DNA from: Bacteroidales bacterium | Lineage (GTDB): Bacteria; Bacteroidota; Bacteroidia; Bacteroidales; UBA932 | Reading direction: 5' to 3' | Assembly (NCBI GenBank): GCA_017625725.1 | Contig: JAGAKH010000013.1 | Location: 38,464-102,463, forward strand | Length of the DNA stretch: 64,000 nt | Part shown: positions 1-64,000 of the stretch, piece by piece | Numbering within the stretch: the stretch's first letter is position 1 | Layout: every line of letters starts with the position of its first letter | Program-made: the position numbers and the translations under genes | Notes under the pieces: model-generated | Database searches by the model: none | The model's input: only the letters and a program-made list of their open reading frames with translations | What the model was told of the DNA's origin: nothing

Positions 1-33
1 CTTTAAATTAGTTGTTATGTACATACACATCTG

Positions 34-66
34 CAAATATAGTGTTTTTTTTGAATCTCATCCAAA
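34..66 (-). promoter_or_regulatory. Divergent minus-strand promoter
   Basis: Read on the minus strand, TTTG (66-63) is followed after 21 bases by TATATTTG (41-34). This matches the Bacteroidales -33/-7 promoter pattern. It would start transcription near base 27, leading out of the window, so a divergent gene probably lies to the left of base 1. That gene cannot be seen. Confidence 0.45.
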
Positions 67-114
67 ACTTTCAAGATATATGCCTTCAGAGGCCATGAAA
101 AGGGGGAATTGTTG

Positions 115-145
115 TTGCTTTTTATATAATGGTTAGGTATCTTTG
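115..145 (+). promoter_or_regulatory. Promoter of the fimbrial operon
   Basis: TTG (115-117) and TATCTTTG (138-145) are separated by 20 bases, a good fit to the Bacteroidales -33/-7 promoter. Transcription would start near base 152. That rules out the TTG codon at 143 as a translation start, because it lies inside the -7 box. The element drives the first fimbrial gene and probably the whole run of tightly spaced genes down to 16532. Confidence 0.55.
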
Positions 146-169
146 CTGTTCTATCTGCATACGATTATT

Positions 170-676
170 TTGACAACTACCAACCGCATTTTCTTAGCTG
201 CAATCATTCTATTTGCAGCGGCGGGTTTACTTTCAGCCCATCCCTCGGACATCAATTTGCCTGAGAGGGGAGACTCGTCAATAACCGAAAGATTTGCGAT
301 CTATTACAAAGTAGACAGCATCGACATAAATCCTACCTATCTTGACAACAGGAGGCAGATAGACCACATTCTTCACTATCTGGACAAATCTCCACGTATC
401 GACAGCATTACGATATATGCCTGGGCTTCGCCGGAAGGACCGTACAGACGCAACAAATGGCTTTCCCGTGAGCGAGCAAAGACTGCAAAGGCCTTTCTCC
501 TCAAGCATTCTCCCGATAGTGCAAAGCTTGATTCCGGCAAGATCATGATAAGTCCTATTGCGGAAAATTGGACCGGTCTTGAAGAACTTGTTATTTCGGA
601 TTATAAGAGGAAGGACAGAAACAAGGTCCTTGAGATTCTGCAGATAAGGAAATCAATGATAATGTCAGAAAAATAA
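170..676 (+). CDS. N-terminal part of a frameshifted DUF3575 fimbrial gene (OmpA-like region)
   Basis: This reading frame encodes a signal peptide (hydrophobic core LAAIILFAAAGLLSA, cleavage before HPSD) and then an OmpA-like segment with SPEGPYRRNKWLSRERA, typical of the first half of DUF3575 proteins in Bacteroidales fimbrial operons. Start choice: no ATG precedes the signal peptide. TTG at 170 gives a sensible short n-region, whereas the more upstream TTG at 143 overlaps the promoter. The frame runs into a stop at 674-676 after an unnatural tail (KSMIMSEK). The expected continuation is found in the -1 frame from about base 649 and leads into the gene fragment at 730. The two parts were almost certainly one gene of about 1.28 kb. 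Confidence 0.65.
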   Translation: MTTTNRIFLAAIILFAAAGLLSAHPSDINLPERGDSSITERFAIYYKVDSIDINPTYLDNRRQIDHILHYLDKSPRIDSITIYAWASPEGPYRRNKWLSRERAKTAKAFLLKHSPDSAKLDSGKIMISPIAENWTGLEELVISDYKRKDRNKVLEILQIRKSMIMSEK

Positions 677-729
677 GGCTTCAGAAGCTGGACAGAGGAA
701 GGACTTGGAGGTATCTGATTGACAATTAT

Positions 730-1446
730 ATGCCTCAGCTTCGTGCTGCAACGTGGGTCTGTGTCTGGGCGGAGGCTCCTCCTGTGCTGCCGCTTCCTGA
801 ACTTATCGAGGATACTCTCGTGTGTTTCAAGGGAGGAATTCTTCCATTGAAGCCTCAGAAACCGGTTCCCGAAGCAAGAAGAACGATACTTGGCCTGAAA
901 ACCAATATGCTTTATGATGCTGTGACTGCCTTGAATTTTGCTGTCGAGGTTCCGATAAACGAACATTTTTCATTCCAGTACGAACATCATTGTCCTTGGT
1001 GGCTGACAGATAACAACCGCTACTGTCTGCAGTTCCTTTCTTTTGGTGGCGAGTTCAGGTGGTGGTTTGCTCCGAAAACAAGCCCTCAGACCGAGTCGAG
1101 AAAGCAAAGGGATGCCCTTGTCGGACATTTCCTCGGCCTATACGGATGGGGTGGCAAGGCCGACATTCAGGCAGGCCGTGATTTCGGATGCTATCAGTTC
1201 GAGTTTATGAGTGCCGGTCTGACTTATGGATATTCCCTTCCTGTCAGCCGTCATCTGAACATAGAGTTCTCTCTGAGTGCTGGATATGCCCGTGTCCCAT
1301 ATCGTCATTACAATCCTACTCCGGACTGGGAAATCCTCATCCGTGATAAGAACGATGCCGGTACTCTGCATTATTTCGGTCCTACTAAGGCGGAAATCAG
1401 CCTTGTCATTCCGATAAGGGTTAAAACGAGGGAGGGTCGCAGATGA
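730..1446 (+). CDS. DUF3575 domain protein, C-terminal part of the frameshifted gene
   Basis: This is the second half of the gene begun at 170. It carries the DUF3575 domain: LGLKTNMLYDAVTALNFAVEVPINEHFS, the WWLTDNN region, and glycine- and aromatic-rich strands ending in a beta-barrel-like tail (AEISLVIPIRV). The coding frame is open from base 634; codons 649-729 (E-I-N-D-N-V-R-K and onward through LDRGRTWRYLIDN) look like family sequence, so ATG 730 is an internal Met rather than a true start. DUF3575 proteins are encoded at the head of many Bacteroidales fimbrial operons and are thought to be outer-membrane components; the exact role is not established. The stop overlaps the next start by four bases (ATGA), showing translational coupling. 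Confidence 0.7.
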   Translation: MPQLRAATWVCVWAEAPPVLPLPELIEDTLVCFKGGILPLKPQKPVPEARRTILGLKTNMLYDAVTALNFAVEVPINEHFSFQYEHHCPWWLTDNNRYCLQFLSFGGEFRWWFAPKTSPQTESRKQRDALVGHFLGLYGWGGKADIQAGRDFGCYQFEFMSAGLTYGYSLPVSRHLNIEFSLSAGYARVPYRHYNPTPDWEILIRDKNDAGTLHYFGPTKAEISLVIPIRVKTREGRR

Positions 1447-2486
1447 TACGTAGGACAGTCATATTCATCAGCACTCTGCTTCTGCTGCTGACCTCTTGCG
1501 AAAGGAGGCCTCTGGTAGACCTGTACAATACCCACTATGTCCGCGTGTATGTGGATGAGGAACTCCTCAATGTGACCACGGGTTTCTATAATCAGGCTCA
1601 CAGGAAACCTGATTATTCATCTCCTTCAGTAATCCGTGTGGTGCTGGCAGATCCTCAGACAGGCAACGTACGTTCCGAAAGGTATCTCCGTAATAAGGGA
1701 GAAGATGAAAGAGGAATATATTATGATGGATACATAATAGCCGATCCGGGACGTTACAATCTTCTGGCGTATAATTTTGACACCGAATCCACTGTAATAA
1801 GGGGAAGCAACTCTCTTTATGAGGCGGAAGCCTTTACCAATGAAATCGCCTCTCATCTTTACAGCAAGATACCAAGCCGAGTAAAGGCTCCTATACCGAA
1901 TGAAAGGATAGTCTATGACCCGAACCATCTTTTTGTCGCTGACTGCGGAGATGTGGTAATCGACTATGTGGATCATCTTGACACTCTCAGAACACCGGAA
2001 GGTGATTTCTTCATGGCGGAGAGCATAGTCAAGTCTTACTATCTTCAGGTCAGGGTCAAAGGTGTGAAGAACATCTCCTCTTCTGTATCGCTGCTGAACG
2101 GAATGTCAGGTTCGGCCAGGCTTCATGGAAAAGATATGAATGAAGATGATCCGGTTACCATTTATTTTGAAATGCATATGTCAGACAGTGCTGAAGAAGA
2201 CGAGGCTGTAATATATTCTACCTTCAACACATTCGGCAAGCTTCCTCATGTGAACAGCGATCTGGAAATAACATTCGACTTCCTGACAACCTATGGAAGC
2301 CACTATAGTGAAAAACTGGACATAACCCATAAGTTCGATGAGGAAGACGCCTTGCTCAGGCAGTGGCTGATCATCGACCGTACTATTGTCATCCCGGACA
2401 TGCCACCGCCGACCCCTGGCTCGGGAGGTGGCTTCATGCCGGAAGTCGGACCTTGGGAGGATATTGAAACGGATATAATCATATAG
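1443..2486 (+). CDS. DUF5119 domain lipoprotein of the fimbrial operon
   Basis: This is a 347-residue lipoprotein with signal peptide and lipobox LLLTSC (Cys19), followed by a DUF5119-type domain. Recognisable elements are the HYVRVYVDEELLNV strand, YDGYIIADPGRYNLLAYNFDTEST, and a proline- and glycine-rich C-terminus. DUF5119 genes sit directly after DUF3575 genes in Bacteroidales fimbrial operons. The protein is plausibly an anchor or assembly factor comparable in position to Mfa2/FimB, but this is inference from position. The start overlaps the preceding stop by four bases. A 39-base spacer separates it from the first fimbrillin. Confidence 0.75.
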   Translation: MIRRTVIFISTLLLLLTSCERRPLVDLYNTHYVRVYVDEELLNVTTGFYNQAHRKPDYSSPSVIRVVLADPQTGNVRSERYLRNKGEDERGIYYDGYIIADPGRYNLLAYNFDTESTVIRGSNSLYEAEAFTNEIASHLYSKIPSRVKAPIPNERIVYDPNHLFVADCGDVVIDYVDHLDTLRTPEGDFFMAESIVKSYYLQVRVKGVKNISSSVSLLNGMSGSARLHGKDMNEDDPVTIYFEMHMSDSAEEDEAVIYSTFNTFGKLPHVNSDLEITFDFLTTYGSHYSEKLDITHKFDEEDALLRQWLIIDRTIVIPDMPPPTPGSGGGFMPEVGPWEDIETDIII

Positions 2487-2525
2487 TAACAACATACACA
2501 TTAACAATTTTATTCATTATTAGTC

Positions 2526-3619
2526 ATGAAAAGATTCTTTTTTATTGCAGCAATGGCAGGTGCAGCACTTGTCAGCTGTACAAAGAATGAGAGTGTCGAG
2601 CCTGAACAGCAGGTCTTATCACTTTCGCTGAGCCGGTGACAGCTCTAAACACAAAGGCAGTGGAAATCGGTGAACACTATCCGACAAGCCAGAATTTCTC
2701 TGTCTTTGCACACTACTACACAGCAGCAGAGGGAGGATATACCACTTTTGCTGAAGGTGACCTTTATATGAATGATGTAAGGACTTCTTACAACTCCGTC
2801 ATTAAAGGCTGGGATCCTAAGACCGGTTCAGGAGTAAACTACTACTGGCCTAAGCAGGGAACCCTTACTTTTGCAGCTTACTCTCCTTCAAGCGTTGATG
2901 CAACTTATGATAAGGCGGGTATCCACTTTGCAGACTATGTCGTAGATACAGATTGCACAAAGCAGATTGATCTCCTTTACAGCGAGCGTTCATACGACCA
3001 GACAAAGGATATGATGGTGACTAATAATCCTTACAACGGCGTTCAGATCAAGTTCAACCATGCTCTTTCTTCTATCCTCTTTACTGTAAGGACTGATGCT
3101 GATTATCAGGCAGACAACTTTACAATTGTACTTAAGAAGATTTCCATCAAGAATGTACGTTCTCAGGCTACCTTCAATCAGGGACTTGAAGATGGAAATG
3201 GCAAAGTGACAAAGCCAGTTGCCGATCATTTCGGATGGGCAGGACATAGCTATAAAAAGGAATATGTCGCTTATAATTCTGCTAAGATTCTTACTACCAC
3301 TGCAGAGTATACAGAAAATATCAAAGTGACAAATCTAAGGGAGAACGACGTGCAGAATACAAACCTTATTCTTCTTCCACAGGAGTTTACAGATCAGCAG
3401 CTCTATATCGAGTATGAGATTGTAAATAAGAATGTCAACCCGGAATTAATAGTTGCTCAGAATGCGACATTCAATTTGAATTACTATGGAGCTTCATGGG
3501 AAAGAGGCAAACGTTATGTGTATAACCTTACCTTCGGATTCGACCAGATCTACTTTGCTCCTGAAGTTACAGAGTGGGATCATGTCGTACTTACTCCAGA
3601 TGTTGCTATAGGAAGATAA
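2526..3619 (+). CDS. Fimbrillin family lipoprotein 1, interrupted by a frameshift
   Basis: The true start is ATG 2526, which gives a signal peptide and lipobox (LVSC, Cys18) followed by TKNESVEPEQQ. That frame stops at 2637-2639. The rest of the fimbrillin (ITFAEPVTALNTKAVEIGEHYPTSQ onward) is in the -1 frame and is open to 3619. Comparison with the paralogue at 3691 (QQEITFASPVVSLNTKA) places a one-base deletion near 2615-2622. The mature part is a two-domain fimbrillin with YYWPKQGTLTFAAYSP, FNHALSSILF and the C-terminal WERGKRYVYNLTFGFDQIYFAPEVTEW motif. It is the first of eight fimbrillin-like genes and, by position, a candidate stalk pilin. As sequenced it cannot yield an intact product without frameshifting. 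Confidence 0.7.
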
Positions 3620-3628
3620 TCAGAAAAT

Positions 3629-3660
3629 AACCTCAGGAGGCCTGACCGCCTCCCGGGGTT
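3629..3660 (+). promoter_or_regulatory. Intercistronic hairpin 1 of the fimbrial operon
   Basis: Arms AACCTCAGGAGGC (3629-3641) and GCCTCCCGGGGTT (3648-3660) form a 13-position stem with one G-U and one mismatch, closed by loop CTGACC. There is no U-run downstream, so it does not look like a simple terminator. The same loop and stem design recurs after the next gene. It may be an mRNA stability or processing element. Confidence 0.6.
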
Positions 3661-3690
3661 CCAATATATTAACAATTAAATCAAACAGTT

Positions 3691-4758
3691 ATGAAAAAGA
3701 TTGTATTACTGGCAGTAATCTCGCTTGCAGCACTCGCTTCTTGCACAAAGAACGAACCTGCTCCATCGGTAACCGATCAGCAGGAAATCACTTTTGCTTC
3801 TCCTGTAGTGAGCCTGAATACAAAGGCTCTACTGGAAGGAACATTGTTTCCTACTACCCAGACTTTTAATGTGTGGGCATGGTACTCTGAAAAAGAGTAT
3901 TATGATGGAACTGACGGGAAAAAATACATGACTGATGTCAAAGTTGAATACAATAGCAAGGATTTCAATGATCAGGAAACAGCAGACAACGGCGCTTGGG
4001 CTCCGACTCCTACATATTACTGGCCGAAGGACGGAAAACTTACCTTCGATGCATATTCACCTACAGGACTTGCAGGTGTTTCGTGCGACATGTCCAAAGG
4101 ACTGACAATCACAGACTATGTGGTGCCTCAGGATCTGGCAGCTCAGGTCGATGTTCTTTATAGTACCAGATCCCATGACAATACAAGTAGCAGCTTAAAA
4201 TATAATAACACATACGAGGGCGTAGACCTCGTGTTCAATCATGCTCTTTCAGCAATCGAATTTACAGTCCAGCAGAGTGCAAACTACCCAGCAGGTACAA
4301 TTAAGGTTAAGTCCATTACAGTTGTTGATGCCTTTTCTAAGGGTACTTTCAATCAGAATGTTAAATATTCGCCAACTAAAGAAGAAACCCCTGAATGGGA
4401 TCCGGTAAGCGAGCCTAAAGAATTTGTTATTCTAGGACAGGCAGATTACGACACTTCCATCCAGCCGGCTAATGCACCGGGCAGCATCGGATCTACCTGC
4501 ATTGTCCTCCCTCAGGAGTTCAATGATGATGTTAAAATCATTGTTAAATACTACATCAAGAACAATAATGAGGAACCGCTTGAGCAGACAGCCGAGTTCA
4601 AACTGAAGGAAATAGACCATCAGGCAGATGGTGTCAATCAGTGGGAAATGGGTAAGAAATACACATACAACCTCAATATCGGTCTTCAGGATATCTTCTT
4701 CGCTCCGTCTATCATGGGATGGGACGGCGTAACAGTCAATCTTCCTGAAATCAAATAA
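3691..4758 (+). CDS. Fimbrillin family lipoprotein 2 (probable stalk pilin)
   Basis: This is a 355-residue fimbrillin. Its signal peptide has lipobox LASC (Cys18). The conserved stretch ITFASPVVSLNTKA carries Lys45 in the TK motif where type V pilins are cleaved during maturation. YYWPKDGKLTFDAYSP and FNHALSAIEFTVQ follow, and the C-terminal WEMGKKYTYNLNIGLQDIFFAPSIMGW motif includes the region that acts as donor strand in this pilus class. It is closely related to gene 2526. In known Mfa/FimA systems such subunits are exported as lipoproteins, trimmed by a protease and polymerised on the outer surface. The gene is flanked on both sides by matching hairpins (3629-3660 and 4764-4795), which sets it apart from the tightly packed genes downstream and suggests a separate expression level. 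Confidence 0.8.
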   Translation: MKKIVLLAVISLAALASCTKNEPAPSVTDQQEITFASPVVSLNTKALLEGTLFPTTQTFNVWAWYSEKEYYDGTDGKKYMTDVKVEYNSKDFNDQETADNGAWAPTPTYYWPKDGKLTFDAYSPTGLAGVSCDMSKGLTITDYVVPQDLAAQVDVLYSTRSHDNTSSSLKYNNTYEGVDLVFNHALSAIEFTVQQSANYPAGTIKVKSITVVDAFSKGTFNQNVKYSPTKEETPEWDPVSEPKEFVILGQADYDTSIQPANAPGSIGSTCIVLPQEFNDDVKIIVKYYIKNNNEEPLEQTAEFKLKEIDHQADGVNQWEMGKKYTYNLNIGLQDIFFAPSIMGWDGVTVNLPEIK

Positions 4759-4763
4759 GTCTT

Positions 4764-4795
4764 AACCTTCGGAGGCCTGACCGTCTCCGGAGGTT
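4764..4795 (+). promoter_or_regulatory. Intercistronic hairpin 2 of the fimbrial operon
   Basis: Arms AACCTTCGGAGGC (4764-4776) and GTCTCCGGAGGTT (4783-4795) form a 13-bp stem with two G-U pairs around loop CTGACC. The loop is identical to that of the hairpin at 3629-3660, and stem positions differ in ways that mostly preserve pairing. No U-run follows. Confidence 0.6.
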
Positions 4796-4806
4796 CCAAC
4801 AGAAGA

Positions 4807-5976
4807 ATGATGATGAACATTAGAAACATAGCACTGGTTGCAATTCTGGCCGCAGCACTGGCATCCTGTACAAAGGTCGATATCGATAAGACGGAGGACG
4901 TGCAGAGGGAGATTGCCTTCGATGCACCTGTCGTAGGGGAAATCACCAAGGTGGATATGATATCCGGACTTTTCCCGACAGACAGTGCGTTCTGTGTGTT
5001 CGCTGATCATCATTATGACCTTTTCTCCGATGCGGATAGTTTTACAGCCTATATGCGAGGTCCGGATGAAGACGGGGACGGATACCCTGCAGGAGTTGTC
5101 GTGACTCACCATACGGATGCAGTGACAGTCGGTGACAAGACTTTCGACAGCTATTGGAGGCCTGTGGCGAAGTATTATTGGCCGAAAGATGGTTATCTGA
5201 CCTTTGCTGCTTATGCACCGCAGTATGCAAGAAAGAGGGCTGCCATTGATTATCACGTGGACAGGGGAATTGTCATCAGCCAGTTCCGTGTGAGCAGGTT
5301 TGTAGACCAGCAGTATGATTTCATGGTCAGCGACAGGGTGGTCAACCAGCAGTCTTCTGATATGGTCCAGAACAACCCTGCCCCATATGATGGTGTGCAG
5401 CTGACTTTCAGGCATGTCCTGTCTGCAATCAAGTTCGAGGCAAAGACGAAGTCTGATTATACCTCTGCCGGATATACTGTCAAGGTGAAGAAGGTTTCCA
5501 TTCTCAATCCATATGCGACAGCGGACTTTCATCAGTTCACTGGCCGCAATAGTAATATTGTTGACATCGAGGGCATGTGGTCAATGTATAAGGGTGATGT
5601 GGATATGAATGTGGTGGTTTTCAATGCTGAGACCGAAGCTTCAATGAAGAAATTGACCAGCATCGCTACAGAATTTACCGCAAATGCCGCAGATGCCATC
5701 CTCTTGCCTCAGGTACTCAATCCTGTTGACGGAAAGGACGTCTTTGCAGAGGTCGTATATGACGTGTCCCATCCCGATATGGGTGGGAAGAGCCTGACAT
5801 ATACAGCTGTGCTGGACCTCTCGGAGGGAAAGATGGCTGATCATACTCCGGTGAACAGATGGGAACCGGGCAAAAGATATAAATATACAATCACAATAGG
5901 AATGGACGAAGTCGTCTTTGCTCCGAAGGTGACCGATTGGGAAAATATTGATGTGTCGGATGTACCGATGATATAG
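4807..5976 (+). CDS. Fimbrillin family lipoprotein 3
   Basis: This 389-residue fimbrillin has a lipobox (ALASC, Cys21 from the first of three consecutive Met codons; ATG 4807, 4810 or 4813 could each be used). The TK maturation motif is VVGEITKVD. Core motifs are YYWPKDGYLTFAAYAP, FRHVLSAIKFEAK and the C-terminal WEPGKRYKYTITIGMDEVVFAPKVTDW. It shares an insertion absent from genes 1 and 2 (FADHHYDLF followed by YMRGPDEDGDG) with the next gene, so 4807 and 5980 look like a duplicated pair. It probably encodes a minor or accessory pilus subunit. Only three bases separate it from gene 5980. Confidence 0.78.
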   Translation: MMMNIRNIALVAILAAALASCTKVDIDKTEDVQREIAFDAPVVGEITKVDMISGLFPTDSAFCVFADHHYDLFSDADSFTAYMRGPDEDGDGYPAGVVVTHHTDAVTVGDKTFDSYWRPVAKYYWPKDGYLTFAAYAPQYARKRAAIDYHVDRGIVISQFRVSRFVDQQYDFMVSDRVVNQQSSDMVQNNPAPYDGVQLTFRHVLSAIKFEAKTKSDYTSAGYTVKVKKVSILNPYATADFHQFTGRNSNIVDIEGMWSMYKGDVDMNVVVFNAETEASMKKLTSIATEFTANAADAILLPQVLNPVDGKDVFAEVVYDVSHPDMGGKSLTYTAVLDLSEGKMADHTPVNRWEPGKRYKYTITIGMDEVVFAPKVTDWENIDVSDVPMI

Positions 5977-5979
5977 AAG

Positions 5980-7134
5980 ATGAGGCAGATTCTTTTCATA
6001 TTGATTATATTGGCAGGTGCAGTCCTTTCGGGCTGTGCCAAGACTGATCTTGTCTTTGTGGAAGGAGACTCAAAGGAGATTGTCTTTGATGCTCCGGTGC
6101 CTCGTGTCCACACCAAGGCTGACCTTGTAAAGGATCTGTATCCGGAGAACAGCACATTCTGCGTATTTGCAGACCAGCATTGGGACACCTTCCTCAATAC
6201 TGAGACAGAAGACTTCACACCTTATATGCGAGGAACCGATGAAGGCGGTGAAGGCGTGGAAGTAAAGCACAGTGGTGTGTCTATGACAATAGGAAACGAG
6301 GTCTTTGACCACTATTGGAAACCGGACAGGAGCTATATGTGGCCAAAGGATGGTTATCTGACATTTGCAGCGTATTCACCGGCATATGTGCGTGATCATG
6401 CTCAGATCAGTTATACTCAGGAATTTGGTGTCGGAATAGAGAACTACACGGTGGATGCGGATGCGGACAATCATTACGACCTTATGTTCAGTTCCAGAGT
6501 GACCGACCGGAAAAAGACTGATATGGAAACTGATCTGCCTTCCCCTTATGATGGTGTGCAGATCGTGTTCGAACATGTCCTTTCTGCGATAGTGTTCCAT
6601 GTGCAGGCGGACAGAAACTATGCAGAATGGGGATATAATGTACATATGACCAATCTTTCGCTCCATAATGTCTATTCTACTGCAGATTTCAGACAATTCG
6701 CGGGTAAGGAGAATGATGAGGTGGATATGGCCGGCATGTGGACGGGATATGAGGGAAAAAGAGAATATGTGGCATTTCATGCAGATGATGATGACTCCAT
6801 CATGCATGATCAGGATGCGGATCTCATACTGCTTCCGCAGTCTCTTGCAGAAGAAGGTATGGAACCTGTCAGGATGGAACTTCAATTCGAAATGTCCCAT
6901 CCGGACATGGCAGGGATGAAGACCCATCATTCAATCTCTTTCGACCTTTCCCAGGGAAAGAAAGCAGACGATACGGTTGTAGACAGATGGGAGCCAGGTA
7001 AACGTTATGTCTACACCATCACCATAGGACTGGATACGATTGAGTTCTCGCCGGAAGTATATGCCTGGGAGGATCATCAGGTGCCGGATCTTCCGCCGCT
7101 GGACCAGATACCTTTCGTTACATTGAAGGATTAA
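5980..7134 (+). CDS. Fimbrillin family lipoprotein 4
   Basis: This is a 384-residue fimbrillin with lipobox LSGC (Cys19) and maturation motif PRVHTKADL. It shares FADQHWDTF and YMRGTDEGGEG with the preceding gene, then has YMWPKDGYLTFAAYSP, FEHVLSAIVFHVQ and the C-terminal WEPGKRYVYTITIGLDTIEFSPEVYAW motif. The C-terminus continues with a proline-rich tail (DLPPLDQIP). It is most similar to gene 4807 and probably arose by tandem duplication. Predicted role: fimbrial subunit exported as a lipoprotein. Confidence 0.78.
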   Translation: MRQILFILIILAGAVLSGCAKTDLVFVEGDSKEIVFDAPVPRVHTKADLVKDLYPENSTFCVFADQHWDTFLNTETEDFTPYMRGTDEGGEGVEVKHSGVSMTIGNEVFDHYWKPDRSYMWPKDGYLTFAAYSPAYVRDHAQISYTQEFGVGIENYTVDADADNHYDLMFSSRVTDRKKTDMETDLPSPYDGVQIVFEHVLSAIVFHVQADRNYAEWGYNVHMTNLSLHNVYSTADFRQFAGKENDEVDMAGMWTGYEGKREYVAFHADDDDSIMHDQDADLILLPQSLAEEGMEPVRMELQFEMSHPDMAGMKTHHSISFDLSQGKKADDTVVDRWEPGKRYVYTITIGLDTIEFSPEVYAWEDHQVPDLPPLDQIPFVTLKD

Positions 7135-7144
7135 ATGGAAGACG

Positions 7145-8230
7145 ATGTTTAGGAAAATTCATATATATGTGCTGATAGTTGTGGCCGGCCTTCTTACAGG
7201 CTGTGTCAAGAGCGATCCTGTAGTCAGGATGTCTTCTGATATTTCTTTCAGTGCACCTGTCGTAAGAGGTATGACAAAGGCAGAAGTTGCGGGAGAAATA
7301 GAAAAGTATCCGGTTGCGGAAAACTTCTGTGTCAATGCCGTGTGGACAAAAGCTGATCTGCAGGCATGGGGAGATGCAGAGAGTGTCCCTTACATGGATG
7401 AAGTGGAAGTTGCATATAACAGTACTACCGGCAGCTGGGATTCTCAGTCTGTGGACGGAGGAAAACCATATGTGTGGCCATTTGACGGAAAGCTGACTTT
7501 TGCGGCCTTTTCTCCTGCTTCAGTAAGCGGGATTGCTTCTTATGGTTCTGAAGGATTGGCTCTTGACGATTTCTTTGTGCCGGCATCGATATCCGGTCAA
7601 TACGATCTGATGTATAGCCAGAGATCCTACAACAGGGTAGACAATACAAATCTGCATGATCCTTCCACATATCAGGGAGTGGACCTTGTGTTCAGACATG
7701 CTCTATCTTCAATAAAGTTCCAGGTCAAGTCCAGCAACAATTACCAGGAGGCGGGGACTCAGGTCAAGGTTATGGGTGTCAATATTTTAGATACGTACAG
7801 TAAAGGAGATTTCAATGAGAATGTCTCTGACGGACAGTCATATGCCGCAGATCCGGAATGGACTCCTGACAGCGGAGTGAAATCTTCATATACCTACTGG
7901 AACTCTGATGAGGGACAGCTTCTCACCACTGCCGTAAGAGGCCTGGAGTCAGAAGGCAAGGTAGTTCCTAATGCCATCCTTCTTCCTCAGATTCTGAAAG
8001 ATGCTGATCATGAGGTGAAGATACACGTGGTCTATTCAATCAGACACGACGGAGAGCCTGATTATGTAAGGCAGGAAGCTGAATTGTCACTTTCCACAAG
8101 TACAGTCGATGAATGGGAGATGGGCAAGAGATACATATATACCATTACAGTAGGCGTAGACAAGATATTCTTTTCTCCTGAAGTGGAGAACTGGGAGATT
8201 TTAGAAAACCGTCCAAATGTGACTATTTAG
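7145..8230 (+). CDS. Fimbrillin family lipoprotein 5
   Basis: This is a 361-residue fimbrillin with lipobox LLTGC (Cys20) and TK maturation motif RGMTKAEV. It then has VPYMDEVEVAYNSTTGSWD, YVWPFDGKLTFAAFSP, FRHALSSIKFQVK and the C-terminal WEMGKRYIYTITVGVDKIFFSPEVENW motif. The organisation is closer to genes 2526, 3691 and 8234 than to the pair at 4807 and 5980. It lies ten bases after gene 5980 and three bases before gene 8234. Confidence 0.78.
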   Translation: MFRKIHIYVLIVVAGLLTGCVKSDPVVRMSSDISFSAPVVRGMTKAEVAGEIEKYPVAENFCVNAVWTKADLQAWGDAESVPYMDEVEVAYNSTTGSWDSQSVDGGKPYVWPFDGKLTFAAFSPASVSGIASYGSEGLALDDFFVPASISGQYDLMYSQRSYNRVDNTNLHDPSTYQGVDLVFRHALSSIKFQVKSSNNYQEAGTQVKVMGVNILDTYSKGDFNENVSDGQSYAADPEWTPDSGVKSSYTYWNSDEGQLLTTAVRGLESEGKVVPNAILLPQILKDADHEVKIHVVYSIRHDGEPDYVRQEAELSLSTSTVDEWEMGKRYIYTITVGVDKIFFSPEVENWEILENRPNVTI

Positions 8231-8233
8231 AAG

Positions 8234-9400
8234 ATGTATAGAAGAATCATCATATATGTGGTAGCTGCAGCAGCTGTTCTGTCTTGTGTGAAGATAGAGC
8301 AGGAAGATATACCTGCACTCAGGATTTCTTTTGATGATCCGGTGGTCGGCAGCCTGACGAAGGCTGATGCGAACCATACCGGTGAAATTGAGGGAAAATA
8401 TCCTGTAGCTGAGCATTTCTCGGTGTTTGCCCGTCACCATACAGGCGATTATCAGGCCTGGGATACCCCTGGTAATGTCAATTATATGACAGATGTGGAG
8501 ACAGGATATTTTGATGAAGTGCAGGGATGGGATCCGGATGCATGCGGAGATCCGTATTTCTGGCCTAACGGAGGTAAGCTTACTTTTGCTGGATATTCAC
8601 CGGCCGCTGCCAGAAGTGATGCGTCAGATCTGACCTATGGCACAGAGGGGCTCGTGATAACAGATTTTACGGTTGATTGCAAAAACACTCTGGCAGCTCA
8701 GCCGGATGTGACATATTACGACTTGATGTACAGCGAGAGGACATACAATAAGACAGCCAGTACGGGAGGAATATCATATAAGGGTGTGAATCTTAAATTC
8801 CATCATGCGTTAAGCTCTGTAGCCTTCAAGGTAAAACTGAAGGAGGAGATCAATAGTGTGGCTGATGACGGTCAGACGCTTAACAGCATAATCCTTAACA
8901 GGATTTCCATCAGACAGGCATATAAGACAGCTACATTCAAGGAAAATATCACCGATGGTCCGTCATATCAGGCCGCACCCCGGTGGACTGGCCACAAGGA
9001 TGAGATGGACCTGGAGACGGAGTACTATTCCACATATGAAGATATGACGAATGGTTTCCATGTTGAAGAAGTCAGCAATGCTGTCGAACCTGCAGGAAGC
9101 AACCACGTTCTTCTGATACCTCAGCCATTCGATCATGGTGATAATGAGGTGATCATAAGAGTGAACTATACAGTGACGGTGAACAACAAGACAACCAGAC
9201 AGATTGTCGATGTGCCTTTGATGACTTCTAACGAAGGTCTTCCTTTCAAGGATCAGGACGGCAATTCGATAGAGGCATGGCAGATCGGCAAGAGGTATGT
9301 CTATACCTTGGAGTTCGGTCTGTATAAGATATATTTTGCCCCTTCAGTGGAAGTGTGGAATGATGTTGAGGTGCCGGGCAACACAAATGTAGGAAATTGA
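8234..9400 (+). CDS. Fimbrillin family lipoprotein 6
   Basis: This is a 388-residue fimbrillin with a short signal peptide and lipobox AVLSC (Cys18). The maturation motif is GSLTKADAN. It then has VNYMTDVETGYFDEVQGWD, YFWPNGGKLTFAGYSP, FHHALSSVAFKVK and the C-terminal WQIGKRYVYTLEFGLYKIYFAPSVEVW motif. Its stop shares one base with the ATG of the next gene, so the two are translationally coupled. Confidence 0.78.
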   Translation: MYRRIIIYVVAAAAVLSCVKIEQEDIPALRISFDDPVVGSLTKADANHTGEIEGKYPVAEHFSVFARHHTGDYQAWDTPGNVNYMTDVETGYFDEVQGWDPDACGDPYFWPNGGKLTFAGYSPAAARSDASDLTYGTEGLVITDFTVDCKNTLAAQPDVTYYDLMYSERTYNKTASTGGISYKGVNLKFHHALSSVAFKVKLKEEINSVADDGQTLNSIILNRISIRQAYKTATFKENITDGPSYQAAPRWTGHKDEMDLETEYYSTYEDMTNGFHVEEVSNAVEPAGSNHVLLIPQPFDHGDNEVIIRVNYTVTVNNKTTRQIVDVPLMTSNEGLPFKDQDGNSIEAWQIGKRYVYTLEFGLYKIYFAPSVEVWNDVEVPGNTNVGN

Positions 9401-10242
9401 TGAAAAGGTTACCATATATATTATTGTCATTCCTGACCGCATGCTCTGTGGCCGTCCCTGATGATTCGGATCCTCAGGTGACCATGGCTTTTGAACTTGT
9501 CGAGAGTCCGATGACAAGGGGAAATGATCTGCCCGAATACTCGGCGGGAGTCAGTGCCTGGATATTGGACAAGGAACTTAAATGGATGTATGGTAGTGAC
9601 GCAGAGGAATATCTGAGGGAATCCCGTGTCATTCCGGGACCGGACGGTCAATGGTATCTTGAAGATATGGGTGAATGGCCTTCGGTCAATAAATGCATGA
9701 CTGTGATAGGCTATGCTCCATACGAGAGGGCCGAGAGCTGTTGTGATGAATTCGGAGTGAGGTTCTCCGGTGTGGATGTGTTGGATGATCCGATTCCACT
9801 CCTGTACACTCAGCCTCAGGCTGATCTGCATAAGTTGTCTTCAGGAGGATTGGTGTCCCTTCCTTTGCAGCATGCTCTGTGTCAGATGGACTTCAATGTC
9901 AGGAAACGTGTGCCGGAAGGCGAGGAAATAAGGATATGCCGCATCATCCTTGACAATGCTTTCCATGAGGGTGACTTCAGGTCCTTGCCATATCCTCAGT
10001 GGCATGTCTCAGGCTATGCTTCCGAGATTGAATTCAGTGAAGGTCAGCCTCGTCTGATGGTTCCTCAAAGGCTTTGTTCCCAGGTTACTGTGGAGTATGA
10101 ATATACAAATGCAGCCGGACTGAGTATAATGCAGACAGTGAAGACGAGAGAAATAGTCAAGGATCTGAACCCGGGATGCTATTACACCTTGATCCTTACA
10201 GTGGGAGTGGATGATGTGAAGTTTCTAGTAGAGATATTGTAG
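9400..10242 (+). CDS. Short fimbrillin-like lipoprotein lacking the C-terminal donor segment
   Basis: This is a 280-residue protein starting at ATG 9400; the TTG three bases upstream was rejected. The lipobox is LTAC (Cys15), and the cleavage-site equivalent is SPMTRGND, with Arg where most of its neighbours have Lys. The fimbrillin core is recognisable (VIGYAPYE, LPLQHALCQMDFNVRK, MVPQRLCSQVTVEYEY). It ends right after YTLILTVGVDDVKFLVEIL and lacks the FAPxVxxW tail found in the other fimbrillins here. Because that tail normally supplies the strand used in polymerisation, this subunit probably sits at one end of the pilus instead of in the stalk. That role is inferred. Confidence 0.65.
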   Translation: MKRLPYILLSFLTACSVAVPDDSDPQVTMAFELVESPMTRGNDLPEYSAGVSAWILDKELKWMYGSDAEEYLRESRVIPGPDGQWYLEDMGEWPSVNKCMTVIGYAPYERAESCCDEFGVRFSGVDVLDDPIPLLYTQPQADLHKLSSGGLVSLPLQHALCQMDFNVRKRVPEGEEIRICRIILDNAFHEGDFRSLPYPQWHVSGYASEIEFSEGQPRLMVPQRLCSQVTVEYEYTNAAGLSIMQTVKTREIVKDLNPGCYYTLILTVGVDDVKFLVEIL

Positions 10243-10244
10243 AG

Positions 10245-11420
10245 ATGAAAAGAAAGATACTATATGGATTACTTCTTTCCGTTGCAGTCCTGACCGGCTG
10301 CAGCAAGGGTGATGTGCCTCAGGGAGCTACAGACGGCCAGACCATCTGGTGGAAAGTGGATTCCGTAGAAGGGCTTCGTGGTACTAAGTCGCTGATTAAC
10401 AGTTATGATGCCCTTGTGGAAGCTTGTAAGCCGGAAAACGGAGGAAGCATCAGTGTCTGGGCGGACTATACCATTGAGAATGAAACGACCAGGAACGTAT
10501 TCGAAGGTACAAGTATAATCTATCAGGATAAGGTGGGCGGCAATCCGCACAGTTACTGGAATTATGCAGGAAATGACATTTATTGGTCACTTGGCGGACA
10601 GTATAAGTTCAGAGCCTATTATCCTACCGATGCTGACGCCAAGGAAGCCGATGATACTGATGGCATACAGCTTGGGGACGGATGTAATGCCACCGTCTTT
10701 CAGATGAACTACAATACTATGATGACCCAGAAGGACCTTCTGGTCGCATATAACACGATTGACACCAGGAGCTGGAATCTTTCGCACCCGGTTCCTTTGA
10801 ATTTCAGACACGCACTTTCCGCTCTCCAGTTCCGTTTCCAGCTTATCAACGCTCCCGGAAATGAATATCTGGACAGTGACTATCTTACTTCTGTGTGGAT
10901 GGAAAATACCGTAGCAGGGTCGGAAGAACCTTTTACCTCCATAGGCGGTATGGTCTATGGTGATGTAGGCAATGCAGAAAAACTCGGATGGACCGAGAAT
11001 AAATGGAGAGAACCGGGGGATAGACTTTATGAATGGAAAAATACAGGTGTCCTGATGGAAAATCGTCAGGTCGGGAATACGGTACAGACCACTCAGGCAG
11101 TGGCATATACGAAAACTGGAACGTCAAAGGGAGACTTGTTTACTGACAATGACGGTTTCCTGCTGGTCATACCTCAGCAGTCTGAAGGTAATGTCAAACT
11201 ATGTTTCACGACTTCTCATGGTGGAAACACTGTGTACAGCATCACTATACCGAAGATCACAGGAACCGACCGTGAGGGTCCTTCGGATACGGGTGAGTAT
11301 TTTATCCCTGGATACAGATACATCTACACCATCAGCATCACCAAGACGGATATCCGCCTTCTGCTGACCATCAAGCCGTGGAACAAGCTTGAATCCTCAT
11401 ATTCTTATAATTTCGGATAG
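10245..11420 (+). CDS. Fimbrillin-like lipoprotein 8, divergent
   Basis: This is a 391-residue lipoprotein with lipobox VLTGC (Cys19) and a possible maturation site at GLRGTKSL. The middle retains the fimbrillin pattern (DIYWSLGGQYKFRAYYP, PLNFRHALSALQFRFQL) and the C-terminus has YRYIYTISITKTDIRLLLTIKPW, a diverged version of the common tail. It is less similar to the other subunits than they are to each other, which suits a minor or adaptor subunit. Two bases separate it from gene 9400, and one base separates it from the next start at 11422. Confidence 0.7.
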   Translation: MKRKILYGLLLSVAVLTGCSKGDVPQGATDGQTIWWKVDSVEGLRGTKSLINSYDALVEACKPENGGSISVWADYTIENETTRNVFEGTSIIYQDKVGGNPHSYWNYAGNDIYWSLGGQYKFRAYYPTDADAKEADDTDGIQLGDGCNATVFQMNYNTMMTQKDLLVAYNTIDTRSWNLSHPVPLNFRHALSALQFRFQLINAPGNEYLDSDYLTSVWMENTVAGSEEPFTSIGGMVYGDVGNAEKLGWTENKWREPGDRLYEWKNTGVLMENRQVGNTVQTTQAVAYTKTGTSKGDLFTDNDGFLLVIPQQSEGNVKLCFTTSHGGNTVYSITIPKITGTDREGPSDTGEYFIPGYRYIYTISITKTDIRLLLTIKPWNKLESSYSYNFG

Positions 11421-11421
11421 G

Positions 11422-13278
11422 ATGAAGAACAAGATATACATATTTTTACTTATTGCCCTGTCAGCGATCTGCGTTGCCTGTCAGAAGGATTCGGGAGATG
11501 CCGGACTTTCCGAAGGAGCGGATGCTCCTGCCAGCCTTGTGCTGAATCTGGAGATTCCCAAGATTGATATAGATGTAAAAAGTATTTCCGACTATCCGGA
11601 TGATCCTTCACGTTGGACCGTGAATCAGCGTGTAATAGACGGAAGACTGCTTTATCGTGTGGTATGTTTCATCTTCAAGGAGACGGAGGTGGCCGGAAGC
11701 GCGACAGCAAGGTATGACCTGGTAGCGTTCAGAGATGTATATTATGAAAACAGAAGAGGTGCAGGAGAAGGAACAGGCTGCTGTATGTGCGATCATAACG
11801 GGTTCTGGGATGAGGCTGCAGGAGCAGTCGGAGAGGAGTTGAAATATAGCGACAAGGTGCAGTTTACCTTTAACTATGACCTTCCGAAGCACGGTTCCAT
11901 AGAAAAGCTCAAGCGAGGCGACTACAGAATTATGGTCATCGCCAACTTCTCCGATTTCAAGCACGGAGAGTCAGTGCTTGGTGGAGTCGATGGCGGAAGG
12001 CTTGAGGCAATAGTTGATACGGTAGAGGCTGATTTCAAAGCCAATCCGGAAGAAGGCATTCAGGATATTCTGAATCCAAGTCATCCGCATTATGCACAAT
12101 ATTATAAGGAACTATTCGACCATAAGGTGGACACAGGTGATGACAGGATTGTATATAAGGATCATCCTTCGACATTGACGCTTAACAAGTTGTTCGAGAT
12201 GCAAGCTGGAATGAATGAACTCAATGGAGAACTGGTCCGTACACGTTCCCGTATCCGTATTTCTGTAAAGAACGAGAGCTCAGACGAACTTCTGGAGGTG
12301 AATAAGCTTGAATTTAGCGACCTTTTTTCTCAGAAGAGTACTTATCTGTATAAGAGTGAGAGAATTACTGATAGAAATTACGAGCTGTTCGCAAACACCA
12401 GAGGTCCTTTGGAGGTAGATAGTCAGGATGCTTTGGTCCCTTTCGATGAGACTGTGAAGATTGAGGCAGGAAAGACAGCTGTAGTCTTTGATGCATACAT
12501 CCTCGGAAGCAAGATCCAGGACAGCGATCCTGAAGGGGGATACCACTACACCTTGGGACTGAATTACCCGAATTCCGTGCAGACACATTATGCCTTGCAG
12601 AGCAGTACTTCCATCAACACAAGAGCAAGTCTCAATGATGATTATGGAAATGGCTCTGATGCTTATTATCTGATTTACAATACGCAAACTGGAAGATATC
12701 TCCGCTCTGATGTGGATGGTTCAGCCTCAGGAAACTACGTTCATTCGGCTACATACACCCTCCCTTCGGTTGGAGTTGAGGTACCGGTTGAGTATGTCTG
12801 GAAGTTGGAAAAGTCAACCACTTATCAGTATTATATCCGTGAAGGTAACCTTCGCGATTCATACTATTGGGGTACGCCTACGACCAATAATGTGCCTTTG
12901 GGTGTCTTGGCCCAGAATGCGTTTACATTCTCAGACGATAGCAACAATATTCTGATGAGGTCGAACGGCTATTCAGGCGGAAACAGATACTATATGTCGG
13001 TCAATACAGATGGTTCGGTAAGGGGAACACGTTCCGGCAATGCAAGACGCTTCCGCTTCTATCCCGTGACCCTCGCATCATCTACGGCAGCTGCCAATCT
13101 CCAGATTCCTCTGGAAACCATAGATCCGGTAACATCTCAATCAACCCCGATAGAGGCTATACGTAGAAACGACTTCATCAACATCCTTGTGACAGTGACT
13201 TACAACCGAGACAAGGGTAAGTTCGAGTTCGTCGTAAAGGATTGGGAAGAGACATCAGCAGATATTGAATTCAATTGA
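11422..13278 (+). CDS. Large minor fimbrial subunit with a possible lectin-like segment
   Basis: This is a 618-residue lipoprotein starting at ATG 11422; a TTG at 11389 inside the previous gene was rejected. The lipobox is CVAC (Cys20). The N-terminal half resembles Mfa-like minor subunits (VCFIFKETEV, RGDYRIMVIANFSDF). The C-terminus IRRNDFINILVTVTYNRDKGKFEFVVKDWEE ending in DIEFN is typical of fimbrial accessory proteins. Residues about 410-550 contain an extra aromatic-rich stretch (AYYLIYNTQTGRYLRSD, VWKLEKSTTYQYYIREG, RRFRFYPV) that reads like a beta-trefoil or MIR-type fold. If so, this subunit may carry a binding function. Operon position and size suggest a tip-proximal adhesin or adaptor. 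Confidence 0.6.
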   Translation: MKNKIYIFLLIALSAICVACQKDSGDAGLSEGADAPASLVLNLEIPKIDIDVKSISDYPDDPSRWTVNQRVIDGRLLYRVVCFIFKETEVAGSATARYDLVAFRDVYYENRRGAGEGTGCCMCDHNGFWDEAAGAVGEELKYSDKVQFTFNYDLPKHGSIEKLKRGDYRIMVIANFSDFKHGESVLGGVDGGRLEAIVDTVEADFKANPEEGIQDILNPSHPHYAQYYKELFDHKVDTGDDRIVYKDHPSTLTLNKLFEMQAGMNELNGELVRTRSRIRISVKNESSDELLEVNKLEFSDLFSQKSTYLYKSERITDRNYELFANTRGPLEVDSQDALVPFDETVKIEAGKTAVVFDAYILGSKIQDSDPEGGYHYTLGLNYPNSVQTHYALQSSTSINTRASLNDDYGNGSDAYYLIYNTQTGRYLRSDVDGSASGNYVHSATYTLPSVGVEVPVEYVWKLEKSTTYQYYIREGNLRDSYYWGTPTTNNVPLGVLAQNAFTFSDDSNNILMRSNGYSGGNRYYMSVNTDGSVRGTRSGNARRFRFYPVTLASSTAAANLQIPLETIDPVTSQSTPIEAIRRNDFINILVTVTYNRDKGKFEFVVKDWEETSADIEFN

Positions 13279-13280
13279 TT

Positions 13281-16200
13281 ATGAGAAAGATACTATATAT
13301 ACTTATTCTTGCTTCAGCTGCTTTGTCATGCATCCGGGAGGATCTTCCTTCAGATGCAGGCTGGACTTCTGACCAGACTACCGATGTGTTCCTGAACTTC
13401 GGCGAAAACAGCTTTGATGAGATAGAGATAAATACGAAGGCTACTCTAGGAGTCGTTCCGGAATCGCGTGTGCTGAATATATTCATGTATATATTCAATT
13501 CAGAGGGTGACCGTGTCTTCTCTCATTATTTCGACAATAAGAGCCTTGTCGGATCGGAATCTGAAATGGAGGCTCCGGACGGTAACTGCTGGTGGGTCGC
13601 CAACAGGGTTGTAGTCGATGAAAATGCTGATGACACGCGTGGTATCATTCATATCAAGGCTCCGATTCTTTCAGGCGGAAAAATATATATGATTGCCAAC
13701 ATCGATGCGGATATGGTGAATATTTCTCCGGAGAAACTGAATACGCTGATGTCCGAGCATGAATTCAATTCTCTGGCGGCTACTTTCAATCAGGAGATCA
13801 CCTCCCGAAACGGATATTTCCCTATGTTCTCGATGGTTGAAGGGATAGACATTACGCCGGAAGACGGTATAAAGAAGAATGGTTCTGATGTAACTGCAGT
13901 GTTTGAGCGACTGGATGCAAAGGTGATGGTGAATGTGGCGGTGGCAAAAGGATATACGACCGAGACACTGGATGATAATGATAACGTAATGACGCAGGTG
14001 ATGCGGGAATTTGTGCCGACATCCTGGCGGGTAGTCAATCTTCCTACGACCTGTTTTGTCAAGCCTCACGATAATGATGCGGAAGATGGATATTTCTCAA
14101 CAGAGCATGTGGCTTTCGAGACAGTGGGTACAAGGAACGTCACTTATACCCAGAATGGGGAAACAGAGGTAGTCGAATCACCTGAAAACGGGTTCTCGTT
14201 CTATATGATCGAAAACCGCGAAACTCCAAAGAAGTCGGTTGGAGGCAATTACCATCTCAGGGACAGGAGAATGAAAGACCCGGTTACCGGTGAATATCTC
14301 AAGGGTGGAGACATGTGGGAATATGCACCGGAATATGCTACTTATGTGGAGATAAAAGGAGAAGTTGTGATGGATGTGGATGTGAGAGCTGAGGCTGGTG
14401 CACAGACACTTACAGCCGATGTGACGTATTATGTCCACCTAGGTGATTTTGCGTCAGACATGGATGATTACAAGATTGCCAGGAATAAGATCTATACATA
14501 CAACATCACCATCAAAGGAGTACGTAATATAGAACTTGAAGTGACGACTTCCGCTTCGGGCGATCCTTCAAAAGTCGAGGAGAACGAGTCCGGTGCCACT
14601 GGAATGGTGTATATTGCCCGTGAAGACCTTTACACGTTCGATGCCCACTATGGCCAGCGTGTATTCGAGTTCGATGCCGCCTATGTGATCCCTTCCGAGG
14701 TGACATGGTATGTCAAGACCCCGTTCTCCGAGGGTGTGCCTGAAAAGGTGGGGGACTCTGAGGTGACTGCCAATCTGGACTACAAGTGGGTACATTTCAT
14801 GCTCAACAAGATTGATGTTCCTTCTCCAGCCCAGACTGTGCCAGGTGTTTCGGACCAGATGGTGTATTCTGATAAGAATCAGGCCTATCCTGGCGACGAG
14901 AGCGAACATCTGAAGAATATTGTTGAATTCACGGCGTTCATCCGTGAAGAAAAGATCAAACTTCAGAATTATCTTGATGGAGCCGTTCCGACCAACACAA
15001 GCGTATTCCTCCTGGAAAGGGACCCGCTATGGAAGGAGACCTTCCCGCATGATTCTTCCAAATGGGACAGATACAAGCTACGTGTAACTGTTTTTGTGGA
15101 TGAATTCTATTATGAACACGATCCTATAGACCCAACATACGCTCCTGCTGACCTTTGGAAGAAGTTCGTAAACCAGCCGAACCGTATAATGCACGTTCTG
15201 TCGGACAGCAAGACCTCTCTAGACGGAGAAAGTGCTGCCACAGGAAGCGTCATCACGATCCGTCAGAGATCCATCCAGACGCCGTATAACATGACGAAGA
15301 CAGATCTTGAACATGCATGGGGAACAGAGGTTGTGGATGAGACAATGGACAGTCATTTCTGGTTTTATGAGAGAAATGAAGGATTTGGGGAAGACAACAG
15401 GTGGGATAATGTCACAGATCTAGGTAATGACTCATATAATAACGGTCTATACAATACAGCATGTCTTTGGGGACTTATACAGAATGGACGTTTTCAGACG
15501 AATGTCAGATGGGATAAGTATCTGGAGTATGAAAGGATAAATGATTACCATCTTGACGGACTCAATATACTTTACCTTAGGGATACTTGTGCAACGATGC
15601 GATACTCGGCTATGTTGAGAAATCGTGACAATAACGGTGACGGAGATATCGATCCGGAAGAAGTGAAGTGGTATGTGGCTTCAATGGACCAGCTTTTCGG
15701 CCTGTATGCGGGTCAGCTGGGACTTCATGAGGATGCAGCCTTGTATTCTTCTCAGATGTCTTCTCAGAAAGGGAAGTTTGAGGGCGGCCAGTACGATAAT
15801 GCAGACCGCTGGAGAATGCACGTAGTGAGCAGTACCAATTCGAAGAACAGCTCGCCAAAAGCAAATTGTCAGCTAGTCTTGTGGGCAGAGGAAGGTGTAT
15901 CTACAGGTCCTTATGGCAAAAGGTACGGGAAATACGCCCCTTATTCAATCAGGTGTGTCCGCAATCTGGGTTATCCTGTTGCTACAGAAGATAATATTGT
16001 GAAGAAGGCCTCCAATGTCCCTGAGCCGCTCATTAAGGTTGATGAAGTCTTGGAAGATGGCCAGATGAAGGCGTACTTCGATCTGTCGAACGTCAACAGC
16101 AAGTCTGTGCGTTTCTACACTACACGTGATTTGGAGGCATACAATGAGCATTTTGAGACTGCCCGTCTTTATTATGGATTTGAGACAGGAGAGTCTGTCG

Positions 16201-16532
16201 ACTCTCCGATGTATTTCAATGAAGGCGACGGTAAGGGATTGAAGACCGAACTTGATGCCGGACGTTCTCCTTGTCCTGAAGGCTGGCGAGTTCCGAATGT
16301 TCGAGAGGGTGCTCTTATGTCGCTATATTGCAGTTCAGACTGGTGGAACAGCGGTAACGACAGGACTCTGGTCAGCACGTATTACTCAAACGGATGGGCA
16401 TCTGTCGGAGGAAACAATAATGACACGCAGTCTCCAAGCTGGCAGTTCGGAGATGGTCACGCATCAATCGGAGGACCTACCACAACCGGAGTGCGATGCG
16501 TTCGCGACTGGAATCCTCCTGTATCCCATTAG
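13281..16532 (+). CDS. DUF4906 domain protein, probable fimbrial tip protein
   Basis: This is a 1084-residue protein with start ATG 13281; a TTG two codons earlier was rejected. The signal peptide ends in lipobox ALSC (Cys17). The N-terminal half is a fimbrial-type region (RVLNIFMYIFNSEGDRVFSHYF, KIYMIANIDADMVN). The C-terminal half carries the DUF4906 pattern (LRNRDNNGDGDIDPEEVKWYVAS) followed by an FISUMP-like module (CPEGWRVPNVREGALMSLY, GVRCVRDW). It is the last and largest gene of the fimbrial operon. In Bacteroidales, DUF4906 proteins end such operons and are considered candidate tip adhesins; that role here is inference. The gene overlaps nothing and begins two bases after gene 11422. 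Confidence 0.72.
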   Translation: MRKILYILILASAALSCIREDLPSDAGWTSDQTTDVFLNFGENSFDEIEINTKATLGVVPESRVLNIFMYIFNSEGDRVFSHYFDNKSLVGSESEMEAPDGNCWWVANRVVVDENADDTRGIIHIKAPILSGGKIYMIANIDADMVNISPEKLNTLMSEHEFNSLAATFNQEITSRNGYFPMFSMVEGIDITPEDGIKKNGSDVTAVFERLDAKVMVNVAVAKGYTTETLDDNDNVMTQVMREFVPTSWRVVNLPTTCFVKPHDNDAEDGYFSTEHVAFETVGTRNVTYTQNGETEVVESPENGFSFYMIENRETPKKSVGGNYHLRDRRMKDPVTGEYLKGGDMWEYAPEYATYVEIKGEVVMDVDVRAEAGAQTLTADVTYYVHLGDFASDMDDYKIARNKIYTYNITIKGVRNIELEVTTSASGDPSKVEENESGATGMVYIAREDLYTFDAHYGQRVFEFDAAYVIPSEVTWYVKTPFSEGVPEKVGDSEVTANLDYKWVHFMLNKIDVPSPAQTVPGVSDQMVYSDKNQAYPGDESEHLKNIVEFTAFIREEKIKLQNYLDGAVPTNTSVFLLERDPLWKETFPHDSSKWDRYKLRVTVFVDEFYYEHDPIDPTYAPADLWKKFVNQPNRIMHVLSDSKTSLDGESAATGSVITIRQRSIQTPYNMTKTDLEHAWGTEVVDETMDSHFWFYERNEGFGEDNRWDNVTDLGNDSYNNGLYNTACLWGLIQNGRFQTNVRWDKYLEYERINDYHLDGLNILYLRDTCATMRYSAMLRNRDNNGDGDIDPEEVKWYVASMDQLFGLYAGQLGLHEDAALYSSQMSSQKGKFEGGQYDNADRWRMHVVSSTNSKNSSPKANCQLVLWAEEGVSTGPYGKRYGKYAPYSIRCVRNLGYPVATEDNIVKKASNVPEPLIKVDEVLEDGQMKAYFDLSNVNSKSVRFYTTRDLEAYNEHFETARLYYGFETGESVDSPMYFNEGDGKGLKTELDAGRSPCPEGWRVPNVREGALMSLYCSSDWWNSGNDRTLVSTYYSNGWASVGGNNNDTQSPSWQFGDGHASIGGPTTTGVRCVRDWNPPVSH

Positions 16533-16542
16533 TGAGTGTCTT

Positions 16543-17571
16543 ATGGATATGGGATTTGAAAAATATGGCTTTCCTGATGGGAAAAGATATAATTCCTTCG
16601 TGGGTTATTTCAAGAGGAAGTATGGTGAACGTCTGCAGAAGATAGTTCTGGATGCGGGGTTCACCTGCCCGAACCGTGATGGAAAGGTGGGTCGCGGAGG
16701 CTGTACCTATTGTGATAATGCTGCATTTCATCCGTCTTACAGCACATCTGGGAAATCTCTTCATCAGCAGCTGGACGAAGGAATAGAGTTTCACAAGGTC
16801 CGTTATCGTACGACCGAACATTATCTTGCTTATTTTCAGTCATTTTCAAATACATACGCACCGCTTGACAGATTGAAGGCACTCTATGAGGAAGCCTTGG
16901 GTCATCCTCAGGTCGTAGGCATCGTTATCGGTACAAGACCGGATTGCGTGGATGAACAGAAACTTGATTATCTTGCAGATCTGGCTTCCGGTAAGGTCTT
17001 GGATGGCTGGACCCGCTCGCTCTCCGGTGAGCCTGACAGGAAAGCTCCGGTTGTCATAGTGGAATATGGCATAGAGTCCTGTTATGATGTCACTCTGGCC
17101 AGAATCAACCGCGGACACGATTTCGAGACAGCTCGCCGTGCTGTGCAGATGACTGCAGAAAGGGGACTCGATGTGGGAGTGCATTTCATTCTGGGACTTC
17201 CGGGTGAGACCCGGCAGATGATGCTGGACAGCTGCAGCATAATCAATGACCTCCCTGTCAGGTCCGTCAAATTTCATCAGCTGCAGATTGTCAAGGGAAC
17301 CCGCATGGAGAAGGAATATGCAGACTGCCCTGCAGATTTCGTACGCTTTACCCTTGATGAATATCTGGATTTTTTTGTGGAGATGCTTGAACGTCTGCGT
17401 CCGGATCTGTTCATAGAACGTTTTGTGGGAGAAGTGCCACCGCGGTTTGTCAATGACACCCCTTGGGGCCTGATCCGTAATGTCGAACTGCTCAGGCTGC
17501 TTGAGCAACGTCTTGCCGACCGCGATACCTGGCAGGGACGTTTCCTTTCTGCCTCTCCTGCTGCAGAGTGA
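16543..17571 (+). CDS. TIGR01212 family radical SAM protein (YhcC-like)
   Basis: This is a 342-residue cytoplasmic radical SAM enzyme. The iron-sulfur cluster Cys residues are Cys42, Cys54 and Cys57 in TCPNRDGKVGRGGCTYC, the extended spacing typical of the TIGR01212 family. Further family motifs are YFQSFSNTYAP, VVGIVIGTRPDCV, VEYGIESCYD and HFILGLPGET. The start was placed at ATG 16543; the frame is open much further upstream to 16252, but that part lies inside the DUF4906 gene and has no family sequence. E. coli YhcC is a homologue of uncertain substrate. The gene begins ten bases after the fimbrial operon, so it may be co-transcribed by read-through, although its function is unrelated. Confidence 0.9.
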   Translation: MDMGFEKYGFPDGKRYNSFVGYFKRKYGERLQKIVLDAGFTCPNRDGKVGRGGCTYCDNAAFHPSYSTSGKSLHQQLDEGIEFHKVRYRTTEHYLAYFQSFSNTYAPLDRLKALYEEALGHPQVVGIVIGTRPDCVDEQKLDYLADLASGKVLDGWTRSLSGEPDRKAPVVIVEYGIESCYDVTLARINRGHDFETARRAVQMTAERGLDVGVHFILGLPGETRQMMLDSCSIINDLPVRSVKFHQLQIVKGTRMEKEYADCPADFVRFTLDEYLDFFVEMLERLRPDLFIERFVGEVPPRFVNDTPWGLIRNVELLRLLEQRLADRDTWQGRFLSASPAAE

Positions 17572-17604
17572 CAGTTCCTTCTTTAGAAAGTAGGGTACAG
17601 ATTA

Positions 17605-17634
17605 TATGTAGTTCGGAAAAAATTGTTAAATTTG
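17605..17634 (+). promoter_or_regulatory. guaB promoter
   Basis: TAAATTTG (17627-17634) matches the Bacteroidales -7 box. The -33 element is weak, with TATG at 17605-17608 as the best candidate. Transcription would start near 17641, eleven bases before the guaB ATG. No clear terminator was seen between 17572 and this point. Confidence 0.45.
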
Positions 17635-17645
17635 CCAAATTTTAG

Positions 17646-19121
<1,476 letters not shown>

Positions 19122-19129
19122 TCCGGTTG

Positions 19130-19987
19130 ATGGGTCTGATAAGATATATGACGCTTATAGGAATCGTTCTGCAGGTTCTTTGCTCCTGCAGAGCGATTTC
19201 AACCTTTTTGAAGGCCGATGAGGTTGTGGCTGAAGTCGGTGGAGTGAAACTGTACAGAAGTGACCTTGTAGAGGTGATTCCGTCCGGGGTCCATCATGAG
19301 GATAGCGTCCGTCTGGCCAAGCAGTATATAAATTCCTGGGCATCCGATCAGGTCTTCCTGAGAATCGCAGAAGAACAGTTGTCCAAGAACGAGAAGGATG
19401 TGTCCATTGAACTTGAGGAGTACAGGAAGTCACTTCTCAAATATAGATACGAACAGCTCTATGTGAACGAAAGACTGGACACAGCTGTGTCGGAAGACCT
19501 TATCCGCCAGTATCATGAAGACAATCAGGATAAATTTATTCTTGCAAGGCCTCTTGTCAAGGCTCGTTTTTTGAATATAGCTTCAGATTCTCCGAATATG
19601 GATCCGATAAGGAAGCTGATGACGTCTTCCGATGTCAACGATCTGTATGAGGCAGACAGCCTTGCCTACTCTTCGGCAATCAGATTTACTGCCTGGGGCG
19701 GTGAGTGGGTGGATGCTTCTGTGTTAGCCAGGGAATTCGGCGAGGACCTGTCGACACTGCTTGCCTCGGCCAGAAACGGATGGATAGAGAGAAATGACGG
19801 TGACGGATATGTGAAGGTTGCGTATGTGGCGGAGAGACTGGAGAAGGGAACTGTGGCACCATTGGAGTATTGTGCCACAAAGATCAAGGATATTATTATC
19901 AGTGTCAGAAAGCAGAATCTTGTTGTGGAATTGGAAAAGCAGCTGTTGGAGGATGCTGTTGAAAGTGGAAAATTTGTAATTTATTGA
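19130..19987 (+). CDS. SurA-N-like lipoprotein (peptidyl-prolyl isomerase relative)
   Basis: This is a 285-residue lipoprotein with lipobox LCSC (Cys20 from ATG 19130; a TTG at 19127 was rejected and ATG 19148 is possible). After the anchor it has a SurA/PrsA-like N-terminal pattern: VAEVGGVKLYRSDLVEVIP, then a helical segment with DSVRLAKQYINSWASDQVFLRIAEEQL. A canonical parvulin domain is not evident. Genes of this type precede surA in Bacteroidales and probably encode periplasmic chaperones for outer-membrane proteins. It lies eight bases after guaB and three bases before the surA-like gene. Confidence 0.7.
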   Translation: MGLIRYMTLIGIVLQVLCSCRAISTFLKADEVVAEVGGVKLYRSDLVEVIPSGVHHEDSVRLAKQYINSWASDQVFLRIAEEQLSKNEKDVSIELEEYRKSLLKYRYEQLYVNERLDTAVSEDLIRQYHEDNQDKFILARPLVKARFLNIASDSPNMDPIRKLMTSSDVNDLYEADSLAYSSAIRFTAWGGEWVDASVLAREFGEDLSTLLASARNGWIERNDGDGYVKVAYVAERLEKGTVAPLEYCATKIKDIIISVRKQNLVVELEKQLLEDAVESGKFVIY

Positions 19988-19990
19988 TAT

Positions 19991-21373
19991 ATGGTTAAAT
20001 CCAAAGTTTTGAAGTCGGCAATGTCATTGATGCTTACATTGGTGGCGGTTGCTGTTTCGGCTCAGAAATATCCGGATGGAATAATTGACAAGACCATAGC
20101 TGTCGTTGGAAACGAGATGATTATGATCTCGGATCTTGAGGAGGAGGCTCAGATGATGAGGGCATACGGTATGATGTCTGACAAGAACGGCAGATGTGAG
20201 ACTCTGGAGCAGATGATGGTTTCCAAACTCTTCCTTATGCAGGCCAGACTGGATTCACTTACCGTGAATAACGATATGGTTGAAAGTGAAATGAGAAGCA
20301 GGATAGACAGGATCCGTCAGGAGCTTGGAGGTGATGATGAAGTCGAGAAGTATTTCGGCAAGCCTCTATATAAGCTTCGTCAGGAATGGAGAGCTTCTCT
20401 TCAGGAGCAGAGCCTTACCCAGCAGATGCAGAGCGAGGTGGCTTCAAAGATTCCGGAGCTCACTCCATACGACGTGGAGGAGTATGTGAAGAAGACGCCA
20501 CAGGAGGATCTTCCCATTGTCCCTACTAAATATCAGATGAGTCAGATATGTATATATCCGGACAGGGAGGCGGCAAATCTTGCTGTCAAGGAGAGGCTTC
20601 TTGCTATCCGCGAGAGAATCATCAATGGTGAGAAGTTTTCTACTCTGGCAAGAATCTACTCGCAGGATCCGGGAAGTGCAAGAAAGGGTGGAGAACTCGG
20701 AATGGCACCTAAGTCCATCTTCTGGCCAGCGTTCTCTGATGCCGCCATGTCTCTCAAACCGGGAGTCGTATCTCAGATTGTCGAGACTCCGGACGGATTC
20801 CATATCATTGAAGTCCTTGAGAAGAAGGGCGACATGTTCAATGCCAGACATATACTTCTTAAACCGGAATATACATCCGAAGACAGGACTAAGGCATTCC
20901 ATGTATTGGATAGTCTCAAGATGGAATTGGAAAACGGAGCTGTGACCTTTGAACTTGCGGCACGCTTCTATTCTGAAGACCCGGCAACCAGGACAAACGG
21001 AGGAAAGATGGCTGACCCTAACACTGGATCATCATATTTTGAAATCGACCAGATGAAGCCTCAGGACTATGTAGCCATCAGGGACCTTAAGGAAGGAATG
21101 ATTACAGATCCTATCGAATCTTTGGATAATGAAGGCAGAGGCGGTAATACTGTGTATAAGATACTGCGACTTGACAAGATAATTCCTGCACATACGGCTT
21201 CTTTCACAGAGGATTATAACATGCTTCTGGATCAGGCAAAGCAAGAGAAGTCGATGGCAGCGATAGATGAATTCATAGATTCCAAGATCAAGTCTACCTA
21301 CATAATTATAGATCCTCTTTTCAAGGACTGCGTCTTCAATCGTGGTGGTTGGGAGGAAAAGTTTCGTAAGTAA
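19991..21373 (+). CDS. SurA-like periplasmic peptidyl-prolyl isomerase
   Basis: This is a 460-residue periplasmic chaperone with a signal peptide cleaved after VAVSAQ. The SurA N-terminal domain opens with IIDKTIAVVGNEMIMISDLE. Two parvulin-type domains follow: the first around FSTLARIYSQDPGSARKGGELGM and GFHIIEVLEKKGD, the second from NARHILLKPEYTSEDR with FELAARFYSEDPATRTNGGKM. In Gram-negative bacteria SurA escorts unfolded beta-barrel proteins to the BAM machine. The neighbouring OstA-like gene points to a shared envelope-biogenesis job. The gene is spaced three bases from its upstream and five from its downstream neighbour. Confidence 0.88.
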   Translation: MVKSKVLKSAMSLMLTLVAVAVSAQKYPDGIIDKTIAVVGNEMIMISDLEEEAQMMRAYGMMSDKNGRCETLEQMMVSKLFLMQARLDSLTVNNDMVESEMRSRIDRIRQELGGDDEVEKYFGKPLYKLRQEWRASLQEQSLTQQMQSEVASKIPELTPYDVEEYVKKTPQEDLPIVPTKYQMSQICIYPDREAANLAVKERLLAIRERIINGEKFSTLARIYSQDPGSARKGGELGMAPKSIFWPAFSDAAMSLKPGVVSQIVETPDGFHIIEVLEKKGDMFNARHILLKPEYTSEDRTKAFHVLDSLKMELENGAVTFELAARFYSEDPATRTNGGKMADPNTGSSYFEIDQMKPQDYVAIRDLKEGMITDPIESLDNEGRGGNTVYKILRLDKIIPAHTASFTEDYNMLLDQAKQEKSMAAIDEFIDSKIKSTYIIIDPLFKDCVFNRGGWEEKFRK

Positions 21374-21378
21374 TTGAC

Positions 21379-24033
21379 ATGCAACTTTATAGAAGACTGA
21401 TATTTGTCTTTGTGACGTTATTGACCGGTCTGTCTGTTCGTGCACATAGTGCAGGGCAGACAGATAGTCTTGTTATATTGATGAGTTCCAAGTCGGCACA
21501 GATGGTTGATATTGAGGGAGCCAGTTACAGGAAGGTGATCGGTCCTGCCCGCTTCTTTCACAACAATACCTATCTTTTATGCGACACGGCATATTGGAAT
21601 GTGCAGACTCAGATCATTGATGCGTGGGGTAATGTGAGCATACTTCAGGACCAGACCGTCCTTACCAGTGACAAACTGACCTATCTCATAGACAACGATT
21701 TGGCTCAGTTCAGAGGATCGCTTGTCCAGTTGGAGGATAAGGATCATAATGTGCTGAGGACCAGACATCTGGACTACAACACTAAGGATTCTGTCGCCAT
21801 CTTCAAGATGGGTGGAGCCATGAGAGACAAGGATGGTCAGATCATAGAAAGCCGCAATGGAACATATGATTCCAAGATAAAGACATTCACATTCGAAATC
21901 AATGTGAATATGTTTACGGATTCCATATTCGTCAAGACGAACGACCTGGTTTATCAGTCGGACCTCAATCTTGCGACATTCGGTGCCAATACCAATGTCT
22001 GGCAGGAGAACAACATGCTTTCGTCGGAATCAGGCTGGTATGACAGAGGACGTGAACTGTTCTTTTTCCGTGATAATGTCCATGTGATGTCGGAAGATCA
22101 GGAAGGATGGTGTGACAGTCTCTATTTTTACCGTAACACATCGGATGTCGAGATGCGGGGAAATGCCCAGGTGACAGACACTACGCGTAATGTCTTCGGC
22201 CTCGCCGGCAGGATACAGTATGTGGATTCTCTTTCCCGTGTCACTCTCACAAGAGATCCTGCAGTGATCTCGGAGATGGAGGAGCAGGACGGGTCGATTG
22301 ATACCGTCTATATGGGTGCTGACAAGCTTGTCTACATGTCTGTCAGGATGTGTGATATTGATTCGACCCAGTTTCAAGCGGCAAAACTTAGATTGGAGTC
22401 TCTTGATGTCGACCCGGTCGGAGAGTTCAGAAGACAGGCGGCTGAAGCTGCAGCAAAGGCCGCGGAAGAGGCCGCGAAGAATGACCCTAATGCTCTGGCC
22501 AAGCAGAGAGCAGAGGAAATGAAGGCCGCAAAGAACAAGCAGCAGCCAGTACAGCAGGAAGAAATGCAGGAGCCTGATAATGAAGATCCAGCTATAGAGG
22601 AACCGGAGGTGGACGATTCCATGAATGTTTCCGATACGTTGGCTTTCAGGGATTCCATGGCTGTCATTGATTCTCTTGGCGTTGCTGATTCTCTTGGCGT
22701 TGCTGATTCTCTTGGTGTCATTGATTCTTTGGCTTTGGCGGATTCCATTGCCGTCGAGCCGTTGGATACCACTAAGATCGGATTTCTTGAAGCTGTGGGC
22801 AAGGTCAGGATCTTCAAGAAAAATATGCAGGTTGTCTGTGATTCCTTGCTCTATTGTGATCTTGATTCATTGGCAAGGCTCTTCAAGGAACCAGTCATCT
22901 GGCAGGAAGTCCGCAGGCAATATGCGGCGGACAGCGTTACGGTGGTCGTGAGGAATAACAACATGGATATGGCCAGTCTGATGTCGAATGCCTTCATAAC
23001 GATTCAGGAGGATACTGCCCACTACGACCAGATCAAGGGAACCGAAATGCTGGCATTCTTTGATGACAAGGGTGGACTTGAACGCTTTGATGTTCTTGGT
23101 GGCTCTACGGCACTGTTCTACATAGAGGAGAACGATGCTCTTGCTACAGTCAATAAGGCTGAATCCAAGATGTTGTCAGCTGTATTCAAGGATGGAGACA
23201 TACAGAAGATCTATTACTATGATACCCCTAAGAATGATGCATCACCTGTGGTGCAGATGTCAAGGGATGAACAGAGGCTCAAGGGATTCAACTGGCAGCC
23301 GGACCGCAGGCCGGCAAGCCGCTACGATGTTACGCCATTGTCTTTAAGACCGAGTCAGAGACAGTCCTATTCTGCCCGTCCGAAGGCTAAGTACATACAG
23401 ACAGATAAATATTTCCCTGGCTATATGAACGACATTTACCGTCAGATTCATGTGAGGGATTCCCTTCGCAAAGTGAGGGCGAGAGAAGCAGAGCTGGCAA
23501 AGGTTAGGGAAGCCGAAAGAATCCGCCTTGACTCTCTTGCACGTCTTGATTCAATAGCCTTTGCAGACAGTCTCCATAGGGTGGATTCGCTTGCAAGAGT
23601 AGATAGTCTGGCGGCAGCCGATTCCTTGAAGAAGGCTCTGGAGGCCGAGAAAAAGGCTGTTGAAGATTCTTTGAGGGCCGCTCAGGATACCTTGTCCAGG
23701 ATTGACTCCATACCTCCTAAGATTATGACAAAGGAAGAAATCAAGGCTGCAGAAAAGGCTGAGAGGGAGAAGTTGCGGGCGAAGAAGAAGGCAGAAAAGG
23801 AGGAAAGAAAGAAGAAGAGACAGGAGGCAAAGGAGGCACGATGGGCTGAATTGGATAAGCGTGATGCCGATAAGCAGAAGGCTATTGAGGAGAAAGCAAA
23901 GGAAAAGGAAAGGGAGAAGAAACGCAAGGCTTTGAAGGCTCTTGAGGAAGAAACACGAAAGGATGCCGAGACGTTGGAGAAGTATAGAAAGAAATACGAG
24001 GCGGAAAAGGCCAGAGCAGCTCAGAAGAAATAA
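21379..24033 (+). CDS. OstA-like envelope protein with repeats and a long charged tail
   Basis: This 884-residue protein has a signal peptide (FVTLLTGLSVRAHS) and OstA/LptA-type beta repeats over about residues 30-330 (YLLCDTAYWNVQTQIIDAWGNVSI, DNDLAQFRGSLVQLEDKDH) that resume after residue 465 (FLEAVGKVRIFKKNMQVVCDSLLYCD). The OstA fold binds lipopolysaccharide during its transport across the periplasm, so a role in LPS export is likely. Two additions stand out. An Ala/Asp/Ser/Leu-rich repeat block (DSLGVADSLGVADSLGV) interrupts the OstA part, and residues about 690-884 form a Lys/Glu/Ala-rich coiled coil. The protein appears longer than typical relatives. It is encoded five bases after surA. 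Confidence 0.78.
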   Translation: MQLYRRLIFVFVTLLTGLSVRAHSAGQTDSLVILMSSKSAQMVDIEGASYRKVIGPARFFHNNTYLLCDTAYWNVQTQIIDAWGNVSILQDQTVLTSDKLTYLIDNDLAQFRGSLVQLEDKDHNVLRTRHLDYNTKDSVAIFKMGGAMRDKDGQIIESRNGTYDSKIKTFTFEINVNMFTDSIFVKTNDLVYQSDLNLATFGANTNVWQENNMLSSESGWYDRGRELFFFRDNVHVMSEDQEGWCDSLYFYRNTSDVEMRGNAQVTDTTRNVFGLAGRIQYVDSLSRVTLTRDPAVISEMEEQDGSIDTVYMGADKLVYMSVRMCDIDSTQFQAAKLRLESLDVDPVGEFRRQAAEAAAKAAEEAAKNDPNALAKQRAEEMKAAKNKQQPVQQEEMQEPDNEDPAIEEPEVDDSMNVSDTLAFRDSMAVIDSLGVADSLGVADSLGVIDSLALADSIAVEPLDTTKIGFLEAVGKVRIFKKNMQVVCDSLLYCDLDSLARLFKEPVIWQEVRRQYAADSVTVVVRNNNMDMASLMSNAFITIQEDTAHYDQIKGTEMLAFFDDKGGLERFDVLGGSTALFYIEENDALATVNKAESKMLSAVFKDGDIQKIYYYDTPKNDASPVVQMSRDEQRLKGFNWQPDRRPASRYDVTPLSLRPSQRQSYSARPKAKYIQTDKYFPGYMNDIYRQIHVRDSLRKVRAREAELAKVREAERIRLDSLARLDSIAFADSLHRVDSLARVDSLAAADSLKKALEAEKKAVEDSLRAAQDTLSRIDSIPPKIMTKEEIKAAEKAEREKLRAKKKAEKEERKKKRQEAKEARWAELDKRDADKQKAIEEKAKEKEREKKRKALKALEEETRKDAETLEKYRKKYEAEKARAAQKK
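22669..22740 (+). repeat. 18-bp in-frame tandem repeat in the OstA-like gene
   Basis: Units beginning GATTCTCTTGG start at 22669, 22687 and 22705, with a diverged fourth at 22723. Each unit encodes D-S-L-G-V-A or a close variant. The first two units are identical at DNA level, so copy number could vary by slippage without breaking the frame. Confidence 0.75.
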
Positions 24034-24055
24034 CTAACCAAAATAATTTGACATC

Positions 24056-25093
24056 ATGAAACGCGTACTTTTAATTTGTGCTTCTTTGTTCATGCTGGTA
24101 TCTTGCGGAACAAAGGTAGAAAGTCACTATCAGATGAAAGGTGTTGTTCTTGCGGTCGAGGACCTGGCTACGGTGGACTGGCCAAGACTTGCCCATGAAA
24201 ACGGTATCAATACCATTGGAACACACATCAATCCGGGTCAGGTAAAGGCTTTTATCGATTCACCTGAGGGTCAGAAGTTTCTTGAGGGCTGCGAAAAGTA
24301 CGGAATAGCTGTCGAGCATCAGCTCCATGCCATGAAGGAACTTCTTCCAAGAGAGATGTTCAATGAAGATCCTGAAATGTTCAGAATGAATGAAACCGGT
24401 GAAAGGACTCCGGATTTCAACTGCTGCGTACATTCGGAGAAGGCATTGGAAATCATTGCCAAGAAGGCTGCTGAGTTTGCTGTGGCCCTTCCTGCGACCA
24501 ATCATCGCTACTATTATTGGTTGGATGATGGTGCTCCGACATGCCAGTGCGAAAAATGTCTTCAGTATACGGCCAGTGAGCAGGCGTTGATAATAGAAAA
24601 CAGTATGATCGGTGCGATCCGTCAGGTCGATCCGGAGGCGAAACTGGCTCATTTGAGCTATTTCAATACAATGGATGCACCAAGGAAGGTGAAGCCAGCT
24701 GAAGGAATCTTCCTCGAGTTTGCTCCATTCCTGAGAGTGTGGGACAAGCCTTTGACCGATGGTGAGGCACATGGACCGAGAACCGGTGAGATGACTCATG
24801 CCGACAATATGCAGTATCTGAGGGATAATCTGGAAGTATTCCCTGTTGAGGATGCCGTCATTCTTGAGTACTGGCTTGACGTGTCTCTCTTCAGCGGATG
24901 GAAGAAGCCGGCGGTGGAGCTTCCTTGGAATAAGGAAGTCTTTGAGTCTGATATTGACACCTATGCGAAGCTTGGAATCAGAAACGTGACCACATTTGCT
25001 GTCTATATGGATTCAGCTTACTTTGCTGCTTATCCGGATCCTGTATATCTCAAGGAATATGGAGAAGGACTCGGATCTTACAGAGCGGAATAA
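24056..25093 (+). CDS. DUF4838-like lipoprotein
   Basis: This is a 345-residue lipoprotein with lipobox LVSC (Cys17). The best family clue is YYWLDDGAPTCQCEKC, which resembles the D-G-G-x-C-x-C-x-x-C pattern of DUF4838 proteins, a family predicted to be glycoside-hydrolase-like TIM barrels of unproven activity. Other features that fit a barrel are VDWPRLAHENGINTIGTHI and EYWLDVSLFSGWKKP. Substrate is unknown. It lies 22 bases after the OstA-like gene and is followed by a strong terminator, so it is the last gene of this transcription unit. Confidence 0.6.
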   Translation: MKRVLLICASLFMLVSCGTKVESHYQMKGVVLAVEDLATVDWPRLAHENGINTIGTHINPGQVKAFIDSPEGQKFLEGCEKYGIAVEHQLHAMKELLPREMFNEDPEMFRMNETGERTPDFNCCVHSEKALEIIAKKAAEFAVALPATNHRYYYWLDDGAPTCQCEKCLQYTASEQALIIENSMIGAIRQVDPEAKLAHLSYFNTMDAPRKVKPAEGIFLEFAPFLRVWDKPLTDGEAHGPRTGEMTHADNMQYLRDNLEVFPVEDAVILEYWLDVSLFSGWKKPAVELPWNKEVFESDIDTYAKLGIRNVTTFAVYMDSAYFAAYPDPVYLKEYGEGLGSYRAE

Positions 25094-25133
25094 TCCTCAT
25101 GTAATCTAGACCAGCATTATAAACAAATAGAAA

Positions 25134-25178
25134 GAGGGGTGACTAAAAAGTCTTATGACTGATTAGTCACTCTTTTTT
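25134..25178 (+). terminator. Intrinsic terminator after the DUF4838-like gene
   Basis: GTGACTAA (25139-25146) pairs with TTAGTCAC (25163-25170), extended outward by G-rich/U-rich pairs, and is followed by a six-T run (25173-25178). The same G-rich-GTGACTAA sequence occurs in inverted orientation at 25597-25614. Confidence 0.7.
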
Positions 25179-25200
25179 GCATTTATATATTTAACCGGGA

Positions 25201-25353
25201 GGATGGTAGGGATTGCGGAGGACTCCGTTCGCTTCGCTCACTCCGGCCCCTCCCACAATCTACTTCGTCCCGCTATCGCGGAACTCGTATCTTGCGGGTC
25301 CCTCCCCCTGCCCGTGTCCGGGGGTGGACACGCCTCCGCAATCACTACCATTC
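25201..25353. repeat. Hairpin-rich element A with terminal inverted repeats
   Basis: The ends are a 21-bp inverted repeat with two mismatches (25201-25221 and 25333-25353, core GATTGCGGAGG). Inside are smaller hairpins such as CGTGTCC/GGACACG (25313-25332) and CCGC/GCGG around 25270-25281. The inner core, read on the minus strand, shares GGGAGGG, CCCGC, GACGAAGT and GTGGGAGGG in the same order with element B. It has no coding potential and resembles a small non-autonomous repeat (MITE- or REP-like). Confidence 0.6.
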
Positions 25354-25378
25354 TACCTCCTGAAAACACAATAATAAT

Positions 25379-25413
25379 ATAGCTATTCTTTTGATAGTCA
25401 AAGGAATAGCTAT
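25379..25413. repeat. AT-rich hairpin between the two elements
   Basis: AGCTATTCTTTT (25381-25392) pairs with AAAGGAATAGCT (25400-25411) with one G-U pair. Two flanking pairs extend it to a 14-bp stem with a 7-base loop. No T-run follows on either strand. Confidence 0.55.
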
Positions 25414-25428
25414 TGTGCATGCTCTGAA

Positions 25429-25561
25429 GTGGCGGTAGGGTAAGTTTGGATGGCGTGGCCGCCCGTGGCCTCGTGAACGGGAGGGCCCGCGACGAAGTCG
25501 TGGGAGGGATGAAGTCGGAACTTAGTTCCGACGAAACCAAGCCAAACTTACCTACCGCCAC
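25429..25561. repeat. Hairpin-rich element B with terminal inverted repeats
   Basis: The ends are a 20-21-bp inverted repeat (25429-25449 and 25542-25561) differing by a single-base bulge. Internal hairpins are CCCGCGAC/GTCGTGGG (25486-25504) and a perfect 8-bp stem GTCGGAAC/GTTCCGAC (25514-25532). It is related in its core to element A, in opposite orientation. No gene. Confidence 0.6.
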
Positions 25562-25579
25562 AGTCGTCATATATAAATG

Positions 25580-25614
25580 AAAAAGGAGATGACCTTATTA
25601 GTCACCCCCTTTTT
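25580..25614. terminator. Bidirectional terminator between the palindrome island and pepT
   Basis: AAAAAGGAGATGAC (25580-25593) pairs with GTCACCCCCTTTTT (25601-25614), with two mismatches and a 7-base loop. The A-run and T-run at the two ends would let it work in both directions. It can end the minus-strand operon after pepT. Confidence 0.6.
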
Positions 25615-25640
25615 ACATAAAATGTCCGTGGTCTCCTGAA

Positions 25641-26861
25641 TTATTCAGCAAACAGGCTGATGATGTTGAGAATCACCTTGCTGGCCTTTTCCATGCTCTC
25701 AAGCGGTACGTATTCCATCTTGCCGTGGAAGTTATGACCGCCGGCGAAGATGTTCGGGCATGGGAGTCCCATGAATGAAAGGTTCGCTCCGTCTGTACCT
25801 CCTCTGATAGGCTGGATCTTCGGCTTGATGCCTTCCATCTCCATCGCCTTGACTGCCTTTTCGATGATGTGATAGTGAGGCTCTACCTCTTTCCTCATGT
25901 TATAGTACTGATGCTTCAGATCAAGAAGTGCAGTACCTTCACCATATTTCTCATTGATGAAATCAACGCATCTGCGTATTGTTTCCTTCTTCTTTTCGAA
26001 GAGCTCCATGTCATGGTCGCGGATGATGTATGCGAGATTTGCAGTTTCAACTTCTCCCTTGAAACTTATCAGATGGAAGAATCCTTCATAACCTGATGTG
26101 TATTCAGGTCTCTGTTCTACCGGGAGCAGGCTGTTAAGCTCCATGCCGATCAGCATGGCATTCTTCATTTTCCCCTTAGCAGTTCCCGGATGGACATTCC
26201 TTCCCTGAATCCTGATGGAGGCTCCGGCTGCATTGAAGTTCTCGTATTCAAGCTCTCCGATCTGACCTCCGTCAAGTGTATATGCATATTTTGCTCCGAA
26301 CCTGCTGACGTCAAATTTCACGACTCCTCTTCCTATTTCTTCGTCTGGCGTGAATCCTATCTTGATTTCACCATGCTTGAATTCAGGATGTTCCATGATG
26401 TATTCTACTGCCGTCATGATCTCAGCTATACCAGCCTTGTCGTCTGCACCAAGGAGGGTAGTACCGTCTGTGGTTATGATTGTCTGTCCCTTGTATTGTG
26501 CGAGCTCAGGGAATTCGCTGACTTTAAGAAACAGTCCTTCTACACCTTTCAAAGCGATGTCGCTGCCGTCGTAATTTTCAATTATCTGAGGCTTGATGTT
26601 GTCTCCCGGTGCGTCAGGAGCCGTGTCTGCATGTGCAATGAAACCTATTGCAGGGACATCCTTTCCACAGTTCGACGGTATGGTGCCCATTACATATCCC
26701 CATTCGTCTATGCTGGCCTCGACGCCCATGGCGTTGAGCTCATCCTTGAGCATTTTCAGCAGGTTGAGTTCCTTCGCGGCACTTGGCTGCGATTCCGATT
26801 CCGGATCAGACTGAGTGTCAACTGCAACATATCTCAAGAATCTTTCTGATATCTTTTCCAT
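25641..26861 (-). CDS. pepT: Peptidase T (tripeptide aminopeptidase)
   Basis: This is a 406-residue cytoplasmic M20B metallopeptidase that removes the N-terminal residue from tripeptides. Zinc-site and catalytic motifs are FIAHADTAPDAPGDN, LLGADDKAGIAEI, GFTPDEEIGRG, and near the C-terminus RGGTDGANLSFMGLPCPN. Length matches the family. It is the last gene of a minus-strand operon, 19 bases after the ZIP transporter gene. Its neighbours are an oligopeptide transporter and a divalent-metal transporter, which suggests uptake and breakdown of peptides by a zinc enzyme. Confidence 0.96.
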   Translation of the reverse strand: MEKISERFLRYVAVDTQSDPESESQPSAAKELNLLKMLKDELNAMGVEASIDEWGYVMGTIPSNCGKDVPAIGFIAHADTAPDAPGDNIKPQIIENYDGSDIALKGVEGLFLKVSEFPELAQYKGQTIITTDGTTLLGADDKAGIAEIMTAVEYIMEHPEFKHGEIKIGFTPDEEIGRGVVKFDVSRFGAKYAYTLDGGQIGELEYENFNAAGASIRIQGRNVHPGTAKGKMKNAMLIGMELNSLLPVEQRPEYTSGYEGFFHLISFKGEVETANLAYIIRDHDMELFEKKKETIRRCVDFINEKYGEGTALLDLKHQYYNMRKEVEPHYHIIEKAVKAMEMEGIKPKIQPIRGGTDGANLSFMGLPCPNIFAGGHNFHGKMEYVPLESMEKASKVILNIISLFAE

Positions 26862-26880
26862 ATTTATAATTTATTGTGTT

Positions 26881-27717
26881 TTACATGAATATAAGGCTTA
26901 TTCCCATGATTGCCATACCTCCGACGACTCCGGCTATTGCAATATGATGCTTTCCGTATTTTTCCGCTGTCGGCAGAAGCTCATCCAGAGAGATGTATAT
27001 CATGATGCCGGCTACCGCAGACAGGACGAGAGGAAAGACAGGACTGTTTCCGGTAAGTTCCAGTCCGAAAAGTCCAGCCAGTGCCCAGCATAATAATGCT
27101 CCGATAGGTTCACTCAGACCTGATAATGTGGCGAGCCATAAGGCTTTCCCTTTACTTTTTGTGGCAAAATATATAGGAATGGCGACAGATATGCCTTCCG
27201 GAATATTGTGGATGGCTATTGCAAAGGTGATTCCAGCTCCCATTTCCGGGTCGTTAAGGGCACCGATGAATGTGGCGATGCCTTCAGGGAAATTATGGAT
27301 TGCAATTGCGAGGGCTGACATTATGCCCAACCTTTTCAGAGCCTTTTCAGAACCGTTCTGCTCGAGCATGCCCACAGCCGGAGTCTTCGAATCCAGGGAG
27401 AGTCCGGATGCCTCGTGAGGGTTCTCGTATTCAGGAACAGCAAAGTCGATGAGGGTGATGATTCCCATTCCGGCAAAGAATGCAAGCAGAGCCCATGTCC
27501 TTCCATGCAACAGGCCGCTTTCGCTTATCATGGCTTGAGCCTCCGGGTAAAGCTCGGCAAGAGAAATGAATATCATCACTCCTGCACTGAGACCAAGAGC
27601 TCCAGCCAGAAAGTTACTGCTGATCTTCTTCTTAAAGAGCACAAGAGCTCCGCCGATGCCTGTTGCGGCACCGGCGACAAGAGTCATCAGTAAGGCTGTA
27701 AGCACAGTGTTCATCAT
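26881..27717 (-). CDS. ZIP family metal transporter (ZupT-like)
   Basis: This 278-residue inner-membrane protein has about eight hydrophobic segments. ZIP-family metal motifs are present twice: HNFPEGIATFIGAL and HNIPEGISVAIPIYF, the signature of transmembrane helices IV and V. These proteins import zinc and other divalent metals. The start is ATG 27717 or ATG 27714; either overlaps the stop of the OPT gene (by four bases or one), so the two are coupled. It lies between an oligopeptide transporter and a zinc peptidase gene, consistent with supplying metal to PepT. Confidence 0.9.
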   Translation of the reverse strand: MMNTVLTALLMTLVAGAATGIGGALVLFKKKISSNFLAGALGLSAGVMIFISLAELYPEAQAMISESGLLHGRTWALLAFFAGMGIITLIDFAVPEYENPHEASGLSLDSKTPAVGMLEQNGSEKALKRLGIMSALAIAIHNFPEGIATFIGALNDPEMGAGITFAIAIHNIPEGISVAIPIYFATKSKGKALWLATLSGLSEPIGALLCWALAGLFGLELTGNSPVFPLVLSAVAGIMIYISLDELLPTAEKYGKHHIAIAGVVGGMAIMGISLIFM

Positions 27718-29690
27718 TTCTTAGCCTTAAGTGCTGAGTATATCATATAGATGATGATGGCAGCGTATGGGATGATGGCAATCGGCTCTGTCCATGGTGA
27801 CGGCTTCATGTAGACATCAACATCGGCAAACCTGAGGATTGCACTTACAACTCCCATAAGGGCACCACCGGCGATGAATCCGGAAGCAATGAGCGTGCCT
27901 TTTTCTGTACGTGCCTCGTTTACTTCCTTGTCCTTGCTGCGGTTTCCTACGAACCACGACACAGCACCTCCGATAAGCATAGGCATGTTCAGGTCGATAG
28001 GGATGAACATACCAAGGGCGAAAGGAAGGGCCGGAACCTTGAAGAAGTTAAGGATGAGGGCGATTACAGCACCGATTCCGTAAAGAAGCCAAGGAGCTCC
28101 TCCACCGTTCATCATCGGCTCGATGACTGCGGCCATTGCATTAGCCTGCGGTGCTACAAGTGCGTTCTCTCCGGTAAATCCGTATGTCTTGTTGAGCACA
28201 AGCATAACGCCTCCTACTGTAGCAGCAGCGACCAGTGTTCCGAGGAATTTCCATCCCTCCTGTTTCTTAGGGGTGGTGCCGATCCAGTATCCGATCTTAA
28301 GGTCAGTAATGAATGCTCCGGCTACAGAAAGGGCTGTGCAGACAACGCCTCCGATGATCAGTGCGGCAGTCATTCCGGCTGTTCCGTCAAGTCCCACTGC
28401 AACCATTATCAGTGATGCAAGAATAAGGGTCATGAGCGTCATGCCGCTTACCGGATTGGATCCTACGATTGCAATGGCATTTGCTGCGACCGTCGTAAAC
28501 AGGAAGGCTATGATACCGACCACAAGCACTCCTATGACAGCATGCCAGATGTTGTCAACCACTCCGAAAGCAAAGAAAAGGAAGACAGCAAGAATCGTAA
28601 TGCCGATACCAATGGCGATGATCTTCATTGACAGGTCCTTCTGAGTTCTGATGACTTCTTCTTCCTTTCCTGTCTTCTTTCTCTTGAATTCATTGGCTGC
28701 AAGTCCCACTGCAGACTTTATTACACCGAAGGATTTTACGATTCCGATGATACCGGCTGTTGCAATACCTCCGATACCGATATGTCTTGCATATTCCTTG
28801 AATATCTGGTCGGCGGACATTTCACCGATCGTCTGTGTTATTCCTGTGTTCATCAGGTCAATCACATCGCCTCCCCAGATAAGGTTCATCAGAGGTATGA
28901 TCACGAGCCATACGAGGAAGCTTCCGCAGCAGATGATGAAGGCATATTTGAGTCCTACTATATATCCGAGTCCGAGAACAGCAGCTCCGGTGTTGACTTT
29001 GAGCAATACCTTGGCCTTGTCAGCCAGTGCGGCACCCCATGGGAGAATCTTTGTGGTAAGAGTTTCGCTCCAGAGTCCGAATGTCGAGATCACGAAGTCG
29101 TAAAGACCACCGATCAGACCGCTGACAAGCAGGGTCTTTGCACCCTTTCCTCCACTCTCTCCGCTGACAAGGACCTGTGTTGTTGCAGTCGCTTCAGGGA
29201 AAGGATACTTTCCGTGCATCTCCTTGACGAAATACTTCCTGAACGGTATGAGGAAAAGGATTCCGAGAATACCTCCAAGCAGTGATGAAAAGAAGACTTT
29301 TGTAAAATTGACCGTGAGTTCAGGATATTTGTCCTGAAGGATGAACAGTGCAGGAAGCGTAAAGATGGCACCTGCTACGATGGCTCCTGAGCAGGAACCG
29401 ATTGATTGGATCATAACATTCTCGCCAAGAGAATTCTTTCGACCGAGGGCACTTGAAAGACCTACGGCTATGATTGCGATCGGTATTGCTGCCTCAAACA
29501 CCTGTCCTACCTTCAAACCGAGATAGGCTGCAGCAGCAGAGAATATTACGGTCATTATTATTCCCCAGGTAACTGACCATGGGGTGACTTCCGGATAGGT
29601 TTTCTGAGGAGACAGCAGAGGCTGATATTCCTCGCCCGGCTTCAGCTCCTTATGGGCGTTTTCCGGCAGTTGCATTTTGTTTTCTTTCAT
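27714..29690 (-). CDS. OPT family oligopeptide transporter
   Basis: This is a 658-residue polytopic inner-membrane protein of the OPT superfamily, with a very hydrophobic sequence. Recognisable parts are TPWSVTWGIIMTVIFSAAAAYLGLKVGQ, EKYPFPEA-like sequence (KYPFPEATATTQVLVSGE) and GSNPVSGMTLMTL. Prokaryotic OPT proteins take up oligopeptides, or metal chelates in some lineages. The start was set at ATG 29690 (MKENKMQLPENAHKELKPGEEY); the longer frame to 29717 would need a TTG. It sits downstream of the LytTR regulator gene (16-base gap) and overlaps the ZIP gene. Confidence 0.93.
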   Translation of the reverse strand: MKENKMQLPENAHKELKPGEEYQPLLSPQKTYPEVTPWSVTWGIIMTVIFSAAAAYLGLKVGQVFEAAIPIAIIAVGLSSALGRKNSLGENVMIQSIGSCSGAIVAGAIFTLPALFILQDKYPELTVNFTKVFFSSLLGGILGILFLIPFRKYFVKEMHGKYPFPEATATTQVLVSGESGGKGAKTLLVSGLIGGLYDFVISTFGLWSETLTTKILPWGAALADKAKVLLKVNTGAAVLGLGYIVGLKYAFIICCGSFLVWLVIIPLMNLIWGGDVIDLMNTGITQTIGEMSADQIFKEYARHIGIGGIATAGIIGIVKSFGVIKSAVGLAANEFKRKKTGKEEEVIRTQKDLSMKIIAIGIGITILAVFLFFAFGVVDNIWHAVIGVLVVGIIAFLFTTVAANAIAIVGSNPVSGMTLMTLILASLIMVAVGLDGTAGMTAALIIGGVVCTALSVAGAFITDLKIGYWIGTTPKKQEGWKFLGTLVAAATVGGVMLVLNKTYGFTGENALVAPQANAMAAVIEPMMNGGGAPWLLYGIGAVIALILNFFKVPALPFALGMFIPIDLNMPMLIGGAVSWFVGNRSKDKEVNEARTEKGTLIASGFIAGGALMGVVSAILRFADVDVYMKPSPWTEPIAIIPYAAIIIYMIYSALKAKK

Positions 29691-29706
29691 ATATAGTCCG
29701 TTTATA

Positions 29707-30471
29707 TTATTTTTCAATCCATGTAAGGAAGTCGTCTACTCGCGACCGGCTCACGGTCATCTCGAAGGAGGCCTGAGGCTCGGAACATACACGAAGTCTT
29801 CCTCCCGGCTGTTTGACAATGCTTCTGATCGCCTTCATTGATATGATGCAACTGCGCGAAATCCTGAAGAACTCCTCCGGATTAAGGTCTTCCATGACTA
29901 TGTCCAATGACGAATCCACGATGTAGCGCTCTTCGTCGAAAGTCACCAGGTAGTTGTTCTTCTCTTCTGAGTAGATATAGGCGACGTTGGAAATGAGCAG
30001 CGGCACTATTCTGTCATTGAAGCGTACGATGTATCTTTCCTTGAAGTCTTTGACTGCGGATGTGTTTGAATTCACTGACTTGAGCAGGCTTTCCACATCT
30101 ATGTGTCCTCCGCTCATGCGGCATCTGGCAACCGCCCTTTTCAATGCACTTGAATCTATCGGCTTGAGGAGATAGTCGATACTTCCGGCCTCGAAAGCCT
30201 TGAGGGCGTAATTATCATATGCTGTGGTCATGATCACCCTGGACTTGACTTCAGTCTGTCTGAAAATCTCGAAGCATACTCCGTCAGATAATTCCACATC
30301 CATGAAGATGATGTCAGCATTGTTTTCCGGGTTCTCCAGCCATGCCACAGTACCTTTTACTGATGATGTGGTCCCGACAACGGTAAAATCCGGAAAATGC
30401 TGTGCAAGCATCCTCGTGAGACTCTTCTGAGCCATGATTTCATCTTCTACAATCAGAACATTCATTGCCAT
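29707..30471 (-). CDS. LytTR family response regulator
   Basis: This is a 254-residue cytoplasmic two-component regulator. The N-terminal receiver domain has the acidic pocket VEDE (residues 8-11), phospho-acceptor Asp58 in IIFMDVELSDG, and the conserved K in LLKPIDSSALKRAV. The C-terminal LytTR DNA-binding domain (about residues 145-250) shows YSEEKNNYLVTFDEERYIVDSSL and FFRISRSCIISMKAI. LytTR proteins bind two direct 9-bp repeats spaced about one helical turn apart; a perfect candidate lies at 31946-31975. The gene is five bases from its sensor kinase gene. Start may be ATG 30471 or the third codon. Confidence 0.93.
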   Translation of the reverse strand: MAMNVLIVEDEIMAQKSLTRMLAQHFPDFTVVGTTSSVKGTVAWLENPENNADIIFMDVELSDGVCFEIFRQTEVKSRVIMTTAYDNYALKAFEAGSIDYLLKPIDSSALKRAVARCRMSGGHIDVESLLKSVNSNTSAVKDFKERYIVRFNDRIVPLLISNVAYIYSEEKNNYLVTFDEERYIVDSSLDIVMEDLNPEEFFRISRSCIISMKAIRSIVKQPGGRLRVCSEPQASFEMTVSRSRVDDFLTWIEK

Positions 30472-30476
30472 ATCGG

Positions 30477-31868
30477 TTATAATAATGGTAGTGTTACTTT
30501 ATATGTGTCTTCAGACCTGACGATGACTATCTCTTTGCCTGATAGATCTTTATATTGCCGTCTAATGTATTTCTGCCCAAGACCTGTGGATTCGCTCATA
30601 CTGACCTTGGGGATGATGTTGTTGCTTACGCTTATATATTCTTCGTCGCCGGATTCCACCTTTATCACCAGAGGCTTTTCTACGGTCACGGCGTTGTGTT
30701 TGGTGGCATTCTCGATAAGCAGCTGGATAGAACATGGAAGTACCAGCCTTTTGAGGGAAACGTCCGTCACATCTATCACGACATCGAATCCTTCCGGAAA
30801 CCTCACCTTCAGCAGATCCACATATTTGTTTACAAAATTCAGTTCATCCTCAAGCGGTACAAGGGCCTCATCTTCGTTCTTTATCATATATCTGTAGATG
30901 CCGGCAAGCTTGTGTATGTAGGTGCTGGCCTGTTCTGTCTTTTCTTCGCAAACAAGACAGTCCAGGATGTTGAGGGAGTTGAAAAGAAAATGAGGGTTGA
31001 CCTGTCTCTTGAGCTTGAGGTAGCGGTATTGTGCCATATGGGCCTTTTCCTTCTGCCGGAACATTTCCGAACGGGTAGATAAGGCATAATTTATCATATA
31101 TACGACACAGTAGACGGTAACCTGCGTTATAAGGCATATCGCAGCAAGCTGAGGCCATGATTCCCGGCTGATTTCATCCTGATTGAAAGGGAGGTCATAA
31201 CCTGTAATGATAGTTTCCAGACAGGTGGTCGCGATGAAGAAGACACACAGGACCAGAGTTGTCTTCAACTTTGAATAAGGGCCTTTGATGTTTGCGGCAA
31301 AACGCACATACAGGATGTTCAGACAAATGAGGATGATGATTCCCAATGAGTTGGACAGAACCCTGCCCGTTATCTTCAGAATAGCTCCTGTTTCGATGGA
31401 ATCACGGGAGAAAAAGATTACGATGCCAGACCTTATGATGAAGATGCCTATGGCGGCTATGAGAATCCATTTGATGTATGAGGAAGACAGACGGCTTCTT
31501 CGTTCTGTGGAGTAGCCGGCTCTGAAAAGTTTGGTTATTGCCAATATGCTCCATCCGAGGACCTCGGTGGTGATTGCTGTAGATAGGGCATTTACAGTGT
31601 ATTGCGAAGTGAATATCAGGTTTATGATGGTGGCTCCGAGGGTACCCATCAGATATCCTATGATGTTGCTGATGATTATGATAGCTGCTGTGAATTCGAT
31701 GCTGATACCTTTCTTGTAGCAGATGATCAGGGACATTGTCATCGTGAGCATGGTGAGCAGCAGTTCGTCGTCTACTCCAGACAGCCTGCAGATCAATGCC
31801 ACGGCAGCATGAAGGATGGCGAAAACATGTATTACCCAGGAAGATTTTATGTTTTGAAGAAACGGCAT
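30477..31868 (-). CDS. LytS-type membrane sensor histidine kinase
   Basis: This is a 463-residue kinase. The first ~265 residues contain about seven to eight transmembrane segments without a clear extracellular domain. The kinase part has the His_kinase signature QVNPHFLFNSLN with phospho-acceptor His293, and an ATPase region with LIENATKHNAV and the glycine-poor G2 area STGLGQKYIRRQY. Such kinases pair with LytTR regulators; here the partner is encoded immediately downstream. It is the first gene of the minus-strand operon and shares its promoter region with the starch operon. The signal sensed is unknown; a sugar or peptide cue would suit the neighbours. Confidence 0.92.
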   Translation of the reverse strand: MPFLQNIKSSWVIHVFAILHAAVALICRLSGVDDELLLTMLTMTMSLIICYKKGISIEFTAAIIIISNIIGYLMGTLGATIINLIFTSQYTVNALSTAITTEVLGWSILAITKLFRAGYSTERRSRLSSSYIKWILIAAIGIFIIRSGIVIFFSRDSIETGAILKITGRVLSNSLGIIILICLNILYVRFAANIKGPYSKLKTTLVLCVFFIATTCLETIITGYDLPFNQDEISRESWPQLAAICLITQVTVYCVVYMINYALSTRSEMFRQKEKAHMAQYRYLKLKRQVNPHFLFNSLNILDCLVCEEKTEQASTYIHKLAGIYRYMIKNEDEALVPLEDELNFVNKYVDLLKVRFPEGFDVVIDVTDVSLKRLVLPCSIQLLIENATKHNAVTVEKPLVIKVESGDEEYISVSNNIIPKVSMSESTGLGQKYIRRQYKDLSGKEIVIVRSEDTYKVTLPLL

Positions 31869-31884
31869 AGTTGTATTTGTTTTT

Positions 31885-31915
31885 CAAAAATAGTAAAAAA
31901 GCCCGTTTTCTCCAA
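31885..31915 (-). promoter_or_regulatory. Promoter of the lytS-lytTR-OPT-ZIP-pepT operon
   Basis: On the minus strand TTG (31915-31913) is followed after 20 bases by TATTTTTG (31892-31885), matching the Bacteroidales promoter. Transcription would start near 31878, ten bases before the kinase ATG. Confidence 0.55.
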
Positions 31916-31945
31916 TTTTACGTAAAATTTCATCTTTGAATTATG

Positions 31946-31975
31946 ACCGTTCGTCAAAAACTTCCGACAGTTCGT
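31946..31975 (+). promoter_or_regulatory. LytTR-type operator: two direct 9-bp repeats
   Basis: ACCGTTCGT (31946-31954) and ACAGTTCGT (31967-31975) lie in the same orientation, 12 bases apart. Each agrees at every position with the published LytTR-family half-site pattern [TA][AC][CA]GTTN[AG][TG]. The spacing also matches that class. The pair lies just upstream of the candidate starch-operon promoter and about 50-70 bases upstream of the divergent kinase promoter. Confidence 0.65.
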
Positions 31976-31987
31976 CATGAATATTCG

Positions 31988-32015
31988 TTTGTCTTATATA
32001 TTATAGTTATTTTCG
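31988..32015 (+). promoter_or_regulatory. Candidate promoter of the starch-utilisation operon
   Basis: TTTG (31988-31991) and TATTTTCG (32008-32015) are 16 bases apart. The -7 box has one mismatch to TAnnTTTG and the spacing is short. A weak core promoter next to the LytTR repeats would suit activator dependence. Transcription would start near 32022. Confidence 0.35.
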
Positions 32016-32060
32016 CAAAATTGCTATTACATTGAAACAATAACCAAATTCAACCATAAA

Positions 32061-33362
32061 ATGCAAAAAAACAAACTAACGTTTTGGCAGATGTGGAACA
32101 TCAGCTTCGGATTCTTCGGAGTCCAGATCGCTTATTCCCTTCAGAATGCCAACATCAGCCGTATTTTTGCGACTTTAGGTGCGGATCCTCACGATCTGAG
32201 TTTCTTCTGGATACTTCCGCCCCTCATGGGACTTCTTGTCCAGCCGCTTGTAGGTAAATACAGTGACAGGACATGGTGCCGTTTGGGCAGGCGTATCCCT
32301 TATCTCTTCCTCGGCTCGATCATCGCCATCCTTGTGATGTGCATGCTGCCTAACGCAGGAAACTTCGGCCTTGCTGTAGGAGGAGCTATGATCTTCGGAC
32401 TCATTTCGCTGATGCTTCTTGACACTTCCATCAATGTGGCCATGCAGCCGTTCAAGATGCTGGTAGGAGACATGGTGGGAGAAGAGCAGAAGGGACAGGC
32501 TTACTCCATCCAGAGTTTCCTCTGCAATGCCGGAAGCCTTGTAGGTTATCTTTTCCCATTCATCTTCGCATGGATCGGAATTGCTAACACTGCTCCCGAA
32601 GGACAGGTCCCTGACACTGTAAAGTATGCATTCTACATCGGTGCAGCAATTCTTATTCTCTGCGTACTCTTCACAACCTTCAAGGTTAAGGAGATGCCTC
32701 CGAAGGAGTATGCCGAATTCCATGGAATCGATCCTGACAAGAAAGAGGAGAAGGCTCCAAGCATGTTTGTGCTTCTCAAGAATGCCCCTAAGACATTCTG
32801 GACAGTCGGCATAGTTCAGTTCTTCTGCTGGGCTGCCTTCCTCTACATGTGGACTTACACCAACGGTGCCATTGCCGACACTGTATGGGGAACCACTGAT
32901 GTGGCTTCCGACGGATATCAGGCAGCAGGCAACTGGGTGGGAGTGCTTTTCGCAGTGCAGGCCATAGGCTCGATGCTCTGGGCTCTTGTAATCCCTAAGT
33001 TCAGGAACATCAGGACTGCGTATGTGGTGAGTCTCCTTATCGGAGCAGCAGGCTTCGCCTCTGTATTCTTCATCCATGACCAGTACGCCCTGATCATTTC
33101 ATTCCTGCTTATCGGAGCAGCATGGGCGGCGATGCTTGCAGTGCCTTTCACTCTCCTGACCAATTCGCTTTCAGGTGACCATATCGGCACTTACCTCGGC
33201 CTCTTCAACGGAACGATCTGTCTTCCTCAGATCGCAGCTGCGGCTTGTGGCGGCTTGGTCCTCAAGCTTGTCGGAGGAGCCCAGGTGAGCATGTTCCTCG
33301 TGGCTGGAGTCCTGCTGGTTCTCGGAGCGGTTTCCGTAAGATTTGTAAAGGATAACAAATAA
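32061..33362 (+). CDS. MFS sugar transporter, probable maltose/maltodextrin importer
   Basis: This is a 433-residue inner-membrane carrier with about twelve hydrophobic segments. The opening FWQMWNISFGFFGVQIAYSLQNANISRIF and the loop KYSDRTWCRLGRRIPYLFLG are typical of the SLC45/GPH-like MFS sugar transporters found beside starch loci in Bacteroidota. It would carry maltose or short maltodextrins from the periplasm to the cytoplasm. It is the first gene of the starch operon and lies 34 bases before susC. The classical Bacteroides thetaiotaomicron sus cluster has no such gene. Confidence 0.85.
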   Translation: MQKNKLTFWQMWNISFGFFGVQIAYSLQNANISRIFATLGADPHDLSFFWILPPLMGLLVQPLVGKYSDRTWCRLGRRIPYLFLGSIIAILVMCMLPNAGNFGLAVGGAMIFGLISLMLLDTSINVAMQPFKMLVGDMVGEEQKGQAYSIQSFLCNAGSLVGYLFPFIFAWIGIANTAPEGQVPDTVKYAFYIGAAILILCVLFTTFKVKEMPPKEYAEFHGIDPDKKEEKAPSMFVLLKNAPKTFWTVGIVQFFCWAAFLYMWTYTNGAIADTVWGTTDVASDGYQAAGNWVGVLFAVQAIGSMLWALVIPKFRNIRTAYVVSLLIGAAGFASVFFIHDQYALIISFLLIGAAWAAMLAVPFTLLTNSLSGDHIGTYLGLFNGTICLPQIAAAACGGLVLKLVGGAQVSMFLVAGVLLVLGAVSVRFVKDNK

Positions 33363-33396
33363 CAACAATACAATCTACTAACCAAACAAAATTCTT

Positions 33397-36300
33397 ATGA
33401 ATAGAATAATGACGCTATGCACATCTATTCTGCTTTCATGCGTGATGGGTGTGTCCGTATTCGCCCAGGGCGGATATGAAGTGAAAGGAGTAGTTGTTGA
33501 TGCAGTAGGTCCTGTAATCGGTGCTACAGTCATCGAACAGGGTACCACCAACGGTACATCTACCTCACTGGACGGCGACTATGTCCTTACTGTCTCAAAT
33601 GCCAATGCAATCGTGGAAATCAGCTGCATCGGTTATGCGAGCCAGACATTTGCGGCATCACAGGTGCCTCCGACTGTAACTCTTACTGAAGACACACAGT
33701 TCCTCGACGAAGTTGTGGTCATCGGTTACGGTACAGTGAAGAAAGAAGATATGACAGGTTCGATCACAGCCATCAAGGCTGACGAGATCAACCGTGGAGC
33801 AGTTGTAAACACTCAGGACCTTCTCAAAGGTAAGGTGGCAGGTCTTCTCGTGACCCCTGGAGACGGTGGCCCTGGTTCAGGTTCAAGAATCCGTGTCCGT
33901 GGTGCTGCTTCCCTCAATGCATCAAATGACCCTCTCATCGTCATCGACGGTGTTCCTATCGCTCAGGGTGCAGGAGCAGGCATGTCTAACCCTCTCGACC
34001 TCATCAATGCAAACGATATCGAGTCATTCTCAGTAATGAAGGATGCTTCATCAGCTGCGATCTACGGATCACGTGCTTCCAATGGTGTCATCATCATCAC
34101 TACCAAGAAGGGTAAGGGCAACAAGCCATCAGTTTCATATTCAGGTAGCGTGAGCGTCCAGCAGAACTCTGCAAGAGTACCGACCATGACAGGTGAGGAA
34201 CTCCGTGCTTTCTACTCTGAGGCTTATCCTGCAGGAACAATAACCGGTGACAAGATCGCAGCTCTCTACGGTGACGGCAACTATGATTACCAGAGCATGA
34301 TCTTCAGACCTGGCGTGTCCCATGACAGAAATATCAGCATTCATGGAAATGTCAACGAGCGCATGCCATACCGTGCATCCATCGGATGGATCGGACAGAC
34401 AGGTACACTCGTAGGTTCCAACTACGACAGAGGAACCCTCGACCTTAACCTTTCTCCTAACTTCCTTGACAAGCACCTTACATTTGACCTCAGTGCAAAG
34501 GGTGTCTATACCTTATCTGATTATGCAGACAGCGGTGTCATCGGAAATGCGGCTTTCTTCAATCCTACCCAGGATCCGTATTGGAGAAACGAGGACGGAA
34601 CAATCGACTTCACTACTACCAACGGTTTCTGGAACTATGGTAACGGCCGTGGTGATGGATTCAGCCCTAATACTCTCGTAGGTGAGGCACCTCTTTCACA
34701 GCTCTATGACAAGTTCGACAACCAGAAGGCAACCCGTTTCATCGGCCGTGCAGCCGTTGATTATAAGGTTCATGGTTTTGAAGCCCTCCGTTTCAACCTC
34801 AGCGTCAGCCTCGACTACACCGCTTCAAACAGAAAATCAGGAAGTCATCCGGGATCCATCTATGCATGGAAGGATACTGAAAACAAGGGTATCGGCCAGT
34901 ATTCAAAGAGCTATAATATGGCCCGCAGCCAGGTTCTCGAGGCTTATGCCAACTACAATGAGACCTGGGGAATCCACAACCTCGACGTGATGGCAGGTTA
35001 TTCTTGGCAGAACAACTACTGGGCTGACAGAAGCGTGTCTTATTTCAACGAGACAGATGAAGTGAAGCTTAATGAGGGTGAAACCGAATATTCAAGATAT
35101 CTGTGGTGGATGAACGAGAACTACATGGTTTCATTCTATGGCCGTGTTAACTACTCGATCGATTCCCGTTACATCTTCACAGCTTCCGTACGTTATGACG
35201 GTTCATCAAAGTTCTCCAAGGCAACGCGTTGGGGCTTCTTCCCTTCTGGAGCATTTGCATGGAACATCAAGCAGGAAGGCTTCCTCAAGGATTCAAAGAC
35301 AGTGTCTGCCCTCAAACTTCGTCTCTCTGCCGGTATGACAGGACAGCAGGATGGTATTGACAACTACATCCACCTTGCAGAGTACTCGACTTCTACAGAT
35401 GTATATAAGATGTATCCTATGGGTAATGTCCCTGGCGGAGACGGTACAGGTTTCGTTCATTGGATGACTCCGGGTGCATACGACCCTAACATCAAGTGGG
35501 AGACTACTACGACTTACAATGCCGCCCTCGATTTCGGTTTCTTCAATGACAGACTCAGCGGTACAATCGATGTATACCGTCGTGATACCAAGGACCTCCT
35601 CAACAATGTGGTTACTCCGATGGGATCGAACTTCGGTAACAGCGTCATGACAAACGTCGGATCGCTCCGTAACCAGGGTGTCGAGTTCACAATCAATGCA
35701 ATTCCGGTTCAGACTAAGGATTGGAGCGTACAGGTGGGATTCAACGGTACCTTCCAGGATACCAAGTTCACCAAGCTGAATGCTAACAGCGATCCTACAT
35801 ACTTTGTTGAGTGCAACGGTAAGCCATTCAAGGGTACAGGTGGAGCTCTTTCACGCCAGATGGTAGGATATGAGCCATTCACTTACTATTGCTACCAGCA
35901 GCTTTACGATGCTGAAGGCAATCCTATCCAGAATGCTTTCGTTGACCGTGACGAAGACGGTGTCATCAGTGAAGGTGACCTCTATATGACAGGAAAGAGC
36001 ATCAATCCTGACTTCTTCTACGGAATCAACTTCAAGGTGTCCTACAAGAACTGGGACTTTGGTTTCAACGGCCACGGTTCAGTAGGAGGATGGGCATTCA
36101 ATGACTTCAACTCATCAAATTCTACATCTAATGTGGATGTGAATGCAGGAAATCTTCCTAACCTTTCATACATCGTAAACAAGACCAAGTTCACAAAGGC
36201 TAACTCTAAGGAGCAGTGGTATTCGGATTACTTCCTTGAAAGCACATCATTCTTCCGTCTTGATGATGTCAACCTCGGTTATACATTCAAGAATGTGGGT

Positions 36301-36465
36301 ATCCAGGAAAAAATGAACATCCGTCTGGCTCTCTGTGCACAGAATCTGTTCGTAATATCGAACTACAGCGGAATGGACCCGGAGGTTTCTGCTGAGAACG
36401 GTATCGACGGTACTATCTGGCCACGTCCACGCACATATGCAGTCCGTCTTAACATCAACTTCTAA
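33397..36465 (+). CDS. susC: SusC-like TonB-dependent outer-membrane transporter
   Basis: This is a 1022-residue outer-membrane receptor that imports maltooligosaccharides with energy from TonB. The signal peptide ends at VSVFAQ. A carboxypeptidase-regulatory-like domain follows (YEVKGVVVDAVGPVIGATVIEQGTTNGTSTSLDGDY), then the SusC TonB-box region FLDEVVVIGYGTVKKEDMTGSI, a plug domain (VRGAASLNASNDPLIVIDGVPI, ASSAAIYGSRASNGVIIITTKKG) and a 22-strand barrel ending in YAVRLNINF. Codons are strongly biased to C-ending forms (ATC, CTC, TTC), consistent with high expression. It pairs with the SusD gene eight bases downstream. Confidence 0.95.
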   Translation: MNRIMTLCTSILLSCVMGVSVFAQGGYEVKGVVVDAVGPVIGATVIEQGTTNGTSTSLDGDYVLTVSNANAIVEISCIGYASQTFAASQVPPTVTLTEDTQFLDEVVVIGYGTVKKEDMTGSITAIKADEINRGAVVNTQDLLKGKVAGLLVTPGDGGPGSGSRIRVRGAASLNASNDPLIVIDGVPIAQGAGAGMSNPLDLINANDIESFSVMKDASSAAIYGSRASNGVIIITTKKGKGNKPSVSYSGSVSVQQNSARVPTMTGEELRAFYSEAYPAGTITGDKIAALYGDGNYDYQSMIFRPGVSHDRNISIHGNVNERMPYRASIGWIGQTGTLVGSNYDRGTLDLNLSPNFLDKHLTFDLSAKGVYTLSDYADSGVIGNAAFFNPTQDPYWRNEDGTIDFTTTNGFWNYGNGRGDGFSPNTLVGEAPLSQLYDKFDNQKATRFIGRAAVDYKVHGFEALRFNLSVSLDYTASNRKSGSHPGSIYAWKDTENKGIGQYSKSYNMARSQVLEAYANYNETWGIHNLDVMAGYSWQNNYWADRSVSYFNETDEVKLNEGETEYSRYLWWMNENYMVSFYGRVNYSIDSRYIFTASVRYDGSSKFSKATRWGFFPSGAFAWNIKQEGFLKDSKTVSALKLRLSAGMTGQQDGIDNYIHLAEYSTSTDVYKMYPMGNVPGGDGTGFVHWMTPGAYDPNIKWETTTTYNAALDFGFFNDRLSGTIDVYRRDTKDLLNNVVTPMGSNFGNSVMTNVGSLRNQGVEFTINAIPVQTKDWSVQVGFNGTFQDTKFTKLNANSDPTYFVECNGKPFKGTGGALSRQMVGYEPFTYYCYQQLYDAEGNPIQNAFVDRDEDGVISEGDLYMTGKSINPDFFYGINFKVSYKNWDFGFNGHGSVGGWAFNDFNSSNSTSNVDVNAGNLPNLSYIVNKTKFTKANSKEQWYSDYFLESTSFFRLDDVNLGYTFKNVGIQEKMNIRLALCAQNLFVISNYSGMDPEVSAENGIDGTIWPRPRTYAVRLNINF

Positions 36466-36473
36466 TAAGGTGA

Positions 36474-38198
36474 ATGAAAATGAAACTTATAAATAAATAT
36501 CTGTCAGTATTTGCCGCAGGCCTTATGGCAGCGTCATGTATAGGTGATTTGGATACGCTTCCGCTCAACCCTTCTCAGACTGTGTCAGAGAGTGCTTACG
36601 GAACTGACGAATCAGCCTATATCGGAGGTCTTGCGAGAATATATTTTCAGTTCGTGTCCAACGACCTGACCGACCTCCAGCCTATGGACGGAGGTGCTTC
36701 TGAAATCATCCGTGCATTCTGGTCAACTCAGGAAACAACATGCGATGCAGTAAAATGTGCATGGGAGAATGACGACTGGGTACGTGCCCTCAATACAAAC
36801 TCATGGGATGAGTCACAGAATCCTGCAGCCTATGCGGTGTATGTACGTGCAATGCAGGGTATTTCCTTTGCCAACGAGTATCTTCGTCAGACATCTGCCG
36901 ATGTTCTCGAGGCTCGTGGAGTAAGTGCAGACCTTGCTGCAAGAATCGAGAGCTATCGTGCTGAGGCACGTTTCCTTCGTGCCTACCTCTACTGGATGGC
37001 AATGGATACATTCGGAAACGTTCCTTTCACAACAGAGAACTCTCCTTTCGGTGGAACATACAATCCTAAGCAGACTTCAAGGACAGAAGTGTTCAACTTC
37101 CTTGTAAACGAGCTTAATGACCTTATTTCCGACAACAGTGCCATGCCGGCTCCAAGATCGAACTATCCAAGAGCTGACAAGGGTTCTGCTGCAGGTCTTC
37201 TTGCACGTCTTTACCTCAATGCAGAGGTCTATACATCCGTAAGGGACGCACAGGGTAATGTCACTACTCCAGGTACTCCTATGTGGAATGAGGCTAAGGC
37301 AACCTGTGAAAAGATCTTCGACATGGGTTATGAACTCTGCCCTGAGTATGCCCACCTCTTCAGAGGCGATAACGGTGAGAATCCTGAAGCCCGCAACGAA
37401 ATGCTCTGGACTGTAGCTTATGATGCGGAGAGCACTCAGTCATACGGCGGAACAACATATATGCTTTGTGCATGTGTTGCTGCAACAGATGTGACCGATA
37501 AATCCAAGCCTAACGGTCAGGTTAACGGCTGGGCCGGTCTTCGTGCACCATTCGAGTATGTCAACAAATACTTCGCTCCAACCGGTATCTCGGCAAAGGA
37601 TGACAATGGAGTATATGTGGAGAATACATACACGATCAAGGACAAGAGAGGACAGATGTTCTACATCAAGGGCCGCAAGGAGTCTATGCAGGATGAACTC
37701 TATGTATTCCTCAGCGGTTGGTCATGCCTGAAGTACAACAATTACCCAAGCACTGTCAAGGATGTGTACAACCCTGGTGCTGAAGCTCTTGCAACAGCTG
37801 GTGTGAAGGCATACAGTGATATCGACTATCCTATGATACGTCTGGGTGAGATCTACCTCATCTATGCTGAGGCTTGTATGCATGCCGGTGGAGATGCTTC
37901 AAAGCAGATCAAGGCTCTTGCTGACCGTGCCGGTGTTGCCGCTCCTTCAAAGATCGACCAGGATTTCCTTGTTGCCGAAAGAGCACGTGAGCTTATGTGG
38001 GAAGGTCACAGAAGAACCGACCTTATCCGTTACAACCTCTTTGCAGGTGAGGATGTAAACTTCAACTGGACTTACAAGAGCGGTTCATTCACAGGCCAGC
38101 CGTTCCCAGGATACAAGTATATATTCTCAATCCCTTATTCAGAGCTTACAGCTAATGAGGAACTGGTTCAGAATCCAGGCTATCTCGATGCTGAATAA
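36474..38198 (+). CDS. susD: SusD/RagB starch-binding outer-membrane lipoprotein
   Basis: This is a 574-residue lipoprotein with lipobox AASC (Cys22); ATG 36474 or ATG 36480 may be the start. The residues after Cys (I-G-D-L-D) are acidic, a feature of surface-exported lipoproteins in Bacteroidota. SusD hallmarks are LPLNPSQTVSESAYGTDESAYIGGLARIY, the helical ARFLRAYLYWMAMDTFGNVPF segment, RGDNGENPEARNEMLWTVAYD, YPMIRLGEIYLIYAEACMHAGG and ARELMWEGHRRTDLIRYNLFAG. SusD lids the SusC barrel and helps capture glycans. It is followed 27 bases later by the fused SusE/F gene. Confidence 0.95.
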   Translation: MKMKLINKYLSVFAAGLMAASCIGDLDTLPLNPSQTVSESAYGTDESAYIGGLARIYFQFVSNDLTDLQPMDGGASEIIRAFWSTQETTCDAVKCAWENDDWVRALNTNSWDESQNPAAYAVYVRAMQGISFANEYLRQTSADVLEARGVSADLAARIESYRAEARFLRAYLYWMAMDTFGNVPFTTENSPFGGTYNPKQTSRTEVFNFLVNELNDLISDNSAMPAPRSNYPRADKGSAAGLLARLYLNAEVYTSVRDAQGNVTTPGTPMWNEAKATCEKIFDMGYELCPEYAHLFRGDNGENPEARNEMLWTVAYDAESTQSYGGTTYMLCACVAATDVTDKSKPNGQVNGWAGLRAPFEYVNKYFAPTGISAKDDNGVYVENTYTIKDKRGQMFYIKGRKESMQDELYVFLSGWSCLKYNNYPSTVKDVYNPGAEALATAGVKAYSDIDYPMIRLGEIYLIYAEACMHAGGDASKQIKALADRAGVAAPSKIDQDFLVAERARELMWEGHRRTDLIRYNLFAGEDVNFNWTYKSGSFTGQPFPGYKYIFSIPYSELTANEELVQNPGYLDAE

Positions 38199-38225
38199 TG
38201 TTTTAAGTTTATAATTTTTGATAGT

Positions 38226-40424
38226 ATGAAACTAGCAAAATATATTGCAATATTGGCGGCTGCATTCAGTGTGAGTGTAGCTTGCGTGGAGGAGCTTGAG
38301 AAGGTGAAGATAGCCGATCCTTCTGAGGTCATCTCTCCTGTACTTGCCTCTATGGGGGATTCTCTCATTTTCAATGCTGAGAATCTTGCTTCAAAATACA
38401 CATTCACCTGGGATGCCGCTGATTTCGGTGTCAAGGCTCAGGTCAATTATGCCATCGAGGCTTCTACCGAGACAGCGGGTCCAGTGGAAGTATTCACAGG
38501 AGCGACCGGAACCAAGGCTGATGTAGCTTATGAGATCATCAATGAAAGACTCTTCAACGGTCTTGCTCTCACTCCAGCAGAACCTGTAGCTGTGAACTTC
38601 ATGGTTTCTGCAAAAATCGGTGAAGGACAGAAATATTATTCAGATCCTGTAAAGGTTATCGTTTCAGTGACTGCAGCTGAGAAGAAGTATCCTATGGTTT
38701 ATGTGATCGGTTCATTCAATGACTGGGCAGACGGCACAACTCAGGAACTCTTCGACTTCGACGGCAAGGATGCTGAGTACAGCGGTATCGTAGGATTCAA
38801 CGGAAAGGCAGCTAACGGATTCAAGGTAAGAGGTTCAGAAACCGGTTGGATCAACGAACTCGGCAACTGGGGTCTTGACGGATCCATCGATCCACCTGCA
38901 GCAGAGTCGACTGAGATTCCTTTGATCAGCGACGGAGGATCTTCAGACATCAAGATTCTTTCCAACGAGTTCTACAACTTCACTCTCGTGAAGGGTACTC
39001 CTGCTCTTAAGGTGAACTTCACATTCAACACTGTAGGTGTAATCGGTACTGCTGTCGGCGGTTGGGATTCAGACATCGACCTTACATTCGATTCAGTTAC
39101 TCAGAAGTTCTATGCAGACGTCACATTGGTTGACGGTGAGATGAAGTTCCGTGCAAATGATGCATGGGATCTCAACTGGGGTGTATCTGCAGAAGGTGTG
39201 GTCATGACTGAGGGATCGCTCAACGGTGGCAGCAACATCACAGTTCCAGCTGGTAACTACCGTATCTACCTCAACCTCAACAACCCTGTAGATGCAACAT
39301 TCGAACTCAACGCCGAGGACTATGGCAAGGAGCAGGAAGTTGTGATTCCGGACAAGCCGGTAATGACAGGCTGGGGTATCGTAGGATCGATCACCAACTG
39401 GGGTAACCTCACTGAGGACAACAAGTACATTGCTGACATCGCTTTGACTACAGACGGTACATGGTACTATGCTAAGGGTGTTGAGATTCCTGCTGATGCG
39501 GAGATCAAGTTCCGTCTTGACGGAGACTGGGCTAAGCAGTGGGGTCTTGGAGCTGATGCATTCGTGGCAAACAAGGAGTTCTTCCTTTCAAATGACGGAG
39601 GTTCAGGAAACATCAAGCCTGCAGCCGGTAAATATGACGTTTACCTCAACCCTGAGACAGGTGCCGTATGGTTCAACAATGACGGCAACTATCCTGGCGG
39701 AGCACCGGCTCCTGTGGCTGCAGAGTGGGGACTCATCGGTTCTATGGCTGCTTCTGGAAACTGGTCTAACAACATCACTCTCTTCGTAGAGGGAGACTAT
39801 TTCGTGGCTCGCGGAGTCGTATTCGCTGACAACGACCAGTTCAAGTTCAGAAAGGGTAACTCATGGGGAGTAGAGCGTACATACGAGGGTGTGATCACTG
39901 TCGATGCTAAGCTCGACCTCATTGACGGTACAGGCGGAAAGCAGAACTCTTCAATCTCTAAGGGCGGAACATACGACGTGTTCTTTGCACAGGATGAGTC
40001 TGCATTCTATGTGATGACTCCTGGCAAGACTCCAGCTGATGCTGGTGCAGCACAGAAGGTCTACACAGACCCTTCAGCTGAGACATTCAACGTAGGATTC
40101 TCAGGCAGCGTGATCGGATGGGACGACCCTTCATACGACCAGAAGGACAGGGCTAGCTTCGTAAGCAAGAACGTTACTGATGCCAAGACTTTTGCAGGTA
40201 CTTATGAGTTCAAGCTTGAAGGTATCACATTCGCGAACGGCGATGAGTTCAAGATCCGTATCAACGGACAGTGGATCGGAGTTGGCGGTGCTGTTGTAGA
40301 GGGTCTTGCAGTTTCAGGTGGTGACAACTTCGCAGCAGGTGAGGACGGCACTTACAATGTGACCATCACATTTGCATGGGACGGAAGCACTCATTCAGAC
40401 GTAAAGGCTGTATTTACAAAATAA
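38226..40424 (+). CDS. Fused SusE/SusF-like surface starch-binding lipoprotein
   Basis: This is a 732-residue lipoprotein with Cys20 (SVACVEELEK); the acidic residues after Cys suggest surface export. An N-terminal SusE-type Ig-like domain (about 25-150, LENLASKYTFTW-like sequence) is followed by five beta-sandwich modules starting near residues 155 (MVYVIGSFNDW), 270 (VGVIGTAVGGWDSD), 382 (GWGIVGSITNW), 500 (EWGLIGSMAASGNW) and 621 (VGFSGSVIGWDD). Modules 3 and 4 have the DVYLN/DVFFA ending typical of SusE/F starch-binding domains. B. thetaiotaomicron SusE and SusF are separate proteins of about 390 and 485 residues, so this looks like one protein doing both jobs. A closely similar module is nested in the amylase encoded next. 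Confidence 0.82.
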   Translation: MKLAKYIAILAAAFSVSVACVEELEKVKIADPSEVISPVLASMGDSLIFNAENLASKYTFTWDAADFGVKAQVNYAIEASTETAGPVEVFTGATGTKADVAYEIINERLFNGLALTPAEPVAVNFMVSAKIGEGQKYYSDPVKVIVSVTAAEKKYPMVYVIGSFNDWADGTTQELFDFDGKDAEYSGIVGFNGKAANGFKVRGSETGWINELGNWGLDGSIDPPAAESTEIPLISDGGSSDIKILSNEFYNFTLVKGTPALKVNFTFNTVGVIGTAVGGWDSDIDLTFDSVTQKFYADVTLVDGEMKFRANDAWDLNWGVSAEGVVMTEGSLNGGSNITVPAGNYRIYLNLNNPVDATFELNAEDYGKEQEVVIPDKPVMTGWGIVGSITNWGNLTEDNKYIADIALTTDGTWYYAKGVEIPADAEIKFRLDGDWAKQWGLGADAFVANKEFFLSNDGGSGNIKPAAGKYDVYLNPETGAVWFNNDGNYPGGAPAPVAAEWGLIGSMAASGNWSNNITLFVEGDYFVARGVVFADNDQFKFRKGNSWGVERTYEGVITVDAKLDLIDGTGGKQNSSISKGGTYDVFFAQDESAFYVMTPGKTPADAGAAQKVYTDPSAETFNVGFSGSVIGWDDPSYDQKDRASFVSKNVTDAKTFAGTYEFKLEGITFANGDEFKIRINGQWIGVGGAVVEGLAVSGGDNFAAGEDGTYNVTITFAWDGSTHSDVKAVFTK

Positions 40425-40433
40425 TTTCCCCAA

Positions 40434-40463
40434 GGGTGGCCGGTCTTTTCCGGCCCCCTTTAT
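40434..40463 (+). terminator. Possible attenuator after the SusE/F gene
   Basis: GGCCGG (40438-40443) pairs with CCGGCC (40450-40455), with further G-C pairs below a mismatch, then TTTATATAT. The short T-run makes it at best a partial terminator that would reduce expression of the downstream enzymes relative to susCDE. Confidence 0.5.
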
Positions 40464-40469
40464 ATATGG

Positions 40470-40495
40470 TCTGCTGACCTTGGCTGGTCAGCAGA
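40470..40495 (+). promoter_or_regulatory. Perfect 10-bp hairpin upstream of the first amylase gene
   Basis: TCTGCTGACC (40470-40479) and GGTCAGCAGA (40486-40495) form a perfect stem around loop TTGGCT. No T-run follows. With the hairpin at 40434 it makes a two-hairpin spacer between susE/F and the GH13 gene, possibly an mRNA processing or stability site. Confidence 0.55.
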
Positions 40496-40518
40496 TTGCC
40501 GAGTTAAAAATGATAGAT

Positions 40519-43002
40519 ATGAAAAAGGCATTTATTTTTATTGCAGCGGTATTTGCGGCACTCGTTTCGTGCCAGACCGTAGACCCTATCGAAGAGACGA
40601 AGGGAACGATAACCGTGACTCCAGAGGATGTTGTGTTCGGTATGGATGAGGGTGAAGTGTTGCTTACACTCACACTGAATTCATCTGTGAAGGAGTGGAC
40701 TTTGACCCAGACAGGAGGAGAGGACTGGTGCATGCCGTCAAAGACATCCGGCAAGACTTCCACTACGATCAAGGTTGAAGCGAAACGCAATGTCGGAGAA
40801 AAGAGGACCTCAACACTTCAGTTCGATTCTCCCGGATGCGAACCTGCGATCGTGAATGTGGTTCAGAACGGAATTGAAAAGGCTGCCAAGCCGGAGGGTT
40901 TCACTGCAGGATTCAGATATAACGACGATAACTCCGTGTCTTTCATTTTCCTTGACAAGGATGCGGATGGAAAGTCGTACGACTATGCCTATCTCATCGG
41001 AGAGTTCAATGACTGGACTCCAAGTGATGAATATCTCATGCATAGGGACGAAGAGGCCGGCTGCTGGTGGTATACCCTCACTAATCTTGATCCGAATAAG
41101 GAATATATGTTCCAGTATTATCTCGGAAACTTTGATGAGGAAAGAGGACGTGCTTTTGCCGATCCGTTCTCTCCTATCGTGTATGAGGCCTATGACAGGC
41201 ATATCGCCTATTCGACTTATCCGGATCTCAGGGAGTATCCGACTAAGACCAAGGGAGCCGTATCCGCTTTCCAGATAAATATGGAAGAGTACCAGTGGGA
41301 GGTGGATGACTATAAGATAGAAGATGAAAACGACCTCCTTATCTATGAGCTTCTTCTCCGCGATTTCTCCGCTACAGGTGACCTTAACGGAGCGATGGAA
41401 AAGCTCGACTACCTCGAAGGTCTCGGAATCAACGCAATCGAGCTCATGCCTATCCACGAGTTCAACGGCTCCGACAGCTGGGGATACAACCCTATAAGCT
41501 ACTTCGGACTCGAGAAGTCATACGGAACACGTGATATGTACAAGAAGTTTATCGACGAGTGCCACAAGCGTGGAATCGCTGTAATCGTCGACGTTGTGTA
41601 CAACCATGTTCATGAGGATCATCCTTATGCAGGTCTTTATTTTGACTGGAGCACCTACATGCCTACAGCTAACAATCCTTGGTTCAATGTTGTTGCACCG
41701 CATCCTTTCAGTGTCTTCCACGACTGGAACCATGAGAACGAATGGGTAAGGGACTATATCAAGTCAAGTCTGGAATACCTCATCAAGACCTATAAGGTTG
41801 ACGGTTTCCGTTTCGACCTTACAAAGGGCTTCACCAACAAGCAGAGCAACGAAAGCTCGGCATCCAACTATGATGCAAGCCGTGTTGCCATTCTCAAGGA
41901 TTATGCGGGCTTCATCAAGCAGGTTGATCCGAATGCAGTGGTGATCTTCGAGCATTTCGCTGATGCAGAGAACAATGAACTTGGAAAGGCTGGAGCCAAG
42001 ATCTGGAGGAACCTCAACTGGGCGTACCGTCAGTCAGTATCCGGATCAAATGCCAACTTCAGCGATCTTTGGACCGGTACAGCTGTTCCTTTCGGTACCT
42101 ATGTCGGATATATGGAAAGCCACGACGAGGAAAGGACATGCTTCGGTGCCACTACAGATAAGACAGAGTCGGTTTCGTGGGGTATCTGCGGTACTCTCAA
42201 CAACTGGGGAGGAACGCCGGATATAGCCTTTGCTGCCGACGGAGCCCTGCTTGTAGCAAAGAACGTTACATTCACATCTTCCGATATGTTCAAGATCCGC
42301 GGAAACAACTCCTGGAATGTCGATGCATATAATCTCGGAGGAACAGTAAAGGGTCAGAAACTCCCTCTCAACAAGGATTTCACTCTTTCAAGCGGTGGCG
42401 GTTCTGCTGATATGGCAGCACCTGCAGCCGGAACCTATGATGTGTATTTCTCTCCGGCAGCGATGAAGGTATGGATCATGACTCCTGGTTCAAGACCTGC
42501 CGATCCTGATGTGGAGCAGGCTGATGCCCTTACAGTGGCAATGAACCGTGCGGCATGTAATGCAGCCTTCTTCTTTACTGTTCCGGGTCCTAAGATGATC
42601 TGGCAGTTCGGTGAGCTTGGATACGATATCTCTATTGAGGAAGGAGGCAGAACATCAAAGAAACCTCTGCATTGGGAGTATTTCGACGTGCCGGCAAGAA
42701 AGAAACTCTATGATACCTATGCCGGTCTGATGAACTTCCGTGCTGAGAATCCAAGATTCTTTGACAGCGATGCCACTTTCAAGTGGGCTCCTTCAACAAC
42801 CACAAAGACCATCTTTGCAGAGGCGGACGGAAAGAGGTTTGCCGTAGTCGGCAACTTCGCAAAGGGAAGCCAGACAGTGTCTGTGACCCTCCCGGCAGGC
42901 GGAACATGGACCAACTGGTTCGATAAGTCCGAGAAATACAACGGGGCATCCCAGTCATTCAAGCTCAATGAGGGAGAGTTCAAGCTTCTGGTCAACTTTT
43001 AA
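40519..43002 (+). CDS. GH13 amylase-type lipoprotein with a starch-binding module nested in the catalytic domain
   Basis: This is an 827-residue lipoprotein with lipobox LVSC (Cys14) from ATG 40519; ATG 40510 is also possible and a TTG at 40480 was rejected. Domains in order: a BACON-like Ig domain (about 28-115, GTITVTPEDVVFGMDEGE), a CBM48-like E-set domain (125-250, AYLIGEFNDWTPSDEYLMHR), then a GH13 barrel from about 272. Catalytic residues are Asp433 (GFRFDLTKGF), Glu478 (VIFEHFAD) and Asp536 (MESHDEERT). Residues about 545-668 are an inserted SusE/F-like module (SWGICGTLNNWGG to GTYDVYFSPAAMKVWIMTPG). The barrel then resumes with NAAFFFTVPGPKMIWQFGELGYD. The 1142-residue paralogue at 52929 lacks this insert. 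It hydrolyses alpha-glucans, probably at the surface or in the periplasm. Confidence 0.88.
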   Translation: MKKAFIFIAAVFAALVSCQTVDPIEETKGTITVTPEDVVFGMDEGEVLLTLTLNSSVKEWTLTQTGGEDWCMPSKTSGKTSTTIKVEAKRNVGEKRTSTLQFDSPGCEPAIVNVVQNGIEKAAKPEGFTAGFRYNDDNSVSFIFLDKDADGKSYDYAYLIGEFNDWTPSDEYLMHRDEEAGCWWYTLTNLDPNKEYMFQYYLGNFDEERGRAFADPFSPIVYEAYDRHIAYSTYPDLREYPTKTKGAVSAFQINMEEYQWEVDDYKIEDENDLLIYELLLRDFSATGDLNGAMEKLDYLEGLGINAIELMPIHEFNGSDSWGYNPISYFGLEKSYGTRDMYKKFIDECHKRGIAVIVDVVYNHVHEDHPYAGLYFDWSTYMPTANNPWFNVVAPHPFSVFHDWNHENEWVRDYIKSSLEYLIKTYKVDGFRFDLTKGFTNKQSNESSASNYDASRVAILKDYAGFIKQVDPNAVVIFEHFADAENNELGKAGAKIWRNLNWAYRQSVSGSNANFSDLWTGTAVPFGTYVGYMESHDEERTCFGATTDKTESVSWGICGTLNNWGGTPDIAFAADGALLVAKNVTFTSSDMFKIRGNNSWNVDAYNLGGTVKGQKLPLNKDFTLSSGGGSADMAAPAAGTYDVYFSPAAMKVWIMTPGSRPADPDVEQADALTVAMNRAACNAAFFFTVPGPKMIWQFGELGYDISIEEGGRTSKKPLHWEYFDVPARKKLYDTYAGLMNFRAENPRFFDSDATFKWAPSTTTKTIFAEADGKRFAVVGNFAKGSQTVSVTLPAGGTWTNWFDKSEKYNGASQSFKLNEGEFKLLVNF

Positions 43003-43021
43003 TGTCTGAAAACCTCGGGAA

Positions 43022-44986
43022 ATGAAATCTGCTTTAAAACTTATACTGATGATGGCTATGGTGGCTTCCGCTCTTTCTTCATGCAAGGACTGTCCTGAAA
43101 ATGCTGTTCCTGCCGCCGTCTATGAGGAATGTGTCTATGATGGAAGTGCTGCCAGTTTCTCGCTGTGGGCACCTGAGGCTGAAGATGTCCGGCTCCGTCT
43201 GTACTCTTCTGCCCAGGATAAGGAAGCAGCCGAACTGATCGGCATGGAAAAGTCAGAAGACGGACTCTGGAAGGCGACAGTCGACAAGGATATAAAGGGC
43301 TCGTTCTATACCTTCCAGGTAAAGAGAGACGGAAAGTGGCTTGAGGAAACTGCCGGTTTCGCAGTCAAGGCTGTAGGAGTGAACGGAATGAGGGGAGCTG
43401 TCGTAGACTGGGACGAAACGGACCCATGCGGTTGGGAGGATGACAAGAGTCCGGTTGTGAAGCCTTCAGACATCATCGTGTATGAACTTCACCACAGGGA
43501 TTTCTCGATTCATAATACATCAGGAATCTCGGAAAAGGGAAAATATCTGGCTCTTACTGAAGAAGGGACAAGAAATCCGGACGGACTCGCCACCGGTATC
43601 GATCATCTCAAGGAACTGGGCATAACCTATGTCCAGCTCCTGCCGTCAACAGACTTCGCAACTATCGATGAAACCCGTCTTGAAGACAATCAGTACAACT
43701 GGGGATATGAGCCGCTTAACTATAACGCAGTAGAAGGTTCGTATTCTACCGATCCTTATGATCCGGTGACCCGCATCAATGAGTTCAAGAAGATGGTCCA
43801 GGCCCTCCACAAGGCCGGAATCAGAGTGATTCTTGATGTCGTCTACAATCATACGACAAACGCCTCGGTAACAGGTTTTGAACGTACCAACCCGGGCTAT
43901 TTCTACAGGATGCAGGCAGACGGAAGTTTCTGCAACGCTTCCGGATGTGGAAATGAGACAGCTTCCGAGCGTGAGATGTTCAGAAAGTTCATGGTAGAGT
44001 CTCTTGAGTGGTGGATGAAGGAATACCATATTGACGGATTCCGTTTCGACCTTATGGCGATTCACGACATCGAGACCATGAATCTGATAAGTGAAAGACT
44101 CCACGCAATCGATCCGGACGTGGTTATATATGGAGAAGGCTGGGCAGCATCCTCTGTTGCCATGCCTGAGGAGCAGATTGCATTGAAGGTGAATACTCAC
44201 ATGCTTGATAAGGTAGGAGCCTTCAGTGACAATATCCGTGATGCCATTCGCGGACCGCTTGACTGTTCGAATGCAGGATTCATGGACGGCGTCGAAGGCA
44301 AGAAGGCTGATCTGGAATTCGGTATCGCAGGTGGTGTGAGCCACCCTCAGGTCTCGGTTCCTTTCTGGACCAACAATCCTCTGCAGCATGTCAGCTATGC
44401 CAGCTGCCACGATGACCACTGTCTCCGTGACCGTCTTGAAGAGGCAACCAAGGCTTCTGAACAGGACCGTCTAAGGATGGTCAAACTTGCCCAGACTGCT
44501 GTCTACACTTCTCAGGGAATCCCATTCATATTCAATGGAGAGGAACTCTACCGTCACAAGCAAGGCGTGAAGAACAGCTACAACCAGCCGGATGCCATCA
44601 ATGCCATCGACTGGACCTACAAGACCCGCTACAAGGACCTTGTCGACTATTATTCTGCTCTTGCCGCAATCCGTCATGCTCATCCTGGCTTCTGTCTTGG
44701 AGATGCTGATCTGGTCAGAGAGAAACTCCGTTTCATAGATGTGGAGGATCCGTGTGTCGTAGCCTTCCGTATTGAAGGACTTGAGGGAATCGATGAGGCA
44801 AAGTCCCTGACCGTACTTCTCAACGGTTCAAAGAAAAATGTCAAGGTGGAGATACCGCAGGGAGACTATACGGTTCTCGCCCAGAACGGAACTGCAGATG
44901 CGGACGGACTCGGAGCATTTTCCGGAAAGCTGATTTCGGCAAATCCTACCTCAGCCACCATCCTCGCTGAATACCGCGGTCAATAA
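43022..44986 (+). CDS. pulA: Type I pullulanase (GH13)
   Basis: This is a 654-residue lipoprotein with lipobox LSSC (Cys21). An N-terminal CBM48-type domain (ASFSLWAPEAEDVRLRLYSS) precedes the catalytic barrel. The pullulanase signature YNWGYEPLNYNAVEGSYSTDP is present. Catalytic residues are Asp343 (GFRFDLMAIHD), Glu372 (VIYGEGWAAS) and Asp464 (ASCHDDHC). It cleaves alpha-1,6 branches in pullulan and branched maltodextrins, complementing the alpha-1,4-acting enzymes encoded around it. Length is near that of other type I pullulanases. The gene lies 19 bases after the nested amylase. Confidence 0.92.
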   Translation: MKSALKLILMMAMVASALSSCKDCPENAVPAAVYEECVYDGSAASFSLWAPEAEDVRLRLYSSAQDKEAAELIGMEKSEDGLWKATVDKDIKGSFYTFQVKRDGKWLEETAGFAVKAVGVNGMRGAVVDWDETDPCGWEDDKSPVVKPSDIIVYELHHRDFSIHNTSGISEKGKYLALTEEGTRNPDGLATGIDHLKELGITYVQLLPSTDFATIDETRLEDNQYNWGYEPLNYNAVEGSYSTDPYDPVTRINEFKKMVQALHKAGIRVILDVVYNHTTNASVTGFERTNPGYFYRMQADGSFCNASGCGNETASEREMFRKFMVESLEWWMKEYHIDGFRFDLMAIHDIETMNLISERLHAIDPDVVIYGEGWAASSVAMPEEQIALKVNTHMLDKVGAFSDNIRDAIRGPLDCSNAGFMDGVEGKKADLEFGIAGGVSHPQVSVPFWTNNPLQHVSYASCHDDHCLRDRLEEATKASEQDRLRMVKLAQTAVYTSQGIPFIFNGEELYRHKQGVKNSYNQPDAINAIDWTYKTRYKDLVDYYSALAAIRHAHPGFCLGDADLVREKLRFIDVEDPCVVAFRIEGLEGIDEAKSLTVLLNGSKKNVKVEIPQGDYTVLAQNGTADADGLGAFSGKLISANPTSATILAEYRGQ

Positions 44987-45022
44987 TCCCATGAAACTGC
45001 TCTTGGTCAAACTTATAATAAC

Positions 45023-46240
45023 ATGAAAAAAATATTATTTACCCTCTGTGCCGTTCTTATGGCGTTCTCATGCTGCCAGACACCTCAGCAGCAGCCTTTG
45101 GAAAATTGCGTAGTGTATGAGATGAATGTCCGTCAGTACACACCTGAAGGAACTTTTGCAGCTGCACAGCAGCAGCTCCCTCGTCTGAAGGAACTCGGAA
45201 TCGACATTCTCTGGCTGATGCCGATCCATCCTATCGGAGTCAAGGAACGCAAGGGAACCCTCGGATCTTACTATGCAATAGCCGACTATAAGGCGATAAA
45301 TCCGGAGTTCGGAACAATGGAGGATTTCGAACGTTTCCTCGCAGAGGCTCACAAGCTTGGCTTCCGTGTCATTCTTGACTGTGTGGCAAACCATACATCA
45401 CCCGATGCAAGATGGATCAACGAGTGTCCGGCAGACTGGTATGTAAGAGATTCCCTCGGCAACACAGTTGTAAACTACGACTGGTATGACATCGCCGAAC
45501 TGAATTATGACAAGAAGGAGGTATGGGATGCAATGGCTGACCAGATGAATTTCTGGATGGATAAAGGCATTGACGGCTTCCGTTGCGATATGGCATGCGA
45601 AGTTCCGCTTGAATTCTGGCAGGAGACCATTTCTGCTCTTCGTGAGAAATATCCTGATATGTTCATGCTTGCTGAAGGCGAGGAACCCAAGCTTCATTCC
45701 CTTTCAGGATTCAATTCGTCATACGCATGGGAACTCCACCATATGCTGAATGACATTGCACGTGGAGAAAAGAATATTCCTGAACTTCTGGCATACATCG
45801 AAAAAGATGCTCAGAGACATCCTGAGGATGCATTCCGTCTCATGTTTACCTCCAATCACGATGAAAACTCATGGGCCGGAACCGAGTTCGAAAGAATGGG
45901 TGATGCCGCGAAGGTAATGGCTGTGCTTACATTCACTCTTCCGGGAGGACAGCCACTCATCTACACAGGTCAGGAAATGGGATGGAACAAGAGATTCGAG
46001 TTCTTTGAGAAAGATCCGATACCGGCTTGGGAAAACAACGAGTATACAGAGTTCTACAAATGGCTTATTGATGTCCGTCATAGCAATCCTGCACTTGCAG
46101 CAGGTGTGAACGGCGGTCGTTTCGAAGTAGTCTCTACTGACGACAGCACCCTCGTCTTCACAAGAACTCTCCCTGATAATAAGGTTACAGTGAAGGCAGA
46201 GCTTAAGGCACCTTGGTCATACGAAATCGTAGCGGAATAA
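45023..46240 (+). CDS. Small GH13 alpha-amylase/glucosidase lipoprotein
   Basis: This is a 405-residue lipoprotein; signal peptide and Cys17-Cys18 (FSCCQTPQQQ). It contains little beyond a compact GH13 barrel: VVYEMNVRQYTPEGTF at the start, then RVILDCVANHTSPDARW. Catalytic residues are Asp189 (GFRCDMACEV), Glu218 (MLAEGEEPK) and Asp280 (FTSNHDENSW). GQEMGWNKRFEFFEKDPI follows the barrel's eighth strand. No acidic stretch follows the lipidated Cys, so a periplasmic location is likely. It would act on short imported maltodextrins. Its stop shares a base with the susA start. Confidence 0.88.
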   Translation: MKKILFTLCAVLMAFSCCQTPQQQPLENCVVYEMNVRQYTPEGTFAAAQQQLPRLKELGIDILWLMPIHPIGVKERKGTLGSYYAIADYKAINPEFGTMEDFERFLAEAHKLGFRVILDCVANHTSPDARWINECPADWYVRDSLGNTVVNYDWYDIAELNYDKKEVWDAMADQMNFWMDKGIDGFRCDMACEVPLEFWQETISALREKYPDMFMLAEGEEPKLHSLSGFNSSYAWELHHMLNDIARGEKNIPELLAYIEKDAQRHPEDAFRLMFTSNHDENSWAGTEFERMGDAAKVMAVLTFTLPGGQPLIYTGQEMGWNKRFEFFEKDPIPAWENNEYTEFYKWLIDVRHSNPALAAGVNGGRFEVVSTDDSTLVFTRTLPDNKVTVKAELKAPWSYEIVAE

Positions 46241-48171
46241 TGAAAAGGATTATCATAACTCTCGCAATCATATCCCTCGCTGCATGTACGGCAAGGCCTT
46301 CTTTTGACCCTTCATCGGTAGCCGATGCCACTGCCGGTCAGGTTACACGCGTGGAACCGCTTTCATGGTGGGTAGGAATGAAGACCGATCTCCAGCTTCT
46401 TGTCCAGGGTACCGGCATTTCCGAGTATAATGTCGAAATAGAAGGAGGCAAAGGTGTATCTGTGGAAAAGGTAGCAAAGGCTGAAAGTCCGAACTATCTT
46501 TTTGTGGATGTGGAAATCGCTGCTGATGCTCAGCCTGGCACTTACTATATCGTCTTCTCAAAGGACGGAAAGTCATTCAAGTATCCTTATGAGATAGCGG
46601 CTCGTGTTGAAGGCTCAGCCCAGCGCAAGAGCTTTACCACAGCGGATATGGTCTACCTCATCATGCCGGACCGCTTTGCAAATGGCGATCCTTCAAATGA
46701 TTCTACAGATGACACAGCTGAGGATGCTGACCGTGCGGACGGCAACGGACGCCACGGAGGAGACATTCAGGGTGTTATCGATCATCTTGATTATATAAGT
46801 GAACTTGGAGCCACATACATCTGGACTACGCCTTTCCTTGAGGATAACGCTCCACGTGGCTCATATCATGGCTATGCAGCCTCGGATTATTACCATATCG
46901 ACTCCCGCTTCGGCTCCAACGAGCTTTACAGGACTCTCGTCGACAAGGCCCGTGAGAAGGGAATAGGCATAATCATGGACATTGTACCAAACCATTGCGG
47001 AACGGAACACTGGTGGATGGAAGACCTTCCTTTCCAGGACTGGATCCATCAGTTCCCTACATACACCGGAACAAATGTGGCATTCTCAACCAACATGGAC
47101 CCAAATGCTTCGGCTAGAGACCTTTTCATCCAGGAAAGCGGATGGTTTGTACCGTCGATGGTGGACATGAATCTTGACAATCCTTATGTTCTCCAGTATT
47201 TCATCCAGTGGGGTGTGTGGTGGATAGAATATTCCGGACTTAACGGATTCCGTGTAGACACATATCCATACAATGAGAAGGAACCGGCAGCAGAATGGTG
47301 CAAGGCCATCCTTGATGAGTATCCGGATTTCAATATAGTGGGTGAGTGCTGGACATCGTCCATCCCTCAGCTTGCGTACTGGCAGGGTGGAAATGCCAAC
47401 AAGGACGGATTTGATTCCCATCTTCCTTCTATCATGGATTTTCCTCTTCATGATGCCATGCGTGCGGCTCTCTCCGAGGATCACGGCGGCTGGGGTGCTG
47501 GTATGTCCAAGGTCTATGACGTCCTGTCACACGACTTCGTCTATCACGACCTGTCAAAGATGCTCATCTTCCCCGGTAACCACGATACGGCACGTATAGG
47601 TGATGTGGTACGCAAGGATCCACGTGCCCTCAAGCTTGCCATGACGATGATGGCAACTATGCGAGGCATTCCTCAGATCTTTGCCGGTGACGAACTTATG
47701 TTCGTCTCCGCCAAACCGGACAACATCGGTGACCATCCGGGTCTCCGCGTGGATTTTCCAGGTGGCTGGGAAGGCGATCAGCTCGATTTCTTTACAGAGG
47801 AAGGACGTGCGGCCCAGACTCATAATACAGACGGCCTCGAGGTCCCTAAGGGTCAGGCTGCCGATCTGTTTGACTATGTCAGCCGTCTCTTCCAGTGGAG
47901 AAAGACAGCCGATGTCATCCATAACGGAAAGACCCTGCATTTCATGACACGTGACAACACCTATGCATATTTCCGCTACAACGATGAAAAAGCGGTGTTT
48001 GTATACATCAACAATAATCTTGAAGATAAGAACATTCCATGGTCTTACTATTCTGAGATCACCGAAGGACTCCATGATGGTGTCGATGTCTTGACAGGAG
48101 AGCCGTTTGAGGTGTCGGATGCAACTGTAGTGGCTCCAAAGACAGCCTTAGTGGTTGAATACAGACGATGA
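46240..48171 (+). CDS. susA: SusA-like neopullulanase/cyclomaltodextrinase (GH13)
   Basis: This is a 643-residue lipoprotein with lipobox LAAC (Cys16), from ATG 46240 overlapping the previous stop by one base; a GTG at 46213 was rejected. An N-terminal cyclomaltodextrinase-type domain (RVEPLSWWVGMKTDLQLLVQG) precedes the GH13 barrel. Hallmarks are MVYLIMPDRFANGDPSND, HGGDIQGVIDHLDYI and SYHGYAASDYYHID. Catalytic residues are Asp340 (GFRVDTYPY), Glu369 (IVGECWTSS) and Asp449 (GNHDTARIGD). It corresponds to B. thetaiotaomicron SusA in order of domains and in position next to SusB. It cuts maltodextrins in the periplasm. Confidence 0.92.
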   Translation: MKRIIITLAIISLAACTARPSFDPSSVADATAGQVTRVEPLSWWVGMKTDLQLLVQGTGISEYNVEIEGGKGVSVEKVAKAESPNYLFVDVEIAADAQPGTYYIVFSKDGKSFKYPYEIAARVEGSAQRKSFTTADMVYLIMPDRFANGDPSNDSTDDTAEDADRADGNGRHGGDIQGVIDHLDYISELGATYIWTTPFLEDNAPRGSYHGYAASDYYHIDSRFGSNELYRTLVDKAREKGIGIIMDIVPNHCGTEHWWMEDLPFQDWIHQFPTYTGTNVAFSTNMDPNASARDLFIQESGWFVPSMVDMNLDNPYVLQYFIQWGVWWIEYSGLNGFRVDTYPYNEKEPAAEWCKAILDEYPDFNIVGECWTSSIPQLAYWQGGNANKDGFDSHLPSIMDFPLHDAMRAALSEDHGGWGAGMSKVYDVLSHDFVYHDLSKMLIFPGNHDTARIGDVVRKDPRALKLAMTMMATMRGIPQIFAGDELMFVSAKPDNIGDHPGLRVDFPGGWEGDQLDFFTEEGRAAQTHNTDGLEVPKGQAADLFDYVSRLFQWRKTADVIHNGKTLHFMTRDNTYAYFRYNDEKAVFVYINNNLEDKNIPWSYYSEITEGLHDGVDVLTGEPFEVSDATVVAPKTALVVEYRR

Positions 48172-48177
48172 TAATAA

Positions 48178-50391
<2,214 letters not shown>

Positions 50392-50412
50392 ACTATAACA
50401 ATTATTTTATTT

Positions 50413-50562
50413 ATGATGAAGACAAAAACGATCGAAATTTCTTCTGGAGTCTCTTATGTGACCCCAGAGGTATTCGTTGTGGATATTCGCAACGAGGGTG
50501 TATTGTGTCAAAGCGGAAGCTTTGAAAAATGGAATGAAGATAATGATTTCCAGTGGGAGTAG
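50413..50562 (+). CDS. 49-residue peptide of unknown function
   Basis: This short open frame (ATG 50413 or 50416, stop TAG 50560-50562) encodes MMKTKTIEISSGVSYVTPEV, then FVVDIRNEGVLCQSG, and ends in SFEKWNEDNDFQWE. It has no signal peptide. The pattern of a P-E-V strand, an E-G-V-L-C-x-S-G core and an acidic, Trp-containing tail resembles small orphan peptides of Bacteroidales annotated as hypothetical. It fills the 189-base gap between susB and the next lipoprotein gene, and shows normal codon use. It could be a regulatory or secreted peptide; nothing in the sequence decides this. Confidence 0.6.
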   Translation: MMKTKTIEISSGVSYVTPEVFVVDIRNEGVLCQSGSFEKWNEDNDFQWE

Positions 50563-50586
50563 TGTGGTTTTTAATGATTTGTGAAG

Positions 50587-52866
50587 ATGAGAAAGATTTA
50601 TTCATTCATTATCGCTGCAGCTGCAGTTGCTGCTTCAGCATGTACACAGGAACTGGAAAACAAGGTTCAGGAGCAGACTGGTGAAACAGTTGTTTTCTGT
50701 GCCTATACAGATGGTACTGACGTAAAAGCTACTCTCAATGAGGATACAAAATGCTCGGAGTGGGAGTCCGGTGATGCCATTGCAATCTTCAATGGCATCA
50801 AAGGCTTTGAGTTCAAGACAGAGGACAGCGGTGCAAAAGCGGATTTTACATACACTGGCAATGACTTCTCTGGCAATAAGTTCATGGCCGTTTATCCTTA
50901 TGGAGACTACACTGCAGATATTGAAAACAAGATTGTGACGGCAAATGTGCCTACATATCAGCCAAGCCGCAACAATGATTACAGCGCAGGTGCTGTTCCG
51001 GCTGTCGCTTATTCTGAGGATATGTCGCTTAAATTCAAGAATGCCTCCGCTCTTCTGAAGTTTACTGTAAAAGGATCAAATGTCAAGGGACTCATATTCT
51101 ACGGACACGACAACGAGGCTGTATCCGGAAATGTCAGGATTACTCTTGATGAAGACAATACAGTGAAGTCGGTAGAGGCTCTGGAAACAACCATTACAGA
51201 AAATGAGATCACGGAGACAAAACTGATCACTTGGGTCAAGATCTGGGCTCAGACTGATGATTATTGTTTTGACGAAGGTGTTACATACTATCTTTCAGTT
51301 GTTCCTCAGAACTTTACAAAGGGTTTCACTGCACAGCTTGAAATCGACGGTGTAGGAGTGGTGGATGTGAAGTCTACCAGCCAGCCATATGACCTCAAGC
51401 CAAACACAATCCTTAATCTTGGTGAATTCTCTTACGATGCTCCTGAAGCGAATGAGTGGGCTGTAGCAGGAGGATTCAATGAATGGAGCATGACTGCAAA
51501 TCCTATGACCCTTGAAGGTGACTTTTATGTCCTCAAAGGTGTTACAGGCCTGAACTTTACTCCACAGGAAGATGAGGCGGACCTTTCATCTGCATCAGGA
51601 TTCCAGTTCATCAGCAAGGGAACGGCTTGGAAAGGCGGTTACGGTGACACTCAGACACCTGGTAAGTTGAGCACCGGCTCATGGTCGTGGTATTGGGAAG
51701 ATGGAGGAAAGAATATCTATGTTGATGGTGCTGATGCCGATGATGCATTCGATATCTACCTTAATCCGGTTTCCAAGAAATTCGTAATTGTCTCTGCCGG
51801 TGACCCTATGCCTGAGGACGTGGTGGCTCCTGAGCCAGAGTATGGATACTGGGCTGTGGTAGGCTCAATGACCGATGGCTGGAACTCTGAAATAAAGATG
51901 GAACTTGATGGCGACTGGTATGTTGCAAGAGGTGTCGAGGTGGCATCTGATGCAAAGTTCAAGTTCCGTGCGGACGGTGACTGGGACATTACAAGGGGTG
52001 CCGGTGATGCTAAGGTTCCAGCAGGTAGCGAGGTTGAAGTGTCTTCACCAGGTAATGACATATCTGTAACCGAGCCTGCAGTGTATGATATCTTCCTTTC
52101 CAAGGATACTTATAAGATGAAGCTTGAGAAGGTCGGTGATATTGTGGTAGTTGAGCCAGGTACAACAACTCCGGGAGAAGACTCTGAGTGGGCTGTATAT
52201 GCTCAGTTTGGATCTGAAACTTGGAGCGAGGTAATGATGAAGACTACAACAAGAGAGGGTCTTTTTGTTGTCGAGAATAAGACAATGAATGCATACAATA
52301 AACTTCTCATCAAGAAGTATAACGATAATGATTGGAAAGTTAAATATGGTTCATATGATGTGAATTATATCAAGACTGATCGATATTTCACAGTTGCTTC
52401 AAATGGAGGAGATGTTTTTGTTGAGGCTGCAGGAACTTACGATATCTACTTTGATTATACAAATACGATGGTTTACCTTATGTCTGCAGGCTCAGATTAT
52501 GCATCTGCAACTGAACAGATAGAGAGCGGTAAAGCTCCGGTAGTAGAATCTGGTACTAGACTGTATCTGAAACCAAATAGCAATTGGATGCAATCTAATG
52601 CCCGATTCGCTGTATATACATGGGACGGTGGCGACCAGTGGTTCGATATGAAGGATTCTGACTCTGATGGAATTTATGAGGTACTTATCCCTGAAGGTAT
52701 TGTGAATATTATATTCTGTCGAATGAATCCTGGTGCTTCAGCAAATGGTTGGGGCAACAAGTGGAATCAGACAGGTGACCTGAAAGTGCCTACAGACGGT
52801 AAGAATCTTTATACAGTAAAGGAGAGCACCTGGGATAAAGGTGGCGGAACCTGGTCTGTAAAATAA
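50587..52866 (+). CDS. Modular starch-binding lipoprotein with a fimbrillin-like N-terminal domain
   Basis: This is a 759-residue lipoprotein from ATG 50587 (a GTG two codons earlier was rejected), with SACTQELENK after the signal peptide. Residues about 25-285 are fimbrillin-like: DVKATLNEDTKCSEWESGDAIAIFNG, NKFMAVYPYGDYT, LKFKNASALLKFTV and NTILNLGEF. Then come SusE/F-type modules near residues 289 (EWAVAGGFNEW), 419 (YWAVVGSMTDGW) and 533 (EWAVYAQFGSETW). A C-terminal CBM26-like module begins at 658 (LYLKPNSNW). There is no catalytic domain. It probably holds starch on the cell surface, as SusF does. The C-terminal module is shared with the 1142-residue amylase encoded next. Confidence 0.75.
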   Translation: MRKIYSFIIAAAAVAASACTQELENKVQEQTGETVVFCAYTDGTDVKATLNEDTKCSEWESGDAIAIFNGIKGFEFKTEDSGAKADFTYTGNDFSGNKFMAVYPYGDYTADIENKIVTANVPTYQPSRNNDYSAGAVPAVAYSEDMSLKFKNASALLKFTVKGSNVKGLIFYGHDNEAVSGNVRITLDEDNTVKSVEALETTITENEITETKLITWVKIWAQTDDYCFDEGVTYYLSVVPQNFTKGFTAQLEIDGVGVVDVKSTSQPYDLKPNTILNLGEFSYDAPEANEWAVAGGFNEWSMTANPMTLEGDFYVLKGVTGLNFTPQEDEADLSSASGFQFISKGTAWKGGYGDTQTPGKLSTGSWSWYWEDGGKNIYVDGADADDAFDIYLNPVSKKFVIVSAGDPMPEDVVAPEPEYGYWAVVGSMTDGWNSEIKMELDGDWYVARGVEVASDAKFKFRADGDWDITRGAGDAKVPAGSEVEVSSPGNDISVTEPAVYDIFLSKDTYKMKLEKVGDIVVVEPGTTTPGEDSEWAVYAQFGSETWSEVMMKTTTREGLFVVENKTMNAYNKLLIKKYNDNDWKVKYGSYDVNYIKTDRYFTVASNGGDVFVEAAGTYDIYFDYTNTMVYLMSAGSDYASATEQIESGKAPVVESGTRLYLKPNSNWMQSNARFAVYTWDGGDQWFDMKDSDSDGIYEVLIPEGIVNIIFCRMNPGASANGWGNKWNQTGDLKVPTDGKNLYTVKESTWDKGGGTWSVK

Positions 52867-52874
52867 TCATATCC

Positions 52875-52904
52875 GAAAGCCCGAGGGTGAAACTTCGGGC
52901 TTTT
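52875..52904 (+). terminator. Weak intrinsic terminator before the large amylase gene
   Basis: AAAGCCCGA (52876-52884) pairs with TTCGGGCTTT (52894-52903), followed by only four T residues. It is probably partial, since the next gene starts 25 bases later with no clear promoter. Confidence 0.6.
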
Positions 52905-52928
52905 GCCAGTAATTAAAATATATAAATC

Positions 52929-55900
52929 ATGAAATTGTTGTTGAAGAAGGCTTTTGCTGCTTTTGCCGTTCTTTTCGGCGTGACTTCCTGCATGGATGAT
53001 ATCCTTGGACCGGGAGAACTTCCTGAAGAAGGCATGGTAGCTTACACTGCATATGTTGACGGCACAGACACCAAGACATCCCTTGAAAGTAATGTGACGA
53101 TGTGGGAAGGTGAGGAGTGGATTCAGATAGTCGGCAGAAAAGGGAATTATTGGTTCAATGCCAATGTGTCTTCTCCTTCGTCTTCTGCTGTGTTCTCCTA
53201 TAACGGGGACAACGGTGAATACAATGAGAAAGATGTTATGGCGGTGTATCCGGCAGGAAGTGTGTCTTATGGCAAGGATTTTACCGATATGAAGGTGTAC
53301 AATGTGACGGTACCTTCCGATCAGACTCCTGTCATCGGGTCTTATGATCCGGCAGCAGCAGTGGCAGTGGCCTATACCGACAATGATAAGCTTCATTTCA
53401 AGAATGCCGTGGCCCTTCTCAAGTTTACCATAGGCTCGGACAATGTCAGGAACGTGACGGTATATGGGGATGTCCCTGAGTCTGAGGAAGTGCAGGTTCA
53501 GGAGGGTGTCATATACCTGAAACCAAATTCCAACTGGAAGGATGCCGGAGCCCGTTTCGCTGCCTATTTCTTCGGCAATGGTGAGACATGGTCCGACATG
53601 ACACTTGTGGCGGGACAGACTGATGTCTACCAATGCACAGTTCCGACAGGTTTTGCAAATGTCATATTTGTCAGAATGAATCCTGCGACAACTGCAAACA
53701 ACTGGGATAACAAATGGGACCAGACCAAAGACCTTAAGGTGCAGTCTCCAGGAACCAACCTATTCACAGTGACTGAAGGACAATGGAATAATGCTACCGG
53801 AAGCTGGGGCTCTTTTAAAGACAAGGCAAGGAACGGCATATCGGGTACAGGAACATTAGCCTATAATGGTGGAAATCCGATAATTACAGGGGCGTCAAAT
53901 AATTATGTATCCATGACAGGAACCTTCATCAAAGGATGCACCTATTATATGGCAATCGCTCCGGTAGTCTTTGAGAACGGATTCACGATGGAATTCAGCA
54001 ATAGCGGAAATTCTGATAAATATCCTGTCAGGTCTACATCCAAACGGGTTGAATTCAAGAGAAACACCATTTATAATCTTGGAACCATCATGTCCGGCAA
54101 GGATACAGGATTCTTTGCAGATCCTGGAATTCCTGATGCAGACGGCGGGTGTACCATATATTTCCGTCCGGAAGAAGGTAGTGAATTCGACGGATATGAC
54201 TCGGACCTGTATGCTCATGTATGGCTGAAGCATCCGGACGGTTCCGACATTTCCGGATGTGGCTCCAGCTGGGGGGATAATTCTGAAAAATATAAGCTTG
54301 CCAAGGTGGGGGACAATCTGTGGTCGATGACGATATCTCCGTCAATCCGTTCATGGTTCTCATCCGGAACCCACCCTTTGCAAAGGATCGGCATACTGGC
54401 GAGGACGGCCGCCAAGGACAGACAGACAGATGATTATTTCATCAAAGTCACAGACAGACTCTATGGCATGACATTCCCGCTTCCTGAAGGAGTTCAGCAT
54501 GGAATAAACTACATTGACAACAGCACGGTAACACTCGTCCTGTATGACAGGGATAATCAGGGCAGGAGTCATGACTTCTGCAACCTTCTATGGGATGACA
54601 ACTGGTGGGGTGACAGCAGCAAGCCTAAGAAGCCTCTGTACTATGATGACGAAAGCGGATGCTGGTGGATCACTCTGACAGGCCTGAACCCTGACAGACA
54701 GTATAAGTTCCAGTATCAGCTCGGATACGGAAGCACTGTGACTGTGACTACCTTCGATCCTTACACAGAGATTGTTTATGACAGGAGCAATGACCAGTGG
54801 ATATCCTCATCAACCTATCCGAACCTTTCCCAGGAATATGGTGACACCCATTACGGCAGGGACAACGGTTTTATCTCAGCCTTCAAGATCAACAGGGATG
54901 TATATGACTGGAAGGTTAAGGATTACGATATAGAGGATAAGAATGACCTGATAATCTATGAACTTCATCTGCGCGACTTTACCGACAATGCCTATGGAGA
55001 GGGCAGTGTCAAGGCTGCAATGGCCAAGCTTGACTATCTCAAGACCCTTGGCGTGAATGCCATAGAATTGATGCCGGTTCAGGAATTTGACGGTAATGAC
55101 AGCTGGGGCTATGGAAATCATGCATATTTTGCATTGGACAAGGCGTACGGTACAAGGAAGGACTACAAGGCATTCATAGATGCATGCCACCAGAGGGGAA
55201 TGGCAGTTATCTTCGATGTCGTGTATAACCATGCTACAGGTGCCCACCCTTATGCCGCAATGTATTGGGACGGCACCGCCAACAAGACTGCTTCAAACAA
55301 TCCTTGGTTCAATGTGGATGCTCCTCATGGATGGAGTGTCTTCCATGACTGGAATCACAGCAATCCTATGGTCCGAGAGCACGTGAGGAGGAGTCTGACT
55401 TATCTGATGACAGAATATAAGGTGGACGGATTCCGGTTTGACCTGACAAAGGGCTTCACCCAGACAGGTGGGGAGTCTTATGACCAGAATCGAGTGGACT
55501 GGCTCAAGGAATACAACGCCCATATTCAATCGGTTGACAGTGACGCAGTCATGATCTGCGAACATTTTGTAGATGATGAGAATTATGAGCTCGGAAAAGC
55601 AGGAATCAAGGTGTGGAGGAATATGAACTACTCTTATTCCAAGGCTATGAAGAGGGATATGTCAGTGGCGGACTTCTCGGGAACGACAAACGGCTTCAAT
55701 GATAATGGAACGATGGCGGAATGGGACCATTTCGGAATGTTCGTCGGTTATCAGGAAAGTCATGATGAGGAAAGAACCAATTATGAGGGCCAGTGGGATT
55801 ATACAGGTGCAGAGATCGACTTCGCGACAAGAATGGAGCGTGCGAAGATCAATGCCGCCTTCTTCCTTCTTTCTCCGGGACCGAAGATGATCTGGCAGTA

Positions 55901-56357
55901 CGGTGAACTTGGATATGATTATTCTCTCTTCTATGACAGAGACAGCGGCACTGTGATAAAAGATGATGGCACTAAGATGAAGAAAAAGCCTTATGTGGCT
56001 GATTCTTATCTGGCTGTCAAGGAGAGGAAGGCTCTTTATGACACTTATTGCAGCCTGCTTGCCTTCCGCAAGAAGAATCACAGATGCTTCGACAGCGATG
56101 TGAATTTCCGTTGGAAGGTGGGATCTGGCAATCAGGTGGGACGCTACGCTTATGTCAAGGACGGAGACGGCAGGCAGTTTGTCCTCTTCGGTAACTTCGG
56201 CAAGGGGACTCAGACTATCAGCGTTACCCTTCCTTCCGGTGGAGACTGGTACCAGTATGACAATCCTGCTGCAGTCTGGAGCGGATCCTCACATTCGACA
56301 ACAATGGCGGAAGGCCAGTTCTATATACTCGTAAGCGACAAGTCTATGTGTCTCTAA
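52929..56357 (+). CDS. 1142-residue multidomain surface amylase (SusG-like role)
   Basis: This lipoprotein has Cys21 followed by M-D-D (TSCMDDILG), an acidic pattern fitting surface export. Residues about 22-185 begin a fimbrillin-like domain (TDTKTSLESNVTMWEGEEW, LHFKNAVALLKFTI). It is interrupted by a CBM26-like starch-binding module (194-296, IYLKPNSNWKDAGARFAAYF) and resumes to about 385 (CTYYMAIAPVVFENGF, NTIYNLGTI). A beta domain (407-530) and a CBM48-like domain (531-650) precede the GH13 barrel from about 673. Catalytic residues are Asp838 (GFRFDLTKGF), Glu878 (MICEHFVDD) and Asp946 (QESHDEERT). A C-terminal beta domain ends the protein. It probably starts starch breakdown outside the cell. 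Strong terminator downstream. Confidence 0.88.
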   Translation: MKLLLKKAFAAFAVLFGVTSCMDDILGPGELPEEGMVAYTAYVDGTDTKTSLESNVTMWEGEEWIQIVGRKGNYWFNANVSSPSSSAVFSYNGDNGEYNEKDVMAVYPAGSVSYGKDFTDMKVYNVTVPSDQTPVIGSYDPAAAVAVAYTDNDKLHFKNAVALLKFTIGSDNVRNVTVYGDVPESEEVQVQEGVIYLKPNSNWKDAGARFAAYFFGNGETWSDMTLVAGQTDVYQCTVPTGFANVIFVRMNPATTANNWDNKWDQTKDLKVQSPGTNLFTVTEGQWNNATGSWGSFKDKARNGISGTGTLAYNGGNPIITGASNNYVSMTGTFIKGCTYYMAIAPVVFENGFTMEFSNSGNSDKYPVRSTSKRVEFKRNTIYNLGTIMSGKDTGFFADPGIPDADGGCTIYFRPEEGSEFDGYDSDLYAHVWLKHPDGSDISGCGSSWGDNSEKYKLAKVGDNLWSMTISPSIRSWFSSGTHPLQRIGILARTAAKDRQTDDYFIKVTDRLYGMTFPLPEGVQHGINYIDNSTVTLVLYDRDNQGRSHDFCNLLWDDNWWGDSSKPKKPLYYDDESGCWWITLTGLNPDRQYKFQYQLGYGSTVTVTTFDPYTEIVYDRSNDQWISSSTYPNLSQEYGDTHYGRDNGFISAFKINRDVYDWKVKDYDIEDKNDLIIYELHLRDFTDNAYGEGSVKAAMAKLDYLKTLGVNAIELMPVQEFDGNDSWGYGNHAYFALDKAYGTRKDYKAFIDACHQRGMAVIFDVVYNHATGAHPYAAMYWDGTANKTASNNPWFNVDAPHGWSVFHDWNHSNPMVREHVRRSLTYLMTEYKVDGFRFDLTKGFTQTGGESYDQNRVDWLKEYNAHIQSVDSDAVMICEHFVDDENYELGKAGIKVWRNMNYSYSKAMKRDMSVADFSGTTNGFNDNGTMAEWDHFGMFVGYQESHDEERTNYEGQWDYTGAEIDFATRMERAKINAAFFLLSPGPKMIWQYGELGYDYSLFYDRDSGTVIKDDGTKMKKKPYVADSYLAVKERKALYDTYCSLLAFRKKNHRCFDSDVNFRWKVGSGNQVGRYAYVKDGDGRQFVLFGNFGKGTQTISVTLPSGGDWYQYDNPAAVWSGSSHSTTMAEGQFYILVSDKSMCL

Positions 56358-56381
56358 TAATAATGGATATTGGCAATGCAG

Positions 56382-56424
56382 TAGGCATAAGTGAGGGTAA
56401 TCTCGCTTGTGCCTATTGTTTTTC
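56382..56424 (+). terminator. Strong intrinsic terminator of the starch operon
   Basis: TAGGCATAAGTGAG (56382-56395) and CTCGCTTGTGCCTA (56402-56415) form an uninterrupted 14-bp stem with two G-U pairs and loop GGTAAT, followed by TTGTTTTT. This ends the operon that begins at 32061. Confidence 0.85.
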
Positions 56425-56445
56425 TGTCGGGAATCGTTATCTTTA
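56416..56445 (+). promoter_or_regulatory. Promoter of the fimbrillin-like lipoprotein gene 56464
   Basis: TTG (56416-56418) and TATCTTTA (56438-56445) are 19 bases apart and match the Bacteroidales promoter with one mismatch in the -7 box. The -33 element sits in the terminator's T-run. Transcription would start near 56452. Confidence 0.5.
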
Positions 56446-56463
56446 CAAGATAAACTTACCGTT

Positions 56464-58674
56464 ATGAAGAACAGTCATTTCATACTGATGCTGTCGTTGC
56501 TATTGTCTTCTGCATGTATCCAAGAGAAAATATATATACAGAGTCCTTCCTTTCATGCTTTAGTTGAAGAATTGGACAGAACGAAAACAGAACTGGGCGA
56601 GGATAATAAGGTCCTGTGGACTTCGGGAGATGAGATATCTGTGTTTGAGAACAATATCAGTGCTTCTGTCTATAGGATTACTTCAGGGTCGGCGGGTAAG
56701 GCCTATGCTGACTTCGACCTTGTCTCTTCTGTTCCGTCCGGTATTCAGACGGGATATAATGTGGCAATCTATCCTTCATCAGATGGTGCACGATGTGCCT
56801 TTGCTTCCGGGGGCGGTTTCAAGCTCTCGGGTTTTACTGCACCTTCGCTCCAGTCCTACTCTGAGTCCTCCTTTTCTTCCGGAGTCTTCCCTATGGTGGC
56901 GATTTCACCTGAAGGTGAACGTGACCTTTCGTTCAGGAATGCATTTGGAGTGCTGAAGCTTCAGCTGAAAGGAACCGCATCCATAAAGTCTCTGACTCTT
57001 AAAGGAAATGATTCGGAGCTCCTTTCCGGTCCTTGTGAAGTCACCGTTTACTCCAATGGCAGGAATCCTGAGGTGACTATGACTGGTGCTGCTGCCAGTG
57101 AAGTCGTTCTGGATTGTGGAGATGAAGGTGTGGCTCTGTCTTCCGGCAAGGCAACTCCTTTTCTGATTGCAGTGCCTCCTGTGGGCTTCAAGAAGGGCTT
57201 TACTGTCGTGGTTGAGGATGTTGATGGAGGAAAGATGACCCTTGTGACAGAAAAAGAGAATCCTGTAGGCCGTTCATCCATACTCAGGATGCCGGAGATA
57301 GTATATTCTCCTGAACCGTCTGTTTCGATAAATGTTTCGGTTCTTGAATCATCATTTGATGATGTGAAGATTTCAGTAGAGTTGGAAGGATATGCCCAGT
57401 ATGCCGCCAAGGTTGTGCCTAAGAGTGAATTCAATGCGGCGAATGCCGTCAGGGAGGCCAATTGGAAGCAGGTTCCGAGACAGACGGATTCATTCTCATA
57501 TACGGGTTCGCTGACATCCTTCCCTTCAGGTACAGCATCGTTTTCTCTTGTTGCAGGTCAGACCTATATCCTTTGGGTAGCACCGTATCTTTCAGGACAG
57601 ATCAGAGTGAGTGAAGATGATCTTTATATAAAGGAAATAGCAGTTCCCGGAATTCTATCAGGAGGAAACAGTAAAGTCGTGTTGGAAAACACAGAGTCTG
57701 ATTATCAGTCATTGACTGCCGTTCTGAGTTCATCAGGTGCATACATGATAGCTGCAGCATTTGTGTCGGCATCTGAGCTTGCATCATTGCCGACGGATGA
57801 ATCGAAGGCGGACTTCGCTTTGAACAATGGTGTTGTCATGTCAGGAGAACAGCTTACAATTACCAGGTCATCCCTTGCCTCTGGAGAAACCTATACCCTC
57901 ATAGCTATTGCAGTAGACAGCCAAGGCCGTTATGGCAAGGTTCTCCAGCATGACATTGCCACATCGGTAATCAGATTCAATAACAATGTGACCATCAGTC
58001 TGGAAATAAGGAATGAATTCAAGACTTTGTATGTAAGGCCGGAAGTGAGTGGAGATGATGTGGAATTTTTCTATTATTACATAGGAACTGCCTCTGGTTC
58101 CGTTTGGAACAGAGTCTTGGGCGGTACCCGCGAATCAGCTGAGAAGTATATGGCTGTCGAAAAGAACAGTTATCTGATACAGAATACGGAAGATACGCCT
58201 ATGATTGACGGTCAGCTGAAGTTTGACGATGTGACATTAGGTGAGGAATATGTCGTGGCGGTCATGGCTCTTACCTCAGATGGAACTGTGTCAAGGCTGT
58301 TCATGGAAAAGTTTACCCCTGGCCTGAATCTGGATAAATATATATATGATACCGGTGCAGACAAATGGCTGAAGTCGAGGCCAGATGTCAAATTGGGCAA
58401 AACGGAGATGATAGGAGATTTTTACTATATCACTTGGACTGTCATCCCGGCTTCCGGCACGACTGCCTATACCTGGTGTACTCATCCGGATTGGATGGCC
58501 CGATTCCCGACACCGGAAGAACAGATCATAGCCATATTGAATAATGGTACGAAGGTAACTCCTGGTGTGCAGGACCAAATGCCTTACGGTGATGAGGGGT
58601 TTTTAATCTATGTGACTTGGCAGGATGAAGATGGCAACTTCTATGCTCCGGTAAGTTTCCAGACGAGTGAATGA
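56464..58674 (+). CDS. Large lipoprotein with fimbrillin-like N-terminal domain and repeated Ig-like domains
   Basis: This is a 736-residue lipoprotein with lipobox SSAC (Cys18) from ATG 56464; an upstream frame to 56407 runs through the promoter and was rejected. The N-terminal domain (about 30-295) matches that of genes 50587 and 52929: RTKTELGEDNKVLWTSGDEISVFENN, NVAIYPSSDGARC and LSFRNAFGVLKLQL. The rest (about 300-736) looks like three or four Ig/fibronectin-type beta domains, with repeated patterns such as GQTYILWVAPYL, GETYTLIAIAVDSQGRYGK and GEEYVVAVMALTSDGTVSR. No enzyme motif was seen. It has its own promoter, so it may be regulated apart from the starch operon. Surface adhesin or glycan-binding roles are possible. 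Confidence 0.6.
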   Translation: MKNSHFILMLSLLLSSACIQEKIYIQSPSFHALVEELDRTKTELGEDNKVLWTSGDEISVFENNISASVYRITSGSAGKAYADFDLVSSVPSGIQTGYNVAIYPSSDGARCAFASGGGFKLSGFTAPSLQSYSESSFSSGVFPMVAISPEGERDLSFRNAFGVLKLQLKGTASIKSLTLKGNDSELLSGPCEVTVYSNGRNPEVTMTGAAASEVVLDCGDEGVALSSGKATPFLIAVPPVGFKKGFTVVVEDVDGGKMTLVTEKENPVGRSSILRMPEIVYSPEPSVSINVSVLESSFDDVKISVELEGYAQYAAKVVPKSEFNAANAVREANWKQVPRQTDSFSYTGSLTSFPSGTASFSLVAGQTYILWVAPYLSGQIRVSEDDLYIKEIAVPGILSGGNSKVVLENTESDYQSLTAVLSSSGAYMIAAAFVSASELASLPTDESKADFALNNGVVMSGEQLTITRSSLASGETYTLIAIAVDSQGRYGKVLQHDIATSVIRFNNNVTISLEIRNEFKTLYVRPEVSGDDVEFFYYYIGTASGSVWNRVLGGTRESAEKYMAVEKNSYLIQNTEDTPMIDGQLKFDDVTLGEEYVVAVMALTSDGTVSRLFMEKFTPGLNLDKYIYDTGADKWLKSRPDVKLGKTEMIGDFYYITWTVIPASGTTAYTWCTHPDWMARFPTPEEQIIAILNNGTKVTPGVQDQMPYGDEGFLIYVTWQDEDGNFYAPVSFQTSE

Positions 58675-58676
58675 TG

Positions 58677-60356
58677 TCAAAGGGTCTGTCCGTCAATGAA
58701 CTCTCTCAAGATTGAAGTCGGCGGTATCGCAGCTATTTCTGCAGGTGAAAGTGCGATTATGTAGTCCAGGAATTTCAGCATTCTGGATGCTTCTATGAAT
58801 GCCGGAGATGATGGTGATATCCTTCTTAGAAGCGGTTCAGCATAATATTTCAGTACAGGAAGTTCAAAAATATGGGCAGAGTTGAAAACAGCGTCGGCAT
58901 TTTCCTGATAAGGGAAGATGTTGCGGTTCTCGCCTCTACGGACGCTCTGCCATCTCAGGATCGTGTCTTCCGGAGAAATACCTCTGGTACGGTTGTCCCT
59001 GATCATTCTTCTCAACATCCTGTTGTCGGAAGTGGAGATGTTGTTGTTTTCATCGATTGATAAGGAGGTGAGGGCGGAGGCATAGACTCTGAATACCTTT
59101 GAACTGTCCACTCCCGGAATCATAGCAGGATTGAGTGCATGGATGCCTTCCATGATAAGGATGTCCTTCTCGTGCAGCTGCATGAAATTACCGTTGAATG
59201 TCCTTTTCCCTTCCTTGAAGTCAAACTTGGGGATTTCCACTTCTTTCCCTGCAAGCAATTCGTTGAGCTGCCGGCCTAGAAACTCAAGATCCATCGCCTG
59301 CAATGCCTCGAAATCATAATCGCCTTTCTCATCTCGTGGAGTGTGCTCTCTGTCTACGAAATAGTTGTCGAGTTCGATGATTTTTGGGTTCAGACCGAGA
59401 ATCCTGCACTGAAGTGCCAGTCTCTTGGAGGTTGATGTCTTTCCGCTGCTGGATGGTCCGGCTATGAAGACGATCTTTACACTTCCTTTTCTGGAATTTA
59501 TCTGGTCGGCTATGTCTGCGTATTTCCTTTCGTGAAGTGCTTCTGACAGGTTTATCAGATCGATGATATTTCCAAAAAGTACCGTCCGGTTGAGGGTTCC
59601 GACTCCTCTGACACCCATGATGGAACACCAATCCGAATGTTCCTTCAGAGCTGTGGCGATCTTTGACTGCCTTTTCATAGGAAGCACCTTTCCCGCATCG
59701 CCATCCATAGGGTACTGAAGACAGAATCCTTCGTTGAAGCCCATCAGACTGAAGGTCTTGAGAATACCTGTCGATAAGGTCAGAGGCCCGTAGAATGTGT
59801 CAGCCTGGCCGTCAAGGAAGTAGACATTGTAATTGAATCTTCCGATGGTCTTCATCAGATTCACTTTTTCTGTCTGCCCCTTATCTTCAAAGAATCTGCA
59901 TGCATCTTCTCGGCTCAGCATCTTCTTCTTGAACGGGAGATCTGCTTCGACGATTTCCCTCATTCTTTTTTCGATACGTTCTATTTCTTCATCGGTGATG
60001 AAGTAAACCATAGGCCTGCCGTCCTCCTTGGTCTCTTTCTCCCTGATTTCGCAGTAAAGCCCGCTTGGCAGGGCATAGTTTACCCATAGTATCTTGTCCG
60101 GATAGAACTCCCTGATGACATTCTGGAGAACAAAACAAAGTGAACGTATATAGGTCCTGCGTCCGTCTGGGTGGTCATATCCTATAAAACGTATGTTATG
60201 GGGATTGATGAGCTTGTAATCCAAGGATTTCAGCTTGTTGTCTACTATTGCTGCCAATGCCGGATACTGGCTTCCCTCCATATCCTTGAGGTTCGTCCCC
60301 ATAGGGACCAGTATCTCTTTTTCGGTGTTTTCGCACCAAATTCTTATCTCTTCCAT
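58677..60356 (-). CDS. Uridine-kinase-like protein with TGS-type N-terminal domain
   Basis: This is a 559-residue cytoplasmic protein from ATG 60356; a TTG at 60380 was rejected. The N-terminus (EEIRIWCENTEKEILVPMGTNLKDM) is a TGS-like segment, followed by a region resembling the threonyl-tRNA synthetase second additional domain (DHPDGRRTYIRSLCFVLQNVI). The C-terminal half is a phosphoribulokinase/uridine kinase domain with the P-loop IAGPSSSGKTSTSKR, ELDNYFVDREHTPRDEKGDYDFEALQAMD and ILIMEGIHALNP. This two-part nucleoside kinase is common in Bacteroidota and Firmicutes. Probable activity is phosphorylation of uridine/cytidine, not proven. It lies one base after uvrA and converges with gene 56464 across a two-base gap. 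Confidence 0.85.
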   Translation of the reverse strand: MEEIRIWCENTEKEILVPMGTNLKDMEGSQYPALAAIVDNKLKSLDYKLINPHNIRFIGYDHPDGRRTYIRSLCFVLQNVIREFYPDKILWVNYALPSGLYCEIREKETKEDGRPMVYFITDEEIERIEKRMREIVEADLPFKKKMLSREDACRFFEDKGQTEKVNLMKTIGRFNYNVYFLDGQADTFYGPLTLSTGILKTFSLMGFNEGFCLQYPMDGDAGKVLPMKRQSKIATALKEHSDWCSIMGVRGVGTLNRTVLFGNIIDLINLSEALHERKYADIADQINSRKGSVKIVFIAGPSSSGKTSTSKRLALQCRILGLNPKIIELDNYFVDREHTPRDEKGDYDFEALQAMDLEFLGRQLNELLAGKEVEIPKFDFKEGKRTFNGNFMQLHEKDILIMEGIHALNPAMIPGVDSSKVFRVYASALTSLSIDENNNISTSDNRMLRRMIRDNRTRGISPEDTILRWQSVRRGENRNIFPYQENADAVFNSAHIFELPVLKYYAEPLLRRISPSSPAFIEASRMLKFLDYIIALSPAEIAAIPPTSILREFIDGQTL

Positions 60357-60357
60357 T

Positions 60358-63174
60358 TTATAAGTCTGTTGAATTTTCAAGAACCTCTTTCAGGAACGGA
60401 CCGGTTACAGAATCCGGGTCTGATGCCAGTTGTTCGGGTGTGCCTTCTGCAACAATCATTCCGCCTTTCCTTCCTCCTTCCGGACCCATGTCTAAAAGGT
60501 AGTCCACTGATTTGAGGATGTCCAGATTGTGCTCGATGATTATTACGGTATTTCCCTGGTCAACAAGTTTCTGAAGCACTTCCATCAGCACCTTTATGTC
60601 GTCGAAGTGAAGCCCGGTTGTAGGCTCGTCGAGAAGATACAAGGTGTTTCCTGTGCTCTTTTTGGCAAGTTCGGTGGCAAGTTTCATTCTCTGGCTTTCA
60701 CCTCCGGAAAGGGTCACGGCAGACTGACCGAGCTGGACATATCCCAAACCTACATCGACCAGGGCCTTCAGCTTTGGAGCTATGGTAGGGATGTTTTCAA
60801 AGAACGAATAGGCTTCGTTGATTGACATTTCAAGTACGTCGTTGATATTCTTGCCTTTATAACGCACTGCCAGAGTGTCGTTCTTGTACCTTTTGCCGCG
60901 GCATTCATTGCAGGTTACATTGACAGAAGGCAGGAAGTTCATTTCAATGACCTTGATTCCGGCTCCCTTGCATTCTTCGCACCTTCCGCCGGGTACGTTG
61001 AATGAAAATCTTCCGGCCTTGAAACCGCGTACCTTGGCATCTGGTGTGGCTTCAAAAAGGTTCCTGATGTCGTTGAACACTCCGGTGAATGTTGCAGGAT
61101 TGCTTCTTGGCGTCCTTCCTATCGGACTCTGGTCTATTTCAATCAGCTTGTCTATATTTTCGGCTCCCACGATCTCCCCATATGGCAGAGGCTGAATCTT
61201 GGCATTATAGAACCGGTTTTTAAGGACAGGCATCAAGGTTTCATTAATCAATGATGATTTTCCGCTGCCGCTGACTCCGCTGATTCCGATCAGCATCCCG
61301 AGAGGGAAGTCCACATCGACATTCTTCAGATTGTTCCCTCTTGCACCTCTGATCCCAAGTGTGAGCCCGTTTCCTGTCCGCCGCGTCTGGGGAACACTTA
61401 TTGCTTTCTTGCCCGTCAGATAGTCGAGTGTGACAGATTCTCCGATTATTGTCCGTGACGACAGATCCCCTCCTATCTCGCTCTTCTTGTCTGTAAGCAT
61501 GTCCAATGGAGCTGAAAGGCATATCCTGCCGCCTTCCTTTCCTGCCCCTGGGCCGACATCTATAAGCCAGTCGGCTGACATCATGGTTTCAGCGTCGTGT
61601 TCGACGACCATCACCGAATTACCTTCATCCCTGAGCTTCTTCAGAGATGCTATGAGTTTTCTGTTGTCTCTCTGATGAAGTCCTATGCTGGGTTCGTCGA
61701 GGATGTAAAGAACATTCACCAGCTTTGAACCGATCTGAGTGGCCAATCTGATCCTTTGGCTTTCACCTCCGGAGAGTGATGAGGTCGCTCTGTCAAGGGA
61801 AAGATATTCCAACCCGACATCCAGCAGGAATCCGACCCTGTCCTTCAGTTCCTTGAGTATATCCCTTGCAATTTCCTTCTCTCTCTGTCCGAATGCACCG
61901 TCAAGAGAGTGCAGCCACTCGCTCAGCTGGCTTATTTCCATGGATGCTACCTCGGAAATGGTCTTGCCATCAATCTTAAAGTAGGTGGTTTCCTTGTTGA
62001 GGCGGGTACCTTTACATACAGGGCATATGACTTTTTCGTTTATGTCATCCACTATGCCGGGGAATGATACCATCTCCGATGATCCGGCATCTCCGACTCT
62101 GAACAATTCGTCTGAGCCGAACACTAGAAGTGTCACAATCTCATCAGGAAGTTCTTCGATGGGGTCATATAAAGAGAAGTTATATTTTCTTGCTATTGAA
62201 CGTATTACATCGAATTTACGTGTTTCGCGTATCTTGCCTAACGGCACGATTCCTCCGTCGGCTATCGAAATGCTCCTGTCTGGAATTATAGTGTCGATGT
62301 TTACGTCCACTATCATTCCCAATCCCTTGCAATGGGGGCAGTAGCCCTGCGGGGAATTGAATGAAAAAGAGTGAGGAGCCGGTTCTGCAAGTGACAGTCC
62401 TGTGTCAGGACATACCAGATGCTTGGAGTAATGACATAATTCCTCAGTTTCCAGATCCATTATGGCGAGCGAACCTTTACCGAAGTTAAGAGCCGACATT
62501 ACGGAATCCCTGATCCTCTTCTCGTCCTTCTGTGCTGGTTTGAGCCTGTCGATGACAAGTTCTATGAAGTGGGGCTTGTAACGGTCCAGGGCCGTGACTT
62601 CATGAAGCTCGCAGATCCTTCCGTCAATCCTGGCCTGGGTGTATCCGCGTTTACGCATCTGCTCGAGGAGTTCCTTGTAATGTCCCTTGCGGCCCTTGAC
62701 GACAGGTGCAAGAAGATAGCATTTCTTTCCTGAATAATTCTCTAATATGAGTGAAACGATCTGTTCGTCTGTATAGCGGACCATCGCTTTCCCGGTCTCA
62801 GGAGAGTATGCCGTTGACGCCTTTGCGTAAAGAAGCCTCAGAAAGTCATAAATCTCTGTAATCGTTCCGACAGTGGAACGTGGATTGTTTCCTGTGGTTT
62901 TCTGTTCGATTGCAATTATCGGACTCAGACCTGAAACAGATTCCACCTCTGGCTTTTCCAGTACGCCCATGAAATGCTTTGCATAGGTGGAAAGAGTGTC
63001 CATGTAACGTCTCTGACCTTCTGCATAGATGGTGTCGAAGGCCAATGAGGACTTTCCGCTTCCGCTCAGACCAGTCACCACCACGAACCTGCCCCTTGGA
63101 ATGGATAGCGAAGCATTCTTGAGGTTATGTGCCTTGGCACCGTTTATTTCGATATAGTCGTTCTGCTTTTTCAT
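60358..63174 (-). CDS. uvrA: Excinuclease ABC subunit A
   Basis: This 938-residue ATPase finds DNA lesions for nucleotide excision repair with UvrB and UvrC. Two ABC modules are evident: Walker A GLSGSGKSSLAFD and GVSGSGKSSLINE; signatures LSGGESQRIRLA and LSGGESQRMKLA; Walker B regions LYILDEPSIGLHQRD and LYLLDEPTTGLHFDD. Two zinc modules are visible (CPHCKGLG with CPVCKGTR, and CEECKGAG with CNECRGKR). The N-terminal Cys pair found near residue 120 in many UvrA proteins is absent (TAYSPETGKAMVRYTDEQI), a variation that occurs in Bacteroidota. The gene lies ten bases after the MBL-fold gene and runs into the kinase gene. Confidence 0.96.
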   Translation of the reverse strand: MKKQNDYIEINGAKAHNLKNASLSIPRGRFVVVTGLSGSGKSSLAFDTIYAEGQRRYMDTLSTYAKHFMGVLEKPEVESVSGLSPIIAIEQKTTGNNPRSTVGTITEIYDFLRLLYAKASTAYSPETGKAMVRYTDEQIVSLILENYSGKKCYLLAPVVKGRKGHYKELLEQMRKRGYTQARIDGRICELHEVTALDRYKPHFIELVIDRLKPAQKDEKRIRDSVMSALNFGKGSLAIMDLETEELCHYSKHLVCPDTGLSLAEPAPHSFSFNSPQGYCPHCKGLGMIVDVNIDTIIPDRSISIADGGIVPLGKIRETRKFDVIRSIARKYNFSLYDPIEELPDEIVTLLVFGSDELFRVGDAGSSEMVSFPGIVDDINEKVICPVCKGTRLNKETTYFKIDGKTISEVASMEISQLSEWLHSLDGAFGQREKEIARDILKELKDRVGFLLDVGLEYLSLDRATSSLSGGESQRIRLATQIGSKLVNVLYILDEPSIGLHQRDNRKLIASLKKLRDEGNSVMVVEHDAETMMSADWLIDVGPGAGKEGGRICLSAPLDMLTDKKSEIGGDLSSRTIIGESVTLDYLTGKKAISVPQTRRTGNGLTLGIRGARGNNLKNVDVDFPLGMLIGISGVSGSGKSSLINETLMPVLKNRFYNAKIQPLPYGEIVGAENIDKLIEIDQSPIGRTPRSNPATFTGVFNDIRNLFEATPDAKVRGFKAGRFSFNVPGGRCEECKGAGIKVIEMNFLPSVNVTCNECRGKRYKNDTLAVRYKGKNINDVLEMSINEAYSFFENIPTIAPKLKALVDVGLGYVQLGQSAVTLSGGESQRMKLATELAKKSTGNTLYLLDEPTTGLHFDDIKVLMEVLQKLVDQGNTVIIIEHNLDILKSVDYLLDMGPEGGRKGGMIVAEGTPEQLASDPDSVTGPFLKEVLENSTDL

Positions 63175-63184
63175 TCGTCTGCCC

Positions 63185-63847
63185 TTATTCTTCGTATGGC
63201 TCGTTGAAAGGCATCAGAAAGGGGTTTGTCATCCTCTCTGTCGCGATGTCAGTTGTCGGACCGTGGCCGGGAATAACTTTGATGTCACCTTCAAGATGAA
63301 GCAGTTTGGTGAAGATGCTCTCCATTATTCTGTCATAATCTCCGCCCGGGTGGTCAGTGCGTCCGATGGCACCAGCAAAAAGCGTGTCTCCGCTGAACAA
63401 GACCTTCTCCTGTCTTTCCAGATAGCAGACTCCTCCGGGAGTATGTCCTGGAGTCTCAATGACTTCAAAGGTCAGACCTCCGACATGGATCACATCACCT
63501 TCCTTTATGTCTGTTGTCTCAAAAGGCTCCGGAAGCGGAACGTTGAAGTTACGGCAGAAGTGAATGTTGTTTTCCAGGGTCTTCTTGTCATCCGGATGCA
63601 TATATACAGGAAGGTTACCGAAGTGTCCGGCAAGTGAAGCAACACCAAGGACATGGTCAAAATGGCCGTGAGTCAGCATGATGCATGAAGGCTTGAGTCC
63701 CTGTCTTTTGATTATGGATATCAGTTCGACAAATTCTGCATCAGAACAGTTGCCCGGGTCAACAACAGCACATGATTTGCTTTCGTCCCAGACTATGTGG
63801 CAATGCTCCTGAAAGGCATTAAATGTCAAAAAATCTAAATGTACCAT
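63185..63847 (-). CDS. MBL-fold metallo-hydrolase (glyoxalase II-like)
   Basis: This is a 220-residue cytoplasmic hydrolase. The metal-binding motif THGHFDHVLG supplies His60, His62, Asp64 and His65. ETPGHTPGGVCYL, FSGDTLFAGAIGRTD and VIPGHGPTTDIATE complete the two-zinc site. The length and the last motif fit the YcbL/glyoxalase II-like group that hydrolyses thioesters; the true substrate is unknown. It heads a minus-strand run with uvrA and the uridine-kinase-like gene. Confidence 0.9.
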   Translation of the reverse strand: MVHLDFLTFNAFQEHCHIVWDESKSCAVVDPGNCSDAEFVELISIIKRQGLKPSCIMLTHGHFDHVLGVASLAGHFGNLPVYMHPDDKKTLENNIHFCRNFNVPLPEPFETTDIKEGDVIHVGGLTFEVIETPGHTPGGVCYLERQEKVLFSGDTLFAGAIGRTDHPGGDYDRIMESIFTKLLHLEGDIKVIPGHGPTTDIATERMTNPFLMPFNEPYEE

Positions 63848-63891
63848 TCATTAATTTGTTTACTTAAGTTTCGCAAGTGAATTTTAGCCCG

Positions 63892-64000
63892 TCAGGCGGC
63901 GACCGCCAGCTTGTCAAAGGCTACCTTCACTGCTTTGATTTGTTTATCGTTTGATATTACTTGTTCAGTCAGAGCCATGGTGTCACAGTTGAGTGCCTCG
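63892..64000 (-). CDS. C-terminal fragment of an unidentified protein, cut by the window edge
   Basis: On the minus strand, a frame open from the window edge (first full codon ends at 63999) reads EALNCDTMALTEQVISNDKQ and ends IKAVKVAFDKLAVAA before TGA at 63894-63892. The tail is helical and Ala/Lys-rich. It is too short to assign, and it is uncertain whether it is coding. The 44 bases between it and the MBL-fold gene hold no clear promoter. Confidence 0.3.
   Translation of the reverse strand, partial: EALNCDTMALTEQVISNDKQIKAVKVAFDKLAVAA

Follow-up and report, generated by a model that had tools for sequence, protein, structure and literature searches.

Textbook accounts of starch control in gut Bacteroidales are built on SusR of Bacteroides. 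For B. thetaiotaomicron, SusR sites have been predicted that consist of repeats with a separation of 67 or 77 bp; the DNA-binding domain of SusR is described as having no significant similarity to others (PMC3878776). In Muribaculaceae genomes a SusR-containing cluster is reported to be located in many cases directly upstream of susC (PMC8636109). LytTR regulators are known from other settings. BtsS/BtsR of E. coli consists of a LytS-type kinase with 7 TM segments and a LytTR regulator, with the pyruvate transporter BtsT as target (PMC10653868). The LytTR Regulatory Systems, and with them the LRS-like operons of Bacteroides, have direct repeats, mostly with 11-13 bp spacers, shortly upstream of the promoter, and control their own operons or bacteriocin genes with a membrane partner; in the Bacteroides members, TM segments precede the LytTR domain (PMC6193735). 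In Roseburia intestinalis, the arabinoxylan locus gpPUL Ros-7 is given with a histidine kinase and a response regulator of the LytTR type, HK and RR[LytTR] (PMC5320581).

The starch locus described here lies in a Bacteroidales DNA stretch of 64,000 nucleotides, analysed as a whole (the window), and resembles each of these systems in part. It shares with SusR of B. thetaiotaomicron a candidate membrane-linked activator of starch operons, but has LytTR-type repeats at 21 bp and a kinase/regulator pair. Like the HTCS of Bacteroides PULs it appears to place a polysaccharide locus under two-component control; HTCS are, however, single fused AraC-type proteins (PMC3878776), whereas kinase and regulator are separate here, the latter with a LytTR domain, and no single-protein kinase/receiver/AraC-type architecture was found. 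A multi-TM kinase, a LytTR regulator and a nutrient uptake gene as target are shared with BtsS/BtsR, but that system deals with pyruvate and one transporter, and the window with a whole starch locus behind a three-repeat operator. Compared to the LytTR Regulatory Systems, the commonest form here is a two-component system and the predicted target is starch. Ros-7 likewise combines a LytTR regulator and a kinase in a polysaccharide locus, but belongs to the Firmicutes, with ABC/GPH transport and arabinoxylan as substrate (PMC5320581). Among the matches listed from the open-licence literature, the portions available describe no LytTR control of a starch locus. LytTR paired repeats and control of a nutrient transporter by a LytS-type kinase were already known, and the parts are of known kinds; their combination, and the reduction series described below, look new.

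Table 1 Features of the starch locus and its control region in the window
Feature	Position	Strand	Remark
Response regulator, 254 aa	29707..30471	-	Receiver PF00072 + LytTR PF04397
Histidine kinase, 463 aa	30477..31868	-	PF06580 preceded by several hydrophobic (TM) segments; conserved NPHFLFN and N-box
Predicted kinase/regulator promoter, TTGG-N19-TATTTTTG	31885..31915	-	-33 and -7
Half-site 1, AAATTTCATC	31925..31934	+	In 21-bp register with the other two; farthest from consensus
Half-site 2, ACCGTTCGTC	31946..31955	+	
Half-site 3, ACAGTTCGTC	31967..31976	+	Promoter-proximal; TTC (31971) starts 37 bp before -7 box
-7 box TATTTTCG (TAnnTTyG) of predicted starch operon promoter	32008..32015	+	Conserved -33 absent
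MFS sugar transporter	32061..33362	+	First starch-operon gene
susC-like (33397-36465) and susD-like (36474-38198)	33397..38198	+	
SusE/SusF-like outer-membrane protein	38226..40424	+	Pfam
GH13 amylase, pullulanase-type GH13, GH13, neopullulanase-type GH13 (SusA-like), GH97 (SusB-like)	40480..50391	+	
761-aa ORF, 1142-aa GH13 protein, 755-aa ORF	50581..58674	+	Same strand; operon membership presumed

The kinase of the window matches His_kinase PF06580 with 82.7 bits, and H293 and N387 are invariant in 18 aligned sequences. Its TM part gave no Pfam match at E up to 0.1, and thus none to 5TMR-LYT, which we take to be the sensor domain of LytS in the strict sense; the protein is therefore LytS-type by its kinase domain only. 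The regulator scored 63 bits with PF04397 (cut-off 22.6) and 55 bits with PF00072 (cut-off 30.2), bearing out that LytTR regulator genes adjoin the site, as stated in an earlier sequence-only reading of this DNA. Residues D58 and K103, presumably the phospho-acceptor aspartate and the conserved lysine of the receiver, are invariant in 16 aligned sequences. On the other side, the susC/susD pair together with the α-glucan enzymes identifies a starch utilization PUL. The susD product matched solved structures of SusD (3ck7, 2.3e-54) and, best, of a SusD superfamily protein (3jys, 3.6e-69), and the GH97 product matched SusB (2d73) with 1017 bits; solved structures gave no match for the SusE/SusF-like protein. 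Pfam gave none for the 761-aa (50581-52866) and 755-aa (56407-58674) ORFs that flank the 1142-aa GH13 gene. Among the 20 ORFs at 24056-63174, two of them match-less, Pfam recognised no further regulator, in a genome that is about 80% complete; judging from this gene content the starch locus is likely to be independent of SusR. An OPT-family transporter and a ZIP-family metal transporter are encoded next to the regulator gene, downstream on the same strand, and the gene ends overlap (26881-29717). They had no tblastn match in the relatives' loci L008-L067 and L116 and therefore probably stand outside the starch system.

The array of repeats is located between the MFS-susC-susD-amylase operon and the divergent kinase/regulator pair. 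The two repeats given in the sequence-only reading, ACCGTTCGT (31946-31954) and ACAGTTCGT (31967-31975) with 12 bp between them, are present in the window exactly as described. The site is not limited to these two: a third half-site upstream had been missed, and TTC starts at 31929, 31950 and 31971, in steps of exactly 21 bp. Among the named close relatives, Bacteroidales MAGs of ruminant gut origin are frequent. In 28 of the 29 named loci with a regulator identity of at least 65% (L037-L064, L116) an MFS match is divergent from the kinase, the exception being L059, where the contig begins inside the kinase gene. The 64 MFS upstream regions adjoining a kinase gene comprise 56 distinct ones. 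In these, TTCRTC pairs occur at a spacing of 21 bp (72 pairs) and 42 bp (36 pairs), the next best spacing having 4; no TTCRTC pairs were found on the other strand. Three exact TTCRTC motifs at steps of 21-22 bp are present in 34 of the 56 distinct regions, including that of the window, and 31 have them at exactly 21 + 21.

The regulator link had been based on a perfect fit to the LytTR consensus, which proved weak ground. The pattern used here, WMMGTTNRK-N12-WMMGTTNRK, is assumed to represent the generic LytTR paired consensus. It has a single match in the window, with 0.02 expected; genome-wide enrichment was absent, with 2 matches versus 8 for a backwards control pattern, and the generic consensus was rejected as evidence. 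The triple TTCRTC-N15-TTCRTC-N15-TTCRTC at up to 1 mismatch matches the genome once, at this site; its backwards control, however, has 2 matches at up to 1 mismatch and, in a separate scan, 1 exact match, so the genome of the window alone proves nothing. With the generic consensus too loose and the single-genome control not clean, the weight rests on conservation in relatives. A genus-wide scan yielded 36 exact triples in 27 of 101 genomes versus 3 matches for the control pattern. Of these 36, 22 are at the kinase/MFS locus (assigned by reading of the places, one G072 site being counted on two contigs), 1 is at a pullulanase gene and 13 are elsewhere, at least 2 of them inside genes. The array does not mark LytTR genes in general: the genome has three more of them, and their fetched flanks contain no TTCRTC pairs at 21 or 22 bp. 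Five such pairs occur in the distant set L068-L115; four of these share a homologous position where the matched regulator gene starts.

Presence of the array follows presence of the regulator. An MFS match was found in 76 of the 101 sampled genomes of the genus. Three were left out, G002 and G015 as fragments without the MFS start and G072 because it is split between contigs, and the window with the 73 further MFS loci gave 59 loci with an adjoining LytTR regulator and 15 without one. In the latter, kinase and regulator are both absent from stretches of up to 3.5 kb. A repeat pair with at most 1 mismatch within 200 bp upstream of the MFS gene is present in 51 of the 59 loci with regulator versus 0 of the 15 without (Fisher 2.7e-10), and a triple with at most 3 mismatches in 48/59 versus 0/15. 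Mononucleotide shuffles gave the pair in about 0.4% and the triple in about 0.2%. The best pairs of the eight regulator loci lacking a pair at this threshold (L205, L242, L245, L248, L249, L260, L263 and L266) have 2 mismatches, and so does the best pair of L253, which has no regulator. The MFS tree, weakly resolved from 102 columns, has five supported and independent pairs that differ in regulator presence, a number with which a sign test cannot reach 0.05; the array follows the regulator in 4.3 of them on average, and never the opposite. In at least 8 of the 15 loci without regulator the MFS gene stands closely behind another same-strand ORF, and therefore the promoter itself may be missing or different there. 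In L206, L226, L228 and L252, where the LytTR genes are missing, the ORF before MFS is large and by eye resembles a 4-alpha-glucanotransferase; this order perhaps represents another way of wiring the transporter.

The promoters on both sides of the array differ. The Bacteroides -7 consensus is TAnnTTTG, with TTTG near -33 (PMC7366714). For the starch operon a weak promoter had been proposed with a -33 element TTTG (31988-31991). This motif indeed follows the repeats by 12 bases, but it is only 16 bp from the -7 box and its position is not conserved, and it was rejected as a -33 box. A logo of 23 diverse promoters showed just a weak TT at 21-22 bp before -7. Phasing was analysed in 123 regulator-side regions, of which 68 were left after removal of 40 duplicates and 15 without exact paired repeats. 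Counted from the start of the last repeat, a TAnnTT(T/C)(G/A) box begins at 37-39 bp in 43/68 of these distinct regions and at 58-59 bp, the next register, in 6/68. The remaining 19 have a -7-like box at neither distance; by eye, eight of them show TATTTTAG there. On the kinase side TTG-N18-22-TAnnTTyG is present in 36/68 regions versus 0/68 on the opposite strand, on the starch side in 6/68 versus 7/68, and the distance from the first repeat to the kinase-side -33 box is constant in many species. Because a -33 is rare at the starch promoter and common at the regulator promoter, and the last repeat is phased to -7, the starch promoter is read as activator-dependent, with a separate promoter predicted for the sensor genes.

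Arrays before the pullulanase genes of L179 (genes named by Pfam) and L047 prompted an analysis of 14 pullulanase loci, i.e. 13 of 14 matches (the fragment L286 was left out) and L047. In L047 an array had first been expected before susC; the stretch read contains none there, and one precedes pullulanase instead. A second array, defined as a triple with at most 2 mismatches whose last repeat begins 37-38 bp ahead of a -7-like box, was found in 9 of the 14 loci (L274-L280, L282 and L047). It is absent from the window (L273), from L281 and from the more distant L283-L285. In the window the SusE/F and a GH13 gene stand between susD and pullulanase, with 19 bases between the last two genes, and given this tight row one promoter probably serves all. 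By eye, the interval from the second array to the -7 box contains an AT-rich palindrome (e.g. CTTATATAT-nnn-ATATATAAG) in most pullulanase promoters of L274-L280 and L282. In L275 both arms of the palindrome differ and can nevertheless pair, which makes it a possible binding site of a second dimeric protein.

The arrangement extends beyond the genus. In Alistipes (L065-L067) kinase, regulator, MFS and susC have the same layout as in the window; the repeats of L066 read TTCGTC/CTCGTC/CTCGTC, and L065 and L067 show a degenerate pair by eye. In L268, which belongs to a different family of the order, the genes share one direction: kinase and regulator come first, then the array pair, then pullulanase, MFS and susC. 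The spacing to -7 is about 40 bp there and the box is imperfect. The fetched stretches around more distant regulator relatives (L269-L272) gave no match to the starch genes of the window. An exact three-repeat 21-bp TTCRTC array was also observed in L185 (1868-8117) and L186 (3446-8648), between a Reg_prop histidine kinase with a LytTR regulator and divergent genes whose products begin with lipoprotein-like residues, one product having Ig-like domains. This suggests a second LytTR system that has a similar operator and acts on different targets.

Seven loci carry a shorter protein in the place of kinase and regulator. In six (L219, L222, L250, L233, L237 and L234) it consists of a TM domain and LytTR, and in L241 of LytTR alone (116 aa). 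Pfam analysis of L219, L233, L234 and L241 found LytTR and neither kinase nor receiver. The TM part, present in all but L241, aligns at 33-38% identity with the N-terminal portion of the kinase in the window, over residues 5-198 at most, and a repeat pair with at most 1 mismatch is kept in all seven loci. In a tree of the LytTR domain (63 rows, 116 columns) a single kinase-less clade was rejected (p-AU 0.0006), and the starred branches force at least three changes, of which this tree cannot separate gain from loss. Grouping of five TM-LytTR forms in one clade was rejected only marginally (p-AU 0.041), and a placement of L241 with L219, L222 and L250 is possible (p-AU 0.35). Loss is suggested as the direction by the two-component forms of Alistipes and L268. 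Retention of the TM part without kinase or receiver points to a sensing role of the TM domain. It is conceivable, with chances put a little short of even, that the membrane domain itself reads the signal and that at least three lines dropped kinase and receiver, keeping TM-LytTR or bare LytTR, the array and the starch target.

LytTR control of the starch locus, as proposed in the sequence-only reading, is well supported at the level of sequence comparison by conservation of the array, by its absence where the regulator is missing (51/59 versus 0/15), by the phasing to -7 and by the second arrays (9/14). The best explanation, which is judged highly probable, is that the array is the operator of the LytTR regulator and would activate the starch operon upon a starch-linked signal. 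The LytS-type multi-TM kinase would sense a signal linked to starch or maltodextrin and phosphorylate the regulator. Molecules of the latter would occupy the three TTCRTC repeats along one side of the helix, and the last repeat, some 38 bp ahead of the -7 box, would replace the missing -33 and help RNA polymerase onto the MFS-susCDEF-amylase operon. Since the kinase and regulator genes have a complete predicted promoter of their own, the sensor could be made before starch arrives. Closeness of the array to both promoters would also suit a regulator that represses the starch operon when bound and is released by phosphorylation. This is improbable, as the starch side has no -33 and the 37-39 bp from last repeat to -7 in 43 of the 68 regions suits an activator; moreover, activation is what has been described for LytTR repeats immediately upstream of -35 (PMC6193735).

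The constant distance between the first repeat and the kinase-side -33 in many species could alternatively mean that the array mainly serves autoregulation of the kinase and regulator genes, with the starch genes as bystanders. It is the least probable of the alternatives considered: the second arrays precede amylase genes away from the kinase gene in nine loci, and the array pair of L268 is downstream of the regulator gene, before pullulanase. Binding of another, unlinked transcription factor, the LytTR linkage being due to hitch-hiking, would agree with the fact that the genome has three further LytTR genes whose fetched flanks contain no such pair. It is nevertheless very improbable, because none of the 15 MFS loci without a LytTR gene has kept the array, while it persists in L241 next to just a 116-aa LytTR protein, and 9-bp direct repeats about 12 bp apart are the usual type of LytTR site (PMC6193735).

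For its starch genes, a large and mostly uncultured gut group seems to rely on a LytTR system whose operator is defined. This provides an annotation rule for starch regulons in metagenomes, namely TTCRTC at 21-bp intervals, placed about 38 bp ahead of TAnnTTyG. The kinase-less forms represent a testable case of two-component systems collapsing into one-component regulators and, if the reading of the membrane domain as sensor is true, the group would show, at a single promoter, natural stages of the passage from two-component to one-component control.
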